Positions 1 through 64,000 of a stretch of 64,000 bases of DNA are shown piece after piece (within the stretch, counting starts at the first letter, position 1; each line of letters starts with the position of its first letter). A program made the translations under genes and the position numbers. The stretch spans positions 1-64,000 of the forward strand of contig VFKA01000051.1 of the NCBI GenBank assembly GCA_009885795.1, in the 5' to 3' direction. Under the pieces are notes generated by a model. The model was not told the DNA's origin, made no database searches, and worked only from the letters and a program-made list of their open reading frames with translations. Source of the DNA: Rhodospirillales bacterium. Its GTDB lineage: Bacteria > Pseudomonadota > Alphaproteobacteria > Dongiales > Dongiaceae.

Positions 1-281
1 CTGACCGGCTGCCGCCTCAACGAAATCATGACGCTACAGTGGGAGCACGTGGACGCACTCGGCAAGGCGCTCCGCCTTCCGGACTCGAAGACGGGCGCCA
101 CACCTTCGCCTCGACCGCCGTCGCCGCCGGCCAGGGCCTGCCCATGATCGGCAAGCTCCTCGGCCACACGCAGGTTCAGACTACGGCGCGCCATGCGCAC
201 CTGGCCGCCGATCCGGTCAGGTTGGCCGCCAACCATGTCTCGGCAGAGATCGCGAGCTTGTCGAATGGTAAGGCAGCGTAA
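1..281 (+). pseudogene. Tyrosine recombinase (phage-type integrase) remnant
   Basis: Two frames join into the C-terminal half of a tyrosine recombinase. Bases 1-105 read TGCRLNEIMTLQWEHVD, which is box I with its catalytic Arg. From about 90 another frame reads GRHTFAS followed by LLGHTQVQTTARHAHL. The 50-60 residues that normally separate SKTGA from the HxxRHTFAS box are missing, so an internal deletion has shifted the frame. The HxxR histidine is gone, and the position of the nucleophilic Tyr (normally RYAHL) is His. The gene also runs off the window edge. It is a dead fragment and probably marks an old integration event next to the catabolic island. Bases 282-521 after it hold nothing I can recognise. 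Confidence 0.75.
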
Positions 282-521
282 CTGGAGAAGGAGGAACTGG
301 GTTCCAACCTTCTCCGCGCGTGGCGTTGCTGGCAACGGCGCGCCGGTTCGCTCATCCGCCGCGGTATCCTGCACCGTAGAGTGTTCAGCTGGTGGCAGAG
401 GAGCAGGTTCTCGGCTTGGAGCCGACGCCGAGCCTTCACCATGAACATTGGACAATCCACATGACCGTTCGATTTCTTCCGGTAATCGGTGAAATCATAT
501 TACGATTGGGTGCTTGGTAGG

Positions 522-1544
522 TTACTTCGTCACGGAAGGCGTTTTCGGCGGCGACAGCGGTTCGCTTGCCTGGATTCGCTCGATCTCCGATATCAGGGCC
601 GGGAGGAAGGTCGCGCAATCGCCGACAACGCCCAGATCGGCGACCCTAAAAATTGGCGCTTCCGGATCCGTGTTGACGGCCGCGATCACCTTTGAAGATG
701 ACATGCCCACCACGTGCTGCACCGCTCCGGAAATTCCGAATGCCAGGTAGAGATCCGGGCGCACGGTCCGTCCGGTCTGACCAACTTGTTGGGCGGCGGA
801 GACCCAGCCGGCGTCGGTGGCGGCGCGAGAGGCACCGACCGCGCCATGCAGCAGCCGTGCCAACGCCTCGAGCCGCGCGAAATGTTCGGGGCCTTTCATG
901 CCACGGCCCCCGCTCACGACGACGCGCGCTGTCTCCAGATTGACTCGATTCCGGGAGTCGTCACTGGCTCGTTCCACGAGTCGGACCTTGCGCGGATCGT
1001 GGTCGAAGCGCGGCTCAAATGTTTGAACCTCGCCTGTTCGAGTACCGTCGGGAACGCCTGGTTGAAAGCTTGTTCGGCGCACGCTCACCACGATGGGAAA
1101 GTTCCGCGGAACCAGGGTGACGGTGGCGCGTCCGCCATGGATCGGTTTGATGACGTTGATTTCCTCTTGAATGATGCCGACGCCGGTCGAGTTGTTGACG
1201 AATGATCCGCCTCGGCGAAAGGCAAGTCGGGCCGCCAGATCATGGCCGTGGCTGTCGGCTTCCATGAGGACCAACCGCGGCAGGTGCCGTTCGCAGATCT
1301 GCTCCAGTACCGGGAGCATGCAATCGCTTTCATATTCGGCCAGCCAGGGGTGCTCGACGTTGATGACGACATCCGCGCCATGAGCGATCAGCTGTGCCCC
1401 GCGCTCATGGGGCCGCAGGCGCGGTATGACCGCAATGACGCTGCCGTGAGCCGCGTCCGCGAGGCGTCGCGCGCCGCCGACCAATTCCATGGCGCCCGTT
1501 GGGTCAGTCGCATCATCCGATGACACCACCACTATGCCGGTCAC
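522..1544 (-). CDS. etfA: Electron transfer flavoprotein alpha subunit
   Basis: This is the FAD-binding subunit of an electron transfer flavoprotein, which takes electrons from a flavin dehydrogenase and passes them to ETF-quinone oxidoreductase. At 340 aa it is close to the family length. The C-terminal FAD domain is clear: [36 protein letters not shown] and [17 protein letters not shown], roughly residues 215-325. It is the last gene of a leftward operon (MBL hydrolase, DAO, M24, etfB, etfA), and its ATG overlaps the etfB stop by 4 bp. Because it lies with a DAO-type oxidoreductase, I infer that this is a dedicated ETF for that enzyme, as in sarcosine and dimethylglycine dehydrogenase systems, and not the housekeeping beta-oxidation ETF. 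Confidence 0.93.
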
Positions 1545-2362
1545 GACGGCCTCGTTTCCGATCCGAGGATATGGCGGTCACGCAACCGGCGAACAAGATC
1601 GCGAGCCTGTTCCTGGACAGTCTCGCCGACAATCCACGCGCAGGCACGCTCTCGCGTCGTGACAACAACGGTGCATTCCTTGACTTTCATTGGAGGCACG
1701 GCGAAACGCTCGACATCGATACCGATGTCGAGCGCCGTCCACACCGGAATCGGCTGCTTGGCGGACGCCAGGAGGTCGCGCAACTTGGGAAGTCTGGGCC
1801 CGTTCGCATGATCGCTAATGACGGTTACGACAAGGGGCGGCGAAGCGTGGAGCAGCTCATATCCGTGGCTCAAGGTCCGGTGAATTTCAAGTCCGTTCCG
1901 CGCGGCGCTAATTCGTGACGCATAGGTAATACAGCCGATCGCGAGTTCCTCGGCGATGAGGGGCCCGACCGCGGCGCCCGCCATGTCACCCGACTCGCAT
2001 CCCGTAAGAATGAGATCGATCGGCCCAAGTTTCCGAATAGCCCGCGATAGAACGTAAGCGGTCTTGAACGGATCGGCATCATGAAACGACGGGTCGTTGA
2101 GAAGCACGCCGGCGCCGAACCCCAGGCCGAGAGCCTGACGCAGCACCTGCGTCGCCTCGGGCGGTCCGATGGTCAAGGCCGTCAACTGTCCGCCGAGCCC
2201 GTCCCTAAGTCGCAGGGCGACCTCGCATGCGTTCAGGTCAAAAGGACTGGCGACCAAGGAGAGACGGTTCCGGTCCTGGCGCGAAGTAACGGGATCGATC
2301 GCGAAGGTCCGGTCGGGCGCCTCCGGATCGACGATCTGCTTTATGCAGACGACGATATTCAT
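1541..2362 (-). CDS. etfB: Electron transfer flavoprotein beta subunit
   Basis: This is the AMP-binding partner of EtfA, 273 aa. It starts MNIVVCIKQIVDPE and has the conserved middle section DLILTGCESGDMAGAAVGP and an ETF-beta C-terminus. It is translationally coupled to etfA by an ATGA overlap and lies 18 bp after the M24 gene. No clear ribosome binding site precedes the ATG, but no other in-frame start is near. Cellular location is cytoplasmic. The protein diverges from typical housekeeping EtfB in the recognition-loop region, where I cannot find the usual leucine-anchor motif with certainty. That would fit a specialised partner, but this is inference. Confidence 0.92.
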   Translation of the reverse strand: MNIVVCIKQIVDPEAPDRTFAIDPVTSRQDRNRLSLVASPFDLNACEVALRLRDGLGGQLTALTIGPPEATQVLRQALGLGFGAGVLLNDPSFHDADPFKTAYVLSRAIRKLGPIDLILTGCESGDMAGAAVGPLIAEELAIGCITYASRISAARNGLEIHRTLSHGYELLHASPPLVVTVISDHANGPRLPKLRDLLASAKQPIPVWTALDIGIDVERFAVPPMKVKECTVVVTTRERACAWIVGETVQEQARDLVRRLRDRHILGSETRPS

Positions 2363-2380
2363 CGACGCATGACGATCTGC

Positions 2381-3577
2381 TCACACCCAAAGCACGCCGC
2401 GCGGCACTTTCGAATCCACCTCGCAGCCGTCGCTTGTCACGATGATCGTGTTGCAGTGCCGGTAAATGACATCGTTCTCGCGTACGTGCGGCTCGATCGA
2501 AAACGCCATTCCCGCTTCAAGGACGACATCATTGTAGAGACGAATATCAAGCTTCAGTTCGCGGGCGTTCGCCTCGTAGCTGGTAATACCGCGGCCCACG
2601 CCCGTTCCCGTCGGAGTCACCAACCCATGCTCGTCGAAAAGCGCCTTCATCCGCTTGTCGATATCGCACACGCGCACGCCCGGGCGAACCATCGCGATCG
2701 CCTTTTCGTTCATCTCGACCATGAGCTCGAAGAGTTCACGTTGCCTGCCGCGGGGCTCACCGACGGCAATGGCGCGCTCGACGTTGCCCGAGTATCCCCA
2801 AAGCCAAGCCGAGAAAACGGTGGCGAGAACCTGTCCTGGTTGCACTTTATCGGTAGGGCCCCAAGTCGCCCATTCGCTATGGATGATGCGTTTCTTGTCA
2901 TCATGCAAGCCGACATCGGCGTGAACCACGAACGGCATGTCCGGGTGATCCTGAAAGCAGGCCTCGGCCATCGCGGTGCGGACCTGGCTGTTGAGGCGGT
3001 CGGCGCTGCGTCCCGGACGAATGAGGTCGAGCGCCATTTGCTGCCCAAGGTCGCAAATCGCATCGGCGGCCCGGATCAACGCGATCTCCTCGGAGGACTT
3101 GACCAAGCGCACCTTGTCGAGAAGGTCCGAGGCGGCGACCAGGTCCACCGCCGGGGCGGCTTGCGCCATGGCCCGATACAACCCGACGGGTAACGTGGCC
3201 TCCTCGAATCCTATTCGCTTTCCATCGAGGCCAAGGTCCGAAATCGCTCCGGCGAGATGGTGTACCATCGATGCCGGCGGGGGGCGCGGATCGTCCGTGG
3301 CGGGCGTGGGGTTGTAGTCCCAATACACGCGGATATCCTTGACCCATGACTGCAATTCCGTATGCCGGCGCTCGATAAAGGACTCGATGACGACGGGTTC
3401 GCCGTCCAACGGCAGCAACGCGGCGATGGGCCTGCCATAGGGATGCACCGGCGCGCCGCTGACATAGTAAAAAGCCGGATAGGAAGTCGCGATGACGGCA
3501 TCGATCTCTTGCGCTCGCAGTTGGTCGCGAATGAGTTCGTGCCGTCGATCCATTTCGCTACGACTGAAAATTGTCAC
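2381..3577 (-). CDS. M24-fold hydrolase without metal ligands (creatinase/DoeA-like)
   Basis: A 398-aa 'pita-bread' protein of peptidase family M24: creatinase N-domain at residues 1-150, catalytic domain at 155-398. The metal site of M24 peptidases (D, D, H, E, E) is mostly lost. The region LATVFSAWLWGYSGNVER has no first Asp and has Asn (about 265) for the second. GVGRGIT has Arg (about 329) where His is expected, and the last Glu is Asn (about 376). Only the Glu in SIEPH (about 362) remains. The motif NVER resembles LER of true creatinase, and His233 in RIIHSEW sits where creatinase has its catalytic His. I infer a metal-independent C-N hydrolase, as known for creatinase and ectoine hydrolase. 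The start is GTG with GGGGAG six bases upstream. Substrate unknown. Confidence 0.8.
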   Translation of the reverse strand: MTIFSRSEMDRRHELIRDQLRAQEIDAVIATSYPAFYYVSGAPVHPYGRPIAALLPLDGEPVVIESFIERRHTELQSWVKDIRVYWDYNPTPATDDPRPPPASMVHHLAGAISDLGLDGKRIGFEEATLPVGLYRAMAQAAPAVDLVAASDLLDKVRLVKSSEEIALIRAADAICDLGQQMALDLIRPGRSADRLNSQVRTAMAEACFQDHPDMPFVVHADVGLHDDKKRIIHSEWATWGPTDKVQPGQVLATVFSAWLWGYSGNVERAIAVGEPRGRQRELFELMVEMNEKAIAMVRPGVRVCDIDKRMKALFDEHGLVTPTGTGVGRGITSYEANARELKLDIRLYNDVVLEAGMAFSIEPHVRENDVIYRHCNTIIVTSDGCEVDSKVPRGVLWV

Positions 3578-3618
3578 TTTGATCTCCCCGCTTTGTGCCG
3601 CTGGACATGCATTTTCAC

Positions 3619-4797
3619 TCAGAACGCGAAGCCCTTGTAGATTCCACGCAGTGGTGGGCGCCCGTCGGCAAATCGACGCGATGAGAAAGGCTCGATGTCG
3701 ATCTCATCGGTGGCGCCGTCGAGTACCAGATCCGACATGATTTTGCCCACGACCGGCGCATGCTTGAATCCGTGGCCGCTGAAACCCGCGGCGGTATAGA
3801 AACCGGGGCGGTCGGGCACGGCTTCGAGAATGAAATGGCCGTCGGGGCTCATGTCGTACATCGAGGCATAGCCGCCCGTGGCCTCGCCATTCTCCATGGC
3901 GGGAATTCGCTTGGAAAGCATGCTTCCGGCCTTGACAACATGGTCGGTGTCGACGCGTTCGACGTTCCGGTCCGGGTCGACCGGCGGATGCGCACCAGGT
4001 TGGCTCCGCGTCCCGACCAAGAGAAGATCTTGCCCTTCTGGACGGATATAGCAGCGGTTGATGTTATCGCCGACGATCAGTCGGGGCTGGGCGAAGCCGG
4101 TGGGAACCCTAAACGACGCAACTTGGACCCGGACCGGCACAACCGGCAAGGTTGTCCGAGCCATGCCCGCAATGCCACGCGCCCAGACGCCAGCCGCGTT
4201 CACGACTCTTGGGGCGGAAACCGTGCCCTGGTTGGTCACGACGCCGGCAATGCCGTCTCCCTTCATGAGAACGTCGATGACTTGTGATCCCTGACGGATG
4301 TCGGCGCCAAGCTCCCTGGCTTTTCGGGCGTAACCATTGACCACCGATGCCGGATCGCCGTAGCCGGTCGTCGGATCATAGCCGGCGCCCGCAACGCCAT
4401 CGGTGCCCAACATGGGTGCCAGGTTCCGAAGATCATCGAGATCGAGGGCATCGGCATCGGCGCCGATACGACGCAGCATCGCGACGGTCGCCACCATTGC
4501 GTCGAAGTCCTCCGGGCCGACAAGGGTCAGCATGGGACAACATGAAATGTCGGCTGAAACGCCCGTCAGCTCCTTGAACTCGCGAAAGATCTCGAGAGAC
4601 CGCGTCGCCATGCGCGCGTAGAGCTCGAGGGAGTAATGGCGTCGAAGCAAGGCGCTGGAACGTCCGGTCGGGCCCGAGCCAAGCCCATTTTTTTCGCAGA
4701 GTACGATTCGTCCGGCTTTCCTCAGCGCCAAATGATAGGCGATGCTGACGCCGGTAACGCCGCCACCAATGACAACAACATCAGCGGTCCAATTCAT
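3619..4797 (-). CDS. FAD-dependent oxidoreductase, DAO family
   Basis: A 392-aa flavoprotein of the D-amino-acid oxidase / sarcosine oxidase-beta / dimethylglycine dehydrogenase family. The N-terminal Rossmann motif is VVVIGGGVTGVSIAYHLA, followed by the family's TGRSSALLRRHYS loop. The second FAD contact GHGFKHAPVVGK is near residue 350. These enzymes oxidise the C-N bond of secondary or tertiary amines, such as N-methyl or N-alkyl amino acids. It lies in an operon with etfBA, which suggests electrons go to ETF and not to oxygen, so dehydrogenase is likelier than oxidase. It lacks the C-terminal folate-binding domain of long sarcosine and dimethylglycine dehydrogenases. Exact substrate unknown. 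Confidence 0.88.
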   Translation of the reverse strand: MNWTADVVVIGGGVTGVSIAYHLALRKAGRIVLCEKNGLGSGPTGRSSALLRRHYSLELYARMATRSLEIFREFKELTGVSADISCCPMLTLVGPEDFDAMVATVAMLRRIGADADALDLDDLRNLAPMLGTDGVAGAGYDPTTGYGDPASVVNGYARKARELGADIRQGSQVIDVLMKGDGIAGVVTNQGTVSAPRVVNAAGVWARGIAGMARTTLPVVPVRVQVASFRVPTGFAQPRLIVGDNINRCYIRPEGQDLLLVGTRSQPGAHPPVDPDRNVERVDTDHVVKAGSMLSKRIPAMENGEATGGYASMYDMSPDGHFILEAVPDRPGFYTAAGFSGHGFKHAPVVGKIMSDLVLDGATDEIDIEPFSSRRFADGRPPLRGIYKGFAF

Positions 4798-4809
4798 CTC
4801 CGGAGGTGC

Positions 4810-5505
4810 CTAGTAGAACCGAAGTTTAAGGTCCAGGGCTTCGATTTGGCCGTCCAAGACCACGCGGCCGTCCATGACCCGTACCGCGCGGTCATGGCCC
4901 GGTATGATGGTTTGGCATTCGCCGAACAATCTCGCGACCGAACGTTCGGCGCTGGTCGTCGATGCCAGGCCGCGCGCCGCCTTCGATCCGATAAGTTCGG
5001 TGATGCTCTTCGCGGCATCGCCGGCGAGACCCACGACCCCTTCATCGGTACGCGCAAGCAAGGACATGTGGCCATCGGTGTGGCCGGGCGTCTCGATCAA
5101 TTTTACGTCGGGCTCTAGTTCCACGTCGCCGCTGGTACGCACCAGGTCAAGCCGGCTGAACAGGGCATCGACAAAATCGTAGACGTAGTGATCGCGGCCG
5201 GCCTCGCGCTCGGCATAGGCGAACTCCTCCGCCGAAACGACAACCCTACTCTTGCGAAAGAGCACGGCGTTGGCGCAATGATCGGTATGGAGATGGCTGA
5301 GCACCAGAATGTCTATGCCGTCCGGCGTCAGATCATGTTGCGCCAAGGCGGCAAGCAGCTCCTCGCGATCGTTGGCAAAACCACAATCGAAGACGATCTT
5401 GCGGCCACTATCGGCGATGACAAGGATCTGGGAGCAGAAGGCGAGTGAACCCCGGCTGGTACTGAGCGGGATACCGTGCTGAAGGGTGAATACTCTAGCC
5501 AACAC
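4810..5505 (-). CDS. MBL-fold metallohydrolase (lactonase-like)
   Basis: A metallo-beta-lactamase fold hydrolase of about 231 aa. The zinc motif HLHTDHC is near residue 70, followed by TPGHTDGH, the bridging Asp in LAGDAAK and the terminal IPGHDR, which together give the full dinuclear site. The layout resembles N-acyl-homoserine-lactone lactonases and related small-molecule hydrolases. I chose the GTG at 5505, where GGAG lies four bases upstream. The open frame runs on to 5604, but that part overlaps the promoter and operator region. It is the first gene of the leftward catabolic operon, 12 bp before the DAO gene. In a catabolic setting it may open a lactone or lactam, or hydrolyse a thioester. 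That is inference. Confidence 0.8.
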   Translation of the reverse strand: MLARVFTLQHGIPLSTSRGSLAFCSQILVIADSGRKIVFDCGFANDREELLAALAQHDLTPDGIDILVLSHLHTDHCANAVLFRKSRVVVSAEEFAYAEREAGRDHYVYDFVDALFSRLDLVRTSGDVELEPDVKLIETPGHTDGHMSLLARTDEGVVGLAGDAAKSITELIGSKAARGLASTTSAERSVARLFGECQTIIPGHDRAVRVMDGRVVLDGQIEALDLKLRFY

Positions 5506-5608
5506 GGTACTCCACAATCCACCGGTCAAGCGAGCGCGGCTCGATCGCCAAGCCATAAAGAGTTGTTCGAGCAATGCCCGCGAAATCTTGACAGCGCGTC
5601 GCAAATTG

Positions 5609-5623
5609 TATTGTCGGACAATA
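5609..5623. promoter_or_regulatory. GntR/FadR-type operator O1
   Basis: A perfect palindrome, TATTGTCGGACAATA. Its core TTGTCGGACAA fits the TNGTnnnACNA pattern known for FCD-type GntR regulators. It covers the -10 hexamer of the leftward promoter. Related sites lie at 5716-5728 and 10045-10057, and a gene for such a regulator lies at 9094-9933. Confidence 0.7.
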
Positions 5624-5647
5624 GGATTAGGTCTTGCCGGCTGTCAA
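5618..5647 (-). promoter_or_regulatory. Leftward promoter of the MBL-DAO-M24-etfBA operon
   Basis: On the minus strand, TTGACA (5647-5642) is followed after 18 bp by TATTGT (5623-5618). The -10 element is inside operator O1, so binding of the regulator should block RNA polymerase. The distance to the chosen start at 5505 is about 110 bp. Confidence 0.55.
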
Positions 5648-5691
5648 GTTGAACGCGCGGCGACGCAAGGGAGCGCCGGCGCGAGGTCCGC

Positions 5692-5728
5692 TTGACAGCG
5701 CCCCATGGCTGCCCCATTGTAGGACAAA
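5692..5728 (+). promoter_or_regulatory. Rightward promoter of the ABC operon with operator O2
   Basis: TTGACA at 5692-5697 is followed after 17 bp by CATTGT (5715-5720). The palindrome ATTGTAGGACAAA (5716-5728) overlaps the -10 and matches the core of operator O1 except at the central base. A second TTGACA at 5588-5593 faces the same way ahead of O1, but its spacer is only 15 bp. The 5' leader down to the gene start is about 190 nt. Confidence 0.6.
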
Positions 5729-5915
5729 TGCACCATCCAGGTCCGGCGGGGCGGTGGCGGTTTGGTTTGGAGCGAACCAGGGGACGCGGCGGTCATGCAT
5801 AAACTCGGCACGAAAGCCGATGAGGTTCGCTATGTCGCGCCGGGCCGTTCCTCGCGGCAATTTTCCAGGAGAGCAAATACGCATGTCTAACCATCTAACA
5901 GGGGAGGAAACACGC

Positions 5916-7229
5916 ATGGTCAACCGGCATACAGGATCCATGTCCCGTCGCACGGTATTGAAGTACATGGCGGTCACTGGCGGCGCGGCCGCGCTGCAAT
6001 CTTGGACTTCTTCCTCGGCCTCCGCGGCCGTCGAGCTTACGTCCGTGTCGGCAATGGTCGCGGACGCCGAAGTGGCCTGGGAAAAGGAAATGGTCGAAAA
6101 GTGGAACAAGGCCAATCCGGACATGCAATGGGTGCCGGAGAACGTGGGCTGGGAGGGAATCTTCGAGAAGGTCCTCGCTTACGAGACGGCCGGTTCGCCA
6201 CCCAACCTTGGTTACGGATGGACTGGGTTTACCGCGGATTGGCACCAGATGGGGATCATCGCTGCCCCGGAGGACCATCTCGGCCAGGAGTGGAAGAGTC
6301 GCTTCGCACCCTATATCGCCGAGGACGGCGGCGACGTGATCGATGGCAAGCTGTGGGCGGTACCGTTACAGGCCGGCTCGTATGGTTTGGTGACTCGGGT
6401 CGACTGGTTGAAGGCGGCAGGCATCGACCGCGCTGGTATCCAAACCTATGACCAGCTCGTCGATGCGCTTGCCAAAGTCGCAAAGTCGCAAAACAACAAG
6501 CCGCTTGGCATCCCGCTGGGCAACTCGCGCAATGCCGCCGAAAAAACGGATTGGATGTTCAGAGGCAACGGCCTGTTGCATTTGGCCGATTTCGATCCCG
6601 GCAAACGCGATGCCTATATCGAAGTTCTGGAGACGCTGAAAAGATTGCGTCCTTACATTCCCGACGACTCGCTCAGTCAGGACTATACGGGCCATAGGCG
6701 CGCCTTCGCTACCGGCGCGGCGGGGTTCATCTCGATAGGCGATTACTACTTCGGGGAGATTTATCCTTCCGCCAAAGACCTCATGACGCCCGAACACGTG
6801 ACCATGATTCCCTATCCCAGCGGCAGCAAGGGGCCCGGACCTTTCAGCATGTTCGACCTCAATTCCTACTACATGATGGCGCATGCCAAGAATTTGGACG
6901 CGACGACCAAACTCGTGGACTTCTTGACCAGCCGGGAAAACTTGCTGCGCTGGTCTCTTGGCCATCCCCCCCTGAAGGAATGGACTGTCGACGAAGCCGT
7001 GAAGTCCCGGCTCTACGGCGAGGCCGAACGTTGGTGGCTCGATGACGTCATCGTCCTGGCATCGAAGGTACCGGGACTTGCCGCGTTGGGATACGTCGCC
7101 AAGGACGAGGTGCAGCAAGTGTACTACGAAAATCTGCTTAAAGTGTTCGACGGCAGTCAGACGCCGGAGCAGGCCTACGACGCGATGAACGGCCGTATTC
7201 CGGAACTGATCAAGGCCGGCGGCGGATAA
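5916..7229 (+). CDS. Tat-exported ABC substrate-binding protein (CUT1 type)
   Basis: A periplasmic solute-binding protein of the extracellular family 1 type, 437 aa from the ATG at 5916, which has the strong site GGGGAGGAAA five bases upstream. An in-frame ATG at 5883 with AGGAG is the alternative. The signal peptide carries a twin-arginine motif (SRRTVLKYMAV, Arg 11-12) and ends near SSASA, so export is through Tat and the protein probably folds in the cytoplasm first. It is the first gene of the importer operon, followed by two MalFG-type permeases. CUT1 systems usually carry oligosaccharides or polyols, but the neighbouring enzymes are those of amino-acid-like substrates, so the ligand is open. 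Confidence 0.88.
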   Translation: MVNRHTGSMSRRTVLKYMAVTGGAAALQSWTSSSASAAVELTSVSAMVADAEVAWEKEMVEKWNKANPDMQWVPENVGWEGIFEKVLAYETAGSPPNLGYGWTGFTADWHQMGIIAAPEDHLGQEWKSRFAPYIAEDGGDVIDGKLWAVPLQAGSYGLVTRVDWLKAAGIDRAGIQTYDQLVDALAKVAKSQNNKPLGIPLGNSRNAAEKTDWMFRGNGLLHLADFDPGKRDAYIEVLETLKRLRPYIPDDSLSQDYTGHRRAFATGAAGFISIGDYYFGEIYPSAKDLMTPEHVTMIPYPSGSKGPGPFSMFDLNSYYMMAHAKNLDATTKLVDFLTSRENLLRWSLGHPPLKEWTVDEAVKSRLYGEAERWWLDDVIVLASKVPGLAALGYVAKDEVQQVYYENLLKVFDGSQTPEQAYDAMNGRIPELIKAGGG

Positions 7230-7239
7230 GGGCTGTTCT

Positions 7240-7271
7240 GGGGAGCACGGAGACTTCCGGCCGTGCTCCCC
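7240..7271 (+). terminator. Stem-loop after the binding-protein gene
   Basis: GGGGAGCACGG (7240-7250) pairs perfectly with CCGTGCTCCCC (7261-7271) around a 10-nt loop. No T-tract follows, so it is not a standard terminator. Hairpins at this spot in binding-protein operons often protect the upstream mRNA or partly stop transcription, giving more binding protein than permease. Confidence 0.5.
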
Positions 7272-7346
7272 CGGTTCTCGTGGCGTTCGTCGTCGATTGA
7301 ACGCTAGGATGGCGCCGATCCGTGCGGATGGCGTTGGTGTGTCTCG

Positions 7347-8228
7347 ATGAAATTGCGCAGAGAAACCGTCCAGGGCTATCTCTATTTCCTGCCCGTGTTT
7401 CTTATCCTCGGCGCCGTGGTCGGTTGGCCGCTGATTCAGGCCGGGTGGATGAGTTTTTCCGACCTCTATCTGCTCAAGGCCTTACGGGCGCGGAACTTTG
7501 TCGGCCTCGATAACTACATCCATTTTTTCGAGGATCCGAATGCCTCGAAGTTTCTCATCAACACCGCGATATTTGTCGTGGGCGGCACCGCCGCGCAGCT
7601 CACGATAGGGCTGATTCTGGCGCTTCTGCTTAACCAGCGGTTGGTTCTCCGGGGTTTCTGGCGCGGCCTCGCGATCATGCCCTGGGCGATGCCGATCACG
7701 GTAACGGCCCTGACCTGGAAGTGGATACTGGACGGCCAATGGGGAATCTTGAATTACGTCCTGGTTGAACTAGGGATCACCGACGGCTACATCAGTTGGC
7801 TCTCGAGCCCGATCTGGCTGTGGCCCTCCATTCTGATGGTTGACGCCTGGGCCGGCTGCCCCTTCATGTTCGTCAACCTGCTCTCCGGTCTTCAGGGAAT
7901 TCCACGCGACCTGTACGAGGCCGCGCGGATCGATGGCGCGGGCCCCTGGAAGGCCTTCTGGCGCATCACCCTTCCGATGCTCCGACCCATCATCGCGACA
8001 TTGGTACTCCTGAGCGTCATTATACATCTGCGCGACTTCACGACGATATGGATCTTGACCTCGGGTGGGCCCGGCATCGAAAGCACGACGCTGTCGCCAC
8101 TGGTCTACGTGACGAGCTTCCGGTATTTCAAAATGGGATATGGGGCGGCCATCGGCATGTTGCTCATGCTGATCAGCCTTGTTTTCACGATTTTCTATTT
8201 GAGACGCGTACGGTTCGAAGCGGCTTGA
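7347..8228 (+). CDS. ABC transporter permease, MalF/UgpA type
   Basis: An inner-membrane permease of 293 aa with six predicted hydrophobic segments. The first is YLYFLPVFLILGAVVGWPL near the N-terminus. The EAA loop that contacts the ATPase reads EAARIDGAGPWKAFWRITLP, about residues 190-210, in the typical position before the last two helices. It pairs with the permease at 8259 and with the ATPase at 14701, which is encoded in another operon. No good ribosome binding site is seen ahead of the ATG, so it may rely on coupling to the upstream mRNA. Confidence 0.9.
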   Translation: MKLRRETVQGYLYFLPVFLILGAVVGWPLIQAGWMSFSDLYLLKALRARNFVGLDNYIHFFEDPNASKFLINTAIFVVGGTAAQLTIGLILALLLNQRLVLRGFWRGLAIMPWAMPITVTALTWKWILDGQWGILNYVLVELGITDGYISWLSSPIWLWPSILMVDAWAGCPFMFVNLLSGLQGIPRDLYEAARIDGAGPWKAFWRITLPMLRPIIATLVLLSVIIHLRDFTTIWILTSGGPGIESTTLSPLVYVTSFRYFKMGYGAAIGMLLMLISLVFTIFYLRRVRFEAA

Positions 8229-8258
8229 TCGAGGCACGGCGCTTGACCTGGTGAACGG

Positions 8259-9119
8259 ATGACGCAACGCCAATTTCACTCTCGCATGCGAAGGCTTCCG
8301 GGGCAGGTCGTGCGATTGGCGAGCCTCTCGGTTCTGCTGCTCTGGGTCGTTTTTCCGTTCTTGTGGGCGATCACATGCTCGCTGCGCCCAATCGACAAAC
8401 TGTTCACGTTGACCCCGGAATGGCTGCCGAGCCCACTCACCTTCGATAACTACCTGTGGGCCATCCATGAGCCGAACTTCGTGATACCGCTGCGAAACTC
8501 GTTTCTGGTGTCGGGACTGACGGCGGTCATTTCGGTCACGCTGGGGGCGCTCGCGGCATACGGATTGGCAAGGCTCCGCTATCCGGGGAAGAAGACCATC
8601 ATCACGATCATGCTGAGCACGCAGATGCTGCCGACCATGCTCGTCATCATCCCGATTTTCCTGATCTATGCTCGTGTCGGGCTCTTCAACACGCTTTCGG
8701 GTCTCATCCTCGCCTCGACGGCGTGGACATTGCCTTACGCCGTGCTGCTTCTACGCAGCTTCTTCTCCGGGCTCTCGGTGTCGCTTGAGGAACAAGCGAT
8801 GGTCGACGGATGCGGCCGCCTTGGCGCGTTCATGCGAATCACCCTGCCGCTGTCGATTGCGGGAATCATCGCGGTCACGGTGTATGTTTTCATCTGGACG
8901 TGGGGTGACATGCTGTTTCCCTTCATCCTGGCCAAGAACATCGATAACCAGACCGCGGCGCTAAGCCTCTTCAACATGATGCAAAGCACGAGGGGGGCGA
9001 CGAATTACGCGGGCCTGCTCGCCGCCGGCGTTCTCTTCACCTTGCCGGCGATGATTCTATTCGTCGCGTTGCAGCGACAGCTGCTTGAGGGCCTTACCGC
9101 GGGCTCATTGAAGGAATAG
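8259..9119 (+). CDS. ABC transporter permease, MalG/UgpE type
   Basis: The second membrane subunit of the importer, 286 aa, six hydrophobic segments. The EAA loop reads EEQAMVDGCGRLGAFMRITL near residues 185-205. The C-terminus ends GLTAGSLKE, which is characteristic of MalG-type subunits (GLTAGAVKG in many). It follows the first permease by 30 bp. Its last 26 bases overlap the 3' end of the convergent regulator gene, so the two transcripts are complementary at their ends. Confidence 0.9.
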   Translation: MTQRQFHSRMRRLPGQVVRLASLSVLLLWVVFPFLWAITCSLRPIDKLFTLTPEWLPSPLTFDNYLWAIHEPNFVIPLRNSFLVSGLTAVISVTLGALAAYGLARLRYPGKKTIITIMLSTQMLPTMLVIIPIFLIYARVGLFNTLSGLILASTAWTLPYAVLLLRSFFSGLSVSLEEQAMVDGCGRLGAFMRITLPLSIAGIIAVTVYVFIWTWGDMLFPFILAKNIDNQTAALSLFNMMQSTRGATNYAGLLAAGVLFTLPAMILFVALQRQLLEGLTAGSLKE

Positions 9120-9933
9120 CCTCGTGCCGCCTTTGGGAGATCCGCGCCTTGGGCAACGATCGCGCCCGTATCCTGGTCGGGACGACTGTTTTCTTGCCCC
9201 GGCTGTTGGAGCGATGGCGCTTCCCCGATGGAGCCATCTTCAAGCCGATCTCGGGTTCCTTCAGCCGAAGGATGGTTTCCTTTAGATGCGTTTGCATCAA
9301 CTGCCGTGCCCGATGCGGCCGCCGGCGCCTGATCGCGGTTAGGATCGCCTGGTGATCGGCGATGTCGTTCCTCGGAACACTCTCGAGCTGGTTGATCTGC
9401 TCCCGCGCCGACCTGTAGCTACCGACGATCGCGCCGATACAGGTCACCAGCGCGCCGTTTCGGGACGCCTTGGCGATACTGATGTGAAATCGGGAGTTGG
9501 CTTTGAAGTGAGACTCCCCCGCCGTCACGACCTTCACCAGGGATTCGTGGCAACGCTGAATCTGGCTGACGTCCTCGGGAACCGCGTTGACCGCCGCGAG
9601 CGCGGCGGCCTCGCCCTCGAGCAGCATGCGAATCTCATAGAGGTCCCGTATCTCCCAATAGGCGACGGCCGCGGCCAACGTGTCGGCAAGCCGGCTGTCG
9701 AGGCCCGACACCACGATCGTGCCTCGCTTCGGCCGCGATTCTAGGATGCCGCTGAATGACAGCCCCTTCAAGGCCTCCCGCACGCTCGATCTTCCGACAC
9801 CGAATCGCTTCATCAGCTCGTATTCGGAGGGGAGGCGGTCGCCGGGCCTGAGCCGCCCTCCCCTTATCAGGGCCGCGATCTCGGCAACGAGCCGTTCGCT
9901 GATGGTCACTTTGTTCTTGGCTGGCCGTCCCAT
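9094..9933 (-). CDS. GntR-family (FadR/FCD subfamily) transcriptional regulator
   Basis: A 279-aa regulator. The N-terminal winged helix has the GntR signature LRPGDRLPSEYELMKRFGV and GRSSVREALKGL (residues 30-65). The C-terminal domain is all-helical, of FCD type, with RFHISIAKASRNG and later His residues (DHQAI, HLKETI) that in this family often hold a metal or carboxylate ligand. The ATG is preceded by GAGGGAG. It lies between the importer operon and the deacylase operon, and a matching operator (10045-10057) lies in the gap upstream. I infer that it represses all three transcription units and itself, and is released by the substrate or an intermediate. The C-terminal 50 residues are basic and of low complexity. 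Confidence 0.9.
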   Translation of the reverse strand: MGRPAKNKVTISERLVAEIAALIRGGRLRPGDRLPSEYELMKRFGVGRSSVREALKGLSFSGILESRPKRGTIVVSGLDSRLADTLAAAVAYWEIRDLYEIRMLLEGEAAALAAVNAVPEDVSQIQRCHESLVKVVTAGESHFKANSRFHISIAKASRNGALVTCIGAIVGSYRSAREQINQLESVPRNDIADHQAILTAIRRRRPHRARQLMQTHLKETILRLKEPEIGLKMAPSGKRHRSNSRGKKTVVPTRIRARSLPKARISQRRHEAIPSMSPR

Positions 9934-10027
9934 CTGGTCTCCCTCATCGGCGCCTCGAGTAACCCTAGCACAACGGTCCTACCACGGGGCGAGGTCCCGG
10001 CGCATCTTTTTTGTGGCCGGTAAAGAG

Positions 10028-10057
10028 TTGACAGCCTCCAGTATATTATCTGACAAT
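10028..10057 (+). promoter_or_regulatory. Promoter and operator O3 between the regulator and the deacylase operon
   Basis: TTGACA at 10028-10033 is followed after 18 bp by GACAAT (10052-10057). The palindrome ATTATCTGACAAT (10045-10057) differs from O1 (ATTGTCGGACAAT) at two positions and covers the likely -10. It can serve the rightward deacylase operon and may also act on the divergent regulator gene starting at 9933. The rest of 9934-10155 shows nothing else. Confidence 0.55.
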
Positions 10058-10155
10058 AGCACCAAGCACGCGCCTTGGGGGCGCCGGGATTGCGGGAAGG
10101 TCGCGCCCGCTTGAAGGGTTTTAGCGGGCGTCTGGCGAGGTCCGAGAACGATGCC

Positions 10156-11139
10156 ATGCATCTCGAACTAGTCGACAAGATCGATCTTTCCGCGATCAAG
10201 GATGAAACGAAGCGGGCGTTCTCTCTTTCCATCGCTGCCCTCGCGGATGGTTCGTCCGTCCGCCTGCCCGTCAACGTGGTGGCCGGGAGAGGGGATCGGC
10301 CCCGCTTGGCCGTCGTCGCGGGGATCCATGGGGATGAGGGCGAAGGCATCGCGGCCCTAATGGAGCTGTGGAAGGACATTTCGCCGATTGACTTGCGAGG
10401 GCGCCTGGTCATCGTTCCGGTCGCCAATCCGACGGCCTTCGCGGCGGACTCGCGCTGCTCTCCGCTCGATGGTCTCGATCTCAACAGGATCTTTCCCGGC
10501 AGGGCGGACGGGGCGGCGTCCGAGAAGGTCGCCTTTCGGTTGTTCGAGGAAGTCCTTTCGAAGGTCGATTTCGTCTTCTCGATGCACAGTTGGAGCAAGA
10601 ACGGCGAGGTGATCCCCTATGTGGAGTTCGACCACCAGAACTCGCGAACCGCGAAGGCCAGCTTCGACGCGGCGGTCGCGGCCGGATTCGAAATTGTACG
10701 CTTGAGCTGGTGGTCGCCGGGCCTGATGACCCGCGTGGTAAACGAGTCGGGAATTCCGGGTCTCGAAGCGGAGATCGGCGGCCTTGGTATCACCACACGC
10801 GAAAACCGGGGTCGTTACCGGCGCCACGCCAACGCCATCATGGGACATCTGGGCATGTCGGCGGCAACGACTTCCGCCCGAACGGGGCCTCGAATCGTGA
10901 AGCACGTCGATGTTTTCGCGCCGTCCGGAGGGCTGTTGACCATTCGAGCCGAGATTGGCGATGACGTCACCGAAGGCGATGTTATCGCTCGAGTCGAGGA
11001 TTCCTGTGGAAGTGTCATCGCCGACATTCACGCCGCCAGCACCGGCTTTGTCGGCGCCGCTCGAAAATGCGCGTCCGTTCAGCCCGGCGATCTGATCTTT
11101 CGGCTGTTTTCCGATGCGACCTGGGAGGGCGGTCGTTGA
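10156..11139 (+). CDS. Zinc deacylase of the AstE/AspA (DoeB-like) family
   Basis: A 327-aa carboxypeptidase-like deacylase of the succinylglutamate desuccinylase / aspartoacylase family. The zinc ligands are His and Glu in GIHGDEGEG and a later His in SMHSW. DLNRIFPG is the family's substrate loop, and the Glu in LEAEIGG is the likely catalytic base. The last 80 residues form the small beta domain. The family removes acyl groups from amino acids. Its members include DoeB, which deacetylates N-acetyl-diaminobutyrate in ectoine breakdown. I use the ATG at 10156; an in-frame upstream extension to 10075 would run through the promoter region. First gene of a five-gene operon. Confidence 0.88.
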   Translation: MHLELVDKIDLSAIKDETKRAFSLSIAALADGSSVRLPVNVVAGRGDRPRLAVVAGIHGDEGEGIAALMELWKDISPIDLRGRLVIVPVANPTAFAADSRCSPLDGLDLNRIFPGRADGAASEKVAFRLFEEVLSKVDFVFSMHSWSKNGEVIPYVEFDHQNSRTAKASFDAAVAAGFEIVRLSWWSPGLMTRVVNESGIPGLEAEIGGLGITTRENRGRYRRHANAIMGHLGMSAATTSARTGPRIVKHVDVFAPSGGLLTIRAEIGDDVTEGDVIARVEDSCGSVIADIHAASTGFVGAARKCASVQPGDLIFRLFSDATWEGGR

Positions 11140-11230
11140 AACAGGTTGGGGGCCATCCTCTGCGTGACGACTGGCGCCGTTTCAACACCGGCGTGGCTCG
11201 GCTCCGGTCCCCCATCCGCAGGAGCGTTGG

Positions 11231-12529
11231 GTGATGGAGGATCGTGGGGCCGCGGCAATTCGCCCGGTGGCGCCGGAGTGGTCGTTGGCATGCGCCGTCT
11301 GCCACGCCGAATTTCCGTTCGAGCCGAAGGTTTTTGGTTGTCCGGCTTGCCGGAAAAATGGCAAGCGGAGTGTTCTGGAAACGCGCTTCAGGCCGGCCGC
11401 CATTCCACCCTCGCCACGCGACAGAGGTGGTCGAACCGGGCTGCGGCGATATCTTGATCTGCTCCCCGGTAGCGACAATGCGGCTTGGATTTCACTCGGA
11501 GAAGGCGGCACGGCGATGATACCGTCCCGCCACGTGGGGCCCCGGCTTGGGCTCCGCAACCTTTACTTCAAGAACGAGACGACGAACCCGACCTGGTCGT
11601 TCAAGGACCGCTATTCGGCCGTCACCATCAATACCGCCCGTGCTTTCGGATTTCGCCGGGTCGTTGTTTCATCGACAGGCAATCTGGGCACCTCGGTCGC
11701 TGCCTATGCGGCAGCCTCGGGCATGGACTGCCTTTTCATCGCGTCGGAGGAGGCGCCGGACAGCCAACTTCAACAGGCGCTCGTGTATGGCGCCCACGTG
11801 GCCATTGTGCCGCAAGAGCGAAGGCTGGAGCTCTTCGAGGCCATCGCCAGAAGGCCGGGATGGTTCCCGGTCGGGCTGTTCATGGAGCGAGACGTGCAAA
11901 ATCCGTTTGGCGTCGAAGGCTACAAGACCTTTGCCTACGAGATGCTGGAGGCATTGATCGAGCCGCCACAAATGGTTCTCTTTCCATGCGCGCGGGGCAA
12001 CGGACTCTATGGTGCCTGGAAAGGTTTTCGGGAAGCCGTCGCCTGGAATTGGGCGGATGCGGCTCCAAGGATGGTGGCGTGCCAGCCCTCCGCCGCGAAC
12101 TCGCTCGAGGTTTCCTTGCGCGCGGGCGCGGATCAAGCCGTGCCTGTTTCCGCGCGAAGCGCGAGCATCGCGGTATCGACGTTCGAGCAGGTATCCAGCA
12201 CGCATGCCCTCCAAGCGATTCGAGAATCCGATGGCGCCGCTCTCTCGGCCGACGATGGCGACATCGTCAAGGCCATGGACCTGCTTGGGCGGGAGGGACT
12301 TTGTGTCGAAGCATCGTCGGCGCTAACCGTGGCTTGCTTGCCCCTGCTTGTTGCCGGCCTGAATAAGAAGGATACCCGTCCGATCGTGTGCGTTCTGACC
12401 GGGTCCGGCATAAAATGGGCGCCGGATCTGAAACGTCACAAACGAGCCATCAAGCGTTTCCCGTCCGGCAGCCAGTCCGACTTCCTGAGCTGGGCCGAGA
12501 CCGAGAGCTCCAGCGGGATTGATCGTTGA
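11231..12529 (+). CDS. Threonine-synthase-like PLP enzyme (fold type II)
   Basis: A 432-aa PLP-dependent enzyme. The N-terminus has a zinc-ribbon-like set of cysteines (CAVC and CPAC, residues 21-40), as in several threonine-synthase-like proteins. The PLP lysine is K125 in TWSFKDR, and the phosphate and substrate loop is SSTGNLGTS near 148. The glycine-rich C-terminal loop is LTGSGIKW. Possible reactions are beta or gamma replacement or elimination on a hydroxy- or amino-substituted amino acid. No homoserine-kinase neighbour is present, so a true threonine synthase is unlikely. The start is GTG at 11231 or ATG at 11234, with AGGAG at 11220. The next gene overlaps its stop. Confidence 0.85.
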   Translation: MMEDRGAAAIRPVAPEWSLACAVCHAEFPFEPKVFGCPACRKNGKRSVLETRFRPAAIPPSPRDRGGRTGLRRYLDLLPGSDNAAWISLGEGGTAMIPSRHVGPRLGLRNLYFKNETTNPTWSFKDRYSAVTINTARAFGFRRVVVSSTGNLGTSVAAYAAASGMDCLFIASEEAPDSQLQQALVYGAHVAIVPQERRLELFEAIARRPGWFPVGLFMERDVQNPFGVEGYKTFAYEMLEALIEPPQMVLFPCARGNGLYGAWKGFREAVAWNWADAAPRMVACQPSAANSLEVSLRAGADQAVPVSARSASIAVSTFEQVSSTHALQAIRESDGAALSADDGDIVKAMDLLGREGLCVEASSALTVACLPLLVAGLNKKDTRPIVCVLTGSGIKWAPDLKRHKRAIKRFPSGSQSDFLSWAETESSSGIDR

Positions 12530-13740
12530 TGGTCTCGCGCGATGGATCGCACCGTGACGAAGCTCTCGCGGAGTTCGCGCGGGACGAGTACGGCGCTCGC
12601 ATCGACCGCATCCGGCGGCTCATGGCGGAAAACGATCTTGGCGCTATCCTGGTGACGTCGGAAGTGAACTTTCGATACATCACGGGCTACCAGAGCCAGA
12701 CATGGATTTCTCCGACCCGGCCGCGCTACTGCGTTCTGCCGTTGAAGGGCGACCCTATCGTGGTGTCGCCCGTGACCTTTCTCGTGGGCATGCGCCAAAC
12801 GTCGTGGATAAGCGACATCCGGTCATGGCCGGCGCCGCGTCCCGAGGACGATGGCGTGTCGTTGGTACGAGATGCCGTTTGGGAATGCGTGGGCCGCGGC
12901 GGGCGGCTCGGCGCCGAACTTGGCCCGGAAACTCGCCTGGGAATGCCGGTGGCCGATTTCTTGCGCCTGCGGGACGCCATTGCGCCCGTCGAGGTCGTCG
13001 ATGCCGGGACCATCATGACGCGGGTGCGAATGGTGAAATCCGAGGCCGAGGTCGGCCGTATTCGACGGGTGGCGCGAATTGTCTCGAAAAGCTTCGATGC
13101 CGTCCCGGGTTTTTTGAGCAAGGGGCGCTCGGAGAAAGACGTCTGCCGGGACTTGCAGATAGAAATCTTGCGCAACGGTGCCGATCGGTCGCCCTACTTG
13201 GTCGGGGTCTCGGATCGCGGCGGATACCCGAACATCAATGTGGGGCCAAGCGACCGCTTGCTGGATGACGGCGACATGCTCGTCATCGATACCGGAAGCA
13301 CCCTTGACGGCTATTTCTGCGACTTCGACCGCGAGTTCTTCTTGGGACGGCCATCGGACCAAATCCGGCAATTGCATGAAAAGTTGTGGAAAGTGACGGA
13401 AACGGGAATCGCCAGCATTCGGCCGGGTCGGCGCGTCTGCGATGTGTGGGCGGCGATGGCGGCGGCGCTCGACGAGATGTCGCTTGGCGCGGCGGATGTC
13501 GGCCGCATGGGGCACGGCATCGGGATGGTGGTGACGGAACCCCCGTCGGTGCATCCGGCGGACACAACGATCATCCAAACCGGCATGGTGCTTACCGTCG
13601 AGCCAGGGCTATCGTTCATGAGCGAGACCGCGAACGGCGCGCGAAAAGTGATGGTCCATGAGGAGAACGTGGTTGTGACACCCGACGGGTGCGAGTTGCT
13701 GAGCGTTCGGGCCTCGCCGGACCTCACGACGGTTTTGTAG
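12529..13740 (+). CDS. M24 family metallopeptidase (Xaa-Pro type), intact metal site
   Basis: A 403-aa M24 protein with the creatinase N-domain at residues 20-165 and the catalytic domain after it. All five metal ligands are present: Asp in VIDTGST (about 254), Asp in YFCDFDR (about 265), His in MGHGIG (about 329), Glu in TVEPGL (about 358) and Glu in VHEENVVVT (about 379). It therefore looks like an active dinuclear aminopeptidase or dipeptidase, unlike its paralogue at 2381-3577. It may split an amide bond made or exposed by the other enzymes. The ATG overlaps the PLP-enzyme stop (TGATG). A TTG at 12526 is the alternative. Confidence 0.88.
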   Translation: MVSRDGSHRDEALAEFARDEYGARIDRIRRLMAENDLGAILVTSEVNFRYITGYQSQTWISPTRPRYCVLPLKGDPIVVSPVTFLVGMRQTSWISDIRSWPAPRPEDDGVSLVRDAVWECVGRGGRLGAELGPETRLGMPVADFLRLRDAIAPVEVVDAGTIMTRVRMVKSEAEVGRIRRVARIVSKSFDAVPGFLSKGRSEKDVCRDLQIEILRNGADRSPYLVGVSDRGGYPNINVGPSDRLLDDGDMLVIDTGSTLDGYFCDFDREFFLGRPSDQIRQLHEKLWKVTETGIASIRPGRRVCDVWAAMAAALDEMSLGAADVGRMGHGIGMVVTEPPSVHPADTTIIQTGMVLTVEPGLSFMSETANGARKVMVHEENVVVTPDGCELLSVRASPDLTTVL

Positions 13741-13756
13741 CATCCGGAGGCTGATC

Positions 13757-14623
13757 GTGGCGAAGCGGCGGGTATTGATGACGGGCGCCGGCGGATATGT
13801 CGCCGCTCAATTGCTGCCGGCCCTTGCCGAGCGGTATGAGCTCGTCCTGGTCGATGTCGTAGGCGCCGCCGACGGCGCGTACGGGACGATCCACCGGCTC
13901 GACCTCGCTCGCGACAAATTGGAAAACATCGCGCCCTACTTCGATTCGGTCGATGTCGTCGTCCACAACGCCTACTATTGCCGGAAAGATCTGGAAACAT
14001 CCTGCTCCGACCACTGGCGGGAGAAGCGGGAGCCGTTGGATCCTCTTGGTTACGAGATCGAGCGCGTCAACATCGACATGGCCTATCGGGTCTTGCGGAT
14101 CGCCTTGGAGAAAAAAGTTCAACGGGTCATCCTGACAAGCTCCAATCACGCCGCCGATTGGTATGAGACACGGCTGCATCGCGGCGCCATGGATGTCGTG
14201 GACCCCATGGTCCTGCCGCTGTCCGACAATTTTTACGGCTGGGCCAAGGCGAGTTACGAGCTGCTCGGGTTCATTTTCGCCAGCGGCCGAATGGGCCGGA
14301 AGCTCGAGACCGTGGCTGTTCGCATCGGCGCGCCCAGGGAGATCGATGGCCGCCAGCTCCGGTCCGACCTCGATCGATTTCGCCGCGATCTTGGCGCCTA
14401 TGTCAGTCCGCGAGATCTTCGGGCACTATACGTTCGCGCGATCGATGCCGCCAGCATCGACGACGATGACGGAATTCCGTTCCTTATCGTATACGCGATA
14501 TCCAACAATGCGCGGGCGTTCTGGAGCATCGCGAATGCGCGCCGCATTCTGGACTACAATCCGCAAGATGATTCGGAGGCCCGGTTCGCCGAGGACATCC
14601 GGCGCTATCTGACCAAAACATGA
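13757..14623 (+). CDS. NAD-dependent epimerase/dehydratase (extended SDR)
   Basis: A 288-aa short-chain dehydrogenase of the extended type. The nucleotide motif is TGAGGYVAAQLLP at the N-terminus, an Asp-containing loop follows (DVVGAADG), the middle strand is VILTSSNHAADWY and the catalytic pair is YGWAK (about residue 160). Length and motifs resemble uronate dehydrogenase-like and sugar-epimerase-like proteins. The insertion rich in Tyr and charged residues (HNAYYCRKDLETS) is unusual to me. The start is GTG at 13757 with GGAGG eight bases upstream. It lies in the operon between the M24 gene and the importer ATPase. The substrate cannot be read from the sequence. Confidence 0.82.
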   Translation: MAKRRVLMTGAGGYVAAQLLPALAERYELVLVDVVGAADGAYGTIHRLDLARDKLENIAPYFDSVDVVVHNAYYCRKDLETSCSDHWREKREPLDPLGYEIERVNIDMAYRVLRIALEKKVQRVILTSSNHAADWYETRLHRGAMDVVDPMVLPLSDNFYGWAKASYELLGFIFASGRMGRKLETVAVRIGAPREIDGRQLRSDLDRFRRDLGAYVSPRDLRALYVRAIDAASIDDDDGIPFLIVYAISNNARAFWSIANARRILDYNPQDDSEARFAEDIRRYLTKT

Positions 14624-14700
14624 CGCGGAAAGGCCGGGCCAGTCCGGCTCGCGCGAGGCACGCCGAACGACATCAGATGACGATTTGAAGGTCCGAAACA

Positions 14701-15792
14701 ATGGCCCAGGTAATTCTTAAGGATTTGAACAAGGAATTTGACGGGCTTCACGTCGTCAAGGATTTCAACATCGTCATTGAGGATAAGGAGTTTATCGTGC
14801 TTGTCGGGCCATCGGGGTGCGGCAAGACCACGACTCTCCGCATGATCGCCGGACTGGAAGACATTACGTCGGGCGAAATCACCATCGGCGGTCGCGTCGT
14901 CAACGACCTTGCGCCGAAGCATCGCGACATCGCCATGGTGTTCCAGAATTATGCGCTATACCCGCATATGAAGGTATTCGAGAACATCGCGTTCGGCCTG
15001 AGGATGCGGCGATTCGCCAGGCCGGAGATCAAGCGGCGCGTTCATAAGGCGGCGGAGATTCTCGGCATTATGGATCTGCTGGACCGAAAGCCGCGACAAT
15101 TGTCGGGCGGGCAGCGTCAGCGGGTCGCCTTGGGCCGAGCGCTCGTGCGCGATCCCAAAGTGTTCCTGTTCGACGAACCGCTCTCGAACCTTGACGCGAA
15201 ACTGCGCGTCCAAATGAGAGCCGAGATCAAGCGGTTGCATAGGCGCCTCGAGGCCACCGCCGTTTACGTGACCCATGACCAAGTCGAGGCCTTGACATTG
15301 GGAGACCGCATCGTCGTCATGCGCGACGGCGTCATCCAGCAGATCGGCGAGCCGATGTCGGTCTATTCCAAGCCGGCGAACAAGTTCGTCGCGGGTTTCA
15401 TAGGCTCTCCGGCGATGAATTTCGCCGACCTGACCATTACCGGGAGCGGGGATTCACTGTGGGCCATGGGCCCGGGCATGCGCATCGCGGTTCCCGCCGC
15501 GCGCATTCCCGGGCTTCGCCCGCGGATCGGGCGTGTCGTCACGCTAGGAATACGTCCCGAACACCTGCGTCTGGCGACCGAAGCGGCGACGGACGATAGC
15601 GGTTTCGATGCCGTTGTCGACATCGTCGAGCCCTTGGGCTCGGAGCTCTTGGTCGAGGTCAACGCGGGCAGCGTCGCATTTACGGCGCGTGTCGATCCCA
15701 AGGCGCGATTGCGACCCAGTCAACCGGTGCGCGTGCTCATGGATTCCGAGCAACTGCACTTTTTCGACTCGGACACGCAAGCCGCCTTGTAG
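14701..15792 (+). CDS. ABC transporter ATPase, MalK/UgpC type
   Basis: The ATP-binding subunit of a CUT1 importer, 363 aa. Walker A is GPSGCGKTT, signature LSGGQRQRVALGRAL, Walker B VFLFDEPLSNLD, and the switch His is in VTHDQVEAL. The C-terminal 120 residues form the MalK-type regulatory (TOBE/OB) domain. The window holds no other MalK-type ATPase, so I infer that it energises the permeases at 7347 and 8259 although it lies at the end of a different operon. The shared operator sequence would keep the two units in step. Bases 15793-15947 after it hold no gene. Confidence 0.9.
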   Translation: MAQVILKDLNKEFDGLHVVKDFNIVIEDKEFIVLVGPSGCGKTTTLRMIAGLEDITSGEITIGGRVVNDLAPKHRDIAMVFQNYALYPHMKVFENIAFGLRMRRFARPEIKRRVHKAAEILGIMDLLDRKPRQLSGGQRQRVALGRALVRDPKVFLFDEPLSNLDAKLRVQMRAEIKRLHRRLEATAVYVTHDQVEALTLGDRIVVMRDGVIQQIGEPMSVYSKPANKFVAGFIGSPAMNFADLTITGSGDSLWAMGPGMRIAVPAARIPGLRPRIGRVVTLGIRPEHLRLATEAATDDSGFDAVVDIVEPLGSELLVEVNAGSVAFTARVDPKARLRPSQPVRVLMDSEQLHFFDSDTQAAL

Positions 15793-16025
15793 CTTGACTT
15801 GTTATCGCCACGGAAAGCTCCATCCGGGCCAGGATCGCTTGGGAAGCACGTAATCACGTCGTTATCTGGCTGCATGCCTGGGATGGCCGGGTTGCGGTTC
15901 AATTGTCTGGCGGCGCCAGTGAATTTGCGGCGCCGGCCGCGATCCGAGAGGCTGTTTCGAAAGTGGTTGAGTGGTCGAAGCCATCGTGATTCCAAACGGT
16001 TATCGAAGCCGAATTTGAAGTTGCC

Positions 16026-16860
16026 ATGTGGACCCCGACCACCCGACGGCAGCATAGCCGCGAAGGGCTGCGCTATGAGACCGATTTGACGACGAGGGAA
16101 TGGCGCGTGATCGAACCGTACCTGCCGGCTGCTTGCCAATACGGGCGCCCGCGCGAGTGGGCGCTACGCGAGATCGTCAATGCGATCTTCTATGTGCTGC
16201 GTGGCGGTATCGGCTGGCGGCTGCTGCCGAGCGACTTGCCGCCCTGGCAGACGGTCTACCGCTGGTTCGCGGCATGGCGGGACCAAGGTGTGTTCGAGAA
16301 GATCAACCACGCGCTGGTCATGGTCGATCGCGAACGTGTCGGCCGCGCCGCCAGTCCCTCCGCCGCGATCATCGACAGCCATCCCTCGACAAGCTCGGGA
16401 TGAGGGCGTGAAAACGACCGAAGCCGGCGGACCGCGCGGTTATGACGCCGGCAAGAAGATCAATGGCCGCAAGCGTCACGCGCTCGTCGATACCGACGGC
16501 CGCGGCCTCGTGCTCGAACCGCACCCCGCCAGCATCCAGGACCGCGACGGCGGCGGACCGTTGTTGTGTGTTTCGCGCCGCTCGTTCCCCTTTATCGAGA
16601 AGGTCTTCGCCGACAGCGGCTATGTCGGCGAACGTGTCGCTCGCGCGACCATCGTCGCCGTCGAAATCGTGCGCAAGAACCCCGATCAAGTCGGCTTCGC
16701 CGTCAACCCGCGGCGCTGGGCGGTCGAACGCTTCTTCGCCTGGATCAGTCGGAACCGGCGCCTGGCCAAGGACTTCGAGGCAACTATCGACTCGACCCGC
16801 GCCTTCCTCTATGCCGCCTCCGTCATGCTCCTCGTCCGCCGCCTCGGCCGAGCCTCATGA
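16026..16860 (+). pseudogene. IS5-family DDE transposase, frame broken by a palindrome
   Basis: The first frame (16026-16403) begins with the helix-turn-helix part (LTTREWRVIEPYLP, GGIGWRLLPSDLPPWQTVY) and reaches the first catalytic Asp in AAIIDSH, then stops. The second frame continues from 16408 with VKTTEAGGPRGYDAGKK, the second Asp in ADSGY and the Glu region in WAVERFFAWISRNRRLAKD. In relatives the junction reads DSQSVKTTEAGG. Here a 26-bp hairpin (16380-16405) lies exactly at that junction and adds a net 22 bp. Some IS427 relatives use programmed frameshifting, but the foreign hairpin makes inactivation by insertion the better reading. Confidence 0.8.
16380..16405. repeat. Small palindrome inserted in the transposase
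   Basis: CATCCC, then TCGACAAGCTC, then GGGATG with trailing AGG. The core TCGACAAGCTCG is identical to the element at 21550-21578 inside cbiG. The stem differs by a compensated pair change (CATCC/GGATG here, CATGC/GCATG there). Confidence 0.75.
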
Positions 16861-17001
16861 CTTTCGAAACGGACTCTGAGAAACTTGGTCTTTGGCAGCA
16901 GTCGAATAATCCGCATCGAAGCGAACCGCGGCGCACGCGGCGAGCAAGCTCGCCGCGATTGCGAACACGGTGGTCGTGTCCGCGGCCGAAATTCAAGACT
17001 C

Positions 17002-17286
17002 CTACAGTTCGACCTCGGCCGCCCGCCGGCGCACCAGGCCCGGCAGTTTGACCGCGCCGGCGTGGACCCAGCGCATGAACTGCTCCGGCGCGGCCGCATG
17101 GTCGCCGCGGTTGATCGCCCGGCGGAGCGTCGAGACCTCCAAATTGCCGGCGCCGGCATTGTAGGCGAAGTCGATCAACGCCCCGTACTGCCCGTCGGTG
17201 AGCGACACGCGGATGAGCTGCGGCAGCACCCGCGCCGCCTTGGCGAGATCGGCCACGAGCAGCGCGTCGGCCGAGGAATCCCGTGC
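17002..17286 (-). pseudogene. Phage endolysin (lysozyme) C-terminal fragment
   Basis: The minus strand reads LTDGQYGALIDFAYNAGAGN, then STLRRAINRGDHAAAPEQFM and RWVHAG, then GLVRRRAAEVEL and a stop. This is the C-terminal half of a GH24 (T4/R21-type) lysozyme. A stop codon near 17287 closes the frame upstream, and the N-terminal part with the catalytic Glu is absent. No holin or other lysis gene is nearby. With the integrase remnant at the left edge it suggests old prophage traces. Bases 16877-17001 hold nothing else. Confidence 0.7.
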
Positions 17287-17395
17287 CGCCTAGGATCGTG
17301 ACCGTGGTCATGGTGTTGACCTTCATGCCGCGCCCGATCGGCGGGCCGGGCAACACCCTACTACGCGATTTCAGAAGCGGATGACTCGCTGGATG

Positions 17396-17503
17396 ACATC
17401 ATCCTTCGAGACGGCCGCTTCGCGGCCTCCTCAGGATGAGGTCGTTGCTTCGAAAAAAAATCCTCGCCCTGAGGAGCGAGCGAAGTGAGCGTCTCGAAGG
17501 GCG
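17396..17503. repeat. Paired palindromic element A
   Basis: Two palindromes facing each other. Arm 1 (17396-17441) has CATCCTTCGAG, a GC-rich GCCGC/GCGGC core and CTCCTCAGGATG. Arm 2 (17462-17503) has CGCCCTGAGGAG, a core and CTCGAAGGGCG. They are separated by about 20 bp. Same family as the elements at 20203, 22874, 26059, 51707 and 63817. It lies 70 bp before cbiD. Confidence 0.75.
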
Positions 17504-17574
17504 GCTTCTCATGGCGCACATTCGGGAAACCGGGTACTAGCCAAGCCGAAACCCCGGCCTCTACAATCCCCGCC

Positions 17575-18660
<1,086 letters not shown>

Positions 18661-19404
18661 TCCCTTTCGCGTGCTCATCCTCGGCGGCACGGCGGAGGCC
18701 GAGGAATTGGCGGCGCTGCTGGCGGCGCGGCCCGAGTTCGAGGCGACGACCTCGCTCGCCGGCTTGACACGCGCGCCGGCGCCGCTCCCCGGAAAGGTCC
18801 GGCGCGGCGGGTTCGGCGGCATCGACGGCCTCGTGCGCTATGTCGAGGCCGAGGGCATCGACGCCCTCATCGACGCGACGCATCCCTTCGCCGAGCAAAT
18901 GACGCGCCACGCCATCGAGGCCGCCGCCCGATCAGGGGCGCCGCTTCTGCGCCTCGAGCGGCCGGCATGGGACTCGGTTCCTGGCGATCGTTGGATCGAC
19001 GTGGAGGACGTGGCGGCGGCGGCGCGTGCCGTGCCCACACATGGCGCCCGCGCCTTCCTCACCGTCGGGCGCACCGAGCTTCGGAATTTCGCGGCCGACC
19101 GGAAAACCTGGTTCCTGGTGCGCCTCATCGAAGCGCCGGGCGAGGTGTTGCCGCTCGCGCGCCACGAGCTTGTCATCGGCCGCGGTCCCTTCACGGAACT
19201 GGGCGAGGCCGATCTCCTTCGGCGCCATCGCATCGATGCCGTTGTGTCGAAGAACAGCGGCGGCGATCTCACCTCCGCCAAGATCGCGGCGGCGCGCGAG
19301 CTCGGGCTGCCCGTGATCATGGTCCGGCGCCCAGCCTCGCCGCCCGGCCCGCACCCGTCGGTGCCGACGGCAAGCGACGCGCTCGCTTGGCTCGCCGCTC
19401 AAAC

Positions 19405-20166
19405 TCACCGGCGTTTGGGCCGCAGCAAGTGACGGTGGCCGGCATCGTAAAGTCGGCTGTCGGAAAACCGGGCATTGCCGAGGACGCGCCCGACGAGGAT
19501 GAGGGCGGTGCGCGTGATCTTGGCCTCGCGGACAAGGCCGGCGATGTCGGCGAGCGTGCCGCGCAAGCAGCGCGCGTCGGGCCAGCCGACGCGATGGACG
19601 ACGACGACCGGGCAATCGGCGCCGTAATGCGGGATCAAGTCCCGAACCACGGAACGGATGTTGCGGATCGAGAGATGGATGGCAAGCGTCGCCCGGCTTT
19701 GCCCCAGCATGGCCAGCGACTCGCCGTCCGGCATCGGCGACGCCTTGCCGCCGACCCGCGTCAGGATCACGGTCTGGCTCACTTCGGGAAGCGTCAGCTC
19801 GGTCTTCAGCCAGGCCGCGGCGGCGGCGTAGGCCGGCACGCCCGGCGTCACGTCATAGGCGATGGCAGCTGCATCCAATTTGCGCATCTGCTCGGCGATC
19901 GCCCCATAGAGCGAGGGGTCGCCCGAATGGACCCGGGCCACGTCCTCGCCCTTGGCATGGGCTTCTTCCATCAGCGCCACGATCTCGTCGAGCGTCAGCG
20001 GCGCGGTGTCGATGACACGGGCGTCGCTTCGCGCATGGGCGACCACGGCCGGCGGCACCAGCGAACCCGCGTAGAGCACGAGGCCGGCCTTGGCGATCAA
20101 GTCGCGCCCGCGAATTGTGAGAAGGTCCGGGTCGCCCGGCCCGGCGCCGATGAAGTGCACGGTCAC
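19405..20166 (-). CDS. cobM: Precorrin-4 C11-methyltransferase
   Basis: A SAM-dependent tetrapyrrole methylase (CobM/CbiF), 253 aa. The motifs are FIGAGPGDPDLLTIRG at the N-terminus, VLYAGSLVP, RVHSGDPSLYGAI with the SAM loop, and DVTPGVPAYAAAAA. It methylates C11 of precorrin-4 or its cobalt form. The gene points left and stands alone between the convergent cobK and a palindromic element. The cbiG-cobJ gene begins its coding part further right on the same strand, with a 130-bp gap between them. Confidence 0.95.
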   Translation of the reverse strand: MTVHFIGAGPGDPDLLTIRGRDLIAKAGLVLYAGSLVPPAVVAHARSDARVIDTAPLTLDEIVALMEEAHAKGEDVARVHSGDPSLYGAIAEQMRKLDAAAIAYDVTPGVPAYAAAAAWLKTELTLPEVSQTVILTRVGGKASPMPDGESLAMLGQSRATLAIHLSIRNIRSVVRDLIPHYGADCPVVVVHRVGWPDARCLRGTLADIAGLVREAKITRTALILVGRVLGNARFSDSRLYDAGHRHLLRPKRR

Positions 20167-20202
20167 GGGTGGGACAATCGCGTTCGAGCGTTATGGGTTT
20201 CC

Positions 20203-20276
20203 TCGCCCATCGAGACGCGCCCTCGCGGGCGCTCCTCATCCTTCGAGACGGCCCTACGGGCCTCCTCAGGATGAGG
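20203..20276. repeat. Palindromic element B
   Basis: A full palindrome (20235-20276, CTCATCCTTCGAG, GGCCCTACGGGCC core, CTCAGGATGAGG) is preceded by a partial one (20203-20234, CATCGAGACGCGCCC with a CTCGCGGGCG partner). It lies between cobM and cbiG-cobJ. Confidence 0.7.
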
Positions 20277-20296
20277 AAACCCTGTTAGCCCCGCGG

Positions 20297-22120
20297 TCAC
20301 GAGCCGGTGTCCTTGGAAGCGTAGCCGCGCGGCGTGTAGATCGAGGACGTTCCGTCGGGCCGCGCCAGGATTCGCGTCGTGCTGCTGCCGACGATGACCA
20401 GCGTCATCATGTCGATGTCTTGCGGCATCTCGGCCAGCGTGACGGTCGTGGTCGTTTCGCCCGGGCGCCCGAGGTTGCGCGCGATCACCACCGGAGTCGT
20501 GGGCGCGCGGGCCTCGGCCAGAATCGCGATGGCCTTGAGGAATCCGTCCCGCCTTCGGCCCGACGCTGGATTATAAAGCGCGACCACGAAATCGCCGGCG
20601 GCGGCGGCGCGCAGCCGCGCCTCGATGACCGGCCAGGGGGTCATGAGATCGCTCAAGGAGATGGCGCAGAAATCATGCCCCAGCGGCGCGCCTGCCCGCG
20701 CCGCCGCGACTTGCATCGCCGAGACGCCGGGAACGACGCCGATTTCAACCCGCGCCCAGGCGCCGTCGCCCGCGCGCTCGATCTCCTCGAACGCCAGCGC
20801 CGCCATGGCATAAATACCTATGTCGCCCGAGGACAGCAGCGCCACGTCGCGGCCCGAGGCGGCGAGGTCGAGCGCATGGCGCACCCGCGCCTGTTCCTCG
20901 CCCAGCGCGAAGTCGTGGCGCGTCTTGCCGGCGGCCAGATCGCCGGCGAGATCGAGATAGAGCCCATAGCCGACGAGATCGGTGGCCCGCGCGATGGCCG
21001 CGCTGGCTTCGTGGGTGCGCCCCGAGGCGTTCCCCGGCCCGATGCCCACCAGCATCAGATGCCCGCGCGCGCGGCCGACGGAAACTACGTCGATGATTCG
21101 GGGGCTTCGGGCAAGCGCCACGGTCGAGCGGTCGCCGGCGCGCTTCGGGACAACGAGCGCGGCCAGCGGCCCGGCGGCAGCGAGCGCCGCGCCCTCGGCC
21201 ACGCCATGGCAGCCGGTTTCGCGAAAGACGATGTCGGATGGGTTGGCGAGGCGCGGCGTCTCCGCCAGCAGCGCGGCGGCTTCGAAGAATCGCGCCTTCA
21301 CGCCAAGCGCGTGCGCCAGGGCATGCACCGCCGGCTCCGCGGCTTTGAGCGCGATCGAGGCGACGCAGGCGACCGATTCGGGCGCGAAGCCTTGGTCGGC
21401 CAGCGCCCGGCGCGCCAGCGCGATCAGGCCCTCGGGTGGCGCGCCGCGCTCGCAACCCACGCCCAAGGCCAAGGTTCCCGGGTGAAGCACGAGGGTTTTT
21501 TCGCCGCTTGGCCCCGCGCGGTCGGTCACGAGCACGTCGTGGGCGCCGCCCTCATGCTTCGACAAGCTCGGCATGAGGGCCTCAACCGCTACAAGCCACC
21601 CGCAATCCTCCTCGGCCGCGTCGATGTGGAGCCGCACTTTTTCGCCGGCGAGAAGCGCCGCCATGACGGATTTCGCGGCCGTTGGATTGCCGACGCGCCA
21701 GCCCGGCGGGGGATCGTCGAGGGCAAGGCCGAGCCGCACCTCGCCCGCCGTGGTCAGCGCCGCGACGCCGCCCAGCGCCCGCGCGATGGTCCGCGCCAGC
21801 GCGTTGGCGCCGTGGTGGCCGCCAAGGAGCGGCACGGCAACGCTGCCGTCCTCGGCCACGGCGACGACCGGCGGCTCGCTCGACTTGTCGGCGAGTACCG
21901 GCGCCAAGGCGCGGATGAGTACGCCGGCGGCGCAGACTCCGATCAAGGGCACGCCGTCGCGGAAAAGCTCGCGCGCATGCGCGCCCACATCGGTGACGGG
22001 ATGCGGGGTTTCGACGCGCGACGCGAGGCCATGCAGCGTGGCGCCCGGCAGCGCCGCCGCGATCGCACGCGCGGTTGCCAGCCCGCCCGCGCTCAAGACG
22101 AGGATTGCCGGCGCCGTCAT
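20297..22120 (-). CDS. cbiG-cobJ: CbiG-CobJ fusion: precorrin-5A hydrolase and C17-methyltransferase
   Basis: A 607-aa bifunctional enzyme. Residues 1-350 are CbiG, which opens the delta-lactone and loses acetaldehyde: LSAGGLATARAIAAALPGA, FRDGVPLIGVCAAGVLIRAL, PLLGGHHGANALAR and the C-terminal CVASIALKAAEPAV. From about 353 comes CobJ, with LVGIGPGNASGRTHEA, SSGDIGIYAMAA and VVPGVSAMQVAAARAG. The start at 22120 overlaps the cobI stop (ATGA). The frame stays open upstream only as a shadow of cobI. Residues 180-192 (EALMPSLSKHEGG) are encoded by an inserted palindrome. CbiG is typical of the cobalt-early route and CobJ is named after the late route, so the fusion fits a mixed gene set. Confidence 0.93.
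   Translation of the reverse strand: MTAPAILVLSAGGLATARAIAAALPGATLHGLASRVETPHPVTDVGAHARELFRDGVPLIGVCAAGVLIRALAPVLADKSSEPPVVAVAEDGSVAVPLLGGHHGANALARTIARALGGVAALTTAGEVRLGLALDDPPPGWRVGNPTAAKSVMAALLAGEKVRLHIDAAEEDCGWLVAVEALMPSLSKHEGGAHDVLVTDRAGPSGEKTLVLHPGTLALGVGCERGAPPEGLIALARRALADQGFAPESVACVASIALKAAEPAVHALAHALGVKARFFEAAALLAETPRLANPSDIVFRETGCHGVAEGAALAAAGPLAALVVPKRAGDRSTVALARSPRIIDVVSVGRARGHLMLVGIGPGNASGRTHEASAAIARATDLVGYGLYLDLAGDLAAGKTRHDFALGEEQARVRHALDLAASGRDVALLSSGDIGIYAMAALAFEEIERAGDGAWARVEIGVVPGVSAMQVAAARAGAPLGHDFCAISLSDLMTPWPVIEARLRAAAAGDFVVALYNPASGRRRDGFLKAIAILAEARAPTTPVVIARNLGRPGETTTTVTLAEMPQDIDMMTLVIVGSSTTRILARPDGTSSIYTPRGYASKDTGS
21550..21578. repeat. In-frame palindrome inside cbiG
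   Basis: CCTCATGC and GCATGAGG form a perfect 8-bp stem around TTCGACAAGCTCG, which can itself pair CGA with TCG. On the coding strand it is read as part of LMPSLSKHEGG. It lies in the variable linker of CbiG and keeps the frame. Confidence 0.8.
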
Positions 22121-22824
22121 CGCCAGGCGCGCCCACGCCGGTGAACCAGCACCATGGAGAAATAGGGCGCCCGGTCTTCTTGCACGTCGGCGAGCGGCAG
22201 GACGCGCTCGGCGGCCAGGCTCGCGCGCTCGACGTAATGGGCCGTGGCGGTCAGGCCCTCGGCCGCGATCACGCGCTTCAGCTTGGCGAAGTGCCGGCCG
22301 ACCTTGACGAAGGCGGCGGCTTCCGCGCCGGCGAGTCGGGCCCTCAGTTCTTCTTCCGGCAACGGCGCCGGGATGATTGTCAGCACGTCGTTGCGCGCGG
22401 CCAACGGCGACCCGGCGGCGCCCGCGCATGCCATCAGCGAGGAGACGCCCGGCACCACGTGGACCGGACAGCGCGGCGCCAGGCGCTCGTAGAGATACAT
22501 GAAGGAGCCATAGAAGAAGGGATCGCCTTCGCACAGCACGGCCACGTCGCGCCGCTCTTCGATATGCGAAAGGATCTCGGCCGCGGCGGCGTCGTAGATC
22601 TCGGCTTTCGGAAACTGTCCGTCGCCGAGAGGCATGCGGATGGCGATCTCGGTCTGCCCGCCGGGCAGGTGCGGCGCCGCGACCGCACGCGCGAAGCTTT
22701 CGCCGGTGTCGGGCGCCGGATAGGCGATGACCGGCACGGCGCGAAGGATGCGCAGCGCCTTCAGCGTCAACAGCTCCGGATCGCCCGGCCCCACGCCCAG
22801 TCCCCACACCGTTCCCGAGGTCAT
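22117..22824 (-). CDS. cobI: Precorrin-2 C20-methyltransferase
   Basis: A SAM-dependent methylase (CobI/CbiL), 235 aa from the ATG at 22824, which gives the usual N-terminus MTSGTVWGLGVGPGDPELLT. Further motifs are VIAYPAPDTG, VLCEGDPFFYGSFMYL and VVPGVSSLMACAGAAG. It adds the second methyl group in ring assembly. An upstream in-frame ATG (22863) would only add a few residues and has no support. It is coupled to cbiG-cobJ by a 4-bp overlap. A large palindromic element lies directly upstream. Confidence 0.94.
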   Translation of the reverse strand: MTSGTVWGLGVGPGDPELLTLKALRILRAVPVIAYPAPDTGESFARAVAAPHLPGGQTEIAIRMPLGDGQFPKAEIYDAAAAEILSHIEERRDVAVLCEGDPFFYGSFMYLYERLAPRCPVHVVPGVSSLMACAGAAGSPLAARNDVLTIIPAPLPEEELRARLAGAEAAAFVKVGRHFAKLKRVIAAEGLTATAHYVERASLAAERVLPLADVQEDRAPYFSMVLVHRRGRAWR

Positions 22825-22873
22825 GGCTTCCCGCTTGAGACAAAGCCCTGTCGCCCCGGCCACGGCTTTCGAA

Positions 22874-23041
22874 GTTGTGAAAGAATGCTGGATCGCGGTT
22901 CTTGCATGCTTCGAGACGGCCGCTGCGCGGCCTCCTCAACATGAGGTTTTTTCTTTGTGCCACAAAGGTTTAACCTCATCCTGAGGAGCGCCCCGAGGGG
23001 GCGCGTCTCGAAGGACGCAACCAAGCCGATGCAATTTTTTC
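22874..23041. repeat. 168-bp composite palindromic element C
   Basis: Two facing palindromes (22904-22946 and 22974-23017) joined by TTTTCTTTGTGCCACAAAGG, with unique flanks GTTGTGAAAGAATGCT on the left and GCAATTTTTTC on the right. The whole 168-bp unit recurs in reverse orientation at 26059-26226, including both flanks and the joint. It lies between cobL and cobI. Confidence 0.85.
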
Positions 23042-23086
23042 TCAGCCTCTTTCGCCGGAATGACAGCTTGAAAGACGTGACGGCGG

Positions 23087-24292
23087 TCATGGTTTCACGC
23101 CGACGAACTGGGTCACGGGGGCGAGCGCGCGCCAGCCGACATGCGCGCCCATCTTCTCGGCGCGGGCGACGGCGATGCGCGCGAGCTCGCCGCCGATTTC
23201 GGCTTGGAGGCGCGCGAGGCGCGCTTCGCCATCGAGGGTGACGGCATTGGCGACCAGCCGCCCGCCGGACTTCAAAGCCTGCCAACAAGCCTCGACGAGG
23301 CCCGGCCGGGAAAGCCCGCCGCCGATGAAGACCGCATCGGGCGCCGGCAAGCCGGCGAGACATGCCGGCGCCTCGCCCACGCGGATGTCGAGGCGCGGCA
23401 CGCCCAGTGCCGACGCGTTGGCCTCGATGGCGGCGGCGCGCGAGGCCTCGCGCTCGATGGCGATGGCTTGCAGCGAGCGATCCGCGCGCAGCCATTCGAT
23501 GGCGATCGAGCCCGATCCGGCGCCCACATCCCACAGCAATTCACCCGGCAGCGGCGCCAGCAGGGCAATCGTCGCCGCGCGCACCTCGCGCTTGGTGATC
23601 TGGCCGTCATGGCGGAAGGCGTCGTCCGGCAGGCCGGCCACGCGCGCGCGGGCGCGCGCGTCTTTTTGCGCGCGCACCTCGACCGCGATGGTGTTGAGGT
23701 CGGCGGCGCGGGCCACGGCGAAGGTCTCGGCCGTGGCCTCGACGAGCCGCTCGTCAGGCCCGCCCATATGCTCCAGCACGACGACGCGGCTGGGACCGAG
23801 CCTAAGTTCGACAAGGCGGCGGGCGACCGCGGCGGGCGTGGCGCCGTCGTGGGCGAGGAGAAGGAGGCGCCGACCCGGCTGCGCCGCCTCGTTCAGCGAA
23901 TCCAGCGGGCGCCCATGCAGCGTCAGGCAATCCACCTCGGCGAGCGCCCAGCCAAGGCGAGCGGCCGCAAGCTGGAAGGCCGAGGGCGCGGGCAGGATCG
24001 ACATCTCGTCCATGCCGACGGACCGCGCGAGCGTCACGCCGACGCCGAACCACAGGGGATCGCCGGTGGCGAGGACCACGACGCGCCGCCCGCGCCAGGA
24101 AAGAATTCGTTCCACGGTCAACCGCAGCGGCGATTCCCATTCGATGCGCGCCGCCTTGCCCGCCGGCACCATGGCGAGATGGCGCTCGCCCCCCACCAGG
24201 AACTCCGCCCGGTCGACGAGCGCGCGCGTGGCCGCCGGCAACGCCGCATAGCCGTCCTCGCCGATACCGATAACGCAGAGCCAGCGCGTCAT
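23087..24292 (-). CDS. cobL: Precorrin-6Y C5,15-methyltransferase (decarboxylating)
   Basis: A two-domain enzyme, 401 aa. The N-terminal half is a tetrapyrrole methylase (CbiE part: MTRWLCVIGIGEDGYAALPA, LATGDPLWFGVG, ILPAPSAFQLAAARLGW). The C-terminal half is the CbiT-type Rossmann methyltransferase (GQITKREVRAATIALLAP, LLWDVGAGSGSIAIEWLR, FIGGGLS). It methylates C5 and C15 and removes the C12 acetate carboxyl. The ATG overlaps the cobH stop (ATGA). The frame stays open further upstream only as a shadow of cobH. Confidence 0.95.
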   Translation of the reverse strand: MTRWLCVIGIGEDGYAALPAATRALVDRAEFLVGGERHLAMVPAGKAARIEWESPLRLTVERILSWRGRRVVVLATGDPLWFGVGVTLARSVGMDEMSILPAPSAFQLAAARLGWALAEVDCLTLHGRPLDSLNEAAQPGRRLLLLAHDGATPAAVARRLVELRLGPSRVVVLEHMGGPDERLVEATAETFAVARAADLNTIAVEVRAQKDARARARVAGLPDDAFRHDGQITKREVRAATIALLAPLPGELLWDVGAGSGSIAIEWLRADRSLQAIAIEREASRAAAIEANASALGVPRLDIRVGEAPACLAGLPAPDAVFIGGGLSRPGLVEACWQALKSGGRLVANAVTLDGEARLARLQAEIGGELARIAVARAEKMGAHVGWRALAPVTQFVGVKP

Positions 24293-24927
24293 GTCTCGCC
24301 CCAGCCTGCGTCGATCATGGCATTGACCGCCGCCGCCGCCATGGCGCTGCCGCCGCGCCTTCCTTTGAGGGTGACGAAGGGAACGCCAAGCCCGGCATCG
24401 ATCAGCGCCTGCTTCGATTCGGCGGCGCCGACGAAACCCACCGGGAAAGCGAGGATGGCGGCCGGGCGCGGCCCGCCCTGTTCGACGATCTCGATCAGCC
24501 GGAAGAGCGCGGTGGGCGCGTTGCCGATGACGACGATGGCGCCCTTCAAGTCGTCGCCCCAGAAATCGACCGCCGCCGCCGAGCGCGTGGTGTTCAAGAG
24601 CGAGGCCATCCGCGGCAGGCGCGGATCGTCGATCAGGCATCGGATATCGTTTTCCGCCGGCAGCCGCTTTTTCTGGATTCCCGCCACCACCATCTGGGCA
24701 TCGCAGAAGATCGCGGCGCCCGCGGCCAAGGCGGCGCGCGCGGCCTCGACCACATTGCCCTCGAAGACCAGATCGTCGGCGATGTCGGGCATGCCGCAGG
24801 CATGGATGAGGCGCACCGCGACGCCGGCATCGAGTTCGCCGAGCCGGTCCAGCCGCGCCTCGGCCCGAATGAGCGCGAAGGATTGGCGATAGATCGCCTG
24901 GGGATCGCGCAAATAGTCTTGCGGCAT
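24289..24927 (-). CDS. cobH: Precorrin-8X methylmutase
   Basis: CobH/CbiC moves the C11 methyl group to C12, giving hydrogenobyrinic (or cobyrinic) acid. The protein is 212 aa. Motifs are YRQSFALIRAEARL, IHACGMPDIADDL, AAIFCDAQMVVAGI with the catalytic His region, LLNTTRSAAAVDFW and GNAPTALFRL. I chose the ATG at 24927, which gives the standard N-terminus MPQDYLRDPQAIYRQSF. AGGAAAGAG lies upstream, partly supplied by the repeat that begins at 24943. It is coupled to cobL downstream. Confidence 0.95.
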   Translation of the reverse strand: MPQDYLRDPQAIYRQSFALIRAEARLDRLGELDAGVAVRLIHACGMPDIADDLVFEGNVVEAARAALAAGAAIFCDAQMVVAGIQKKRLPAENDIRCLIDDPRLPRMASLLNTTRSAAAVDFWGDDLKGAIVVIGNAPTALFRLIEIVEQGGPRPAAILAFPVGFVGAAESKQALIDAGLGVPFVTLKGRRGGSAMAAAAVNAMIDAGWGET

Positions 24928-24942
24928 TGGCCAGCACTCTTT

Positions 24943-25123
24943 CCTAGTGTAGCGACTTTGACATTTCGAACCCACCGACGTCATGGCCGGCCCCCAAGCA
25001 AGGACTTACCACAGAGACACAGAGACACAGAGGCAGAACCACGGCATCTCTGTGCCTCTGTGCCTCTGTGGTCCCGGCGGTGGGTTTGAGCATATGATTC
25101 GATTCTCGGAAACGATGTACTAG
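24943..25123. repeat. Nested palindromic insertion with CACAGAG core
   Basis: A layered inverted structure. The outer ends are CTAGTGTAGCGAC and TACTAG. The next layer is CGAACCCACCG against CGGTGGGTTTG. The centre (25008-25072) is ACCACAGAGACACAGAGACA against TGCCTCTGTGCCTCTGTGGT. The left 45 bp, up to GTCATGGCCGG, recur at 33032 upstream of cobN. It fills the whole gap between cobH and cbiX, and its right end overlaps the cbiX stop codon. Confidence 0.7.
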
Positions 25124-26031
25124 TCGCCGCGCCGATGACGATGGTGGTGGCCGGACTCGGTGCCGATGCCCTCGACGTGATGATGGTGGCTGGATTGCGC
25201 CTGGCCGACCTCGTCCTCGAAGCCCAGAACCTGCTCGCGGTACTTGCACATATGGCAGTTCATGTTGTTCCGGCCGGCGAGAATTTCTTGCACGCGCTCG
25301 GCGAAGACATCGAGCACGAGGGGATGATCGTTCAAATAGGGCGCCTTCAGGAATTCGATCCCGGGGTGGCGCCGGGCAAACGCGTCCGCCGCGGCGTAGA
25401 TGCGCTTCACCAGCACGCCGGTGAACAGGAAATACGGGAACACGACGATGCGGCGGTAACCGAGCTTCACCGCCTGCTCGAGCGCGGGCTCGATCAGCGG
25501 GAAGGTGACGCCGCTGTAGCAGGTCTCGACCCAGCCGAAACCCATGCCCTCCCATAGCATCCGCGCCACCTTGGCGACGTTCGAGTTGGCGTCCGGGTCG
25601 GACGAGCCGCGCCCGACGACGACCAGCAACGTCTCCTGCCGTGGCACGTAAGCGGCACCGGCCTCGGCCGCTTCGATGCGCTCGGCCGCCACGCGCAAGA
25701 GCTTCAAGTCGACGCCAAGTTCGCGGCCATACTCGATCGTCAGGCCGGCATGCCGGGCCTGGTAGGTGTTCAAGACCGACGGGATGTCGTTCTTGGCGTG
25801 GCCGGCCGCGAACAGCATGCCGGGCACGGCGAGGATGCGGGTGACGCCGAGCTGGCGCAGCTCATCCAGCCCGTCGCGGATGATGGGGCGCGCGAATTCG
25901 AGGAAGCCGCCGCGCACCGGATAGTGCGGCAGGCGCCGGGCGATGCCGTCCGCCACCGCCGCGAACTCGGCAATGGCCTCGTCGTCGCGGCTACCGTGCC
26001 CGCACACCATCACGCCGATATCGTTGCTCAT
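25120..26031 (-). CDS. cbiX: Sirohydrochlorin cobaltochelatase, long CbiX form
   Basis: CbiX puts cobalt into sirohydrochlorin at the start of the cobalt-early pathway. At 303 aa this is the long, two-domain form: GVMVCGHGSRDDEAIAEF in the N-half, VVVGRGSSDPDANSNVAKVA and VFPYFLFTGVLVKRI in the C-half. The C-terminus has MNCHMCKYREQ, the MxCxxC type of motif that in known long CbiX proteins binds an Fe-S cluster. A tail with HHHH and HHHRHRR follows and may hold cobalt. Residues 25-60 include FLEFARPIIRDGLDEL with substrate contacts. A half palindrome lies just upstream of the ATG. Confidence 0.94.
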   Translation of the reverse strand: MSNDIGVMVCGHGSRDDEAIAEFAAVADGIARRLPHYPVRGGFLEFARPIIRDGLDELRQLGVTRILAVPGMLFAAGHAKNDIPSVLNTYQARHAGLTIEYGRELGVDLKLLRVAAERIEAAEAGAAYVPRQETLLVVVGRGSSDPDANSNVAKVARMLWEGMGFGWVETCYSGVTFPLIEPALEQAVKLGYRRIVVFPYFLFTGVLVKRIYAAADAFARRHPGIEFLKAPYLNDHPLVLDVFAERVQEILAGRNNMNCHMCKYREQVLGFEDEVGQAQSSHHHHVEGIGTESGHHHRHRRGD

Positions 26032-26058
26032 GGTCGTTCCATCATCCTTCGAGGCTTT

Positions 26059-26226
26059 GAAAAAATTGCATCGGCTTGGTTGCGTCCTTCGAGACGCGTC
26101 CCTTCGGGGCGCTCCTCAGGATGAGGCTAAGCCTTTATGGCACAAAGAAAAGACCTCATGCCGAGGAGGCCGCGCAGCGGCCGTCTCGAAGCACACAGGA
26201 ACCGCGATCTAGCATTCTTTCACAAC
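26059..26226. repeat. 168-bp composite palindromic element D (inverse of C)
   Basis: The reverse complement matches 22874-23041 over its whole length with scattered differences, including the joint TTTTCTTTGTGCC and the unique flanks. Its own two arms lie at about 26084-26126 and 26153-26193. It lies between cbiX and cbiB. Confidence 0.85.
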
Positions 26227-26271
26227 CTCTTTCGTTGACGCTCCGGCTTGCGCCGGTCCAGGCTCGGCACC

Positions 26272-27228
26272 ATGGTGATCGGTCCCGATACGGCTGTCCT
26301 GCTTCTGGCGATTCTGGCGGATGCCGTCATCGGCGACCCGGCGTGGCTCTACCGCGCCTGGCCGCATCCGGTGGCGCTCCTCGGGCGCGCCGTCAACTGG
26401 TTCGACTTTCGGTTGAACCGGGATGGCCGGGGCACGCGCGCGGCCGGCGCGATCGCGCTTGGCGCCGTCGTGGCGCTCGCGGTAACGGCCGGAGCCGTCA
26501 TCCATTGGCTGCTCTCCGCCATCCCTTATGGCTGGGCGGCCGAGGCGCTGGTCATGAGCACGCTCATCGCCGGGCGCGGGCTCTATCAGCACGTGGCCGA
26601 AGTCGGCCGGGCGCTCGAACGCGGCGATCTCGGCGCGGCGCGGGCGGCGGTCGCCAAGATCGTCGGGCGCGAGACCGCCGATCTCGACGAGGGCGGCGTG
26701 GCGCGCGGGGGCCTCGAATCGCTCGCCGAGAATTTCGCCGACGGCGTCGTGGCGCCGCTGTTCTGGGGCGCGATCCTGGGACTGCCGGGAATCGCCGCCT
26801 ATAAGGCGATCAACACCGCCGACAGTATGATCGGCCACATGACCCCCCGCTACCGCGATTTCGGCTGGGCGGCGGCGAAGGCGGACGATGGGGCGAATTT
26901 CCTGCCGGCGCGACTGGCCGGGCTGATGATCGCCGGCGCGGCGTTGCTCGTGCCGGGCGCTTCGGCGAGGACGGCCCTCGCCGCCATGATGCGCGATGCG
27001 CCCCGCCACCGCTCGCCCAATGCCGGCTGGCCCGAGGCGGCGCTGGCGGGCGCCTTGGGCTTGGCACTCGCCGGCCCGCGCCGTTATCACGGCGTGGACG
27101 CAGAGGATGCCTGGATGGGCGACGGGCGCGCCGAATGCACGGCCGCCGACATCCGCCGAGGGCTGGGGCTCTATGCGATCGCCTGCGCGATCGGCGCGGG
27201 CGCGATCGCGGTCCTGGCGCTGGCGTGA
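26272..27228 (+). CDS. cbiB: Adenosylcobinamide-phosphate synthase
   Basis: CbiB (CobD in the aerobic naming) attaches aminopropanol or its phosphate to adenosylcobyric acid. It is an integral membrane protein of 318 aa with hydrophobic stretches near residues 5-20, 55-75, 160-180, 215-235 and at the C-terminus. Family motifs are ADAVIGDPAWLYRAWPHPV, RETADLDEGGVARGGLESLA, ENFADGVVAPLFW and KAINTADSMIGH. I chose the ATG at 26272; an upstream TTG is less likely. It is the only rightward gene in this part of the cluster and converges on cobQ with a 4-bp gap. Confidence 0.94.
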   Translation: MVIGPDTAVLLLAILADAVIGDPAWLYRAWPHPVALLGRAVNWFDFRLNRDGRGTRAAGAIALGAVVALAVTAGAVIHWLLSAIPYGWAAEALVMSTLIAGRGLYQHVAEVGRALERGDLGAARAAVAKIVGRETADLDEGGVARGGLESLAENFADGVVAPLFWGAILGLPGIAAYKAINTADSMIGHMTPRYRDFGWAAAKADDGANFLPARLAGLMIAGAALLVPGASARTALAAMMRDAPRHRSPNAGWPEAALAGALGLALAGPRRYHGVDAEDAWMGDGRAECTAADIRRGLGLYAIACAIGAGAIAVLALA

Positions 27229-27232
27229 TCGC

Positions 27233-28684
27233 TCAGCCGCCACGGGCGATCTCCAGGATTCGATCGAGATCGAGATGCGCGGCGAGGCGGTCGGCGAGTT
27301 CGTCCAAGGCAGCCTCGATTCCGGCCTCGTAGGCGGCGCCGCCGGCCGGCCGCGCCTTGAGGCGAGAGAGATAGGCATGGCGAAAGTCGTCGCCGGCGAA
27401 CAAGCCGTGCAGGTAACAGCCTTGCACGCGGCCGTCGGCCGATGTCGCGCCCTCGGGCCTTGCATCATCCAGCCACAGCATCGGCCGCGACGTGTCGGCG
27501 CCGCTGGTCCGCCCCATGTGCATCTCATAGCCGCGCACCCCATCGCGCCCCCGCGCTTCGGCGAGAATCTTCTCGGGCGTCAGTTCGGTGACGACATCGA
27601 GATGCCCGAGGCCATCGACCGTGCCGGGCGGCCCTTCGATTCCGAGGGGATCGGCGACGCGCCGGCCCAGCATCTGATAGCCGGCGCACAACCCCAACAC
27701 GAAACCGCCCTGGCGGCGGTGGGCGGCGATGTCGATGTCCCAGCCTTGGCCGCGCAGCGCGCCCAGATCGGCGATAGTCGATTTCGAACCGGGCAGGAGA
27801 ATGAGATCGGCGGGCGGCAGCGGCCGGCCCGGCTCGACGATGTCGAGCGTTACGTCCGGCTCGGCAAGCAGCGGATCGAGATCGTCGAAATTGGCGATGC
27901 GCGGCAGCCTTGGCACGACGATACGGATGTGGCCGTTGGCGGCGGCGCGAACGGGCCGCTCCAGTTCCATCGCGTCCTCGGCGGGGAGCGCGCGGGCCGC
28001 CTCCAGATAGGGCACGATTCCAAGGCAGCGAAGGCCGGTCGCCTGGTTGAGGATCGGCAAGGCGCCGTCGAACAGGCGCGGATCGCCGCGGAACTTGTTG
28101 ACGATGTAGCCCTTGAGCCGCGCTCTTTCGCTCTCCCCGAGCAGGACCCAGGTGCCGACGATGCCGGCGATGACGCCGCCGCGTTCGATGTCGCCGACCA
28201 GAAGGACGGGAACATCGGCCGCCTCGGCGAAGCCCATGTTGGCGATGTCGCCGTCGCGCAAATTGACCTCGGCGGGACTGCCCGCGCCCTCGACCAGGAC
28301 GAGGTCGGCCTCGGCGCCAACATGCGCGAAGCTTTGCAAGACCGCCGGCATGAGGTCGGGCTTCAGGCGGTGATAGGCGGCGGCGTCCGCGTTGCCGCGC
28401 ACGCGGCCCTGCACGATCAGTTGCGCGCCGACCTCGCTTTGCGGTTTCAGCAGCACCGGGTTCATGTGCCGGCTTGGCGCCACGCCGCAGGCCCGCGCCT
28501 GCAACGCCTGGGCGCGGCCGATCTCGCCGCCATCCGCGGTCACGGCGGCGTTGTTCGACATGTTCTGCGGCTTGAACGGCCGCACGGCAAGGCCGCGGCG
28601 GGCATAGGCGCGGCCAAGGCCGGCGACCAACAGCGACTTGCCGACGGAGGATCCCGTGCCCTGAATCATGATCGCGGCGGCCAT
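27233..28684 (-). CDS. cobQ: Cobyric acid synthase (glutamine-hydrolysing)
   Basis: CobQ/CbiP amidates four side chains of adenosylcobyrinic a,c-diamide, using glutamine and ATP. The protein is 483 aa. The N-terminal dethiobiotin-synthetase-like domain has [20 protein letters not shown] and PQNMSNNA. The C-terminal glutaminase domain has the nucleophilic Cys in [13 protein letters not shown] (about residue 330) and the catalytic His near QGCYLHGLF. It is the last gene of the cobU-cobW-cobN-cobO-cobQ operon and follows cobO by 4 bp. Confidence 0.95.
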
Positions 28685-28688
28685 GGGA

Positions 28689-29306
28689 TCAGAACTCGAT
28701 TCCGGCTTGCGCCTTCACGCCGGCGCGGAACGGATGCTTCACCAGCGTCATCTCGGTGACGAGGTCGGCGGCCTCGATCAGCTCCGGCTTGGCGTTGCGG
28801 CCGGTGACGATGACGTGCAGATCCGGGCGGCGGGCGACAAGCACGCGCACCACGTCCTCCACCGGCAAGTAATCGTAGCGCAGCACGATGTTGAGCTCGT
28901 CCAGAAGCACGAGCTTGAGGCTCGAATCCGCCAGCATCGCCTTCGCCTCGTCCCAGGCGGCGCCGGCCGCCTTGATGTCGCGGGCGCGGTCCTGGGTTTC
29001 CCAGGTGAAGCCCTCGCCCATCGTGCGATAGCGCACCAGATCGGCGAAGCGCTCCAGGGATTGGCGCTCGCCGGTTTGCCACTTGCCCTTGACGAACTGC
29101 ACGATGCCGACCGGAAACCCGTGGCCGAGCGCGCGCAAGACCAGGCCGAAGGCGGCGGTGGACTTGCCCTTGCCGGTGCCGGTGTGGACGATGAGCAGCC
29201 CCTTCTCGATGGTCTTGGTGGCGAGGATCTTCGCCTTCGCCGCCTTGCGCAAGGCGGCCTTCTCGTTGGCGCGGCGGTTCACGTCATCGTCGTCGAGTTC
29301 GGTCAT
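28689..29306 (-). CDS. cobO: Cob(I)yrinic acid a,c-diamide adenosyltransferase (CobA/CobO type)
   Basis: CobO attaches the adenosyl group to the corrinoid cobalt. The protein is 205 aa from the ATG at 29306. Walker A is [20 protein letters not shown], followed by [30 protein letters not shown] and [20 protein letters not shown], all typical. The N-terminal 25 residues are charged and helical. The ATG overlaps the cobN stop by 4 bp, and the frame further upstream is only a cobN shadow. Confidence 0.95.
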
Positions 29307-32300
29307 GGAAGTCGCTCCGCCAAGGCCGCGAGCTGGACGTGCGCGGCGTTGGCGCGCGGTCGCCACAGGCCGCGGGCCTCGGCCTCGAGCAGGCGCGCCG
29401 CCATTTCCGCGCCCGCGTTCGGGTTGCAGTCGAGGAGAAAGCCGCGCACGCGCTCGTCGGCCACGTAGGCCTCGTACACCGCGTCGAAATGATGATCCTT
29501 GACGGCGCCGGTGGTGGCGGCGAAGGCGAACATGTAATCGACCGTCGCCGCCATTTCCGCGGCGCCCTTGTAGCCGTGGCGCATGACGCCGGCGATCCAT
29601 TTCGGGTTGACGACGCGGGCGCGCACCACGCGGGCGATTTCCTCCTCGAGGGTGCGTATGCGCGCGCGTTCGACCAGCGAATGATCGTTGTGGTAGATCG
29701 CCGGCCGGCGCCCCGAGAGCGCCGCGACCGCCGCGGCCATGCCGCCCTCGAACTGGTAGTAGTCATCGCTGTCGAGAAGGTCGTGCTCGCGGTTGTCCTG
29801 GTTGTGGATGACGCCCTCGACCGCGGCGAGCCGGCGCTCGAAGAGGCCCGTGGCGCTCTCGCCCGCCGCCCCGGCGCCATAGGCATAGCCGCCCCAGGCC
29901 ACGTAGGCCCGCGCCAAGTCTTCGGCGCTCTCCCAGCCGCGCTCGTCGATCAAGGCCTGGAGGCCGGCGCCATAGGCGCCCGGCTTGGAGCCGAAGACCC
30001 GAAACCCCGCGCGCCGCTCGGCCTCTTTCCGGTCGAGGCCAGCCTTCATGAGTGCTTCGGCCTCGCGGCGCACCCGCGCCGCCATGGGATTTTCGTCCTC
30101 GGTTTCGTCCAACGCCGCCACCGCGCGGGCGGCGCTGTCGATCAAGTCGATCTGCGCCGGGAACGCATCGCGGAAGAAGCCGGAAACCCGGAGCGTCACA
30201 TCGACCCGGGGCCGCCCGAGCGCCGACACCGGCAAAATCTCGAACCCCGATACCCGCGCCGAGCCCTGGTCCCAGGTCGGGCGAACGCCCATCAGCGCCA
30301 GCGCCTGCGCCAGATCGTCGCCGCCGGTGCGCATGTTGGCGGTGCCCCAGGCCGAGAGCGCCATCGCGGTCGGCCAACGTCCGTGATCCTGGACATGGCG
30401 TTCGAGGAGCAGCGACGCCGACTGCCAGCCGAGCCGCCAGGCACTTTGCGTCGGCACGGTGCGCGTATCCAGCGAATAGAAGTTGCGGCCCGTGGGCAGC
30501 ACGTCGAGGCGCCCGCGCGTCGGCGCGCCCGAGGGCCCCGGCGCCACGAACCTTCCATCGAGGCCGGTGAGCAGGCCCTTCAACTCGGCCGCGCCGCAGG
30601 CGGCGACGGTCGGGCGCAAGGTGTCGTGAATATAATCCAGGACCGCGGCGCTCCGGCTCCACGCCGGATCGCAAGGCGCGGTGCCGGCCACGAGACTTCG
30701 CGCCAACGCCTCCAGCCGTTCGACGGTATCGCCGGCGGTGCGCCAGGGATCGCCGGAAGCCAACGCCGCCGGCCGGGCCAAGGTCCACTGCGCGCCCATC
30801 TCCGCCGTCAGCGGATCGAAGCCGTCGAGCCCGAGATCGGCGGCGAGCGCCCGGGTGATCGAGGCATGGCCGCCCTCGCCCGCCCCGCGCGGCGCCCGCG
30901 TCAGCGCCACCAGAAGATCGGTCAACCGATCGCCCTCGGGCGAGCGGCCGAACACGTGCAGCCCGTCGCGGATCTGCATCTCTTTAAGCTCGCACAGATG
31001 ATTGTCGAGCTTGGCCAGCGCTACTCCCTCGTCCTCGCCGCCGGCGATGCCCATGTCCTTGTCGAGCCCGATCGAACGGGAGAGATCGAGAATCTCCCCG
31101 CGCAACAGTTTGCAGCGACGGGGATCCAGGCCGGCCGCCTCGTAGTGCTCGTCCACCAGACGCTCGAGTTCCGCGAGCGGCCCGTAGGTTTCGGCGCGGG
31201 TGAGCGGCGGGGTCAGGTGATCGACGATGACGGCGCCGGCGCGGCGCTTGGCCTGGGCGCCCTCGCCCGGATCGTTGACGATGAAGGGATAGAGATGCGG
31301 CAAGGCGCCCATCGCCGCCTCGGGATAGCAGCCGCTCGACAGCGCCAGGGCCTTGCCGGGCAGCCATTCGAGATTGCCGTGCTTGCCCATGTGCACGATG
31401 GCGTGCGCGCCGAAGACCCGGCGTGCCCAGGCGTAGAAGGCGAAATAGCCGTGCGGGGGAACCAGCGCCGGGTCGTGATAGCTGCCGGCCGGGTCGATGT
31501 TGTAGCCGCGCGCCGGCTGCACGCCGAGCATGACGTTGCCGAGACGGTGGATCGGCAGACGGAAGGCGCCATCGGCGAAGAACGGATCGGCGTCCGGCGG
31601 CCCCCAGCGTGCCGTGACCTCGGCCCGGACGCTCTCCGCCAGCGAACCTAGGAACGCCTGGTATTCGGCGAGTGGCAGGATCTCGCCCCCCTCGCCCTTC
31701 CCCCTCCCCTCAATCGGGGGGAGAGGGTTGCGAAGGGCGTTGGTCGGGCCGGCGAGCAGCCGCGCCATCAGGGCGGCGCCATCGGCGGGCATGGCATCGA
31801 CGGCATAGCCGGCGGCCGCCAGCGCGCGCAAGACCTCGACGGCGCCCGCCGGGGTGTCGAGCCCGACGCCGTTGCCGATGCGCCCATCGCGATTGGGATA
31901 GTTGGCAAACACGATGGCGATGCGCCGCTCGCCGGCCGGTGTCGCGCGAAGCCGCGCCCAGCCGGCGGCCATCTCGGCCACGAAGGCGGCGCGGTCGGGG
32001 ACCGCGCGGTGATCGATGATGGCGCACTCGGTCGCCTCGTCGAAGCGCGCCTCGGCCTTGAAAGAGACGGCGCGGGACAGGATCCGGCCGTCGAGTTCCG
32101 GCAGCGCCACATGCATGGCGATGTCGCGCGCCGCGAGACCCGACGTGCCGGCGCGCCAGGCTTCCTCCGTGCCGCTCGACAATACGACCTGCAGCACCGG
32201 GCACGGACCGAAGGTCCGGCCGGCGGCAAACGCGGTGGCGTTCAGTACGACCGACGGGGCGACGGCCACGATGGCATCGTCGAGAAGCGCGCCGGCGAAG

Positions 32301-33025
32301 GGATCCTTGAGGCTGGCGACATGGATCGGCAGCGCGTCCATGCCGGCTGCGTCGAGGGCGTCGATGAGGGCATCGACCGGCTTGGTGGCGCCGGACTGCA
32401 CCAGCGCCCGATAGAAGATCACCAGCGCCACCGGCCGCCCGCGCAATCCACGCATCAGATCGGCCAGCGTCGGGTCGGCGATCGCGGGAGAATAAAATCC
32501 GGCGCGCGCAAGCGGCCTCGGCTCGGCCCATGGCGTGACGTGGCCTATCAGATTGGCGGCGTAGGCGAGCAGATTCGCCGCGTTCTCCACCCCGCCTTCG
32601 ACCGCATAGCGCCATAACCGGTGGCATGCTTCGCCCGGCAGGGTCGACAGCGCCATGAGCTCGGAATCCGGCTGGTCGTCGCCGGGCAGCGCCGCCAGCG
32701 GAATCTTCAGCCGGCGGCAGGTCTCCGCCACCCGCTCGATCCCGAACGACCAATAACGCACGCCGCCCAACAGGCGCACGACGACGAGCCGGGCATGGGC
32801 GACGACGTCGTCGATGTAGCGATCGACGGTGAAGGGATGATGGAGCGCCATCAGATTGGCAAGGCGCAACGTGGGCGCGGGGCCGAGGCGGTTGCGGGCC
32901 GAGGCGAGGCAGCTAATTTCGGTGTCGGCGGCCGAGAGAATCAGGATATCGCCCGGCGATTGCGCCAATGTCACCGGCGTGCCGCCGTCGGAAATGAGAC
33001 CGGGTTTGGTGGCGAGAAGATGCAT
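29303..33025 (-). CDS. cobN: Cobaltochelatase subunit CobN
   Basis: CobN is the large substrate-binding subunit of the ATP-dependent cobaltochelatase of the late-insertion pathway. The protein is 1240 aa, close to the usual 1250-1280. Recognisable segments are HMGKHGNLEWLPGKALALS, YPFIVNDPGEGAQAKRRAGA, GLDKDMGIAGGEDEGVAL, NMRTGGDDLAQALALMGVRP and the C-terminal KNPKW-like VNPKWIAGVMRHGYKGA. Around residues 432-446 the protein has a low-complexity insertion (NPLPPIEGRGKGEGGE) encoded by a C/G palindrome. Its partners CobS and CobT are not in the window. The start lies next to a repeat whose sequence may supply the ribosome binding site. Confidence 0.95.
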   Translation of the reverse strand: MHLLATKPGLISDGGTPVTLAQSPGDILILSAADTEISCLASARNRLGPAPTLRLANLMALHHPFTVDRYIDDVVAHARLVVVRLLGGVRYWSFGIERVAETCRRLKIPLAALPGDDQPDSELMALSTLPGEACHRLWRYAVEGGVENAANLLAYAANLIGHVTPWAEPRPLARAGFYSPAIADPTLADLMRGLRGRPVALVIFYRALVQSGATKPVDALIDALDAAGMDALPIHVASLKDPFAGALLDDAIVAVAPSVVLNATAFAAGRTFGPCPVLQVVLSSGTEEAWRAGTSGLAARDIAMHVALPELDGRILSRAVSFKAEARFDEATECAIIDHRAVPDRAAFVAEMAAGWARLRATPAGERRIAIVFANYPNRDGRIGNGVGLDTPAGAVEVLRALAAAGYAVDAMPADGAALMARLLAGPTNALRNPLPPIEGRGKGEGGEILPLAEYQAFLGSLAESVRAEVTARWGPPDADPFFADGAFRLPIHRLGNVMLGVQPARGYNIDPAGSYHDPALVPPHGYFAFYAWARRVFGAHAIVHMGKHGNLEWLPGKALALSSGCYPEAAMGALPHLYPFIVNDPGEGAQAKRRAGAVIVDHLTPPLTRAETYGPLAELERLVDEHYEAAGLDPRRCKLLRGEILDLSRSIGLDKDMGIAGGEDEGVALAKLDNHLCELKEMQIRDGLHVFGRSPEGDRLTDLLVALTRAPRGAGEGGHASITRALAADLGLDGFDPLTAEMGAQWTLARPAALASGDPWRTAGDTVERLEALARSLVAGTAPCDPAWSRSAAVLDYIHDTLRPTVAACGAAELKGLLTGLDGRFVAPGPSGAPTRGRLDVLPTGRNFYSLDTRTVPTQSAWRLGWQSASLLLERHVQDHGRWPTAMALSAWGTANMRTGGDDLAQALALMGVRPTWDQGSARVSGFEILPVSALGRPRVDVTLRVSGFFRDAFPAQIDLIDSAARAVAALDETEDENPMAARVRREAEALMKAGLDRKEAERRAGFRVFGSKPGAYGAGLQALIDERGWESAEDLARAYVAWGGYAYGAGAAGESATGLFERRLAAVEGVIHNQDNREHDLLDSDDYYQFEGGMAAAVAALSGRRPAIYHNDHSLVERARIRTLEEEIARVVRARVVNPKWIAGVMRHGYKGAAEMAATVDYMFAFAATTGAVKDHHFDAVYEAYVADERVRGFLLDCNPNAGAEMAARLLEAEARGLWRPRANAAHVQLAALAERLP
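31684..31733. repeat. In-frame C/G-rich palindrome inside cobN
   Basis: The plus strand reads CCCCTCCCCTCAATCGGGGG and then GAGAGGG, preceded by a C-rich run. It is a short inverted repeat of a kind common between genes in proteobacteria. It adds about 15 low-complexity residues to CobN. Confidence 0.6.
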
Positions 33026-33031
33026 ATCGGC

Positions 33032-33144
33032 CTAGTGTAGCGACGCCGACGCTTCGAACCCACCGATGTCATGGCCGGGCCTGACCCGGCCATCCAGGAA
33101 TCGGTGAAAAGCCTGGATGCCCGGATCAAGTCCGGGCATGACAA
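33032..33144. repeat. Palindrome pair with CTAGTGTAGCGAC left end
   Basis: The first 45 bp match 24943-24990 (CTAGTGTAGCGAC, TTCGAACCCACCGA, GTCATGGCCGG). Two facing palindromes follow: GTCATGGCCGGGCCTGACCC with GGCCATCCAG, and CTGGATGCCCGGATCAAGTC with CGGGCATGAC. It lies between cobW and cobN inside the operon. A related pair lies at 48211-48291. Confidence 0.7.
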
Positions 33145-33162
33145 GGGAGGCGGAAGCAGGAA

Positions 33163-34209
33163 TCATCCGATTGATCCACTATACGAGCCTGCGGCGATGG
33201 AAGCGGCGATGGCGGCGCGGTCGAGGCCCTTCTGGCCGATGACGACGAGACGTCCGACGCGCGGTTCGCCCGGCCCCCACGCCCGATCGTAGTGGTGGTT
33301 CAGCCTGGCGCCGACGCCTTGCAACAGCAACCGCATGTCGCGCCCGGCGACGGCGAGGAATCCCTTGATGCGCAGGATGTCGTGACGTTCGGCGACGGAT
33401 CGCAGGCGATCGGCAATCGCATCGGGCGAGGCGACCGGCGGCACTTCGACGGTGAAGCTCTCGAAATCGTCGTGGTCGTGTCCATCCTCGCCGTCGTGAT
33501 GGGAGGGCCGCGCGGCGAGATCGCTCTCGGACTCCGCGCCCAGGCCCAACAGAATCGAAAGGTCTATCGCTCCGAACGCGGCGGTCACCATCTTCACGGC
33601 GCGCGGCCGGGCGGCGATGGCGGCCGTCGCTTTCTTACGCTCGGCGTCACTCATTCGATCGATCTTGTTCAGCACCACGAGGTCGGCGCAGGCGATCTGG
33701 TCCTCGAATAGCTCGGCCAGCGGCGAGTCGTGATCGAGCGCCGCGTCGGCGGCGCGCTGGCTTGCTAGCGCCGCCGGATCCTCGGCGAAACGCCCGGCGG
33801 CCAGTGCCGGCCCATCGACGACGGCGATCACGCCATCGACGGTGACGCGGGTGCGAATCTCGGGCCAGTTGAAGGCCTGGACCAGGGGCTTCGGGAGCGC
33901 CAGGCCCGAGGTCTCGATGACGATGTGATCGGGCGGCCGGGGGCGGTCGATGAGGGCCGAGATCGTCGGCACGAAGTCGTCGGCGACGGTGCAGCAGATG
34001 CAGCCATTGGCGAGCTCGACGATGTTGTCCTCGCAATCGGCGATGCCGCAGGATTTCAGGATGTCGCCATCGACGCCGATCTCGCCGAACTCGTTGATGA
34101 CGAGGGCAAGACGCCTGCCGCCGGCGTTACGCAACAGATGCTGGATCATCGTCGTCTTGCCGGAGCCGAGAAAGCCGGTGATGACGGTGGCGGGAATGCG
34201 CGCGGTCAT
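33163..34209 (-). CDS. cobW: CobW-type metallochaperone GTPase
   Basis: A COG0523 G3E GTPase, 348 aa, thought to deliver cobalt to the CobNST chelatase. Walker A is TGFLGSGKTTMIQHLL, the metal motif is NGCICCT (CxCC type, about residue 70), the guanine motif VLNKIDR, and VIETSGLALPKPL is typical. A His/Asp-rich loop (HHDGEDGHDHDD, about residue 235) may hold metal. The C-terminal domain has IKGFLAVAGRDMRLLLQGVG. It overlaps cobU by 4 bp upstream and lies 137 bp before cobN. Confidence 0.94.
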   Translation of the reverse strand: MTARIPATVITGFLGSGKTTMIQHLLRNAGGRRLALVINEFGEIGVDGDILKSCGIADCEDNIVELANGCICCTVADDFVPTISALIDRPRPPDHIVIETSGLALPKPLVQAFNWPEIRTRVTVDGVIAVVDGPALAAGRFAEDPAALASQRAADAALDHDSPLAELFEDQIACADLVVLNKIDRMSDAERKKATAAIAARPRAVKMVTAAFGAIDLSILLGLGAESESDLAARPSHHDGEDGHDHDDFESFTVEVPPVASPDAIADRLRSVAERHDILRIKGFLAVAGRDMRLLLQGVGARLNHHYDRAWGPGEPRVGRLVVIGQKGLDRAAIAASIAAGSYSGSIG

Positions 34210-34772
34210 TTCGTTTCATCCTTGAGCATGAGCGGCAGGCCGGCGGTGACGAGATAGACGCGCGAGGCGGCCGCGGCGGCGCGCTGATTGAGCCATCCGG
34301 CTTCATCGCGGAAGGCGCGGGCGAGCGGATTGTCGGGCACGATGCCGGCACCGACTTCATTGCCGACGAAGACGACGGGAGAGTCGAGACGCGGCAGCGT
34401 TTCGAGGAGCGCCGCCACGGCCGCTTTCGCGTCGCGCTTGGCAAGAAGGAGATTGCTCAGCCACAGCGTCAGGCAATCGACCAGGACCGCGGCTCCCGAC
34501 GCGGCCGACACGAGCGCCTCGGCCAATTCGTAAGGCTCCTCGACCGTGCGCCAGGCCGGATCGCGCCGGCGGCGATGTTCGGCGATGCGCGCCCTCATCT
34601 CATCGTCGCCGGCAACCGCCGTCGCCAGATAGACGCGGGCGCCCGGATGATTCGCGATCAGTTGCTCGGCAAACGCGCTCTTGCCCGAACGCGCGCCGCC
34701 AAGAACGAGCGTCACCGGCGCAAGCGCGGCCGCGGCATGGAGCGACGATCGGCCGTGTGGAGCGGAATCCAT
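34206..34772 (-). CDS. cobU: Adenosylcobinamide kinase / GMP transferase
   Basis: CobU (CobP) phosphorylates adenosylcobinamide and activates it with GMP in lower-loop assembly. The protein is 188 aa from the ATG at 34772. Walker A is LVLGGARSGKSAFAEQLI, then VYLATAVAGDDEMRARIAEH with the GMP-accepting His, VDCLTLWLSNLLL and FVGNEVGAGIVP. GGAGGGAGGAAC lies about ten bases upstream of this ATG, so I prefer it to the ATG at 34808. It is the first gene after the cobalamin riboswitch and is coupled to cobW by ATGA. Confidence 0.95.
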   Translation of the reverse strand: MDSAPHGRSSLHAAAALAPVTLVLGGARSGKSAFAEQLIANHPGARVYLATAVAGDDEMRARIAEHRRRRDPAWRTVEEPYELAEALVSAASGAAVLVDCLTLWLSNLLLAKRDAKAAVAALLETLPRLDSPVVFVGNEVGAGIVPDNPLARAFRDEAGWLNQRAAAAASRVYLVTAGLPLMLKDETK

Positions 34773-34827
34773 AAGCCGCGTTCCTCCCTCCGAGGAGCGA
34801 AAAGCCATGCGAAGTACACGCCGAGGA

Positions 34828-35010
34828 GGTCTCCTGGCTCGGGGTCATCGACCGCCGGCGCCTTCCCGGCCGAATGGCCAGTGGCACCTTAGTTGACCCT
34901 CGATGGGTCGCCGGCGATCTAACCGCTCACAGTTGCGGGGGCAGCGCCGGGGTGGCCTTTAGGGCTTCACCGGCTTCCCTGTCTTGGCGGGAGGACGTTA
35001 TCGCAACGGC
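34828..35010 (-). ncRNA. Cobalamin riboswitch
   Basis: On the minus strand the conserved blocks appear in order: AGGGAAGCCGGTGAA (near 34980-34966), CGGCGCTGCCCCCGCAACTG (34950-34930), the B12 box GCCACTGG (34885-34878) and the terminal GAGCCAGGAGACC (34840-34828). The cobU ATG lies about 55 nt downstream, and its ribosome binding site could be hidden when cobalamin binds. It should shut the cobU-cobW-cobN-cobO-cobQ operon when the vitamin is present. The 5' limit is approximate. Confidence 0.92.
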
Positions 35011-35086
35011 CGCGATGGCGCCAGTGGCGTTTAGGGCTTGTCTGGAAATAGGTGAATCGATCCGAGCCGTGGGACGCCAAGTAAAG

Positions 35087-35203
35087 CTGTCATCGTCGGG
35101 CTTGACCCGACGATCCATCGGCGTCCCACGCGCGATCGGCGCGATTCTTCCGGCGACGTCGCCGACCGTACCATGGATCGCCGGGTCGGGCTCGGCGATG
35201 ACA
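35087..35203. repeat. Palindrome pair between riboswitch and MFS gene
   Basis: Arm 1 (35087-35118) has GTCATCGTCGGGCTTGACCC with GACGATCCA. Arm 2 (35173-35203) has TGGATCGCCGGGTCGGGCTC with GGCGATGACA. The arms face each other as in the elements at 33067 and 48211, but the spacer here is about 55 bp. No gene lies in 35011-35326. Confidence 0.65.
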
Positions 35204-35326
35204 AAGGGGGGGGGTGGCGCGGGTCATCATGAATCGAGAAGAACGGGACTTGCACGGCGTCCTTTCCCCGTCGTCAATTCCAGGTCATGTTGCGCTTGCC
35301 ATTCACGGCCGGGACCGAGGCCACAC

Positions 35327-36721
35327 TTGGACGCATCGAACGACCCGCCGCCCATCGCGGCCAAGCGCGGCATCATCACCGCCGTGATCTGTCTCGGCAT
35401 CAGCCTGCATGCCATCGACATCTTCATCGTTTCGACCGTGCTGCCGACGGTCGTGGCCGAGCTCGGCGGTGCCGGCTTTTACACCTGGTCGGCGATGACC
35501 TACATGATCGCTTCCATCATGGGCGCGGCCTCGGGCGGCCCGGTCAAGGTCATCCTCGGCAACCGCAAGGGCTTCGTGGTCGCGGCGGCGCTGTTCTTCA
35601 TCGGAACGTTGCTCTGCGGCGTGGCGCCGACGATGGCATTCCTGCTGCTCGGCCGCCTGGTGCAAGGGTATGGCGGCGGCCTCATCATGGCCCAATCGCT
35701 GGGTCTTGTGGGCGAGTACTATCCGGGACACCAGCGCGTGCGCATGCTGACGATCATTTCGGGCGTGTGGGCGGTGGCGGCACTCCTCGGTCCCCTGGTC
35801 GGCGGCGTGTTCGCCGAGATCGGGTGGTGGCGCGGCGCTTTCATCGGTCCCTTGCCGGTCATCGCCGGATTTGGGCTGGCTGCCTGGCACGTCTTGCCTT
35901 CTTTCGCGCAAGGCGGCGAAATCCCACGTTTTCCGATTCGCCGGTTGGGGCTGCTGGCGCTGGGGGTGATGGGGGTCGGGCTCGCCGGCCATCTGCAGAT
36001 GATGGCGGTACAGATTGCCCTCATCGTGGCCGCCGCGATGCTGGTGGGCGTCACGCTGAAGCTCGATGCCGGCGCCGCCAACCCCTTGTTCCCATCCCGC
36101 CCCTTGTCGTGGCGATCGCCCGTCGGCGCTTCCAATTGCGTGTTCTTCCTCCATTCGATGACGCATGTGGCGATCGGCATTTTCCTGCCCTTGCTGGTCC
36201 AGCAGGTTCACGGCGTGACACCGCTGGTCGCCGGATACTTCAATGCCGCGTTGGCTGTCGGCTGGACGTTGGGATCCCTTGTGACCCAAAATTGGCGCGG
36301 CCGGGCCGAGGACGCCGCCATCCTTGGCGGCCTCGCGCTCACCAGTCTCGGCTCCATCGGTCTGGCGATCGGCGCCGTATCCGCGCCACCGATCGCTCTT
36401 GCCGTATTGTCGGCGCTGATCGGAATCGGCATCGGCGCCAGCAACATTCATCTGATGGCCAACGCCATGCGCCTTGCCGCGCCCGGCGAAGAGAGCCTCA
36501 CGGCGTCATCGGTACCGACGATGCGCTCACTCGGCATCGCCTTCGGCGCGGCGGCGGCCGGCGTCGTCGCCAATGCGAACGGACTGGCGGCCGGTGTCGA
36601 TCCGTCTCGCGTGGCGGCGGCGGTCGGCGCCGTCTATGCCGCCAGCGTCCTCGCGCCGGTGCTCTCGCTGCTGTTCGCCGCCCGCGTGCAAACTTTACGC
36701 CGCCGGATGGGCGACCGCTGA
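35327..36721 (+). CDS. MFS transporter (DHA2-like)
   Basis: A major facilitator protein of about 464 aa with 12-14 hydrophobic helices. Early motifs include IFIVSTVLPTVVAELGGAGF in the first helix pair, RLVQGYGGGLIMAQSLGLVG (motif C/B region) and AVAALLGPLVGGVFAEIGWW, as in drug/H+ antiporters of the DHA2 type. I place the start at TTG 35327, with CGAGG six bases before it. The frame is open further upstream, but that part overlaps the riboswitch and a repeat. It is divergent from the cobalamin operon. The substrate is unknown; a role in corrinoid or cobalt movement is only a positional guess. Confidence 0.83.
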   Translation: MDASNDPPPIAAKRGIITAVICLGISLHAIDIFIVSTVLPTVVAELGGAGFYTWSAMTYMIASIMGAASGGPVKVILGNRKGFVVAAALFFIGTLLCGVAPTMAFLLLGRLVQGYGGGLIMAQSLGLVGEYYPGHQRVRMLTIISGVWAVAALLGPLVGGVFAEIGWWRGAFIGPLPVIAGFGLAAWHVLPSFAQGGEIPRFPIRRLGLLALGVMGVGLAGHLQMMAVQIALIVAAAMLVGVTLKLDAGAANPLFPSRPLSWRSPVGASNCVFFLHSMTHVAIGIFLPLLVQQVHGVTPLVAGYFNAALAVGWTLGSLVTQNWRGRAEDAAILGGLALTSLGSIGLAIGAVSAPPIALAVLSALIGIGIGASNIHLMANAMRLAAPGEESLTASSVPTMRSLGIAFGAAAAGVVANANGLAAGVDPSRVAAAVGAVYAASVLAPVLSLLFAARVQTLRRRMGDR

Positions 36722-36734
36722 AGACTCCGGCCTG

Positions 36735-37379
36735 CTATCCCAGCGACGGCTGAGTCTTGGCGACGCTCGGGCGCTTGGAGATGTTGTCCCACCAACGCTT
36801 CAGCCGCGGCGCGTCCTTCAGCAGCTTGCCCGCTTCCGGCGTCCCCATCAGGTAGCCGAACACCGGCACCAGATAGAGATCGGCAAGGCTCAGCTGCGCG
36901 CCCACCAGGAACGGACCTTCGCCCGACGAAAGCGCTTCCAGCGCGGCGATGCTTTTTTCCGCGACCGGCATGGCGGCGGCCACGGCCGCTTCGTCGGCGG
37001 GGCGGCCCATGATCGGCGCCACCAGGCGTTCGATCACGATCTTGCCGACGATGGTGCCGTAGGCATAGGAATCGATGACGCCGATGATCTGATTCATCCG
37101 CGCGCGCGCCTTGGCATCGGTCGGCTGCAGCTTCGGCCCCGGCAGCGCCTCGTCGATATAACGCGCGATGGCGTCGGTCTCGTAGATCGAAAATCCGTCA
37201 TGACTGAAGGCCGGCACCTTGCCGAAGGGATGCCGGGCCACATGGCCGGGCGCCTGAGTCTCGCCCTTGAACAGATCGACCTCTTCCAGCTTGTAGGCGG
37301 CCCCTTTTTCTTCCAGCGCCAGGCGCACGGTTCTCGCGTAGGTGCTGTAGGCGGGGCCGTAGACGGTCGGAATGGCCAT
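36735..37379 (-). CDS. Glutathione S-transferase
   Basis: A 214-aa protein with the thioredoxin-like N-domain (VYGPAYSTYARTVRLALEEK, HPFGKVPAFSHDGFSIYETD with the cis-Pro and the ESD-type glutathione contact) and the helical C-domain (GAQLSLADLYLVPVFGYLMG). It resembles theta/phi-like bacterial GSTs. The ATG at 37379 has GGAGG five bases upstream; the ATG at 37391 lacks one. It stands alone, convergent with the MFS gene and divergent from the CBS-domain gene. Substrate unknown. Confidence 0.9.
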   Translation of the reverse strand: MAIPTVYGPAYSTYARTVRLALEEKGAAYKLEEVDLFKGETQAPGHVARHPFGKVPAFSHDGFSIYETDAIARYIDEALPGPKLQPTDAKARARMNQIIGVIDSYAYGTIVGKIVIERLVAPIMGRPADEAAVAAAMPVAEKSIAALEALSSGEGPFLVGAQLSLADLYLVPVFGYLMGTPEAGKLLKDAPRLKRWWDNISKRPSVAKTQPSLG

Positions 37380-37553
37380 GGGTACCTCCATTGTCGCGTA
37401 TTTCGCAATCGGGATGATCGCGACAGTAGCGACGGCGGCGCGCGTGGGTCAACCCCAACTAGGTATTTGTGAAGCCGCGCATCTAAGCTATCATGGCCGC
37501 AACGGCGTGGAATTCGACCGCGGCTTCGTCTTCAAAAGAATCGGGAGGCGTTC

Positions 37554-37988
37554 ATGCAGGTACGATCGATCCTCAAAATGAAGGGCACGCGCGTGGTGAC
37601 GGTGCGGCCCGAAATCGGCATCGGTGAAACCGCGCGGCTCTTGGCCGAGAACAAGATCGGCGCCGTGGTCGTCGTCGACGCGGCCGGTGCCGTCGCCGGC
37701 ATCCTGTCCGAGCGGGACATTGTCAATGCCCTAGCGCGACACGGCACCGCGGCGGTCGCCAAGACAGTGGCCGATCTGATGACCCGCGACGTGCAGCATT
37801 GCGCGCCCGATGCCACCATCGGCTCGGTCATGACGACCATGACGGAGCGGCGGATTCGCCATGTGCCGGTCATCGAGGATGGCCGCTTGATCGGGATCGT
37901 CAGCATCGGCGACGTGGTGAAATGGCGTCTCGAGGAAACCCTGCACGAAGCCGAGGCGCTGCGCGATTACGTCATGACGGGCCGCTGA
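37554..37988 (+). CDS. CBS-domain pair protein
   Basis: A stand-alone Bateman module, 144 aa: two CBS motifs (residues 8-60 with VVVVDAAGAVAGILSERDIV, and 75-130 with HVPVIEDGRLIGIVSIGDVV). Such proteins bind adenine nucleotides and act as energy sensors or as partners of other enzymes. GGGAGG lies upstream of the ATG. The next small gene starts 6 bp after its stop, so the two may be cotranscribed. Confidence 0.9.
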   Translation: MQVRSILKMKGTRVVTVRPEIGIGETARLLAENKIGAVVVVDAAGAVAGILSERDIVNALARHGTAAVAKTVADLMTRDVQHCAPDATIGSVMTTMTERRIRHVPVIEDGRLIGIVSIGDVVKWRLEETLHEAEALRDYVMTGR

Positions 37989-37994
37989 GAGAGG

Positions 37995-38294
37995 ATGAGC
38001 GAGGGATTCGACTTGCTTCTCATCGCCGCGCCAGGCGCGGTGTTCCCGACCCGCGACCGGCGCCAAGCCACCATCCTTCGCATCGAACGCGAGGCGGGCC
38101 TCGTTCACGGCGAGGTGCCGATGTTCGGCCCGTGTTCATGGCGGGCGGATGGCATCTATGCGCAAGCCCCGTGCGGCGCGGCCGGGCCGCTCGACCTGGT
38201 GGCGCCTGGGTCCGGCGCGGCGCCCGGCCGCCAGCGCCGAACCACGATGAGGGAGGCGCTTAGCCGCGACGCCCGCGTCTTTTGCTGCGACTGA
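37995..38294 (+). CDS. Hypothetical small protein
   Basis: I do not recognise this 99-aa protein. It starts 6 bp after the CBS-domain gene and has AGAGAGG upstream. It is basic in the middle, rich in Pro, Gly and Ala, and has three cysteines, two of them at the very end (VFCCD). No membrane segment or signal peptide is seen. The C-terminal half is of low complexity, so it could be a chance frame. The tight spacing is the main argument for a gene. Confidence 0.4.
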   Translation: MSEGFDLLLIAAPGAVFPTRDRRQATILRIEREAGLVHGEVPMFGPCSWRADGIYAQAPCGAAGPLDLVAPGSGAAPGRQRRTTMREALSRDARVFCCD

Positions 38295-38370
38295 AGGCAA
38301 GCCACCGTTCACCAACCCTTAACGCCAACAAGGCAACAGTGGTAACGCTTCGCGACTATGGGGGAGCGCC

Positions 38371-38658
38371 TTGCGGAAAACCGAAATCAAGCAAAGCGAA
38401 CGCCGGCGCGCGCCACGCATCGCCGTCGACCTGCCGGTCGGGATCGTCGTCGCCGGCAAGGTCCGGCGTTGCCGGCTGGTGAACGTCTCCGAGGGCGGTG
38501 TGCTCATCGGCGGCACGCACGGAATCGCGGTCGGCGCCACCATCAGCGTCACGATCACCGGCATCGGACCCGTCGAGGGCAGGGTCATTCGCGTCACCGA
38601 CGAGCGCGTGGCGATTCAGTTTCCCCGAATCATCGCCATCTCGCCGATCCTGCGCTAG
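38371..38658 (+). CDS. PilZ-domain protein
   Basis: A single PilZ domain, 95 aa, the c-di-GMP receptor fold. The first binding motif is [14 protein letters not shown] (RxxxR type) and the second is [10 protein letters not shown] (D/NxSxxG). A strand with [12 protein letters not shown] closes the barrel. The start is TTG at 38371 with GGGGAG four bases upstream. Its 3' end overlaps the convergent mscL by 4 bp. Target process unknown. Confidence 0.85.
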
Positions 38659-39074
38659 GCGCGCTGCTTCAAGAGATCGCGGATCTCGGACAGCAGTTCC
38701 TGGTCGCGGGTGGGCGGCGCCGGCGCGGCTTCCTGCTTGCGCTTCATCTTGTTCATGAAGTGGATCAGAATAAAGATGGCGAACGCGACGATGACGAAGT
38801 CGATCACCGTGTTGATGAAAACACCATAATTGATGGTTGGCGCGCCAGCTTCTCGGGCCGCCGCGAGCGAAGGATAGTCGACGCCGCCGAGATTGATATA
38901 GAGGTCCGTAAAATCGACCTGGCCCATGGCCAACCCGAGCGGCGGCATGATCATGTCGCCCACCAGCGAGGATACGATCTTGCCGAACGCGGCGCCGATG
39001 ATGATGCCGATCGCGAGGTCGACCACGTTGCCGCGCATCGCGAAATCACGGAACTCCTTTAGAAAACCCTTCAT
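38655..39074 (-). CDS. mscL: Large-conductance mechanosensitive channel
   Basis: MscL is an inner-membrane pentamer that opens on hypo-osmotic shock. The protein is 139 aa. The N-terminal [19 protein letters not shown]-like start (here [20 protein letters not shown]), TM1 [17 protein letters not shown], the periplasmic loop and TM2 [20 protein letters not shown] are all clear, and the charged C-terminal helix follows. AAGGAG lies upstream. It comes 29 bp after the creatinase gene on the same strand and may be read through from that operon. Confidence 0.97.
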
Positions 39075-39103
39075 GGGGGCAGCACTCCTTTCCAGATCGA
39101 TAG

Positions 39104-40318
39104 TCACGCCTTGACGATATTGTGCTCCGGGCCGAAGGGGAATCGCGTGATGTCCTCGGCGCCGTTCTCGGTCACGACCAGGATGTCGTGCTCGCGGTAG
39201 CCGCCGGCTCCCGGCTCGCCTTCCGGCAGCGTGATCATCGGCTCCATCGACACCACCATGCCGGGCGCCAGCACCGTCTCGATGTCCTCGCGCAATTCGA
39301 GCCCGGCCTCGCGCCCGTAATAATGGCAGAGCACGCCGAAGGAATGGCCGTAACCGAAGGTGCGGTACTTCAGCAGCCCGTGGTCCGTGTAGATTCCGTT
39401 CAGTTCGTCGGCGATGTCGCAACAGCGTTTGCCCGGGCGGATCAGCGTCAAGCCATGGCGGTGGACCTTGCAGTTGATCTCCCATAGCTCCAGGGCCCGC
39501 GGGCTGGCGTGATCCAGGAACAGCGTGCGCTCCAGCGCGGTGTAATACCCCGCGATCATCGGAAAGCAGTTGAGCGACAGAATGTCGCCCTTGCGGATCT
39601 TTCTCGAGGTCACCGGGTTGTGGGCGCCGTCGGTGTTGATCCCCGACTGGAACCAGGTCCAGCTGTCCATCAATTCCCCGTGCGGGAAAGTCTTGGCGAT
39701 CTCGCGCACCATGGCGCGGGTCGCGTTCAGCGCCACCTCGTGTTCCGGCACGCCCTCGCCGATCGCCTCGACGCAAGCAGCACCCCCGATGTCGGCGATG
39801 CGCGCGCCCTCCTTGATGAGCGCGATCTCCGCCGCCGATTTCACCATGCGCAAGCCCATCGCCGCCTTGGCGATATCGATGAGCTCCGCGTTCGGGAGCG
39901 CCGCGCGAAGTTTCTTTTCCGTTTCGAGGTTCATGTGATCGAATTCGATACCGACCCGGCCCTTGTTCGCCACCTCCTGCTGGATGGCGCGGAAATAATT
40001 GTCGCGCCGCCAATCGGTATAGACGACGTTGTCGGTGCCGGCGGTGCGCCGCCAGGGCTGGCCGCCGTCGATGTTGGCGCTGATCGAGACCACCTTGTCG
40101 CCGGTCACGACCAACCCGTAGGGACGGCCGAACGAGGTGTAGAGGAAATCGCTGTAGTAATTGATGTTGTGGATGGAGGTGAAGAGGACGCTGTCCACCT
40201 TCATCGCCGCCATGACGCCGCGCAAGGAGGCCTGGCGCGCCGCATATTCCGAGTCCGCGAAGGTATGCCGGACCTTCGCGCCGTTGCGAATCCGTTTCAG
40301 GTTTTCCGGATCGGTCAT
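39104..40318 (-). CDS. Creatinase (creatine amidinohydrolase)
   Basis: Creatinase splits creatine into sarcosine and urea. This 404-aa protein matches the Pseudomonas enzyme closely from memory: [64 protein letters not shown] with the catalytic His (233), [27 protein letters not shown] and [10 protein letters not shown]. As in known creatinases, the metal ligands of the M24 fold are absent (N for the first Asp, A for the second). It is the last or next-to-last gene of the BMP-importer operon and overlaps the deaminase gene by 4 bp. It is one of three M24-fold genes in the window. Confidence 0.94.
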
Positions 40319-40782
40319 CGCTGGTTACCGGCGCCAACGCTTTGCCACAGCGCCGCGCGTTCGGCGACGAAGCGCTTCACGAGGGCGATGCAGTCGGGAT
40401 CGTCGAGCAGCGTCACCTCCATGCCCTTCGCCAACAGGAAGTCGATATCGCCCGCGGCGTTCTCGCATTCGGCGATCACCACCTTGGCTATGCCGAGGAA
40501 CAGCATGGCGCCCGAGCACATGAAGCAGGGGCTGAGCGTGGTGTAGAGAGAGACACCGACATAGTTCGGCTGCAACCCGCCATTGCGGATGCAATCGACC
40601 TCGGCGTGCGAGGTCGGATCGTTGGTCTCGACGGAGCGGTTGCGGCCCGAGGCGAAGACCCGGTCGCCGCGCACCATGATCGAGCCCACCGGGATGCTGC
40701 CCAGCGTAAGACTCTTGCGCGCCTCGGCCAGCGCCAATTGCATGAAGGCGCTGTCGGCGCCGGCCGGCTCGACCATGGGCAT
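40315..40782 (-). CDS. Cytosine-deaminase-type zinc deaminase (yeast FCY1-like)
   Basis: A zinc-dependent deaminase of the CDA fold, 155 aa. The zinc and proton-shuttle motif is [13 protein letters not shown] (HAE), and the second is [14 protein letters not shown] (PCxxC). The C-terminal part, [20 protein letters not shown], follows the layout of yeast cytosine deaminase. Because the gene is coupled to creatinase and follows a nucleoside-type importer, the substrate may be cytosine, creatinine (deaminated to N-methylhydantoin by some such enzymes) or guanine-like. GGGAG lies eight bases ahead of the ATG. The substrate choice is inference. Confidence 0.85.
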
Positions 40783-40803
40783 GGCGAAATCTCCCTGGAA
40801 AAG

Positions 40804-41871
40804 CTATTGCGGCAGCGTGTCGTCCACGCCCGCCACGTACCAGTTCATCCCGAGGATGTCCGGATCGGGCAGGGACTTCCCGGCTTCGACCGCCACCGAG
40901 CCGTCCTGCTTCTTAATCGGCCCGGCGAAGACCAGAAGCTCGCCCGACTTGATCCTGGCTTCGGTCTCGGCCGCGGCCTTGGCCACGTCCTCGGGCAGGT
41001 TCGTATAGGTCGCCATCCGCACCATGCCCGCCGCCATCCCGCCCCAAACGTCGCCGCTGGCCCAGGTGCCGTCGAGGACGGCCTTGGTGCGTTCGACGTA
41101 GTAGTCCGCCCAGTTGTCGAGAATGGACGTGAGCTGCGCCTTGGGCGCGAACTTGATCATGTCGGAGGCCTGGCCGAAGCCGTGCGCGCCTTGCGCCTCG
41201 GCGATCTGCAAGGGCGCGCTCGAATCGGTGTGCTGGGTGATGATGTCGGCGCCCTGGCCGATCAGCACCTTGGCGGCGTCGGCTTCCTTGCCGGGATCGT
41301 ACCAGGAATTCACCCAGACGACCTTGAGCTTGAACTCGGGATTGACGGATTGGGCGCCGAGCATGAAGGCGTTGATCCCGGACACCACCTCGGGGATCGG
41401 GAAGGAGGCGATGTAGCCGGCGATTCCGGTCTTCGAGGTGCGCGCCGCGATCTGGCCGATGACGTAGCGGCCTTCGTAGAACCGCGCCGAATAGGTGGCG
41501 ACGTTCGGCGCTTGCTTATAGCCGGTCGCGTGCTCGAATTTCACCTCGGGAAACCGCTCCGCCACCTTCAAGGTCGATTCCATGAAGCCGAAGGAGGTCG
41601 TGAAAATGAGACCGTGACCGTCGCGGGCGAGGCGTTCGATCGCGCGCTCGGCATCGGGGCCCTCGCTCACGCTTTCGATGAAGGTCGTCGTCACCTTGTC
41701 GCCCAGCGCCTGTTCCAACGCCAGGCGTCCCTGGTCGTGCTGGTAGGTCCAGCCATGGTCGCCGACCGGACCGACATAGATGAATCCGACCTTGAGCTTG
41801 TCCTCGGCCGAGGCGCCGGCGATCGCCAGGCCCATCGCGAGGGCGAGAAACCCGCCCAGCAGCTTCTTCAT
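40804..41871 (-). CDS. BMP-family substrate-binding protein
   Basis: A periplasmic binding protein of the basic membrane protein (BmpA/PnrA-like) family, 355 aa, with the signal peptide LLGGFLALAMGLAIAGASA and no lipobox Cys. The family motif is VGFIYVGPVGDHGWTYQHDQ, with IFTTSFGFMES later. Members bind purine nucleosides and related compounds. GGGGAGGAAGG lies ahead of the ATG. It is encoded between the importer membrane genes and the deaminase gene, so the ligand is probably the substrate of one of those enzymes. Confidence 0.92.
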   Translation of the reverse strand: MKKLLGGFLALAMGLAIAGASAEDKLKVGFIYVGPVGDHGWTYQHDQGRLALEQALGDKVTTTFIESVSEGPDAERAIERLARDGHGLIFTTSFGFMESTLKVAERFPEVKFEHATGYKQAPNVATYSARFYEGRYVIGQIAARTSKTGIAGYIASFPIPEVVSGINAFMLGAQSVNPEFKLKVVWVNSWYDPGKEADAAKVLIGQGADIITQHTDSSAPLQIAEAQGAHGFGQASDMIKFAPKAQLTSILDNWADYYVERTKAVLDGTWASGDVWGGMAAGMVRMATYTNLPEDVAKAAAETEARIKSGELLVFAGPIKKQDGSVAVEAGKSLPDPDILGMNWYVAGVDDTLPQ

Positions 41872-41893
41872 GGAATCCTTCCTCCCCTTTTAT

Positions 41894-42772
41894 TCACCGG
41901 TCCGGCACGAAGCTTTGTCCGAGACAGGCCGGCGTGTTGATGCGCGTGAACGTGCCCTTGCCCGAGAGCGCCACGAGCGCCGCGATTGTCACCAGATACG
42001 GCAAGGAAGACAAGAACTGCGATGGGATGCCGATGCCCGAGGCCTGGACGTAGAATCCGAGAATCGTCACCGTGCCGAAGAGATAGGCGCCGATGGCGAC
42101 CCGCCAGGGCCGCCACGAGGCGAACACGACCAGCGCCAGCGCGATCCAGCCGCGCCCGGCGGTCATGGTCTCGATCCATTGCGGGGTATAGGCGAGCGAC
42201 AGATAGGCGCCGGCGAGGCCCGCGCAGGCACCCCCGAACATCACGCAGCCGTAGCGCACGGCGATGACGCCATGCCCGAGCGCATGGGCGGAATGGTGCG
42301 ACGTGCCGACGGCGCGGATGACGAGGCCGAGGCGGGTGCGGAAAAGAACGTAGGCGACCGCCGCGGTCAGCAGGAACGAGGCGAAGACCAGCACGTCCAG
42401 CCCGAGAACGACGGGCGCCAGCTTCACGCCCGGCTGCCCGACCAGGGGCTCGCCGATGAGCCCCGCCAGCCCGAGGCCAAGGAGCGTCAGCGCCAGGCCC
42501 GTCGCCACTTGATTGGCCGCCAAGGTCAGGGTGAGGAACGCGAACAGCAGGGAGAGACCTGCTCCGGCGCCGATCCCGGCGAGGATTCCGAGGCCGGGCG
42601 AACCCGTCACCAGAGCGGCGCCGAAGCCCGACACGGCGCCGATCGCCATCATGCCCTCGACCCCGAGATTGAGGACGCCCGAGCGCTCCGCCACCAGCTC
42701 GCCGATCGCGGCGATGAGGAGCGGCGTCGAGGCCGTGATGATGGTGAGGATGACGGCTTCGAGCGCGCCCAT
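41894..42772 (-). CDS. ABC permease, nucleoside (NupQ/YufQ) type
   Basis: An inner-membrane permease of the BMP-type importers, 292 aa, with 8-9 hydrophobic segments. Typical motifs are APLLIAAIGELVAERSGVLN-like (here TPLLIAAIGELVAERSGVLN), LGVEGMMAIGAVSGFGAAL and LLFAFLTLTLAANQVATGLA. It follows the companion permease by 4 bp and precedes the binding-protein gene by 22 bp. Confidence 0.92.
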   Translation of the reverse strand: MGALEAVILTIITASTPLLIAAIGELVAERSGVLNLGVEGMMAIGAVSGFGAALVTGSPGLGILAGIGAGAGLSLLFAFLTLTLAANQVATGLALTLLGLGLAGLIGEPLVGQPGVKLAPVVLGLDVLVFASFLLTAAVAYVLFRTRLGLVIRAVGTSHHSAHALGHGVIAVRYGCVMFGGACAGLAGAYLSLAYTPQWIETMTAGRGWIALALVVFASWRPWRVAIGAYLFGTVTILGFYVQASGIGIPSQFLSSLPYLVTIAALVALSGKGTFTRINTPACLGQSFVPDR

Positions 42773-42776
42773 GGGT

Positions 42777-43830
42777 TTACGTCCGGCCGATACGGGCGAC
42801 GATGCGAATTCGATAAACGATCAACGTGTCGCAGGCGAGGATCGAGACGAGCAGGATGCCCTGGAACACCCGGACGATCTTGTCGGAGACGCCGAGCGTC
42901 GCCTGCGCGGCCTCGCCGCCGAGATAGCTCACGCCCAGCAGCAGCCCCGCCAAGAGGACTCCGACCGGATTGAGCCGGCCCAGGAACGCCACGATGATCG
43001 CGGTGAAACCGTAGCCGGGCGAGATCGTCGGCTGCAATTGGCCGCTCGGGCCCGCCACCTCGCAGATCCCCGCAAGCCCGGCGAGACCGCCGGAGACGAG
43101 GAAGCAGAACCTGACGGCGCGTTCGCGCCCGAAGCCGGCGAACCCCCCGGCGCGCGGCGCCCGCCCGAGCACGCGGATCTCGAATCCCCTGAGCGTGCGC
43201 GAGAGTACGACCGCGAGGACCGCGACGGCGACGAGCGCTAGGAGCGCGCCCAGATGCACGCGGCCCCCACCCCAGGTCGGCAGCGCCTGCCAGCCCTCGA
43301 AGGCGACCGACTGGGGAAAGTTGAATCCGGCCGGATCGCGCCAGGGCCCGCGTACCAGCCAGTCGAGGCCCAGCTGCGCCACGTAGACCAGCATGAGGCT
43401 GGTCAGAATCTCGTTGGCGCCGAACCGGTTCTTCAGGAAGGCCGGGATCGCGCCATAGGCCATGCCGCCCGCCGCGCCCAGCAGCAGCATGGCGGGAAGG
43501 ACCGCCGGCGACTGCCAGCCGTGAAACATCACCGGGATGATCGAGCCGGCGATCGCGCCGGCCGTGAACTGGCCTTCGGCGCCGATGTTCCAGACGTTGG
43601 CGAGATAGCAAACCGCGAGCCCGGCGCCGATCAAGACCAGCGGCGCCGCCTTGACGATCAGTTCCTCGATCGACCAAAGCGAGGACAGCGGCTCGACGAA
43701 ATAGACGGCGAGCGCCAGCAGCGGATCGAGCCCGAGCGAGGAAAAGATGACGGCGCCGGATGCGAGCGTGAGGCCGATGGCGAGGAGCGGCGACAGCAGC
43801 AGCATGCGCGGCGAGCTTTCGGTGCGCCGT

Positions 43831-43847
<17 letters not shown>
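42777..43847 (-). CDS. ABC permease, nucleoside (NupP/YufP) type
   Basis: The second membrane subunit, 356 aa, about nine hydrophobic segments. Motifs are [38 protein letters not shown] and the later [20 protein letters not shown]. Its start overlaps the ATPase gene by 17 bp, so translation is coupled. The N-terminus ([15 protein letters not shown]) is positively charged and cytoplasmic. Confidence 0.92.
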
Positions 43848-45387
<1,540 letters not shown>

Positions 45388-45457
45388 TCTCGGAATCGCC
45401 CCCCGGCCCGCAGTCTATCGGGACAAGGGTGCCTGGCAAGGGCCGGCGCCTTCGCCC

Positions 45458-45486
45458 TTGATCGGTCCATGCACTTCCACTATTGG
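45458..45486 (+). promoter_or_regulatory. Probable tRNA-Glu promoter
   Basis: TTGATC (45458-45463), a 17-bp spacer, and TATTGG (45481-45486), ending 24 bp ahead of the tRNA. The match is partial, but position and spacing fit. Confidence 0.45.
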
Positions 45487-45509
45487 AGTGGCCTCGCGGC
45501 CTTCGCGAA

Positions 45510-45585
45510 GTCCCCTTCGTCTAGAGGCCCAGGACACCGCCCTCTCACGGCGGGAACAGGGGTTCGAATCCCCTAGGGGACGCCA
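45510..45585 (+). tRNA. tRNA-Glu (anticodon CTC)
   Basis: A full cloverleaf. The acceptor stem pairs GTCCCCT with AGGGGAC, the anticodon stem pairs CCGCC with GGCGG around CTCTCAC (anticodon CTC at 45544-45546), and the T arm is CAGGGGTTCGAATCCCCT-like. The CCA end is encoded (45583-45585). tRNA genes are common integration sites, and accessory toxin-antitoxin genes follow directly. Confidence 0.97.
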
Positions 45586-45632
45586 GCAAGTCGCGCTGCG
45601 CATGATTGGCGTCGGCGCGATAGGCCGTTTTC

Positions 45633-45665
45633 AATGTGACTACATTATGGTAAAATGTGACCACA
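45633..45665. promoter_or_regulatory. Probable operator of the toxin-antitoxin pair
   Basis: Two direct copies of AATGTGACYACA (45633-45644 and 45654-45665) lie 21 bp apart, two helical turns. ACATT and AATGT between them also form an inverted repeat. The site is about 28 bp ahead of the antitoxin gene, where such antitoxins usually bind. Confidence 0.5.
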
Positions 45666-45692
45666 CTGGATTGAGCAGATGAGGGCACTGCC

Positions 45693-45968
45693 ATGCGCCA
45701 ACCGCATATCGGCGTTCGGGAGTTGAAGGCGAGGCTCGGGCGCTATCTCCGTATCGCCGGGACCGGCGGGACGGTGACCATCACCAGCCGCGGCGTACCG
45801 ATTGGGCGCATCGTGCCGATCGGCCCCGGGCTCGACCAGCGGCTGGCCGCCATGCAGGCGGCCGGCCAAACGCGGTGGAGCGGGCACAAGCTCAAGCCCG
45901 CCAAGCCGGGGGCGAAGACGCGCGGGCGGCGTAGCGTCGCGGACTTGCTCGTCGCCGACCGGGAATGA
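45693..45968 (+). CDS. Phd/YefM-type antitoxin
   Basis: A 91-aa antitoxin. The N-terminal DNA-binding part reads HIGVRELKARLGRYLRIAG and VTITSRGVPIGRIVPI, the standard Phd/YefM pattern. The C-terminus is basic and flexible (KLKPAKPGAKTRGRRS), where the toxin would bind. It is followed by a PIN toxin with a 4-bp overlap. Two direct repeats upstream are its likely operator. Confidence 0.88.
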   Translation: MRQPHIGVRELKARLGRYLRIAGTGGTVTITSRGVPIGRIVPIGPGLDQRLAAMQAAGQTRWSGHKLKPAKPGAKTRGRRSVADLLVADRE

Positions 45969-46402
45969 TCGTCTACCTGGACGCCAGTGCGCTGGTGAAA
46001 CGCTACGTCGCGGAGGCCGGTACGGCGGAAGTGGCGGCGCTTGTCCGGGACGCCGCGGCCATCGGCACCGCCGTCATCAGCCGCGCCGAGGTCGCCGCCG
46101 CGTTGGCCAAGGCCGCGCGCATGAAGCTGGTCGAGAGAGACCGCGCGGCGGCGGCGCTGGCGGCCTTTGCCGAGGACTGGAACGATCTCATCCGCCTGCA
46201 GCTCGGCGAAGCCATCGTGGCCCGCGCCTCGGCGCTCGCCTGGGATCGGGGTCTTCGCGGCTACGATGCGGTGCATCTGGCGTCCGCGCTTTTTTGGTAC
46301 GAGACGCTAAACGAGCCGGTGACGCTAGCGACATACGACCGGGAGCTATGGCAAGGCGCCAAGGCGAGCGGCCTGGTGCCCTGGCCGGCGAAGCTTCCCT
46401 AG
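45965..46402 (+). CDS. vapC: PIN-domain ribonuclease toxin (VapC-like)
   Basis: A 145-aa PIN-domain toxin, a Mg-dependent RNase. The acidic site is formed by IVYLDASALVKRYV (first Asp), Glu in SRAEVAAALAKA and the DAVHLASAL motif with a further Asp. It is coupled to the antitoxin (ATGA). VapC toxins usually cut tRNAs or rRNA; whether the neighbouring tRNA-Glu is involved cannot be said. Confidence 0.9.
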   Translation: MIVYLDASALVKRYVAEAGTAEVAALVRDAAAIGTAVISRAEVAAALAKAARMKLVERDRAAAALAAFAEDWNDLIRLQLGEAIVARASALAWDRGLRGYDAVHLASALFWYETLNEPVTLATYDRELWQGAKASGLVPWPAKLP

Positions 46403-46481
46403 GCGCCTTCATTCTCCATTCCGTCTGCGTCGCCGGCAACTCGCGATTTGTCGCGCGCCTGTTTCGGCATATGATTGGCGC

Positions 46482-47105
46482 ATGAAACGGACGCTGCCCC
46501 CGGCTTTCGTCATTTTCGCTTTGCTGCTGGCGGCGCCGGCGCGGGCGGACGATCGGGCAGATTGCTTCAAAGATTCCGGCGAATTGGCCGTGACTGACAT
46601 CGCCCCAGTTTCCGCCGCTTGCAAGCGGCTGGCCGAATTGGGCGATACCGAGGCACTGCTGAGATACGTAACGCTACAGCTTTCTTCGTTGCTTAAGTGC
46701 ATTTGGAGCGATGGCCAGCGCGACAATGCCGAGGCGACGAAATGGTGTCACTTGGCTGCTGAGCAGGGGCATGCCGAGGCCCAGAGTGCGCTCGGCAACA
46801 TGTATCGCGACGGCCGGGGCGTCCCTCGGGACGATGCCGAGGCTCTGAAGTGGTGGCGTAAGGCGGCGGAGCAGCGGTTCGGGGAGGCCGAATACAATCT
46901 AGGGCTGTTGCACATGGAGGGCCGAACCGTGCCGCAAGACAACATTCAGGCGCATATGTGGTTCAGCCTGGCTGCCATCGAACGTTGGCCGGACGCCGCG
47001 AAGAACCGCAATTTGTTGGCCGGCAAAATGACTCCTTCTGAGTTGTCCGAGTCCGAACGCCTCGCTCGCGAGTGGCGAGAAAAATATCCGCGTAAGAAGC
47101 CGTAG
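46482..47105 (+). CDS. Secreted Sel1-repeat protein
   Basis: A 207-aa protein with a cleavable signal peptide (LPPAFVIFALLLAAPARA) and three to four Sel1-like helical repeats: CHLAAEQGHAEAQSALGNMY, DGRGVPRDDAEALKWWRKAA, EQRFGEAEYNLGLLHMEG and DNIQAHMWFSLAA. Such repeats hold protein partners in the periplasm. Three cysteines lie in the first 75 residues after the signal. It stands alone between two toxin-antitoxin units. Confidence 0.88.
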   Translation: MKRTLPPAFVIFALLLAAPARADDRADCFKDSGELAVTDIAPVSAACKRLAELGDTEALLRYVTLQLSSLLKCIWSDGQRDNAEATKWCHLAAEQGHAEAQSALGNMYRDGRGVPRDDAEALKWWRKAAEQRFGEAEYNLGLLHMEGRTVPQDNIQAHMWFSLAAIERWPDAAKNRNLLAGKMTPSELSESERLAREWREKYPRKKP

Positions 47106-47123
47106 TTCCGGCCGAACGCGGTC

Positions 47124-47516
47124 TCACGGTTCGAACGCGGCCGGGGCACGGTCGAGCCGCTTGGCGCGGCGGATCAGCGCCCGGTCGAAGGTGGCGAACC
47201 GGTCCGCCCTGCCGCAGGACGCCAGATGCAGCGCGTCGGCGAAGTCGAGGCCGCCCTCGTACCAGTCCAACGCCCGCGCCACCGCCGGCGCGTCCTCGGC
47301 CGCCACGCCGGCAAGGCCCAGAAGCCGGCGAAAGGCCGCCGCGATGTCGGCGCCGGCGATGCCGTAGGCGCCGCGCAACACCCATTCGGTCTCCAACAGT
47401 ACGGTCTTGGGCAGAAGAACGCCTTCCCCGCGCAATACGGATTGTGCGCGGTCGGCCTGCTTCTTGTCGTCCTCGGCCAGAAACCGGACGACGACGTTGG
47501 TATCGACCGCGATCAT
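47124..47516 (-). CDS. vapC: PIN-domain toxin (VapC-like)
   Basis: A second PIN toxin, 130 aa, unlike the one at 45965. The acidic residues are in MIAVDTNVVVRFLAEDD, LLETEWVLRGAYG and GLDFADALHLASCG, with FATFDRALIRRAKRL near the end. I chose the ATG at 47516, where the PIN fold begins and overlaps the antitoxin stop. It forms a leftward pair with the AbrB-type antitoxin. Confidence 0.9.
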   Translation of the reverse strand: MIAVDTNVVVRFLAEDDKKQADRAQSVLRGEGVLLPKTVLLETEWVLRGAYGIAGADIAAAFRRLLGLAGVAAEDAPAVARALDWYEGGLDFADALHLASCGRADRFATFDRALIRRAKRLDRAPAAFEP

Positions 47517-47764
47517 CGCCGCCGCAGCGCCTCGGCGCGGACGGCATCGTTCATTTGCTTGAGCGTGACCCGCTTCCCCTTGTACTTCAGGCAACCGCGC
47601 ACGTCGCCGATCGTGGTGCGCGGAAATGGCTCGCAGGCGCGCAAGACCACGCTGTCGCCCCGATCCTCGACCTCGAGCTCGACCCCGGGCCGCCAGCCGT
47701 GCCGGTCGCGCACCGGCTTCGGGATGATCACCTGGCCCTTGCTGGATAGCCTCGTCCGCGCCAT
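47513..47764 (-). CDS. vapB: AbrB/SpoVT-type antitoxin
   Basis: An 83-aa antitoxin with an N-terminal swapped-hairpin domain: TRLSSKGQVIIPKPVRDRHG and WRPGVELEVEDRGDSVVLRA. The C-terminus (TIGDVRGCLKYKGKRVTLKQ) is the toxin-binding part. GGAG lies a few bases ahead of two adjacent ATGs (47767 and 47764). It is coupled to the PIN toxin by ATGA. Confidence 0.88.
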   Translation of the reverse strand: MARTRLSSKGQVIIPKPVRDRHGWRPGVELEVEDRGDSVVLRACEPFPRTTIGDVRGCLKYKGKRVTLKQMNDAVRAEALRRR

Positions 47765-47913
47765 CATCCTGCTCCGGTAAGATTGAAGTAAGACATCATG
47801 CTCCGGGACCGGCCGCAGAGTCAACCGCAAGGCGTGACGACGGATGACGGCTTGCCAACGCGCTTGCGTTTCGCCTCGGTATGACAAAATGTGATGCCGA
47901 AAGGACGCGCTCT

Positions 47914-48144
47914 ATGTCGAAGATCAGGATCGCGATCAGCCTCGATGGCTTCACGGTCGCCCGGATCGACGAGCTTGTCGCGGCGGGCATCTATCCCAAC
48001 CGCAGTCGGGCCGTCGAGGCTGCCGTCGTCGAGAAGCTGGAACGTCTCGACCGCGGTCGCCTCGCGCGGGAGTGCGGTAAGCTAGATCGCAGATTCGAGA
48101 AGGCGTTGGCTGAAGAGAATCTCGGCCGATGGTCCAAGTACTGA
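47914..48144 (+). CDS. Ribbon-helix-helix protein, orphan antitoxin-like
   Basis: A 76-aa protein. Residues 1-40 (KIRIAISLDGFTVARIDELV, YPNRSRAVEAAVVEKLERL) fit a ribbon-helix-helix DNA-binding fold. The rest is a charged helix that resembles the toxin-binding tail of antitoxins. AAGGA lies eight bases ahead of the ATG. No toxin gene follows; the next 200 bases hold a palindrome pair. It is either an orphan antitoxin or a small regulator. Confidence 0.65.
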   Translation: MSKIRIAISLDGFTVARIDELVAAGIYPNRSRAVEAAVVEKLERLDRGRLARECGKLDRRFEKALAEENLGRWSKY

Positions 48145-48210
48145 GGGGCGATTTTCGTCAATGAATTGAAGCGAAAACATGGTTCCCGTTCAGTCACTGC
48201 TCCCTCCTTA

Positions 48211-48291
48211 GTCATGGCCGGGCGAAGACCCGGCCATCCAGCGCTGCAACAATGACTTCTGGATGCGCGGGTCAAGCCCGCGCATGACAGG
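48211..48291. repeat. Palindrome pair (GTCATGGCCGGG family)
   Basis: Arm 1 is GTCATGGCCGGGCGAAGACC with CGGCCATCCAG. Arm 2 is CTGGATGCGCGGGTCAAGCC with CGCGCATGACA. Same layout as 33067-33144. It lies between an orphan antitoxin-like gene and the 3' end of the aldolase gene and may end transcription from both sides. Confidence 0.7.
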
Positions 48292-48350
48292 GTGGCGGTG
48301 CAACTTGTCGTAGTCACTGCACTAGGCGGAACTCGATCCGGCGCACACCC

Positions 48351-49427
48351 TCACCCCTTAATCTTCCCCTCTCGCTTTTTCCCGTCCGGCCAGCGCCGCC
48401 GAATCGCCGCCAGAAGCTCGTCCACGTCACGAACCTCGGTATCGAACGCGGTCACCATGCGCGCCGTGCCGCTGGCGTCCCACGGCTCGACGAGGAATCC
48501 GTCTCCGACCAGCGCCTCGGCCAGGCACGGCGGAAACTTGGCGAAGATCTCGTTGCCCTCCACCGGGTGCAACAGCTTGCAGCCGGGCAGAAGCGCCAGG
48601 CCCTCGGCTAGATGATCGGCCATCCGGTTGGCGTGGCGCGCGTTGGCGAGCCAGAGCCCGTCGGTGAGATAGGCCTCGAGCTGCGCCGATAGGAACCGCA
48701 TCTTCGAAAAGAGGTGCCCCGCGCGCTTGCGCCGAAACGCGAATTCGCGCGCGAGGCTCGCGTCGAAGAACAGCACGGCCTCGGCGGCGAGCGCGCCGTT
48801 CTTGGTGGCGCCCAGCGACAGCACGTCGATGCCGGCGCGCCAGGTGAGCTCGGCCGGCGCGCAATCGAGGCGGGCGACGGCATTGGCGAATCTGGCGCCG
48901 TCCATGTGAACCTTGAGGCCGTGGCGGCGGGCGAGCGCGGTCAACGCGCGCAATTCCTCAGGCCGGTAGAGCGTGCCCGCCTCGGTCAACTGCGACAGGC
49001 TCAACGCCGCCGGCTGCACGTGATGCACCACGCCGGCGCCGCCCACCGCCAAGGCCGCCGCGAGATCATCGGCCGCGATCTTGCCGTGGGCGCCCTCTAG
49101 GCCGACGACCTTCGCCCCGCCGCTATAGAATTCCGGCGCGCCGCATTCGTCGGTCGCGATATGGGCCGCTTCGTGGCAATAGATGGCGCCGAACGGCGGC
49201 ACGATGGACGCAAGCGCCAAACTGTTCGCCGCCGTGCCGGTCGCCACGGGGAAGACCGTCACCTCGTGCTCGAACAACTGCGCCGCCTTGGCCGTCACGC
49301 GTTCGGTCCAGGGATCGCCGCCATAGGGCATGGCCGGGCCGCGATTGGCCTCGCCGAGCGCCGCCATGATCGCCGGCGCCACGCCGGTCACGTTGTCGCT
49401 GCGGAAATTGCGCGCCGGGCGGCTCAT
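48351..49427 (-). CDS. ltaE: Low-specificity L-threonine aldolase
   Basis: A PLP enzyme of fold type I, 358 aa, splitting threonine or allo-threonine into glycine and acetaldehyde. The N-terminus NFRSDNVTGVAPAIMAALGE, the His-stacking region EAAHIATDECGAPEFYSGGA and the PLP lysine in SLGATKNGA fit the family. It is coupled to the next gene upstream by a 4-bp overlap. Glycine links it loosely to creatine and sarcosine use elsewhere in the window, but this neighbourhood looks like core genome. Confidence 0.9.
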   Translation of the reverse strand: MSRPARNFRSDNVTGVAPAIMAALGEANRGPAMPYGGDPWTERVTAKAAQLFEHEVTVFPVATGTAANSLALASIVPPFGAIYCHEAAHIATDECGAPEFYSGGAKVVGLEGAHGKIAADDLAAALAVGGAGVVHHVQPAALSLSQLTEAGTLYRPEELRALTALARRHGLKVHMDGARFANAVARLDCAPAELTWRAGIDVLSLGATKNGALAAEAVLFFDASLAREFAFRRKRAGHLFSKMRFLSAQLEAYLTDGLWLANARHANRMADHLAEGLALLPGCKLLHPVEGNEIFAKFPPCLAEALVGDGFLVEPWDASGTARMVTAFDTEVRDVDELLAAIRRRWPDGKKREGKIKG

Positions 49428-49714
49428 GGCGCTTCGACCGGATCGAGGCGGCCGAGCAGCGCGCCGGTCTTAAGATCGACGACGAGAATCCCCCGGCAGC
49501 GTTCGCCCTCGCCCAGCCGCAGCACCAGCCGCTCGCCCGCCGGCACCATCTCGACCACGCGGCAGCCGGACGGCACGGAGAGCGTCGCGGTTTCGAATGT
49601 TCCCGGTTTTTCCGCCGCGCCGCCCATGCGCTTGACGACGGTGACCGCCACCACCGCCAATCCGGCTATGATGACGATGCCCATGACCACGACCAGAACC
49701 TTGAGTGCTCGCAT
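49424..49714 (-). CDS. Small single-pass membrane protein (DUF6476-like)
   Basis: A 96-aa protein with one N-terminal membrane helix (LKVLVVVMGIVIIAGLAVVA) and a periplasmic beta-rich tail (ETATLSVPSGCRVVEMVPAG, RLVLRLGEGERCRGILVVDL) with two cysteines. It resembles a small alphaproteobacterial family that I remember as DUF6476. The function is unknown. It is divergent from rluD and overlaps ltaE. Confidence 0.7.
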   Translation of the reverse strand: MRALKVLVVVMGIVIIAGLAVVAVTVVKRMGGAAEKPGTFETATLSVPSGCRVVEMVPAGERLVLRLGEGERCRGILVVDLKTGALLGRLDPVEAP

Positions 49715-49737
49715 GATTTGGGTCCAGTCTCCGCGCC

Positions 49738-50751
49738 ATGCCGCACCAACCGCGCACTGACGCCATTCGCGTCGCCGCCGATCCCGCCGCCGCGGGCGAA
49801 CGGCTCGACCGGTTTCTCGCGCGCCGCGTCGAAGGGCTATCCCGCAGCCGCCTCAAGAACTTGATCGAGGATGGACGGGTCGCTTGCGGCGGCGCGACCA
49901 TAACCGACCCCTCGCACAGGGTCAAACCGGGCCAGGATTTCACCATCGTCGTGCCGGAGGCCGAACCCGCGATTCCCGAGGCGCAATCGATCGCGCTCGA
50001 CATCGTTTACGAAGACGCCGACATGATCGTGGTCGACAAGCCCGCCGGCATGGTCGTGCATCCGGCGCCCGGCAACCCGGACGCGACGCTGGTGAACGCG
50101 CTCATCGCCCATTGCGGCGCGTCGCTCTCCGGCATCGGCGGCGTGCGCCGGCCGGGCATCGTGCATCGCCTCGACAAGGACACCAGCGGCCTCATCGTCG
50201 CCGCCAAGAACGACGCCGCCCACGCCGCCTTGAGCGCGGCCTTCGCCGAGCGCACCGCCGAGCGCGCCTATCTCGCCCTGGTCTGGGGCGTGCCCCATCC
50301 GCTCGCCGGCGCGGTCGAAGGCCGCATCGGCCGGTCGAGGAGCGACCGCAAGCGCATGGCCGTGCTTAAGGCCGGCGGCAGGACGGCGCTGACGCGTTAC
50401 CGTGTCGTCGAAAACTACGGCACGCAGGCAAGCATGGTCGAATGCCGGCTCGCCACCGGCCGCACCCATCAGATCCGGGTCCACATGGCCTCGATCGGCC
50501 ATCCGGTGATCGGCGACCCGGTCTATGGCCGGGCCGGGCGGGCGCGCATGGAAGGCCTCGCGCCCGATGTCGCCGACGCCATCAAGGCCCTTAGACGCCA
50601 GGCGCTCCATGCCTATGTATTGGGACTTCGCCACCCGAAAACCTTGGAACCGCTGCGATGGCAGTCAAATTTGCCGTTAGATATCAGAGAGTTGGCAAAT
50701 TGCCTCAAAAAGACACAATCGGACATGTATAATACCGGGACCAAGAAATAG
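49738..50751 (+). CDS. rluD: 23S rRNA pseudouridine synthase, RluD family
   Basis: A 337-aa pseudouridine synthase. An S4 RNA-binding domain (GERLDRFLARRVEGLSRSRL, LIEDGRVACGG) precedes the catalytic domain, with VVDKPAGMVVHPAPGN and the catalytic Asp in GIVHRLDKDTSGLIVAAK. The end has RTHQIRVHMASIGHPVIGDP. In this family the enzyme modifies helix 69 of 23S rRNA. It is followed by rpoH 15 bp later, an order common in alphaproteobacteria. Confidence 0.93.
   Translation: MPHQPRTDAIRVAADPAAAGERLDRFLARRVEGLSRSRLKNLIEDGRVACGGATITDPSHRVKPGQDFTIVVPEAEPAIPEAQSIALDIVYEDADMIVVDKPAGMVVHPAPGNPDATLVNALIAHCGASLSGIGGVRRPGIVHRLDKDTSGLIVAAKNDAAHAALSAAFAERTAERAYLALVWGVPHPLAGAVEGRIGRSRSDRKRMAVLKAGGRTALTRYRVVENYGTQASMVECRLATGRTHQIRVHMASIGHPVIGDPVYGRAGRARMEGLAPDVADAIKALRRQALHAYVLGLRHPKTLEPLRWQSNLPLDIRELANCLKKTQSDMYNTGTKK
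50728..50733 (+). promoter_or_regulatory. Possible rpoH -10 element
   Basis: TATAAT lies inside the 3' end of rluD, 33 bp ahead of the rpoH start. No convincing -35 hexamer is at the right distance, so this is a weak call. Confidence 0.3.
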
Positions 50752-50765
50752 GGGACACCATAGCC

Positions 50766-51659
50766 TTGACCGCCACCACCGCACGCAACCTGCCGAGCCT
50801 TGTCGGCGACAGCGGCCTGTCGCGCTACCTCCAGGAAATCCGGCGCTTCCCGATGCTGGAGCCGGGCGAGGAGTACATGCTGGCCAAGAATTGGCGCGAG
50901 CATGACGACGTCGAGGCCGCGCACAAGCTCGTCACCAGCCATCTGCGCCTGGTGGCCAAGATCGCCATGGGCTATCGCGGCTACGGCCTGCCGGTGTCCG
51001 AGCTCATTTCGGAAGGCAACATCGGCATGATGCAGGCGGTGAAGCGCTTCGACCCGGAGCGCGGCTTCAGGCTCGCCACCTACGCGATGTGGTGGATCCG
51101 CGCCGCGATCCAGGAATACATTCTGCATTCCTGGTCGCTGGTGAAGATGGGCACCACCGCGGCGCAGAAGAAGTTGTTCTTCAATTTGCGCCGGATCAAG
51201 GGCCATCTGGCGGCGCTCGAGGAAGGCGATTTGTCGCCGGAAAACGTCAAGACCATCGCCACCCAGCTCGGCGTCAGCGAGGACGACGTGGTGAACATGA
51301 ACCGCCGCCTCGCCAGCCCCGACAATTCGCTGAATGCGCCCATGCGCGTCGATGGCGAGGGCGAATGGATGGATTGGCTGGTCGACGAGACCGATAGCCA
51401 GGAAGTGCTGCTGGCCGAGCACCAGGAATCGCGACAGCGCGGCCAGCTTCTTCGCCAGGCGCTGAAAGCCCTGAACGAGCGCGAGCGGCACATCCTGACC
51501 GAACGGCGCCTCAAGGACGAGCCGGCGACGCTCGAGGATTTGAGCAAGGTCTACGACATCAGCCGCGAGCGCGTGCGCCAGATCGAGGTCCGCGCCTTCG
51601 ACAAGCTGCAAAAGGCGATCCGCAACGCCGCCATCGAGCAGAAGCTGACGACGAGTTAG
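50766..51659 (+). CDS. rpoH: RNA polymerase heat-shock sigma factor
   Basis: Sigma-32, 297 aa. Region 1.2/2.1 begins SGLSRYLQEIRRFPMLEPGE, region 2.4 is FRLATYAMWWIRAAIQEYIL, the RpoH box is QKKLFFNLRRIK (about residue 130), and region 4.2 is LEDLSKVYDISRERVRQIEV. The start appears to be TTG at 50766, with GGGG about nine bases ahead. A rare start codon may be part of its translational control. It converges on purA with a paired palindrome between. Confidence 0.95.
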   Translation: MTATTARNLPSLVGDSGLSRYLQEIRRFPMLEPGEEYMLAKNWREHDDVEAAHKLVTSHLRLVAKIAMGYRGYGLPVSELISEGNIGMMQAVKRFDPERGFRLATYAMWWIRAAIQEYILHSWSLVKMGTTAAQKKLFFNLRRIKGHLAALEEGDLSPENVKTIATQLGVSEDDVVNMNRRLASPDNSLNAPMRVDGEGEWMDWLVDETDSQEVLLAEHQESRQRGQLLRQALKALNERERHILTERRLKDEPATLEDLSKVYDISRERVRQIEVRAFDKLQKAIRNAAIEQKLTTS

Positions 51660-51706
51660 CTCAAACCGCTGTCATGGCCCGGCTCGACAATGGCGGACGG
51701 AAGCGG

Positions 51707-51823
51707 CCCTTCGAGACGCTCCCCCTCGCCAAGCTCGGGGTCGCTCCTCAGGGCGAGGAATACTTTCTCCCAACAACGCCCTCATCCTGAGGAGGCCCGT
51801 AGGGCCATCTCGAAGGATGATGT
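51707..51823. repeat. Paired palindromic element E with nested hairpin
   Basis: Arm 1 (51707-51758) starts CCTTCGAGACGCT and ends CTCCTCAGGGCGAGG. Inside it sits CCCCCTCGCCAAGCTCGGGG, a copy of the small hairpin type found at 16380 and 21550. Arm 2 (51779-51822) is CCTCATCCTGAGGAGGCC with GGCCATCTCGAAGGATGA. It fills the gap between the convergent rpoH and purA genes. Confidence 0.75.
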
Positions 51824-51865
51824 CATGCGGCGAGTCATCCACCTCTGAAATCGCCCGACTAGATT

Positions 51866-53161
51866 CTACCTTGCCGCGAAGGGATCGCGTACCAACACCG
51901 TGTCCTCGCGCTCCGGGCTGGTGGAGAGTAGCGCCACCGGCGTCTCGATCAGTTCCTCGATGCGGCGGATGTACTTGACCGCGGTCGCCGGAAGCTGGGC
52001 CCAGGAGCGCGCGCCGCGCGTCGAGTCCTTCCATCCCTCCAGCGTCTCGTAGATCGGCCGCGCCTTGGCTTGCAAGGCCGGCGATGCCGGCAGTCGGTCA
52101 TAGGTGTCCTTGCCTATCCGGTAGCCGGTGCAGACCATGAGCTTCTCCATGCCGTCGAGCACGTCGAGCTTGGTGAGCGCGATGCCGTCGATGCCGCCCA
52201 GGCGAATGGCCTGGCGCACCAGCACCGCGTCGAACCAGCCGCAGCGCCGGCGCCGCCCGGTGACGGTGCCGAATTCGCGGCCGCGCTCGCCTAAGAGCCG
52301 CCCGGTTTCGTTGTCTAGTTCGGTCGGGAACGGCCCGCCGCCGACGCGCGTCGTATAGGCCTTGGTAATGCCGAGCACGTAATCGATGGCGCCGACCCCG
52401 AGCCCGCTGCCCGCCGCCGCTTGGGCGCCCACCGTGTTCGAGGAGGTGACGTAAGGATAGGTGCCGTGGTCGATGTCGAGCATCACCCCTTGCGCGCCCT
52501 CGAAGAGGATACGCTCGCCCCCTCGGCGCGCCTCATCGAGCCGTTGCCAGACGCAGGAAGCGAAGGGCAGCACCTTCGGCGCGACGGCACCGAGCGCATC
52601 CAGCAACGCCTTGCCGTCCACTTCGGGCGCTCCCATGCCACGCAACAGCGCGTTGTGGTGCAGCAGCAGCCCGTCCACCCGGTCGCCGAGCGTGCCGAGA
52701 TCGCCGAGATCGCAGAGTCGAATCGCGCGCCGCGCGACCTTGTCCTCGTAAGCCGGGCCGATGCCGCGCCCGGTGGTGCCGAGCTTCGCCGCTCCCCGCC
52801 CCTCCTCGCGCAGGCGATCGAGCGCGCCATGCAGCGGCAGGATGAGCGGAACGTTTTCCGCGATCCGGAGCGTCTCGGGCGTGACGGCGACCCCCTGCCC
52901 CTTCACGGTCTCGATCTCGGCCAGAAGCGCCCACGGATCGACGACGACGCCGTTGCCGATGATCGAGAGCTTTCCCGGGCGCACCACCCCGGAGGGCAGC
53001 AGGCTGAGCTTGAACGTGGTGTCGCCGATGACGAGCGTGTGGCCGGCGTTGTGGCCGCCCTGGAATCGGACGATCACGTCGGCGCGCTCCGACAGCCAGT
53101 CGACGACCTTGCCCTTGCCTTCGTCGCCCCATTGGGCGCCGATGACCACCACGTTGCTCAT
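51866..53161 (-). CDS. purA: Adenylosuccinate synthetase
   Basis: PurA makes adenylosuccinate from IMP, aspartate and GTP. The protein is 431 aa. Motifs are [20 protein letters not shown] at the N-terminus (GTP loop and catalytic Asp), [13 protein letters not shown] with the catalytic His, [40 protein letters not shown] and [12 protein letters not shown]. It overlaps hisZ by 4 bp and ends the leftward hisZ-purA pair. Confidence 0.97.
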
Positions 53162-54300
53162 CGCCCGCGCCCCACCGGTTTCACGGACTTGCCGATGAGC
53201 GCATGCGTGCAGAAAAGCCGCCGCGCCTCGGCGCGGACATTATCGACGGCTTCGAGGCCCGCGACCGTGAACCACCCCTCGGCGCGAAAGCGCCGCGCCG
53301 TCGCCGCCGGTGTCCCCCGCGGCACGAAGAGGACGCGCTCGGGCTTTGGCGCCACAAGCGCCCGCAGCAGCGTATCGGTGTAGAGGGTGAACCCCGTCGA
53401 AGGCTCGCCCATCGTACTCACGTAGCGGCCACCGCGGCCGAGCTCGGCCCTTGCCCGCCTGGCATAGAGCGTGAAGCTGACGCCGGTATGATACTCGAAA
53501 CCGCGATGCTCGGCCGGATCGATGGTGAGGGCGAGACGCGGCCGGCCTGCCCCGACGCGGGATGCGACGTCGCGAAGTCGCGCGAGCTCGGCTCGGGTCC
53601 CCTCCGGCAGGTCGATGCTGGCGAGACGGGCGAGCGCGGGCTTGGCCGGTCCGCTTGCCCGCAACAGCGCGCGGAACACGGGCGCCCGTGATCCGGCGAT
53701 CCGATCGACGCGCGTCACGTCCTTGCGGTCGAGCGCCGCCACGAGCGCGGTCGTCGCCTCGGCCGATAGCCCAAGCCCGGCGGCGATTGCCGGCACCAGC
53801 GCCGGCATCGTCAGGTCGATGGTCACGTCGGCGAGCCCGACCGCGCCCACTGCTTCGGCCGCCAGCACGATCGCCTCGGCATCCGCCTCGGGCGCGTCGC
53901 TACCGATGAGTTCCACGCCGCATTGCCCGAGCTGGCGCTCCGGATGCAGCGCCGAGCCTTTCACGCGGAGTACCTGCCCGGCATAGGAGAGCCGCAACGG
54001 GCGCGGCGCGTTCCTGAGCCGCGAGGCGGCGATGCGCGCCACCTGCAAGGTCATGTCGGCGCGCAAACCCATCATCCGCCGCGACACCGGGTCCATGAGG
54101 CGGAAGGTCATGCCGGTCATGGCGGCGCCCGGTCCGGCAAGAAGCGTGTCCTCGTATTCCAACAGCGGCGGCTTCACCCGGCGATAGCCGCGCGCGGCGA
54201 AGACCGCCATCAGCCGCTCGACCGTGGCGGCCTCGAAGGCGGCATCGGGCGGCAGGATGTCGGCAAGCCCGGCAGGCAGCAGCCAGGAGGCGGCGGGCAT
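53158..54300 (-). CDS. hisZ: ATP phosphoribosyltransferase regulatory subunit
   Basis: HisZ is a histidyl-tRNA-synthetase-like protein that pairs with short HisG in the first step of histidine synthesis. The protein is 380 aa. Motif 2 appears as [17 protein letters not shown] and [13 protein letters not shown], and [20 protein letters not shown] is typical. The HisRS active-site features are reduced, as in the family. HisG is not in the window. The order hisZ-purA is common in alphaproteobacteria. Confidence 0.92.
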
Positions 54301-54373
54301 CGGCGATCCATCCGTCGGGGAAATCCCGGCGGTTAGTAGCGGGTTTGCCGCCTTGCGGCAAGGCGCGCCGAAG

Positions 54374-55156
54374 TTAGACGTGGATGCGGCCCTCGAGATA
54401 GAGCGCGGCCCGGCCGCCGATGCCGACTCTGGTTCCCCGATCCTCGCAAGCCAGCTCGCCGCCTCGCGCCGAAACCTGGCGCGCCACGAGTACGCGTTTG
54501 CCGAGACGCTCCGACCAATAGGGGATGAGCACGCAATGCGCGGCGCCGGTGACCGGATCCTCCGGAATGCCGATGGAAGGCGCGAAGAAGCGCGAGACGA
54601 AATCGACCTTGGCCCCGGGCGCGCTGGCGATGACGCATGGGCGGTCGAGGGAAGCGAGCCGCGTCATGTCGGGCCGTAAGGCACGGACCGCCGCCTCGTC
54701 CTCGAAGATCGCCAGATAGTCGCGCTCGGCCGCCAGCAACTGGGCAGGCGCCCGACCAAGCGCCGCGGCCACGGCTTGGTTCGGGGCCACCGCCTTGGCC
54801 GGCCGGGCCGGGAAATCGAGGGTGTAGAGGTCGCCCTCGCGCGTCACCGCGAGGCGGCCGCTGCGCGACTCGAAGGCGATGTCGGCGGCGCCCGGTTTCA
54901 GGAATGTGGCGACGACGTAGGCCGATGCGAGCGTCGCGTGGCCGCAGAGATCGACTTCCACCGTGGGCGTGAACCAGCGCAGATCGTAGCCGGCGCCGTT
55001 GGCCACGAAGAACGCCGTCTCGGCCAGATTGTTCTCGGCCGCGATCGCCTGCATCGTCGCGTCGGGCAGCCAGCGTTCGAGCGGCACCACGCCTGCGGGA
55101 TTGCCGGCGAAGACACGGGAAGTGAAGGCATCGACCTGGTAGAGCGGAAGGGTCAT
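54374..55156 (-). CDS. PhzF-family isomerase
   Basis: A 260-aa protein of the PhzF/DapF-like fold. The catalytic Glu is in ENNLAETAFF (about residue 46), with FTPTVEVDLCGHATLASAYV and GIPEDPVTGAAHCVLIPYW as the other active-site strands. Members move double bonds or epimerise small acids; most genomic copies have no known substrate. I chose the ATG at 55156 (MTLPLYQVDAFTSRVFAGNP). It lies 10 bp after the DUF1127 gene, with a MocR regulator diverging further upstream. Confidence 0.9.
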   Translation of the reverse strand: MTLPLYQVDAFTSRVFAGNPAGVVPLERWLPDATMQAIAAENNLAETAFFVANGAGYDLRWFTPTVEVDLCGHATLASAYVVATFLKPGAADIAFESRSGRLAVTREGDLYTLDFPARPAKAVAPNQAVAAALGRAPAQLLAAERDYLAIFEDEAAVRALRPDMTRLASLDRPCVIASAPGAKVDFVSRFFAPSIGIPEDPVTGAAHCVLIPYWSERLGKRVLVARQVSARGGELACEDRGTRVGIGGRAALYLEGRIHV

Positions 55157-55166
55157 GGGAAAGTCC

Positions 55167-55403
55167 TCAACCCTGCCAGAACCACTTGCGGGATTCGCGC
55201 TCGGCCTCGAACCGGCTGAGCCCGATGTCGTGCAGTACATCGTCGCTCAGGGCCATCAGATCGCCGCGCTGCCGGTTGCGCTCCAACCAAGTCGCCAGAC
55301 TATCGCTGGCCTGCGTCAGCACGGCTGCAATGTGACGGTGCCAATGGAAATTAGACGGAACCGATCGACCGACCAGGTCGCCAACTAGGGGGGAGCCCTT
55401 CAT
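55167..55403 (-). CDS. DUF1127 small protein
   Basis: A 78-aa protein whose C-terminal half carries the DUF1127 (YjiS-like) motif: RGDLMALSDDVLHDIGLSRF with EAERESRKWFW. Such proteins often have Arg-rich RNA-binding helices and roles in phosphate, carbon or RNA metabolism. GGAGA lies six bases ahead of the ATG at 55403; the ATG at 55415 has none. The gene points towards phzF and may share its mRNA. Confidence 0.85.
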   Translation of the reverse strand: MKGSPLVGDLVGRSVPSNFHWHRHIAAVLTQASDSLATWLERNRQRGDLMALSDDVLHDIGLSRFEAERESRKWFWQG

Positions 55404-55479
55404 GATTGTCTCCATACAATTTATGCTGAGGTGAAACGAACATGTGTTTTTACTTGACTACATTGCCAGTATTGTGCGC

Positions 55480-55504
55480 TGTAATGTCATCGTCAATGAT
55501 TACA
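55480..55504. promoter_or_regulatory. Probable MocR operator
   Basis: TGTAAT (55480-55485) and ATTACA (55499-55504) form an inverted repeat with a 13-bp spacer, ending eight bases ahead of the MocR start. Extra ACATT and AATGT half sites lie beside it, a mix of direct and inverted repeats like that seen for other MocR regulators. Autoregulation is likely. Confidence 0.5.
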
Positions 55505-55512
55505 TTGTCACC

Positions 55513-56898
55513 ATGACAAATTGGATTCCCCGGGCTGGGCAGAATGGCGGATCGCGCTACAAGGCGATCGCCGAGGGCTTGGCTTCCGACATCGCCGAGG
55601 GGCGGTTGCGCCCGGGCGATCGCCTGCCCACGCATCGCGACCTGGCCTATCGATTGGGCGTCACGATCGGCACGGTGACGCGCGCCTATCAGGAGGCCCT
55701 GCGCCGCGGACTCATCGACAGCACCGTCGGCCGCGGCACCTTCGTTGCCGGGGGCGCGCCGGTCCCGTTCGCGCAAGCGGAACCCGCCGGTTCCACGTCC
55801 GCGGCGATCGACCTGGGATTCAATCTACCGCCGCTCGAGGACGAGGGTGAGCTGCTGGCGCAGGCACTAGCGACGCTGGCAAAGCGAAAATCGCTCGACG
55901 ATCTTCTTCACTATCAACCCCACCGCGGCCTGCCGGCGCATCGCGAGGCGGGAGCGACGCTCATCGGCCGCGACGGATTGTCCGTGTCGCCGGACCAAAT
56001 CATCGTCAACGCCGGCGGACGACACGCCATATGGGTGGCGCTGTCGGCGCTGACAATGCCGGGCGATACGGTTCTCGCCGAGGCCCTCACCTATGCCGGC
56101 TTGAAGCAGATGGCGAAGATGCTGCGCCTGCGGCTCGTGGGCGTCGCCATGGACGAGAACGGCGTTCTTCCCGAGGCGCTCGACCGGGCTTGCGCGACAC
56201 ACGCGCCCAAGGCGTTTTTCTGCGTGCCCAATCTCCAGAATCCGACCGGCGGCGTCATGCCCGATTCGCGCCGGCACGAGATCGTGGATGTCTTGCGCCG
56301 GCACGCGCTGCCGGTCATTGAAGACGATGTTTACGGTTTCCTGTTGGAGACGCCGCCAACGACACTGACCGCGCTGGCGCCGGAGCTCGGCCACTACATC
56401 GCCAGCACCTCGAAGTCGATGGTACCGGGCCTGCGCATCGGTTATCTGGCGGTGCCGCCCAACGCCGTCGCCCGTTTCTCGGCGCCGGTGCGCGCCAGTA
56501 TGTGGATGGCGCCGCCGATCTCGGCGGAAATCGCGCGGCTGTGGATCGAGGATGGCACCAGCGAGCGATTGGCGCGCCGTCGGCGCGCCGAAGCCGAGGC
56601 GCGCCAGGCGCTGACGATGGCCGCGCTGGCCGGGTTCGATGTCTCCGGCCACAAGCGTAGCTTTCATGCCTGGCTGACGCTGCCGGCGCAATGGCGGGCG
56701 GAGGCCTTCGCCGCCGAGGCGCGCGAGCGCGGCGTCCTGGTGACGCCGAGCGAGGCCTTTGCCGTCAGCCGGCCGGCGCCGGAAGCCGTGCGCCTTGCCC
56801 TCGGCGGCGCGCGCGGGCGCGAGGAATTGCAGCGCGGGCTCGCGACCCTGCGCGATCTGCTGGAAGGCGAGCCGGGGCTGCACGATTCGGTGACCTAG
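55513..56898 (+). CDS. MocR-type regulator (GntR helix-turn-helix plus aminotransferase domain)
   Basis: A 461-aa chimeric regulator. Residues 15-80 are a GntR winged helix (AEGRLRPGDRLPTHRDLAYR, VTIGTVTRAYQEAL). The rest is an aminotransferase class I fold with the PLP lysine in STSKSMVPGLRIGYLAVP (about residue 300) and FFCVPNLQNPTGGVM. Such proteins sense amino acids or PLP vitamers through an external aldimine. I chose the ATG at 55513, since the frame upstream covers the operator. The DMT exporter follows 57 bp later and is the likely target, perhaps with the divergent DUF1127-phzF unit. Confidence 0.92.
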   Translation: MTNWIPRAGQNGGSRYKAIAEGLASDIAEGRLRPGDRLPTHRDLAYRLGVTIGTVTRAYQEALRRGLIDSTVGRGTFVAGGAPVPFAQAEPAGSTSAAIDLGFNLPPLEDEGELLAQALATLAKRKSLDDLLHYQPHRGLPAHREAGATLIGRDGLSVSPDQIIVNAGGRHAIWVALSALTMPGDTVLAEALTYAGLKQMAKMLRLRLVGVAMDENGVLPEALDRACATHAPKAFFCVPNLQNPTGGVMPDSRRHEIVDVLRRHALPVIEDDVYGFLLETPPTTLTALAPELGHYIASTSKSMVPGLRIGYLAVPPNAVARFSAPVRASMWMAPPISAEIARLWIEDGTSERLARRRRAEAEARQALTMAALAGFDVSGHKRSFHAWLTLPAQWRAEAFAAEARERGVLVTPSEAFAVSRPAPEAVRLALGGARGREELQRGLATLRDLLEGEPGLHDSVT

Positions 56899-57832
56899 CA
56901 ATCGGGCGCAAGAGTCGGGTAGCGGCGATGCGCGCCAGGCCATAGCCTCCTCGTCATGAGCTCCGCCCGCGCCTTGCGCCTCGGCCCGACCGAATGGGTG
57001 CTGCTGCTTCTGCTCTCGGTGGTGTGGGGAGGGACGTTCTTCTTCGCCGAGGTGGCGCTCCGGGACATGCGGCCCTTCACGATCGTGGCGGGGCGCGTCG
57101 CCATCGCCGCGCTGGCGCTCAATCTGCTGATCCTGGCGACCGGCCGGCGCATGCCCTGCGATCTTGCTTCATGGCGAAGGTTCCTGGTCATGGGCACGCT
57201 CAACAACGCGATCCCGTTCAGCCTCATCTTCTGGGGCCAGACCCAGATCACCGCCGGCCTGGCCTCGATCCTCAACGCCATGACGCCGGTGTTCACGGTC
57301 CTGCTCGCGCATTGGCTGACCAAGGACGAGCGCCTGAGCGCGGGGCGAGTCATGGGCGTCGTCCTCGGCATCGCCGGGGCGGCCGTGATGATCGGCATCG
57401 ACGCGCTGGGCGGATTAGGACTTCATGCCGCCGCCGAGGTCTCGGTGCTGCTGGCCGCCTTGGTCTACGGCCTCGCCGGAATCTACGGAAGGCGGTTCCG
57501 CGGCGAGACGCCGCTCGTCACCGCGACCGGTCAATTGAGCGCCAGCACGTTGCTGATGGTACCGGTGGCGATCCTGGTCGATCGGCCGTGGACCGTCGGC
57601 TTGCCCGGCATCGAGTCCCTGGCCGCCCTCGTCGGCCTGGCACTCCTCGGCACGGCGCTCGCCTATGTGATTTTTTTCCGTGTACTCGCCGCCGCCGGAG
57701 CGACGAATTTGCTGCTGGTCACCTTCATGATTCCGGCGAGCGCCATCCTCATGGGCTACGTCCTGCTCGGCGAGCGGCTTGCCTGGAACAGTTTCCTCGG
57801 GCTCGGCCTCATCCTCGCGGGGCTGCTCGCGG

Positions 57833-59169
<1,337 letters not shown>

Positions 59170-59173
<4 letters not shown>

Positions 59174-59892
59174 GGCGGGGAGACTACACGCTCCCTGTCG
59201 GGGCGCAACCGGGCGGAGAAATGGAAAACCGAGCGATCCACCCCATGTCCAGCGGGAAGTGGGCGGGCGCGGGTCATCCGGGTGAGCCGGCGAAGGCGCC
59301 GGGCGGAGTGGCAGGCGCCGGAGCGGAGCGCGATGACGGCTGAGGTCCGGCCGCCATGGACGAGCCGGTTGGCGCGGCAGCGGGCGAGGCCTTGGGGCGT
59401 GCGGGCGCCGGTGCTCTTGCCGCCATGGAAGCGGCAGCGGCCGTTCCTCATGCCGGGCTGGCGGCACGGGCAGCCGGCGCGAGACCGGGCGCCGCAGCGG
59501 GGAGCGGCGAGGTAGTCGCCGGACGGGTTGCCGTTGTTGAGACGACCGCGGGCGAGACCGGGCGCGGCATGGAGCCTGGGGCGGAGAGGCGCGGCATTAT
59601 CTCGCGCGGGCGCCGGGGCAAATGCGGGCGCGACCACTTGGCCATCGAGCCGGCCGAGAACGACGGTGGCGTCCAAGAAGACATGCATCATCCGCGCCGA
59701 GAGATTGGCGAGGCCAAGCGCGGCCCGGCCCGCCTTCGAGCGCGTGTCGGGGTCGTTGGCGGTGTTGGAGCGGTCGAGCAGGCCGTTGGCGAGGCCGGCG
59801 GCGCGCATCATGGCGACGTGGGCGTGGACGGCTTCGGTGCGCAGCAGGGGCGCGAATCCATCGGGGGTCGGGGTGGTTCCTTGGGAGAGCAT
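59170..59892 (-). CDS. HGGxxTG-motif protein of unknown function
   Basis: A 240-aa basic protein. Near the middle it has [20 protein letters not shown] followed by [20 protein letters not shown]. This is a Cys-containing HGGxSTGxRTxxG motif known from many phage- and island-encoded proteins of alphaproteobacteria. The first 80 residues are helical ([34 protein letters not shown]). I chose the ATG at 59892; AAGAGG lies nine bases ahead. The last 40 residues run close to glmM and may be read-through of a once shorter gene. Function unknown; probably mobile. Confidence 0.6.
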
Positions 59893-60097
59893 GGTCTTTG
59901 GCCTCTTGTCTTTTCCAGAACAAACTAGGAACATACCGGAATCACGAGACAGGGTCAACAAAGTATTCAAGCAAATTTATGTTTGTATATGATATATAAG
60001 GTATAATTAATATCTATTACAAGCGAGTATCGACATTAATATGCCTATAATTAACTTTAGCCGGTTATCCTGTGAAACCGCGGCGGAGCCGTGACCC
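59893..60097. other. AT-rich junction between core and accessory region
   Basis: This gap is strikingly AT-rich in a GC-rich window (for example TATATGATATATAAGGTATA). It carries promoter-like sequences facing right towards the ATPase gene. It marks a change from core genes to accessory genes and probably a junction of foreign DNA. No gene or tRNA is seen. Confidence 0.6.
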
Positions 60098-61312
60098 ATG
60101 ATCTATCGGCTGGAGATCGAGAACTTCCATTCGATCAAGGAGCGTCAGGTTCTCGACCTGACCGTATCGGAAAAGGTCCGGCGCAATCCCGAGAGGTTCG
60201 CCGAGATCCACCCGGGATCGCCCACGCGGGTCCCGAAGGTCATCGCGGCATTTGGCGCCAACGGCGCCGGCAAGACCACCCTGCTGCGCGCCCTTGCCTT
60301 CGTCGCATGGTTCATGAGGGACAGCTTCCAGCAGCCCCCGGAGGCCGCCCTTCCGGTCGTCCCCTTCAACGATCAGGATGGACCGCTTCGGCAGACCCGC
60401 CTGGCGCTTTCGTTTGGAGGGCCGACCAACCTTGGCCAAGGGAGCGGACCGGAGGAAGGCTTCGGGACGTATGATTTTGAGATCGTCATCGGCTCTGGGG
60501 ATCGGACCAACAAAATCATGCGCGAATCCCTCAGGCATCGCCGGCACGGCACAAGGCGGCCGGTTCGGGTCTTCGAACGCAACGAGAACGGCGAAGTCCT
60601 GGAGGGCGAGCATTTCCCGCTCGCGGGGTACCGTCCGGTCATCGACAAGCCGCGACCCAACGCCAGCGTCATCTCGACCCTGGCGTCGTTCGATCACGCG
60701 CCGTCGGTTGAACTGCGCGATGCCGCCCGATCGGTGGTATCGAACCTATCCATCGTCGATCAAGACGATTCCAGCGACAATCGCCTGCTGACGGCGCTCG
60801 CGGCCAATCCAAGCCTGCTGGAAGCGCTCAATCGGGAAATCCCGCGCGTCGGCCTTGGTATCCGGAGCCTGCGGCCGGGCGCCGGGCCGCGAGGTCCAGG
60901 CGCGCAGATCAACCATCGAGGCCTGATCAATCCGATCCCCTGGCATCTGGAAAGCGCCGGAACGCGGTGCTTTATCCGCACCTTTCCCCTTGTCGCCGCC
61001 GCGCTCGAATCCGGCGGGTTGGCCGTCATCGATCGATTCGATTCCGCGCTGCATCCCACGATTCTCGCCGAGCTGGTTCGCTGGTTCCACGACCCGGAGC
61101 GCAACCCTCTGAACGCGGGGCTGTGGATCGGCTGTCAGAATGCGGCCCTCATGGAAGAACTCGACAAGGAGGAGATCGTCCTCTGCGAGAAGGACGGCTT
61201 CGGTCGAACCCGGATTTACCCGTTGCAAGAGGTCGAGGGCGTCAGGCGCATCGACAATTTCCATCGGAAATACATGTCCGGCGCCTATGGCGCGGTGCCT
61301 ACAATAGGATGA
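60098..61312 (+). CDS. AAA ATPase, AAA15/RloA-like (defence type)
   Basis: A 404-aa ABC-like ATPase of the AAA15/AAA_21 kind, found in abortive-infection and RloAB modules. Walker A is AFGANGAGKTTLLRALAFVA, the signature-like part is LESAGTRCF, and the D-loop region is LAVIDRFDSALHPTILAELV. The end (IVLCEKDGFGRTRIYPLQEV, KYMSGAYGAVPTIG) is typical of the family. Two key residues differ from the consensus: Arg replaces the Walker B Glu (DRFD for DE), and the later TTHD switch is GCQNA. The protein may bind but not hydrolyse ATP. A short coupled frame follows that could be the remains of a RloB-like partner. Confidence 0.8.
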   Translation: MIYRLEIENFHSIKERQVLDLTVSEKVRRNPERFAEIHPGSPTRVPKVIAAFGANGAGKTTLLRALAFVAWFMRDSFQQPPEAALPVVPFNDQDGPLRQTRLALSFGGPTNLGQGSGPEEGFGTYDFEIVIGSGDRTNKIMRESLRHRRHGTRRPVRVFERNENGEVLEGEHFPLAGYRPVIDKPRPNASVISTLASFDHAPSVELRDAARSVVSNLSIVDQDDSSDNRLLTALAANPSLLEALNREIPRVGLGIRSLRPGAGPRGPGAQINHRGLINPIPWHLESAGTRCFIRTFPLVAAALESGGLAVIDRFDSALHPTILAELVRWFHDPERNPLNAGLWIGCQNAALMEELDKEEIVLCEKDGFGRTRIYPLQEVEGVRRIDNFHRKYMSGAYGAVPTIG

Positions 61313-61428
61313 GAAGCCGCCGGCACCAGGAACGGACGCGCCAGGCGTTATCGAGGGCCCGCGACGCCAAGCCGGAACGAGGAACGTTCCCGCGCCGGAT
61401 CGGACTCGTGACAGGCTTCCGAGCCTAG
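61309..61428 (+). pseudogene. Possible truncated RloB-like partner
   Basis: A 39-codon frame starts inside the ATPase stop codon (ATGA). Its beginning, RRHQERTRQALSRARDAKPE, is basic like the N-terminus of RloB-type proteins. The frame ends just where those continue with their ILIVCEGxKTEP core (here RRIGLVTGFRA and stop). I infer that a partner gene was cut off by a deletion or frameshift. The match is short, so this is tentative. Confidence 0.35.
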
Positions 61429-61727
61429 GCCGCGCGATTGGCCGCGATGCGTCTCATGATTTGGGGTTTCAGCGCTCGGCGCGCCATCTTCAGATCGTAA
61501 TGGGCCTGCAAGTTCATCCAGAATTCCGGGCTGTTGCCGAAATAGAGCGCCAGGCGAAGGGCCGTATCGGCGGTGATGCGCCGGCGGTTGTTGACGATGT
61601 CGGCAATGCGATTGGGCGAAATGCCGATGGCCTTGGCGAGCCGGTTCCGAGACAAGCCGTACTCGGCGAGGAATTCATCCCTCAGCATCTCGCCCGGCGT
61701 CACGGGCGCGAACTCGTTCCTTGCCAT
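61425..61727 (-). CDS. higA: HigA-type antitoxin
   Basis: A 100-aa Xre-family antitoxin: MARNEFAPVTPGEMLRDEFL, the helix-turn-helix SRNRLAKAIGISPNRIADIV and TADTALRLALYFGNSPEFWM. GGAG lies six bases ahead of the ATG at 61727; an ATG at 61739 overlaps the stop of the gene remnant upstream. In higBA operons the toxin precedes the antitoxin, but here only the last few codons of a toxin are left. It is therefore an orphan antitoxin that may still act as a DNA-binding protein. Confidence 0.9.
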   Translation of the reverse strand: MARNEFAPVTPGEMLRDEFLAEYGLSRNRLAKAIGISPNRIADIVNNRRRITADTALRLALYFGNSPEFWMNLQAHYDLKMARRALKPQIMRRIAANRAA

Positions 61728-61738
61728 GCCTCGCTCCA

Positions 61739-61789
61739 TCAGTGGTAGTCCACGATCCTTACGTCGTAGGCATCACTACGGAACGTCCC
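61739..61789 (-). pseudogene. higB: higB toxin 3' remnant
   Basis: The minus strand ahead of higA reads TFRSDAYDVRIVDYH and stop, which matches the C-terminus of HigB toxins (TFRFxxGDAYDVxxVDYH). Upstream of it the sequence no longer resembles a toxin. The stop overlaps the possible higA start as TGATG, so the old coupling is preserved. Confidence 0.65.
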
Positions 61790-61937
61790 CGGACGATAGG
61801 ACTTCCGCGATTTCGAATCGTCAAGCCGGTCAAGATGTTCTCCGATTGAACGCTGCCGGGAGGCTGGAGCATATTGATGCGGGTTCAATGGGCCATAGGC
61901 CCGGGACTACGCGGCCGATTCAGGAGGCTGTCAGCCA

Positions 61938-63788
61938 ATGCCATGCAGCTATGAGAGGGAGGGTGGTGCGCCTTGCCAGTTCGGCATGCTGCCTGACGGC
62001 ATTCTCTTGAATATGGGAGGGCGCCAGTTCTGCCTGTTTCACGCGCCATTGGGCGCAACCGACCGAACGGGAGTCACCAAGAAAGATTGGACTTCAGTGC
62101 GGACTGGGGAATTCAGTAGGGAGATGGTTAGATGGTCGCAAAAACTAGCATCTGGCGCGATCACTGATCTCACGGGCGTCACATTCCCCGCCGATTTCTC
62201 GTTCCACGCCGTGCCGTTCGTACCGTTCGAACGCGGCGCACGATTCGACAGGGCCGTTTTCCCTGGCAAAGTTGATTTTCGCGACGTCCGGTTCGGGAAC
62301 GATACGTCATTTGACGGAGTCGAATTCGTCGGCGAAGCACTGTTCGACCGGGCCACGTTCTCAGGAAGTGCGTTGTTCGGTTCGGCGACGTTCCTCGGTG
62401 ATGCATCATTCCACGAAACTAATTTCTCCGGCGAAGTGCGGTTCGACGGCGCCATGTTCTCCGCCGACGCCAATTTCCAGAAGGCTAGATTCGGAAGCAA
62501 TGCATGGTTCGACGCGGTTAAGTTCACCAAGAATGTGTATTTCGATGGGGCGACGTTCCACAGGCTTGCGAAGTTCGACGCAACAAAATTCGGCGCCGAT
62601 GCGTCCTTCCAAGGCGCCACATTTCACGGTGAAACGAGATTTTTCAGGACGGAGTTTCCCGGCGGTGCGCAATTCAATGATGCGAAGTTCCCTGGCGGTG
62701 TGCGGTTCTATAAAATCGCATTCTCCAGCGATGCGCGGTTTGACAAGGCTAAATTTGACGGCGACACGCGGTTCGACGGGGTCAGTTTCGACGGCGACGC
62801 ACAGTTCCATAAGGCTAGATTCGCCGGTAGCGCGTCGTTTGAAAGAGCCGTGTTTGCTGGCACTGCGAATTTTGAGGGGGCGAACTTCTCCGGCAACACA
62901 TTTTTTCACGAGGCAGCATTCTTAGGTGACGCGATATTCCCAAGCGCCACATTCTGCGGTATTGCATCGATTAGCAAAGCCAGATTCTCGGGCGAAGCAA
63001 GATTCGACGCTGTTACGTTCACCGAGTTTGCTTTTTTCGAGGGAGCCACGTTTGCTGGCCCTGCGATATTTTCCGGACGCGTTCCAGGGAATGCCGGTAG
63101 CTTCAGCGGCGTAAATTTCTCTGGATGCGACTTCGCCAACGACGAACATGCGCCCGATTTCAGCAACCGTGTATTCAAGGTGGCTGCGGATTTTTCCGGC
63201 GCAAGGTTCGTTCGGGCACCCTTGTTCCACGGCAGCAAGCTGCATCAAGGCACGAACTTCCAGGGCGCGCGCTTTCTGGATCGAAGCGGCGCGGCGGCGC
63301 CGGCCTACCGGACGCTCAAGTTGGCCATGGAGGAGATGAGGGCGCGGGACGAGCAGGGCCTGTTCAACGCGTTGGAACAGGAGTGCCGGCGCAGGCTGCC
63401 CGATACGCCTTTGTCGCTCAAAGTCCTGTCGTGGATTCACGACAAGACCAGCGGTTATGGGCGCAGCGTCAGCCGTCCGATAGGCTGGCTCGCTGGAGTC
63501 ATTGTCGCGTTCTTTCACCTCTATCTTTTCGGGTTCGTCCCCTGGCCGTCCCGTAATTTCGAATTCGAGCCGGCGACGCTCTGCGAGACGCTGCGGTTCA
63601 CACTCGTGCAACTGGTCCAGCCGTTCGCCGCGTTCGGCACGAAGTACGATGGAGCGGGCTTCGCCATAGAGGTTTTCCGCCATCCATCGCTGCTACTGGC
63701 CTCGATCGCAGCGGTGCAAAGCGTGCTCGGTATCGCCCTCGTGGCGCTCTTCCTGTTCGCGCTGCGCTGGCGCTTTCGGCGCGATTAG
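61938..63788 (+). CDS. Large pentapeptide-repeat membrane protein
   Basis: A 616-aa protein. The N-terminus has paired Cys and His (MPCSYEREGGAPCQF, FCLFHAPL) that could form a zinc knuckle. Residues about 75-435 are a long right-handed beta-helix of pentapeptide-type repeats with Phe at the core: FDGVEFVGEALFDRATFSGS and so on, more than thirty turns' worth of five-residue units. The C-terminal part has two to three hydrophobic segments (WLAGVIVAFFHLYLFGFVPW, and the last 30 residues) with RFTLVQLVQPFAAFGTKYDG between. The layout resembles pentapeptide proteins with channel-like ends. AGGAGG lies upstream. Function unknown; the location suggests a mobile or defence-related gene. Confidence 0.85.
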   Translation: MPCSYEREGGAPCQFGMLPDGILLNMGGRQFCLFHAPLGATDRTGVTKKDWTSVRTGEFSREMVRWSQKLASGAITDLTGVTFPADFSFHAVPFVPFERGARFDRAVFPGKVDFRDVRFGNDTSFDGVEFVGEALFDRATFSGSALFGSATFLGDASFHETNFSGEVRFDGAMFSADANFQKARFGSNAWFDAVKFTKNVYFDGATFHRLAKFDATKFGADASFQGATFHGETRFFRTEFPGGAQFNDAKFPGGVRFYKIAFSSDARFDKAKFDGDTRFDGVSFDGDAQFHKARFAGSASFERAVFAGTANFEGANFSGNTFFHEAAFLGDAIFPSATFCGIASISKARFSGEARFDAVTFTEFAFFEGATFAGPAIFSGRVPGNAGSFSGVNFSGCDFANDEHAPDFSNRVFKVAADFSGARFVRAPLFHGSKLHQGTNFQGARFLDRSGAAAPAYRTLKLAMEEMRARDEQGLFNALEQECRRRLPDTPLSLKVLSWIHDKTSGYGRSVSRPIGWLAGVIVAFFHLYLFGFVPWPSRNFEFEPATLCETLRFTLVQLVQPFAAFGTKYDGAGFAIEVFRHPSLLLASIAAVQSVLGIALVALFLFALRWRFRRD

Positions 63789-63816
63789 CGGGGTGTCCGA
63801 TGATCCGCTTTTCGGG

Positions 63817-63899
63817 CCTCACCCTTCGAGACGGGCCTTCGGCCCTCCTCAGGGTGAGGGAATTTATTCACCGCGACCTCTCTTCGAGACACGCCCTCC
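63817..63899. repeat. Palindromic element F plus half copy
   Basis: CCTCACCCTTCGAGACGGGC and GCCCTCCTCAGGGTGAGG form the full palindrome (63817-63859). A half copy, TCTTCGAGACACGCCCTCC, ends at 63899, exactly where a duplicated gene tail begins. Confidence 0.75.
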
Positions 63900-63980
63900 G
63901 TAGCGGCGCAAAGCGTACTCGGTATCGCCCTCGTGGCCGTCTTCCTGTTCGCGCCGCGCTGGCGGTTCAAGCGCGATTAG
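63900..63980 (+). pseudogene. Duplicated 3' end of the pentapeptide-repeat gene
   Basis: Bases 63900-63980 read VAAQSVLGIALVAVFLFAPR followed by WRFKRD and stop. This is a near copy of the end of the upstream gene (AAVQSVLGIALVALFLFALR, then WRFRRD). Only the last 26 codons and stop are present. The copy starts right at the half palindrome, which points to recombination at that repeat. Confidence 0.8.
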
Positions 63981-64000
63981 CGGGCTCCCGAGAAATCGTG

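Follow-up and report, generated by a model that had tools for sequence, protein, structure and literature searches.

Three palindromic sites as probable operators of an FCD-type GntR regulator in a gene island of a Rhodospirillales bacterium

The left end of the window (the whole 64,000-nt stretch of DNA analysed here) carries an island in which the ATPase of an ABC importer is encoded far from its permeases (Table 1), and this raises the question of whether one regulator could keep the separate gene blocks in step. The first-pass annotation had proposed that it does: the product of 9094-9933 would act through three copies of a 13-mer, each at the head of an operon. We find this proposal right in its essentials. 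The three 13-mers are very probably operators of the island's FCD/FadR-type GntR, forming a one-repressor regulon predicted to work by occlusion; this is an ordinary, island-local FCD/GntR regulon with an operator of known type, and its new part is the assignment itself. The island is likely to have been gained horizontally, considering its low GC content (~59–63% over window 1-16000, versus 70–72% to the right at 18000-24000), a DUF4096 (IS4/5-type) transposase near its edge (16026-16403), and the PLP enzyme gene, for which no homologue (PALP, E ≤ 1e-45) was found in the order's 16 other genomes.

Table 1 Genes, promoters and proposed operators of the island (window coordinates).
Feature	Position	Strand	Remarks
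ETF alpha subunit	522..1544	-	
ETF beta subunit	1541..2362	-	
M24 creatinase/prolidase-like enzyme (a)	2381..3577	-	
DAO-family FAD oxidoreductase (N-methyl-amino-acid oxidase-like)	3619..4797	-	
Metallo-beta-lactamase-fold (MBL) hydrolase	4810..5604	-	first gene of leftward operon; true start probably near 5553
TTGACAGC copies	5588-5595, 5640-5647, 5692-5699, 10028-10035	+, -, +, +	
Possible additional rightward promoter, directed at operator 1	5588..5614	+	TTGACA-15-TATTGT, spacer below the usual length
Proposed operator 1	5610..5622	none	ATTGTCGGACAAT, perfect palindrome except centre; overlaps -10 of leftward promoter
Leftward promoter, MBL-DAO-M24-ETF operon	5618..5647	-	TTGACA 5647-5642, 18 bp, TATTGT 5623-5618; 10/12 matches
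Rightward promoter, importer operon	5692..5720	+	TTGACA 5692-5697, 17 bp, CATTGT 5715-5720
Proposed operator 2	5716..5728	none	ATTGTAGGACAAA; one mismatch to TTGTCNGACAA
ABC importer solute-binding protein (SBP)	5916..7229	+	SBP_bac_1, Tat-type signal
ABC importer permease 1	7347..8228	+	
ABC importer permease 2	8259..9119	+	
FCD-type GntR regulator	9094..9933	-	Pfam GntR 68.6 bits, FCD 90.4 bits
Rightward promoter, deacylase operon	10028..10057	+	TTGACA 10028-10033, 18 bp, GACAAT 10052-10057; 10/12 matches
Proposed operator 3	10045..10057	none	ATTATCTGACAAT; gap between gntR (leftward) and deacylase gene (rightward)
AstE/AspA-type deacylase	10150..11139	+	DoeB-like, under equivalog cut-off
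PLP enzyme, threonine-synthase-like	11231..12529	+	
M24 creatinase/prolidase-like enzyme (b)	12526..13740	+	
NAD-dependent epimerase/dehydratase	13757..14623	+	
MalK-type ABC ATPase	14701..15792	+	distant from permeases

All three 13-mers were found exactly where they had been reported, and every one of them heads a gene block, as had also been noted. Each lies within one mismatch of TTGTCNGACAA and follows the palindrome TKGT-N3-ACMA, close to the target genes and to the regulator's own gene; the second is the poorest palindrome among the three, and its centre lies 106 bp from that of the first. The sites had further been placed on or next to the -10 of promoters with a perfect -35. This stood for the -35, since TTGACA is perfect upstream of all three, and for the well-matched promoters of sites 1 and 3, but less so for site 2, whose weak -10 matches the consensus at just 3/6 positions, which explains why the promoter scanner was silent there. 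Of the three promoters, that of site 2 is the least firmly established; its spacer, like that of the possible promoter at 5588..5614, was counted by hand. Four copies of the 8-mer TTGACAGC are present in the 64-kb window, and every copy adjoins one of the proposed operators, as though promoter and operator together formed a single repeated unit. The copy at 5588, missing from the first-pass annotation, faces operator 1 from the opposite side, so site 1 may act both ways.

This geometry bears on the direction of control. Some GntR proteins activate, and the island regulator might do the same, or might act at one or two sites only, with site 2 (the copy that strays furthest from the palindrome and has the weak -10) as a decayed remnant. 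We regard this as unlikely, because each site lies over the -10 or directly against it, the position suited to occlusion, and downstream of a perfect -35, and because AlkR, with the same sequence over the -10, acts as a repressor (PMC12042122). AlkR, an FCD regulator like the island GntR, protects ATTGTCAGACAAT over two -10 regions, which is the same 13-mer with A at its centre, and is released by acyl-CoA; it differs in its VanR subclass, its alkane monooxygenase target genes and its fatty acyl-CoA ligand (PMC12042122). Similarly, the dimeric GntR regulator LhgR of Pseudomonas putida W619 protects TTGTCTGACAA in the promoter of its own gene and TAGTCTGACAA at its target, and is released by a small hydroxy-dicarboxylate; LhgR, however, controls the L-2-hydroxyglutarate oxidase gene lhgO and no import and breakdown island (PMC8206213).

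The FCD GntR type given for the product of 9094-9933 was borne out by both Pfam domains, an N-terminal GntR winged helix-turn-helix (HTH; PF00392, residues 12-74) and a C-terminal FCD domain (PF07729, residues 97-218), and the solved structures closest to it in sequence belong to the GntR family, e.g. 6az6 (E 8e-17) and 2di3 (E 6e-16). Its HTH carries Tyr38 at the equivalent of FadR Arg35, which corresponds to position 28 in the study of FadR-subfamily regulons by Suvorova et al. (PMC4494728), and its recognition helix consists of Arg48-Ser49-Ser50. That study describes a preference of Arg at position 28 for G/C at the corresponding operator base. The recognition residues fit the operator bases here, with non-Arg at position 28 (Tyr38) alongside T in TKGT, and Arg at position 38 (Arg48). 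The regulons of PMC4494728 parallel the island in their TKGT/ACMA palindromes, 3-nt core, position-28 rule and divergon sites; the available portion of that study does not name the orthologous group of the island regulator.

We then compared position 28 with the operator bases in 57 homologues, counting exact TTGTNNNACAA against exact TGGTNNNACCA. Arg was present in 7/7 cases with TGGTNNNACCA upstream, and a residue other than Arg in 5/5 with TTGTNNNACAA upstream; Arg thus pairs with TGGT and non-Arg with TTGT (p = 0.0013). The p-value is indicative only, because the criterion was picked with knowledge of an earlier result and of some of the data, and because a single genus accounts for two of the five cases without Arg. 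The test replaced an earlier one that demanded high symmetry and had too few cases (p = 0.43). The covariation agrees with the position-28 rule of PMC4494728.

The specificity residues also speak to whether another regulator of the genome with TTGTCNGACAA specificity reads the operators, leaving the island GntR to govern part of the island only. Several FCD regulators, such as AlkR and LhgR, share the motif, and seven FCD proteins were found in the host genome, including the island GntR. Nevertheless, we hold this to be quite improbable: none of the other six pairs a non-Arg position 28 with an RSS helix, their genes are located elsewhere in the genome, no TTGTCNGACAA site was seen upstream of them, and it is the relatives of the island GntR that have such a site beside their own genes.

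Conservation of the motif upstream of orthologous operons, which the first-pass annotation implied, was observed in a genome of a different family of the same class (G071), whose locus contains homologues of PALP (54%), M24 (49%), AspA (36%) and GntR (~40%). In this genome, ATTGTCTGACGAA occupies the gap between an M24 gene and a divergently oriented importer-SBP gene, and TTTGTCAGATCAT closely follows TTGACA in the promoter before PALP; the joint frequency of this pair in shuffles was 0.0006. Directly before gntR, the last gene of the importer operon in G071, no good site was found (best 3 mismatches). Two further genomes, G192 and G363, which belong to the same genus and are therefore not independent cases, encode GntR relatives (39–42% identity) with a VGRSS helix identical to that of the island GntR. 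In both, the region that separates gntR from a divergently oriented importer SBP gene holds two TTGTCNGACAA sites 27 bp apart, at 108/135 bp and 109/136 bp before gntR; the distance from operator 3 to gntR in the window is 123 bp. Since the enzymes of these clusters differ from those of the island, as does the dipeptide-type importer, and a single genus is involved, they reflect regulator homology and not pathway orthology. At L089 9640-9690 and L090 4269-4310, two operators spaced by 27 bp make up a double-site divergon, with gntR on one side and the gene for a dipeptide-type SBP on the other.

A close GntR orthologue was not found among the host's relatives; the scan of genome contigs yielded one 34% relative in an unrelated neighbourhood, and plasmid searches gave distant relatives only. 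Loci in two other genomes (G101 and G081) were set aside, as they have only one gene in common with the island (in G081 also generic ABC ATPases), and a well-placed operator could be recognised in neither. Several FCD homologues from genomes of the host's family (L017, L019, L022, L023, L029, L034) have an RTA recognition helix, with TTTATCATACAAA / TTTGTATGATAAA pairs upstream of gntR, mostly 33 bp apart; these pairs are a second, distinct operator class.

We evaluated the abundance of the motif at three scales. Within the 64-kb window, TTGTCNGACAA with at most one mismatch gave 4 matches against 0.66 expected, a count that 0/100 shuffles reached; these are the three named sites and one at 14219-14229, inside coding sequence. 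When the promoter gaps 5554-5915 and 9934-10149 (together ~580 bp) were shuffled, the mean was 0.01 sites versus 3 observed, and 0/20,000 shuffles gave 3; our own arithmetic from the genome-wide density likewise predicts ~0.012 sites per 580 bp. Genome-wide, the pattern occurs at 74 places versus 67 for the reversed control, which is background. The motif has no genome-wide signal, and its notable property is its crowding within the island promoters. The expectation that it should not be equally common at random places was therefore not borne out for the genome as a whole, but held for the promoter regions of the island. Without genome-wide enrichment, the regulon appears limited to the island, a genome-wide regulon is rejected, and sequence alone makes no single site decisive. 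That the palindromes have no role, having arisen by chance or as a by-product of promoter sequence, might be suggested by the equality of pattern count and reversed control, but is scarcely credible given the density in the two gaps and the conservation in three other genomes. The other perfect TTGTCNGACAA copy of the host genome lies inside rplO, and two one-mismatch copies lie inside coding sequences. Separately, ATTGTCCGCCAAT is located ~170 bp before a proline-racemase-family gene (host genome C6:20881-20893; L003 1501-1513), with TTGACA absent nearby; its AC core is broken, making it a weak candidate for an additional target.

The proposal of a single regulator over three operons is supported by the sites themselves, their promoter placement, the operators conserved in relatives, the match and covariation of residue and base, and the AlkR and LhgR footprints. 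In the mechanism we propose, a GntR dimer would dock on each TTGTCNGACAA palindrome over or beside the -10 and block RNA polymerase. Site 1 would thereby repress the leftward MBL-DAO-M24-ETF operon; site 2 would repress the rightward importer operon, perhaps with help from site 1; and site 3 would repress the deacylase-PLP-M24-SDR-ATPase operon. Site 3, whose location in the gap common with gntR the first-pass annotation had passed over, probably controls gntR as well: single sites in divergons usually regulate both flanking sides, according to PMC4494728, so autoregulation is likely. The inducer would be a small carboxylate, most probably the compound that is imported or one of the breakdown products; on binding the FCD domain it would release the repressor, and uptake and breakdown would be induced together. 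Direct binding, repression over activation, the inducer, and a transcript that reaches the ATPase gene are all steps that we infer. The assignment equips an uncharacterised island with a probable regulator and with exact positions for three operators, opens the inducer, and via the inducer the substrate, to simple reporter or binding tests, and provides a further clear case of the position-28 rule linking GntR sequence with operator sequence.

For the ATPase to be in step with the permeases, a single transcript from ~10060 to 15792 is needed. From deacylase to ATPase, successive genes are separated by 91, 0, 16 and 77 bp. The plus strand between them showed no promoter-like site, and terminator-like sites there were no commoner than in shuffles. 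These data are compatible with a single deacylase-PLP-M24-SDR-ATPase operon, short of proof, and co-regulation of the distant ATPase gene would depend on that presumed operon.

The deacylase, M24, DAO and ETF genes suggest an N-acylated or N-methylated amino-acid derivative as the substrate. The island resembles the DoeA/DoeB ectoine-breakdown clusters, in which an M24 hydrolase and an AstE/AspA-type deacylase adjoin an ABC importer, but has a different importer family and an additional DAO-ETF arm. Ectoine breakdown itself was not supported: the M24 enzyme (90.1 vs 575 bits) and the deacylase (131.4 vs 402.7 bits) both fell well short of the DoeA/DoeB equivalog cut-offs. Tentatively, the island may encode a pathway, undescribed so far and gained horizontally, for the uptake and breakdown of such a derivative. 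It would comprise the deacylase, two M24 hydrolases, the PLP enzyme and a DAO with its own ETF, would be tied together by a repeated unit of TTGACAGC plus operator, and would have a regulator that forms a new FCD orthologous group. Elsewhere in the window, 55444-56898 encodes a regulator of the MocR type, which combines GntR and aminotransferase domains, and adjoins a PhzF-like gene at 54374-55240.
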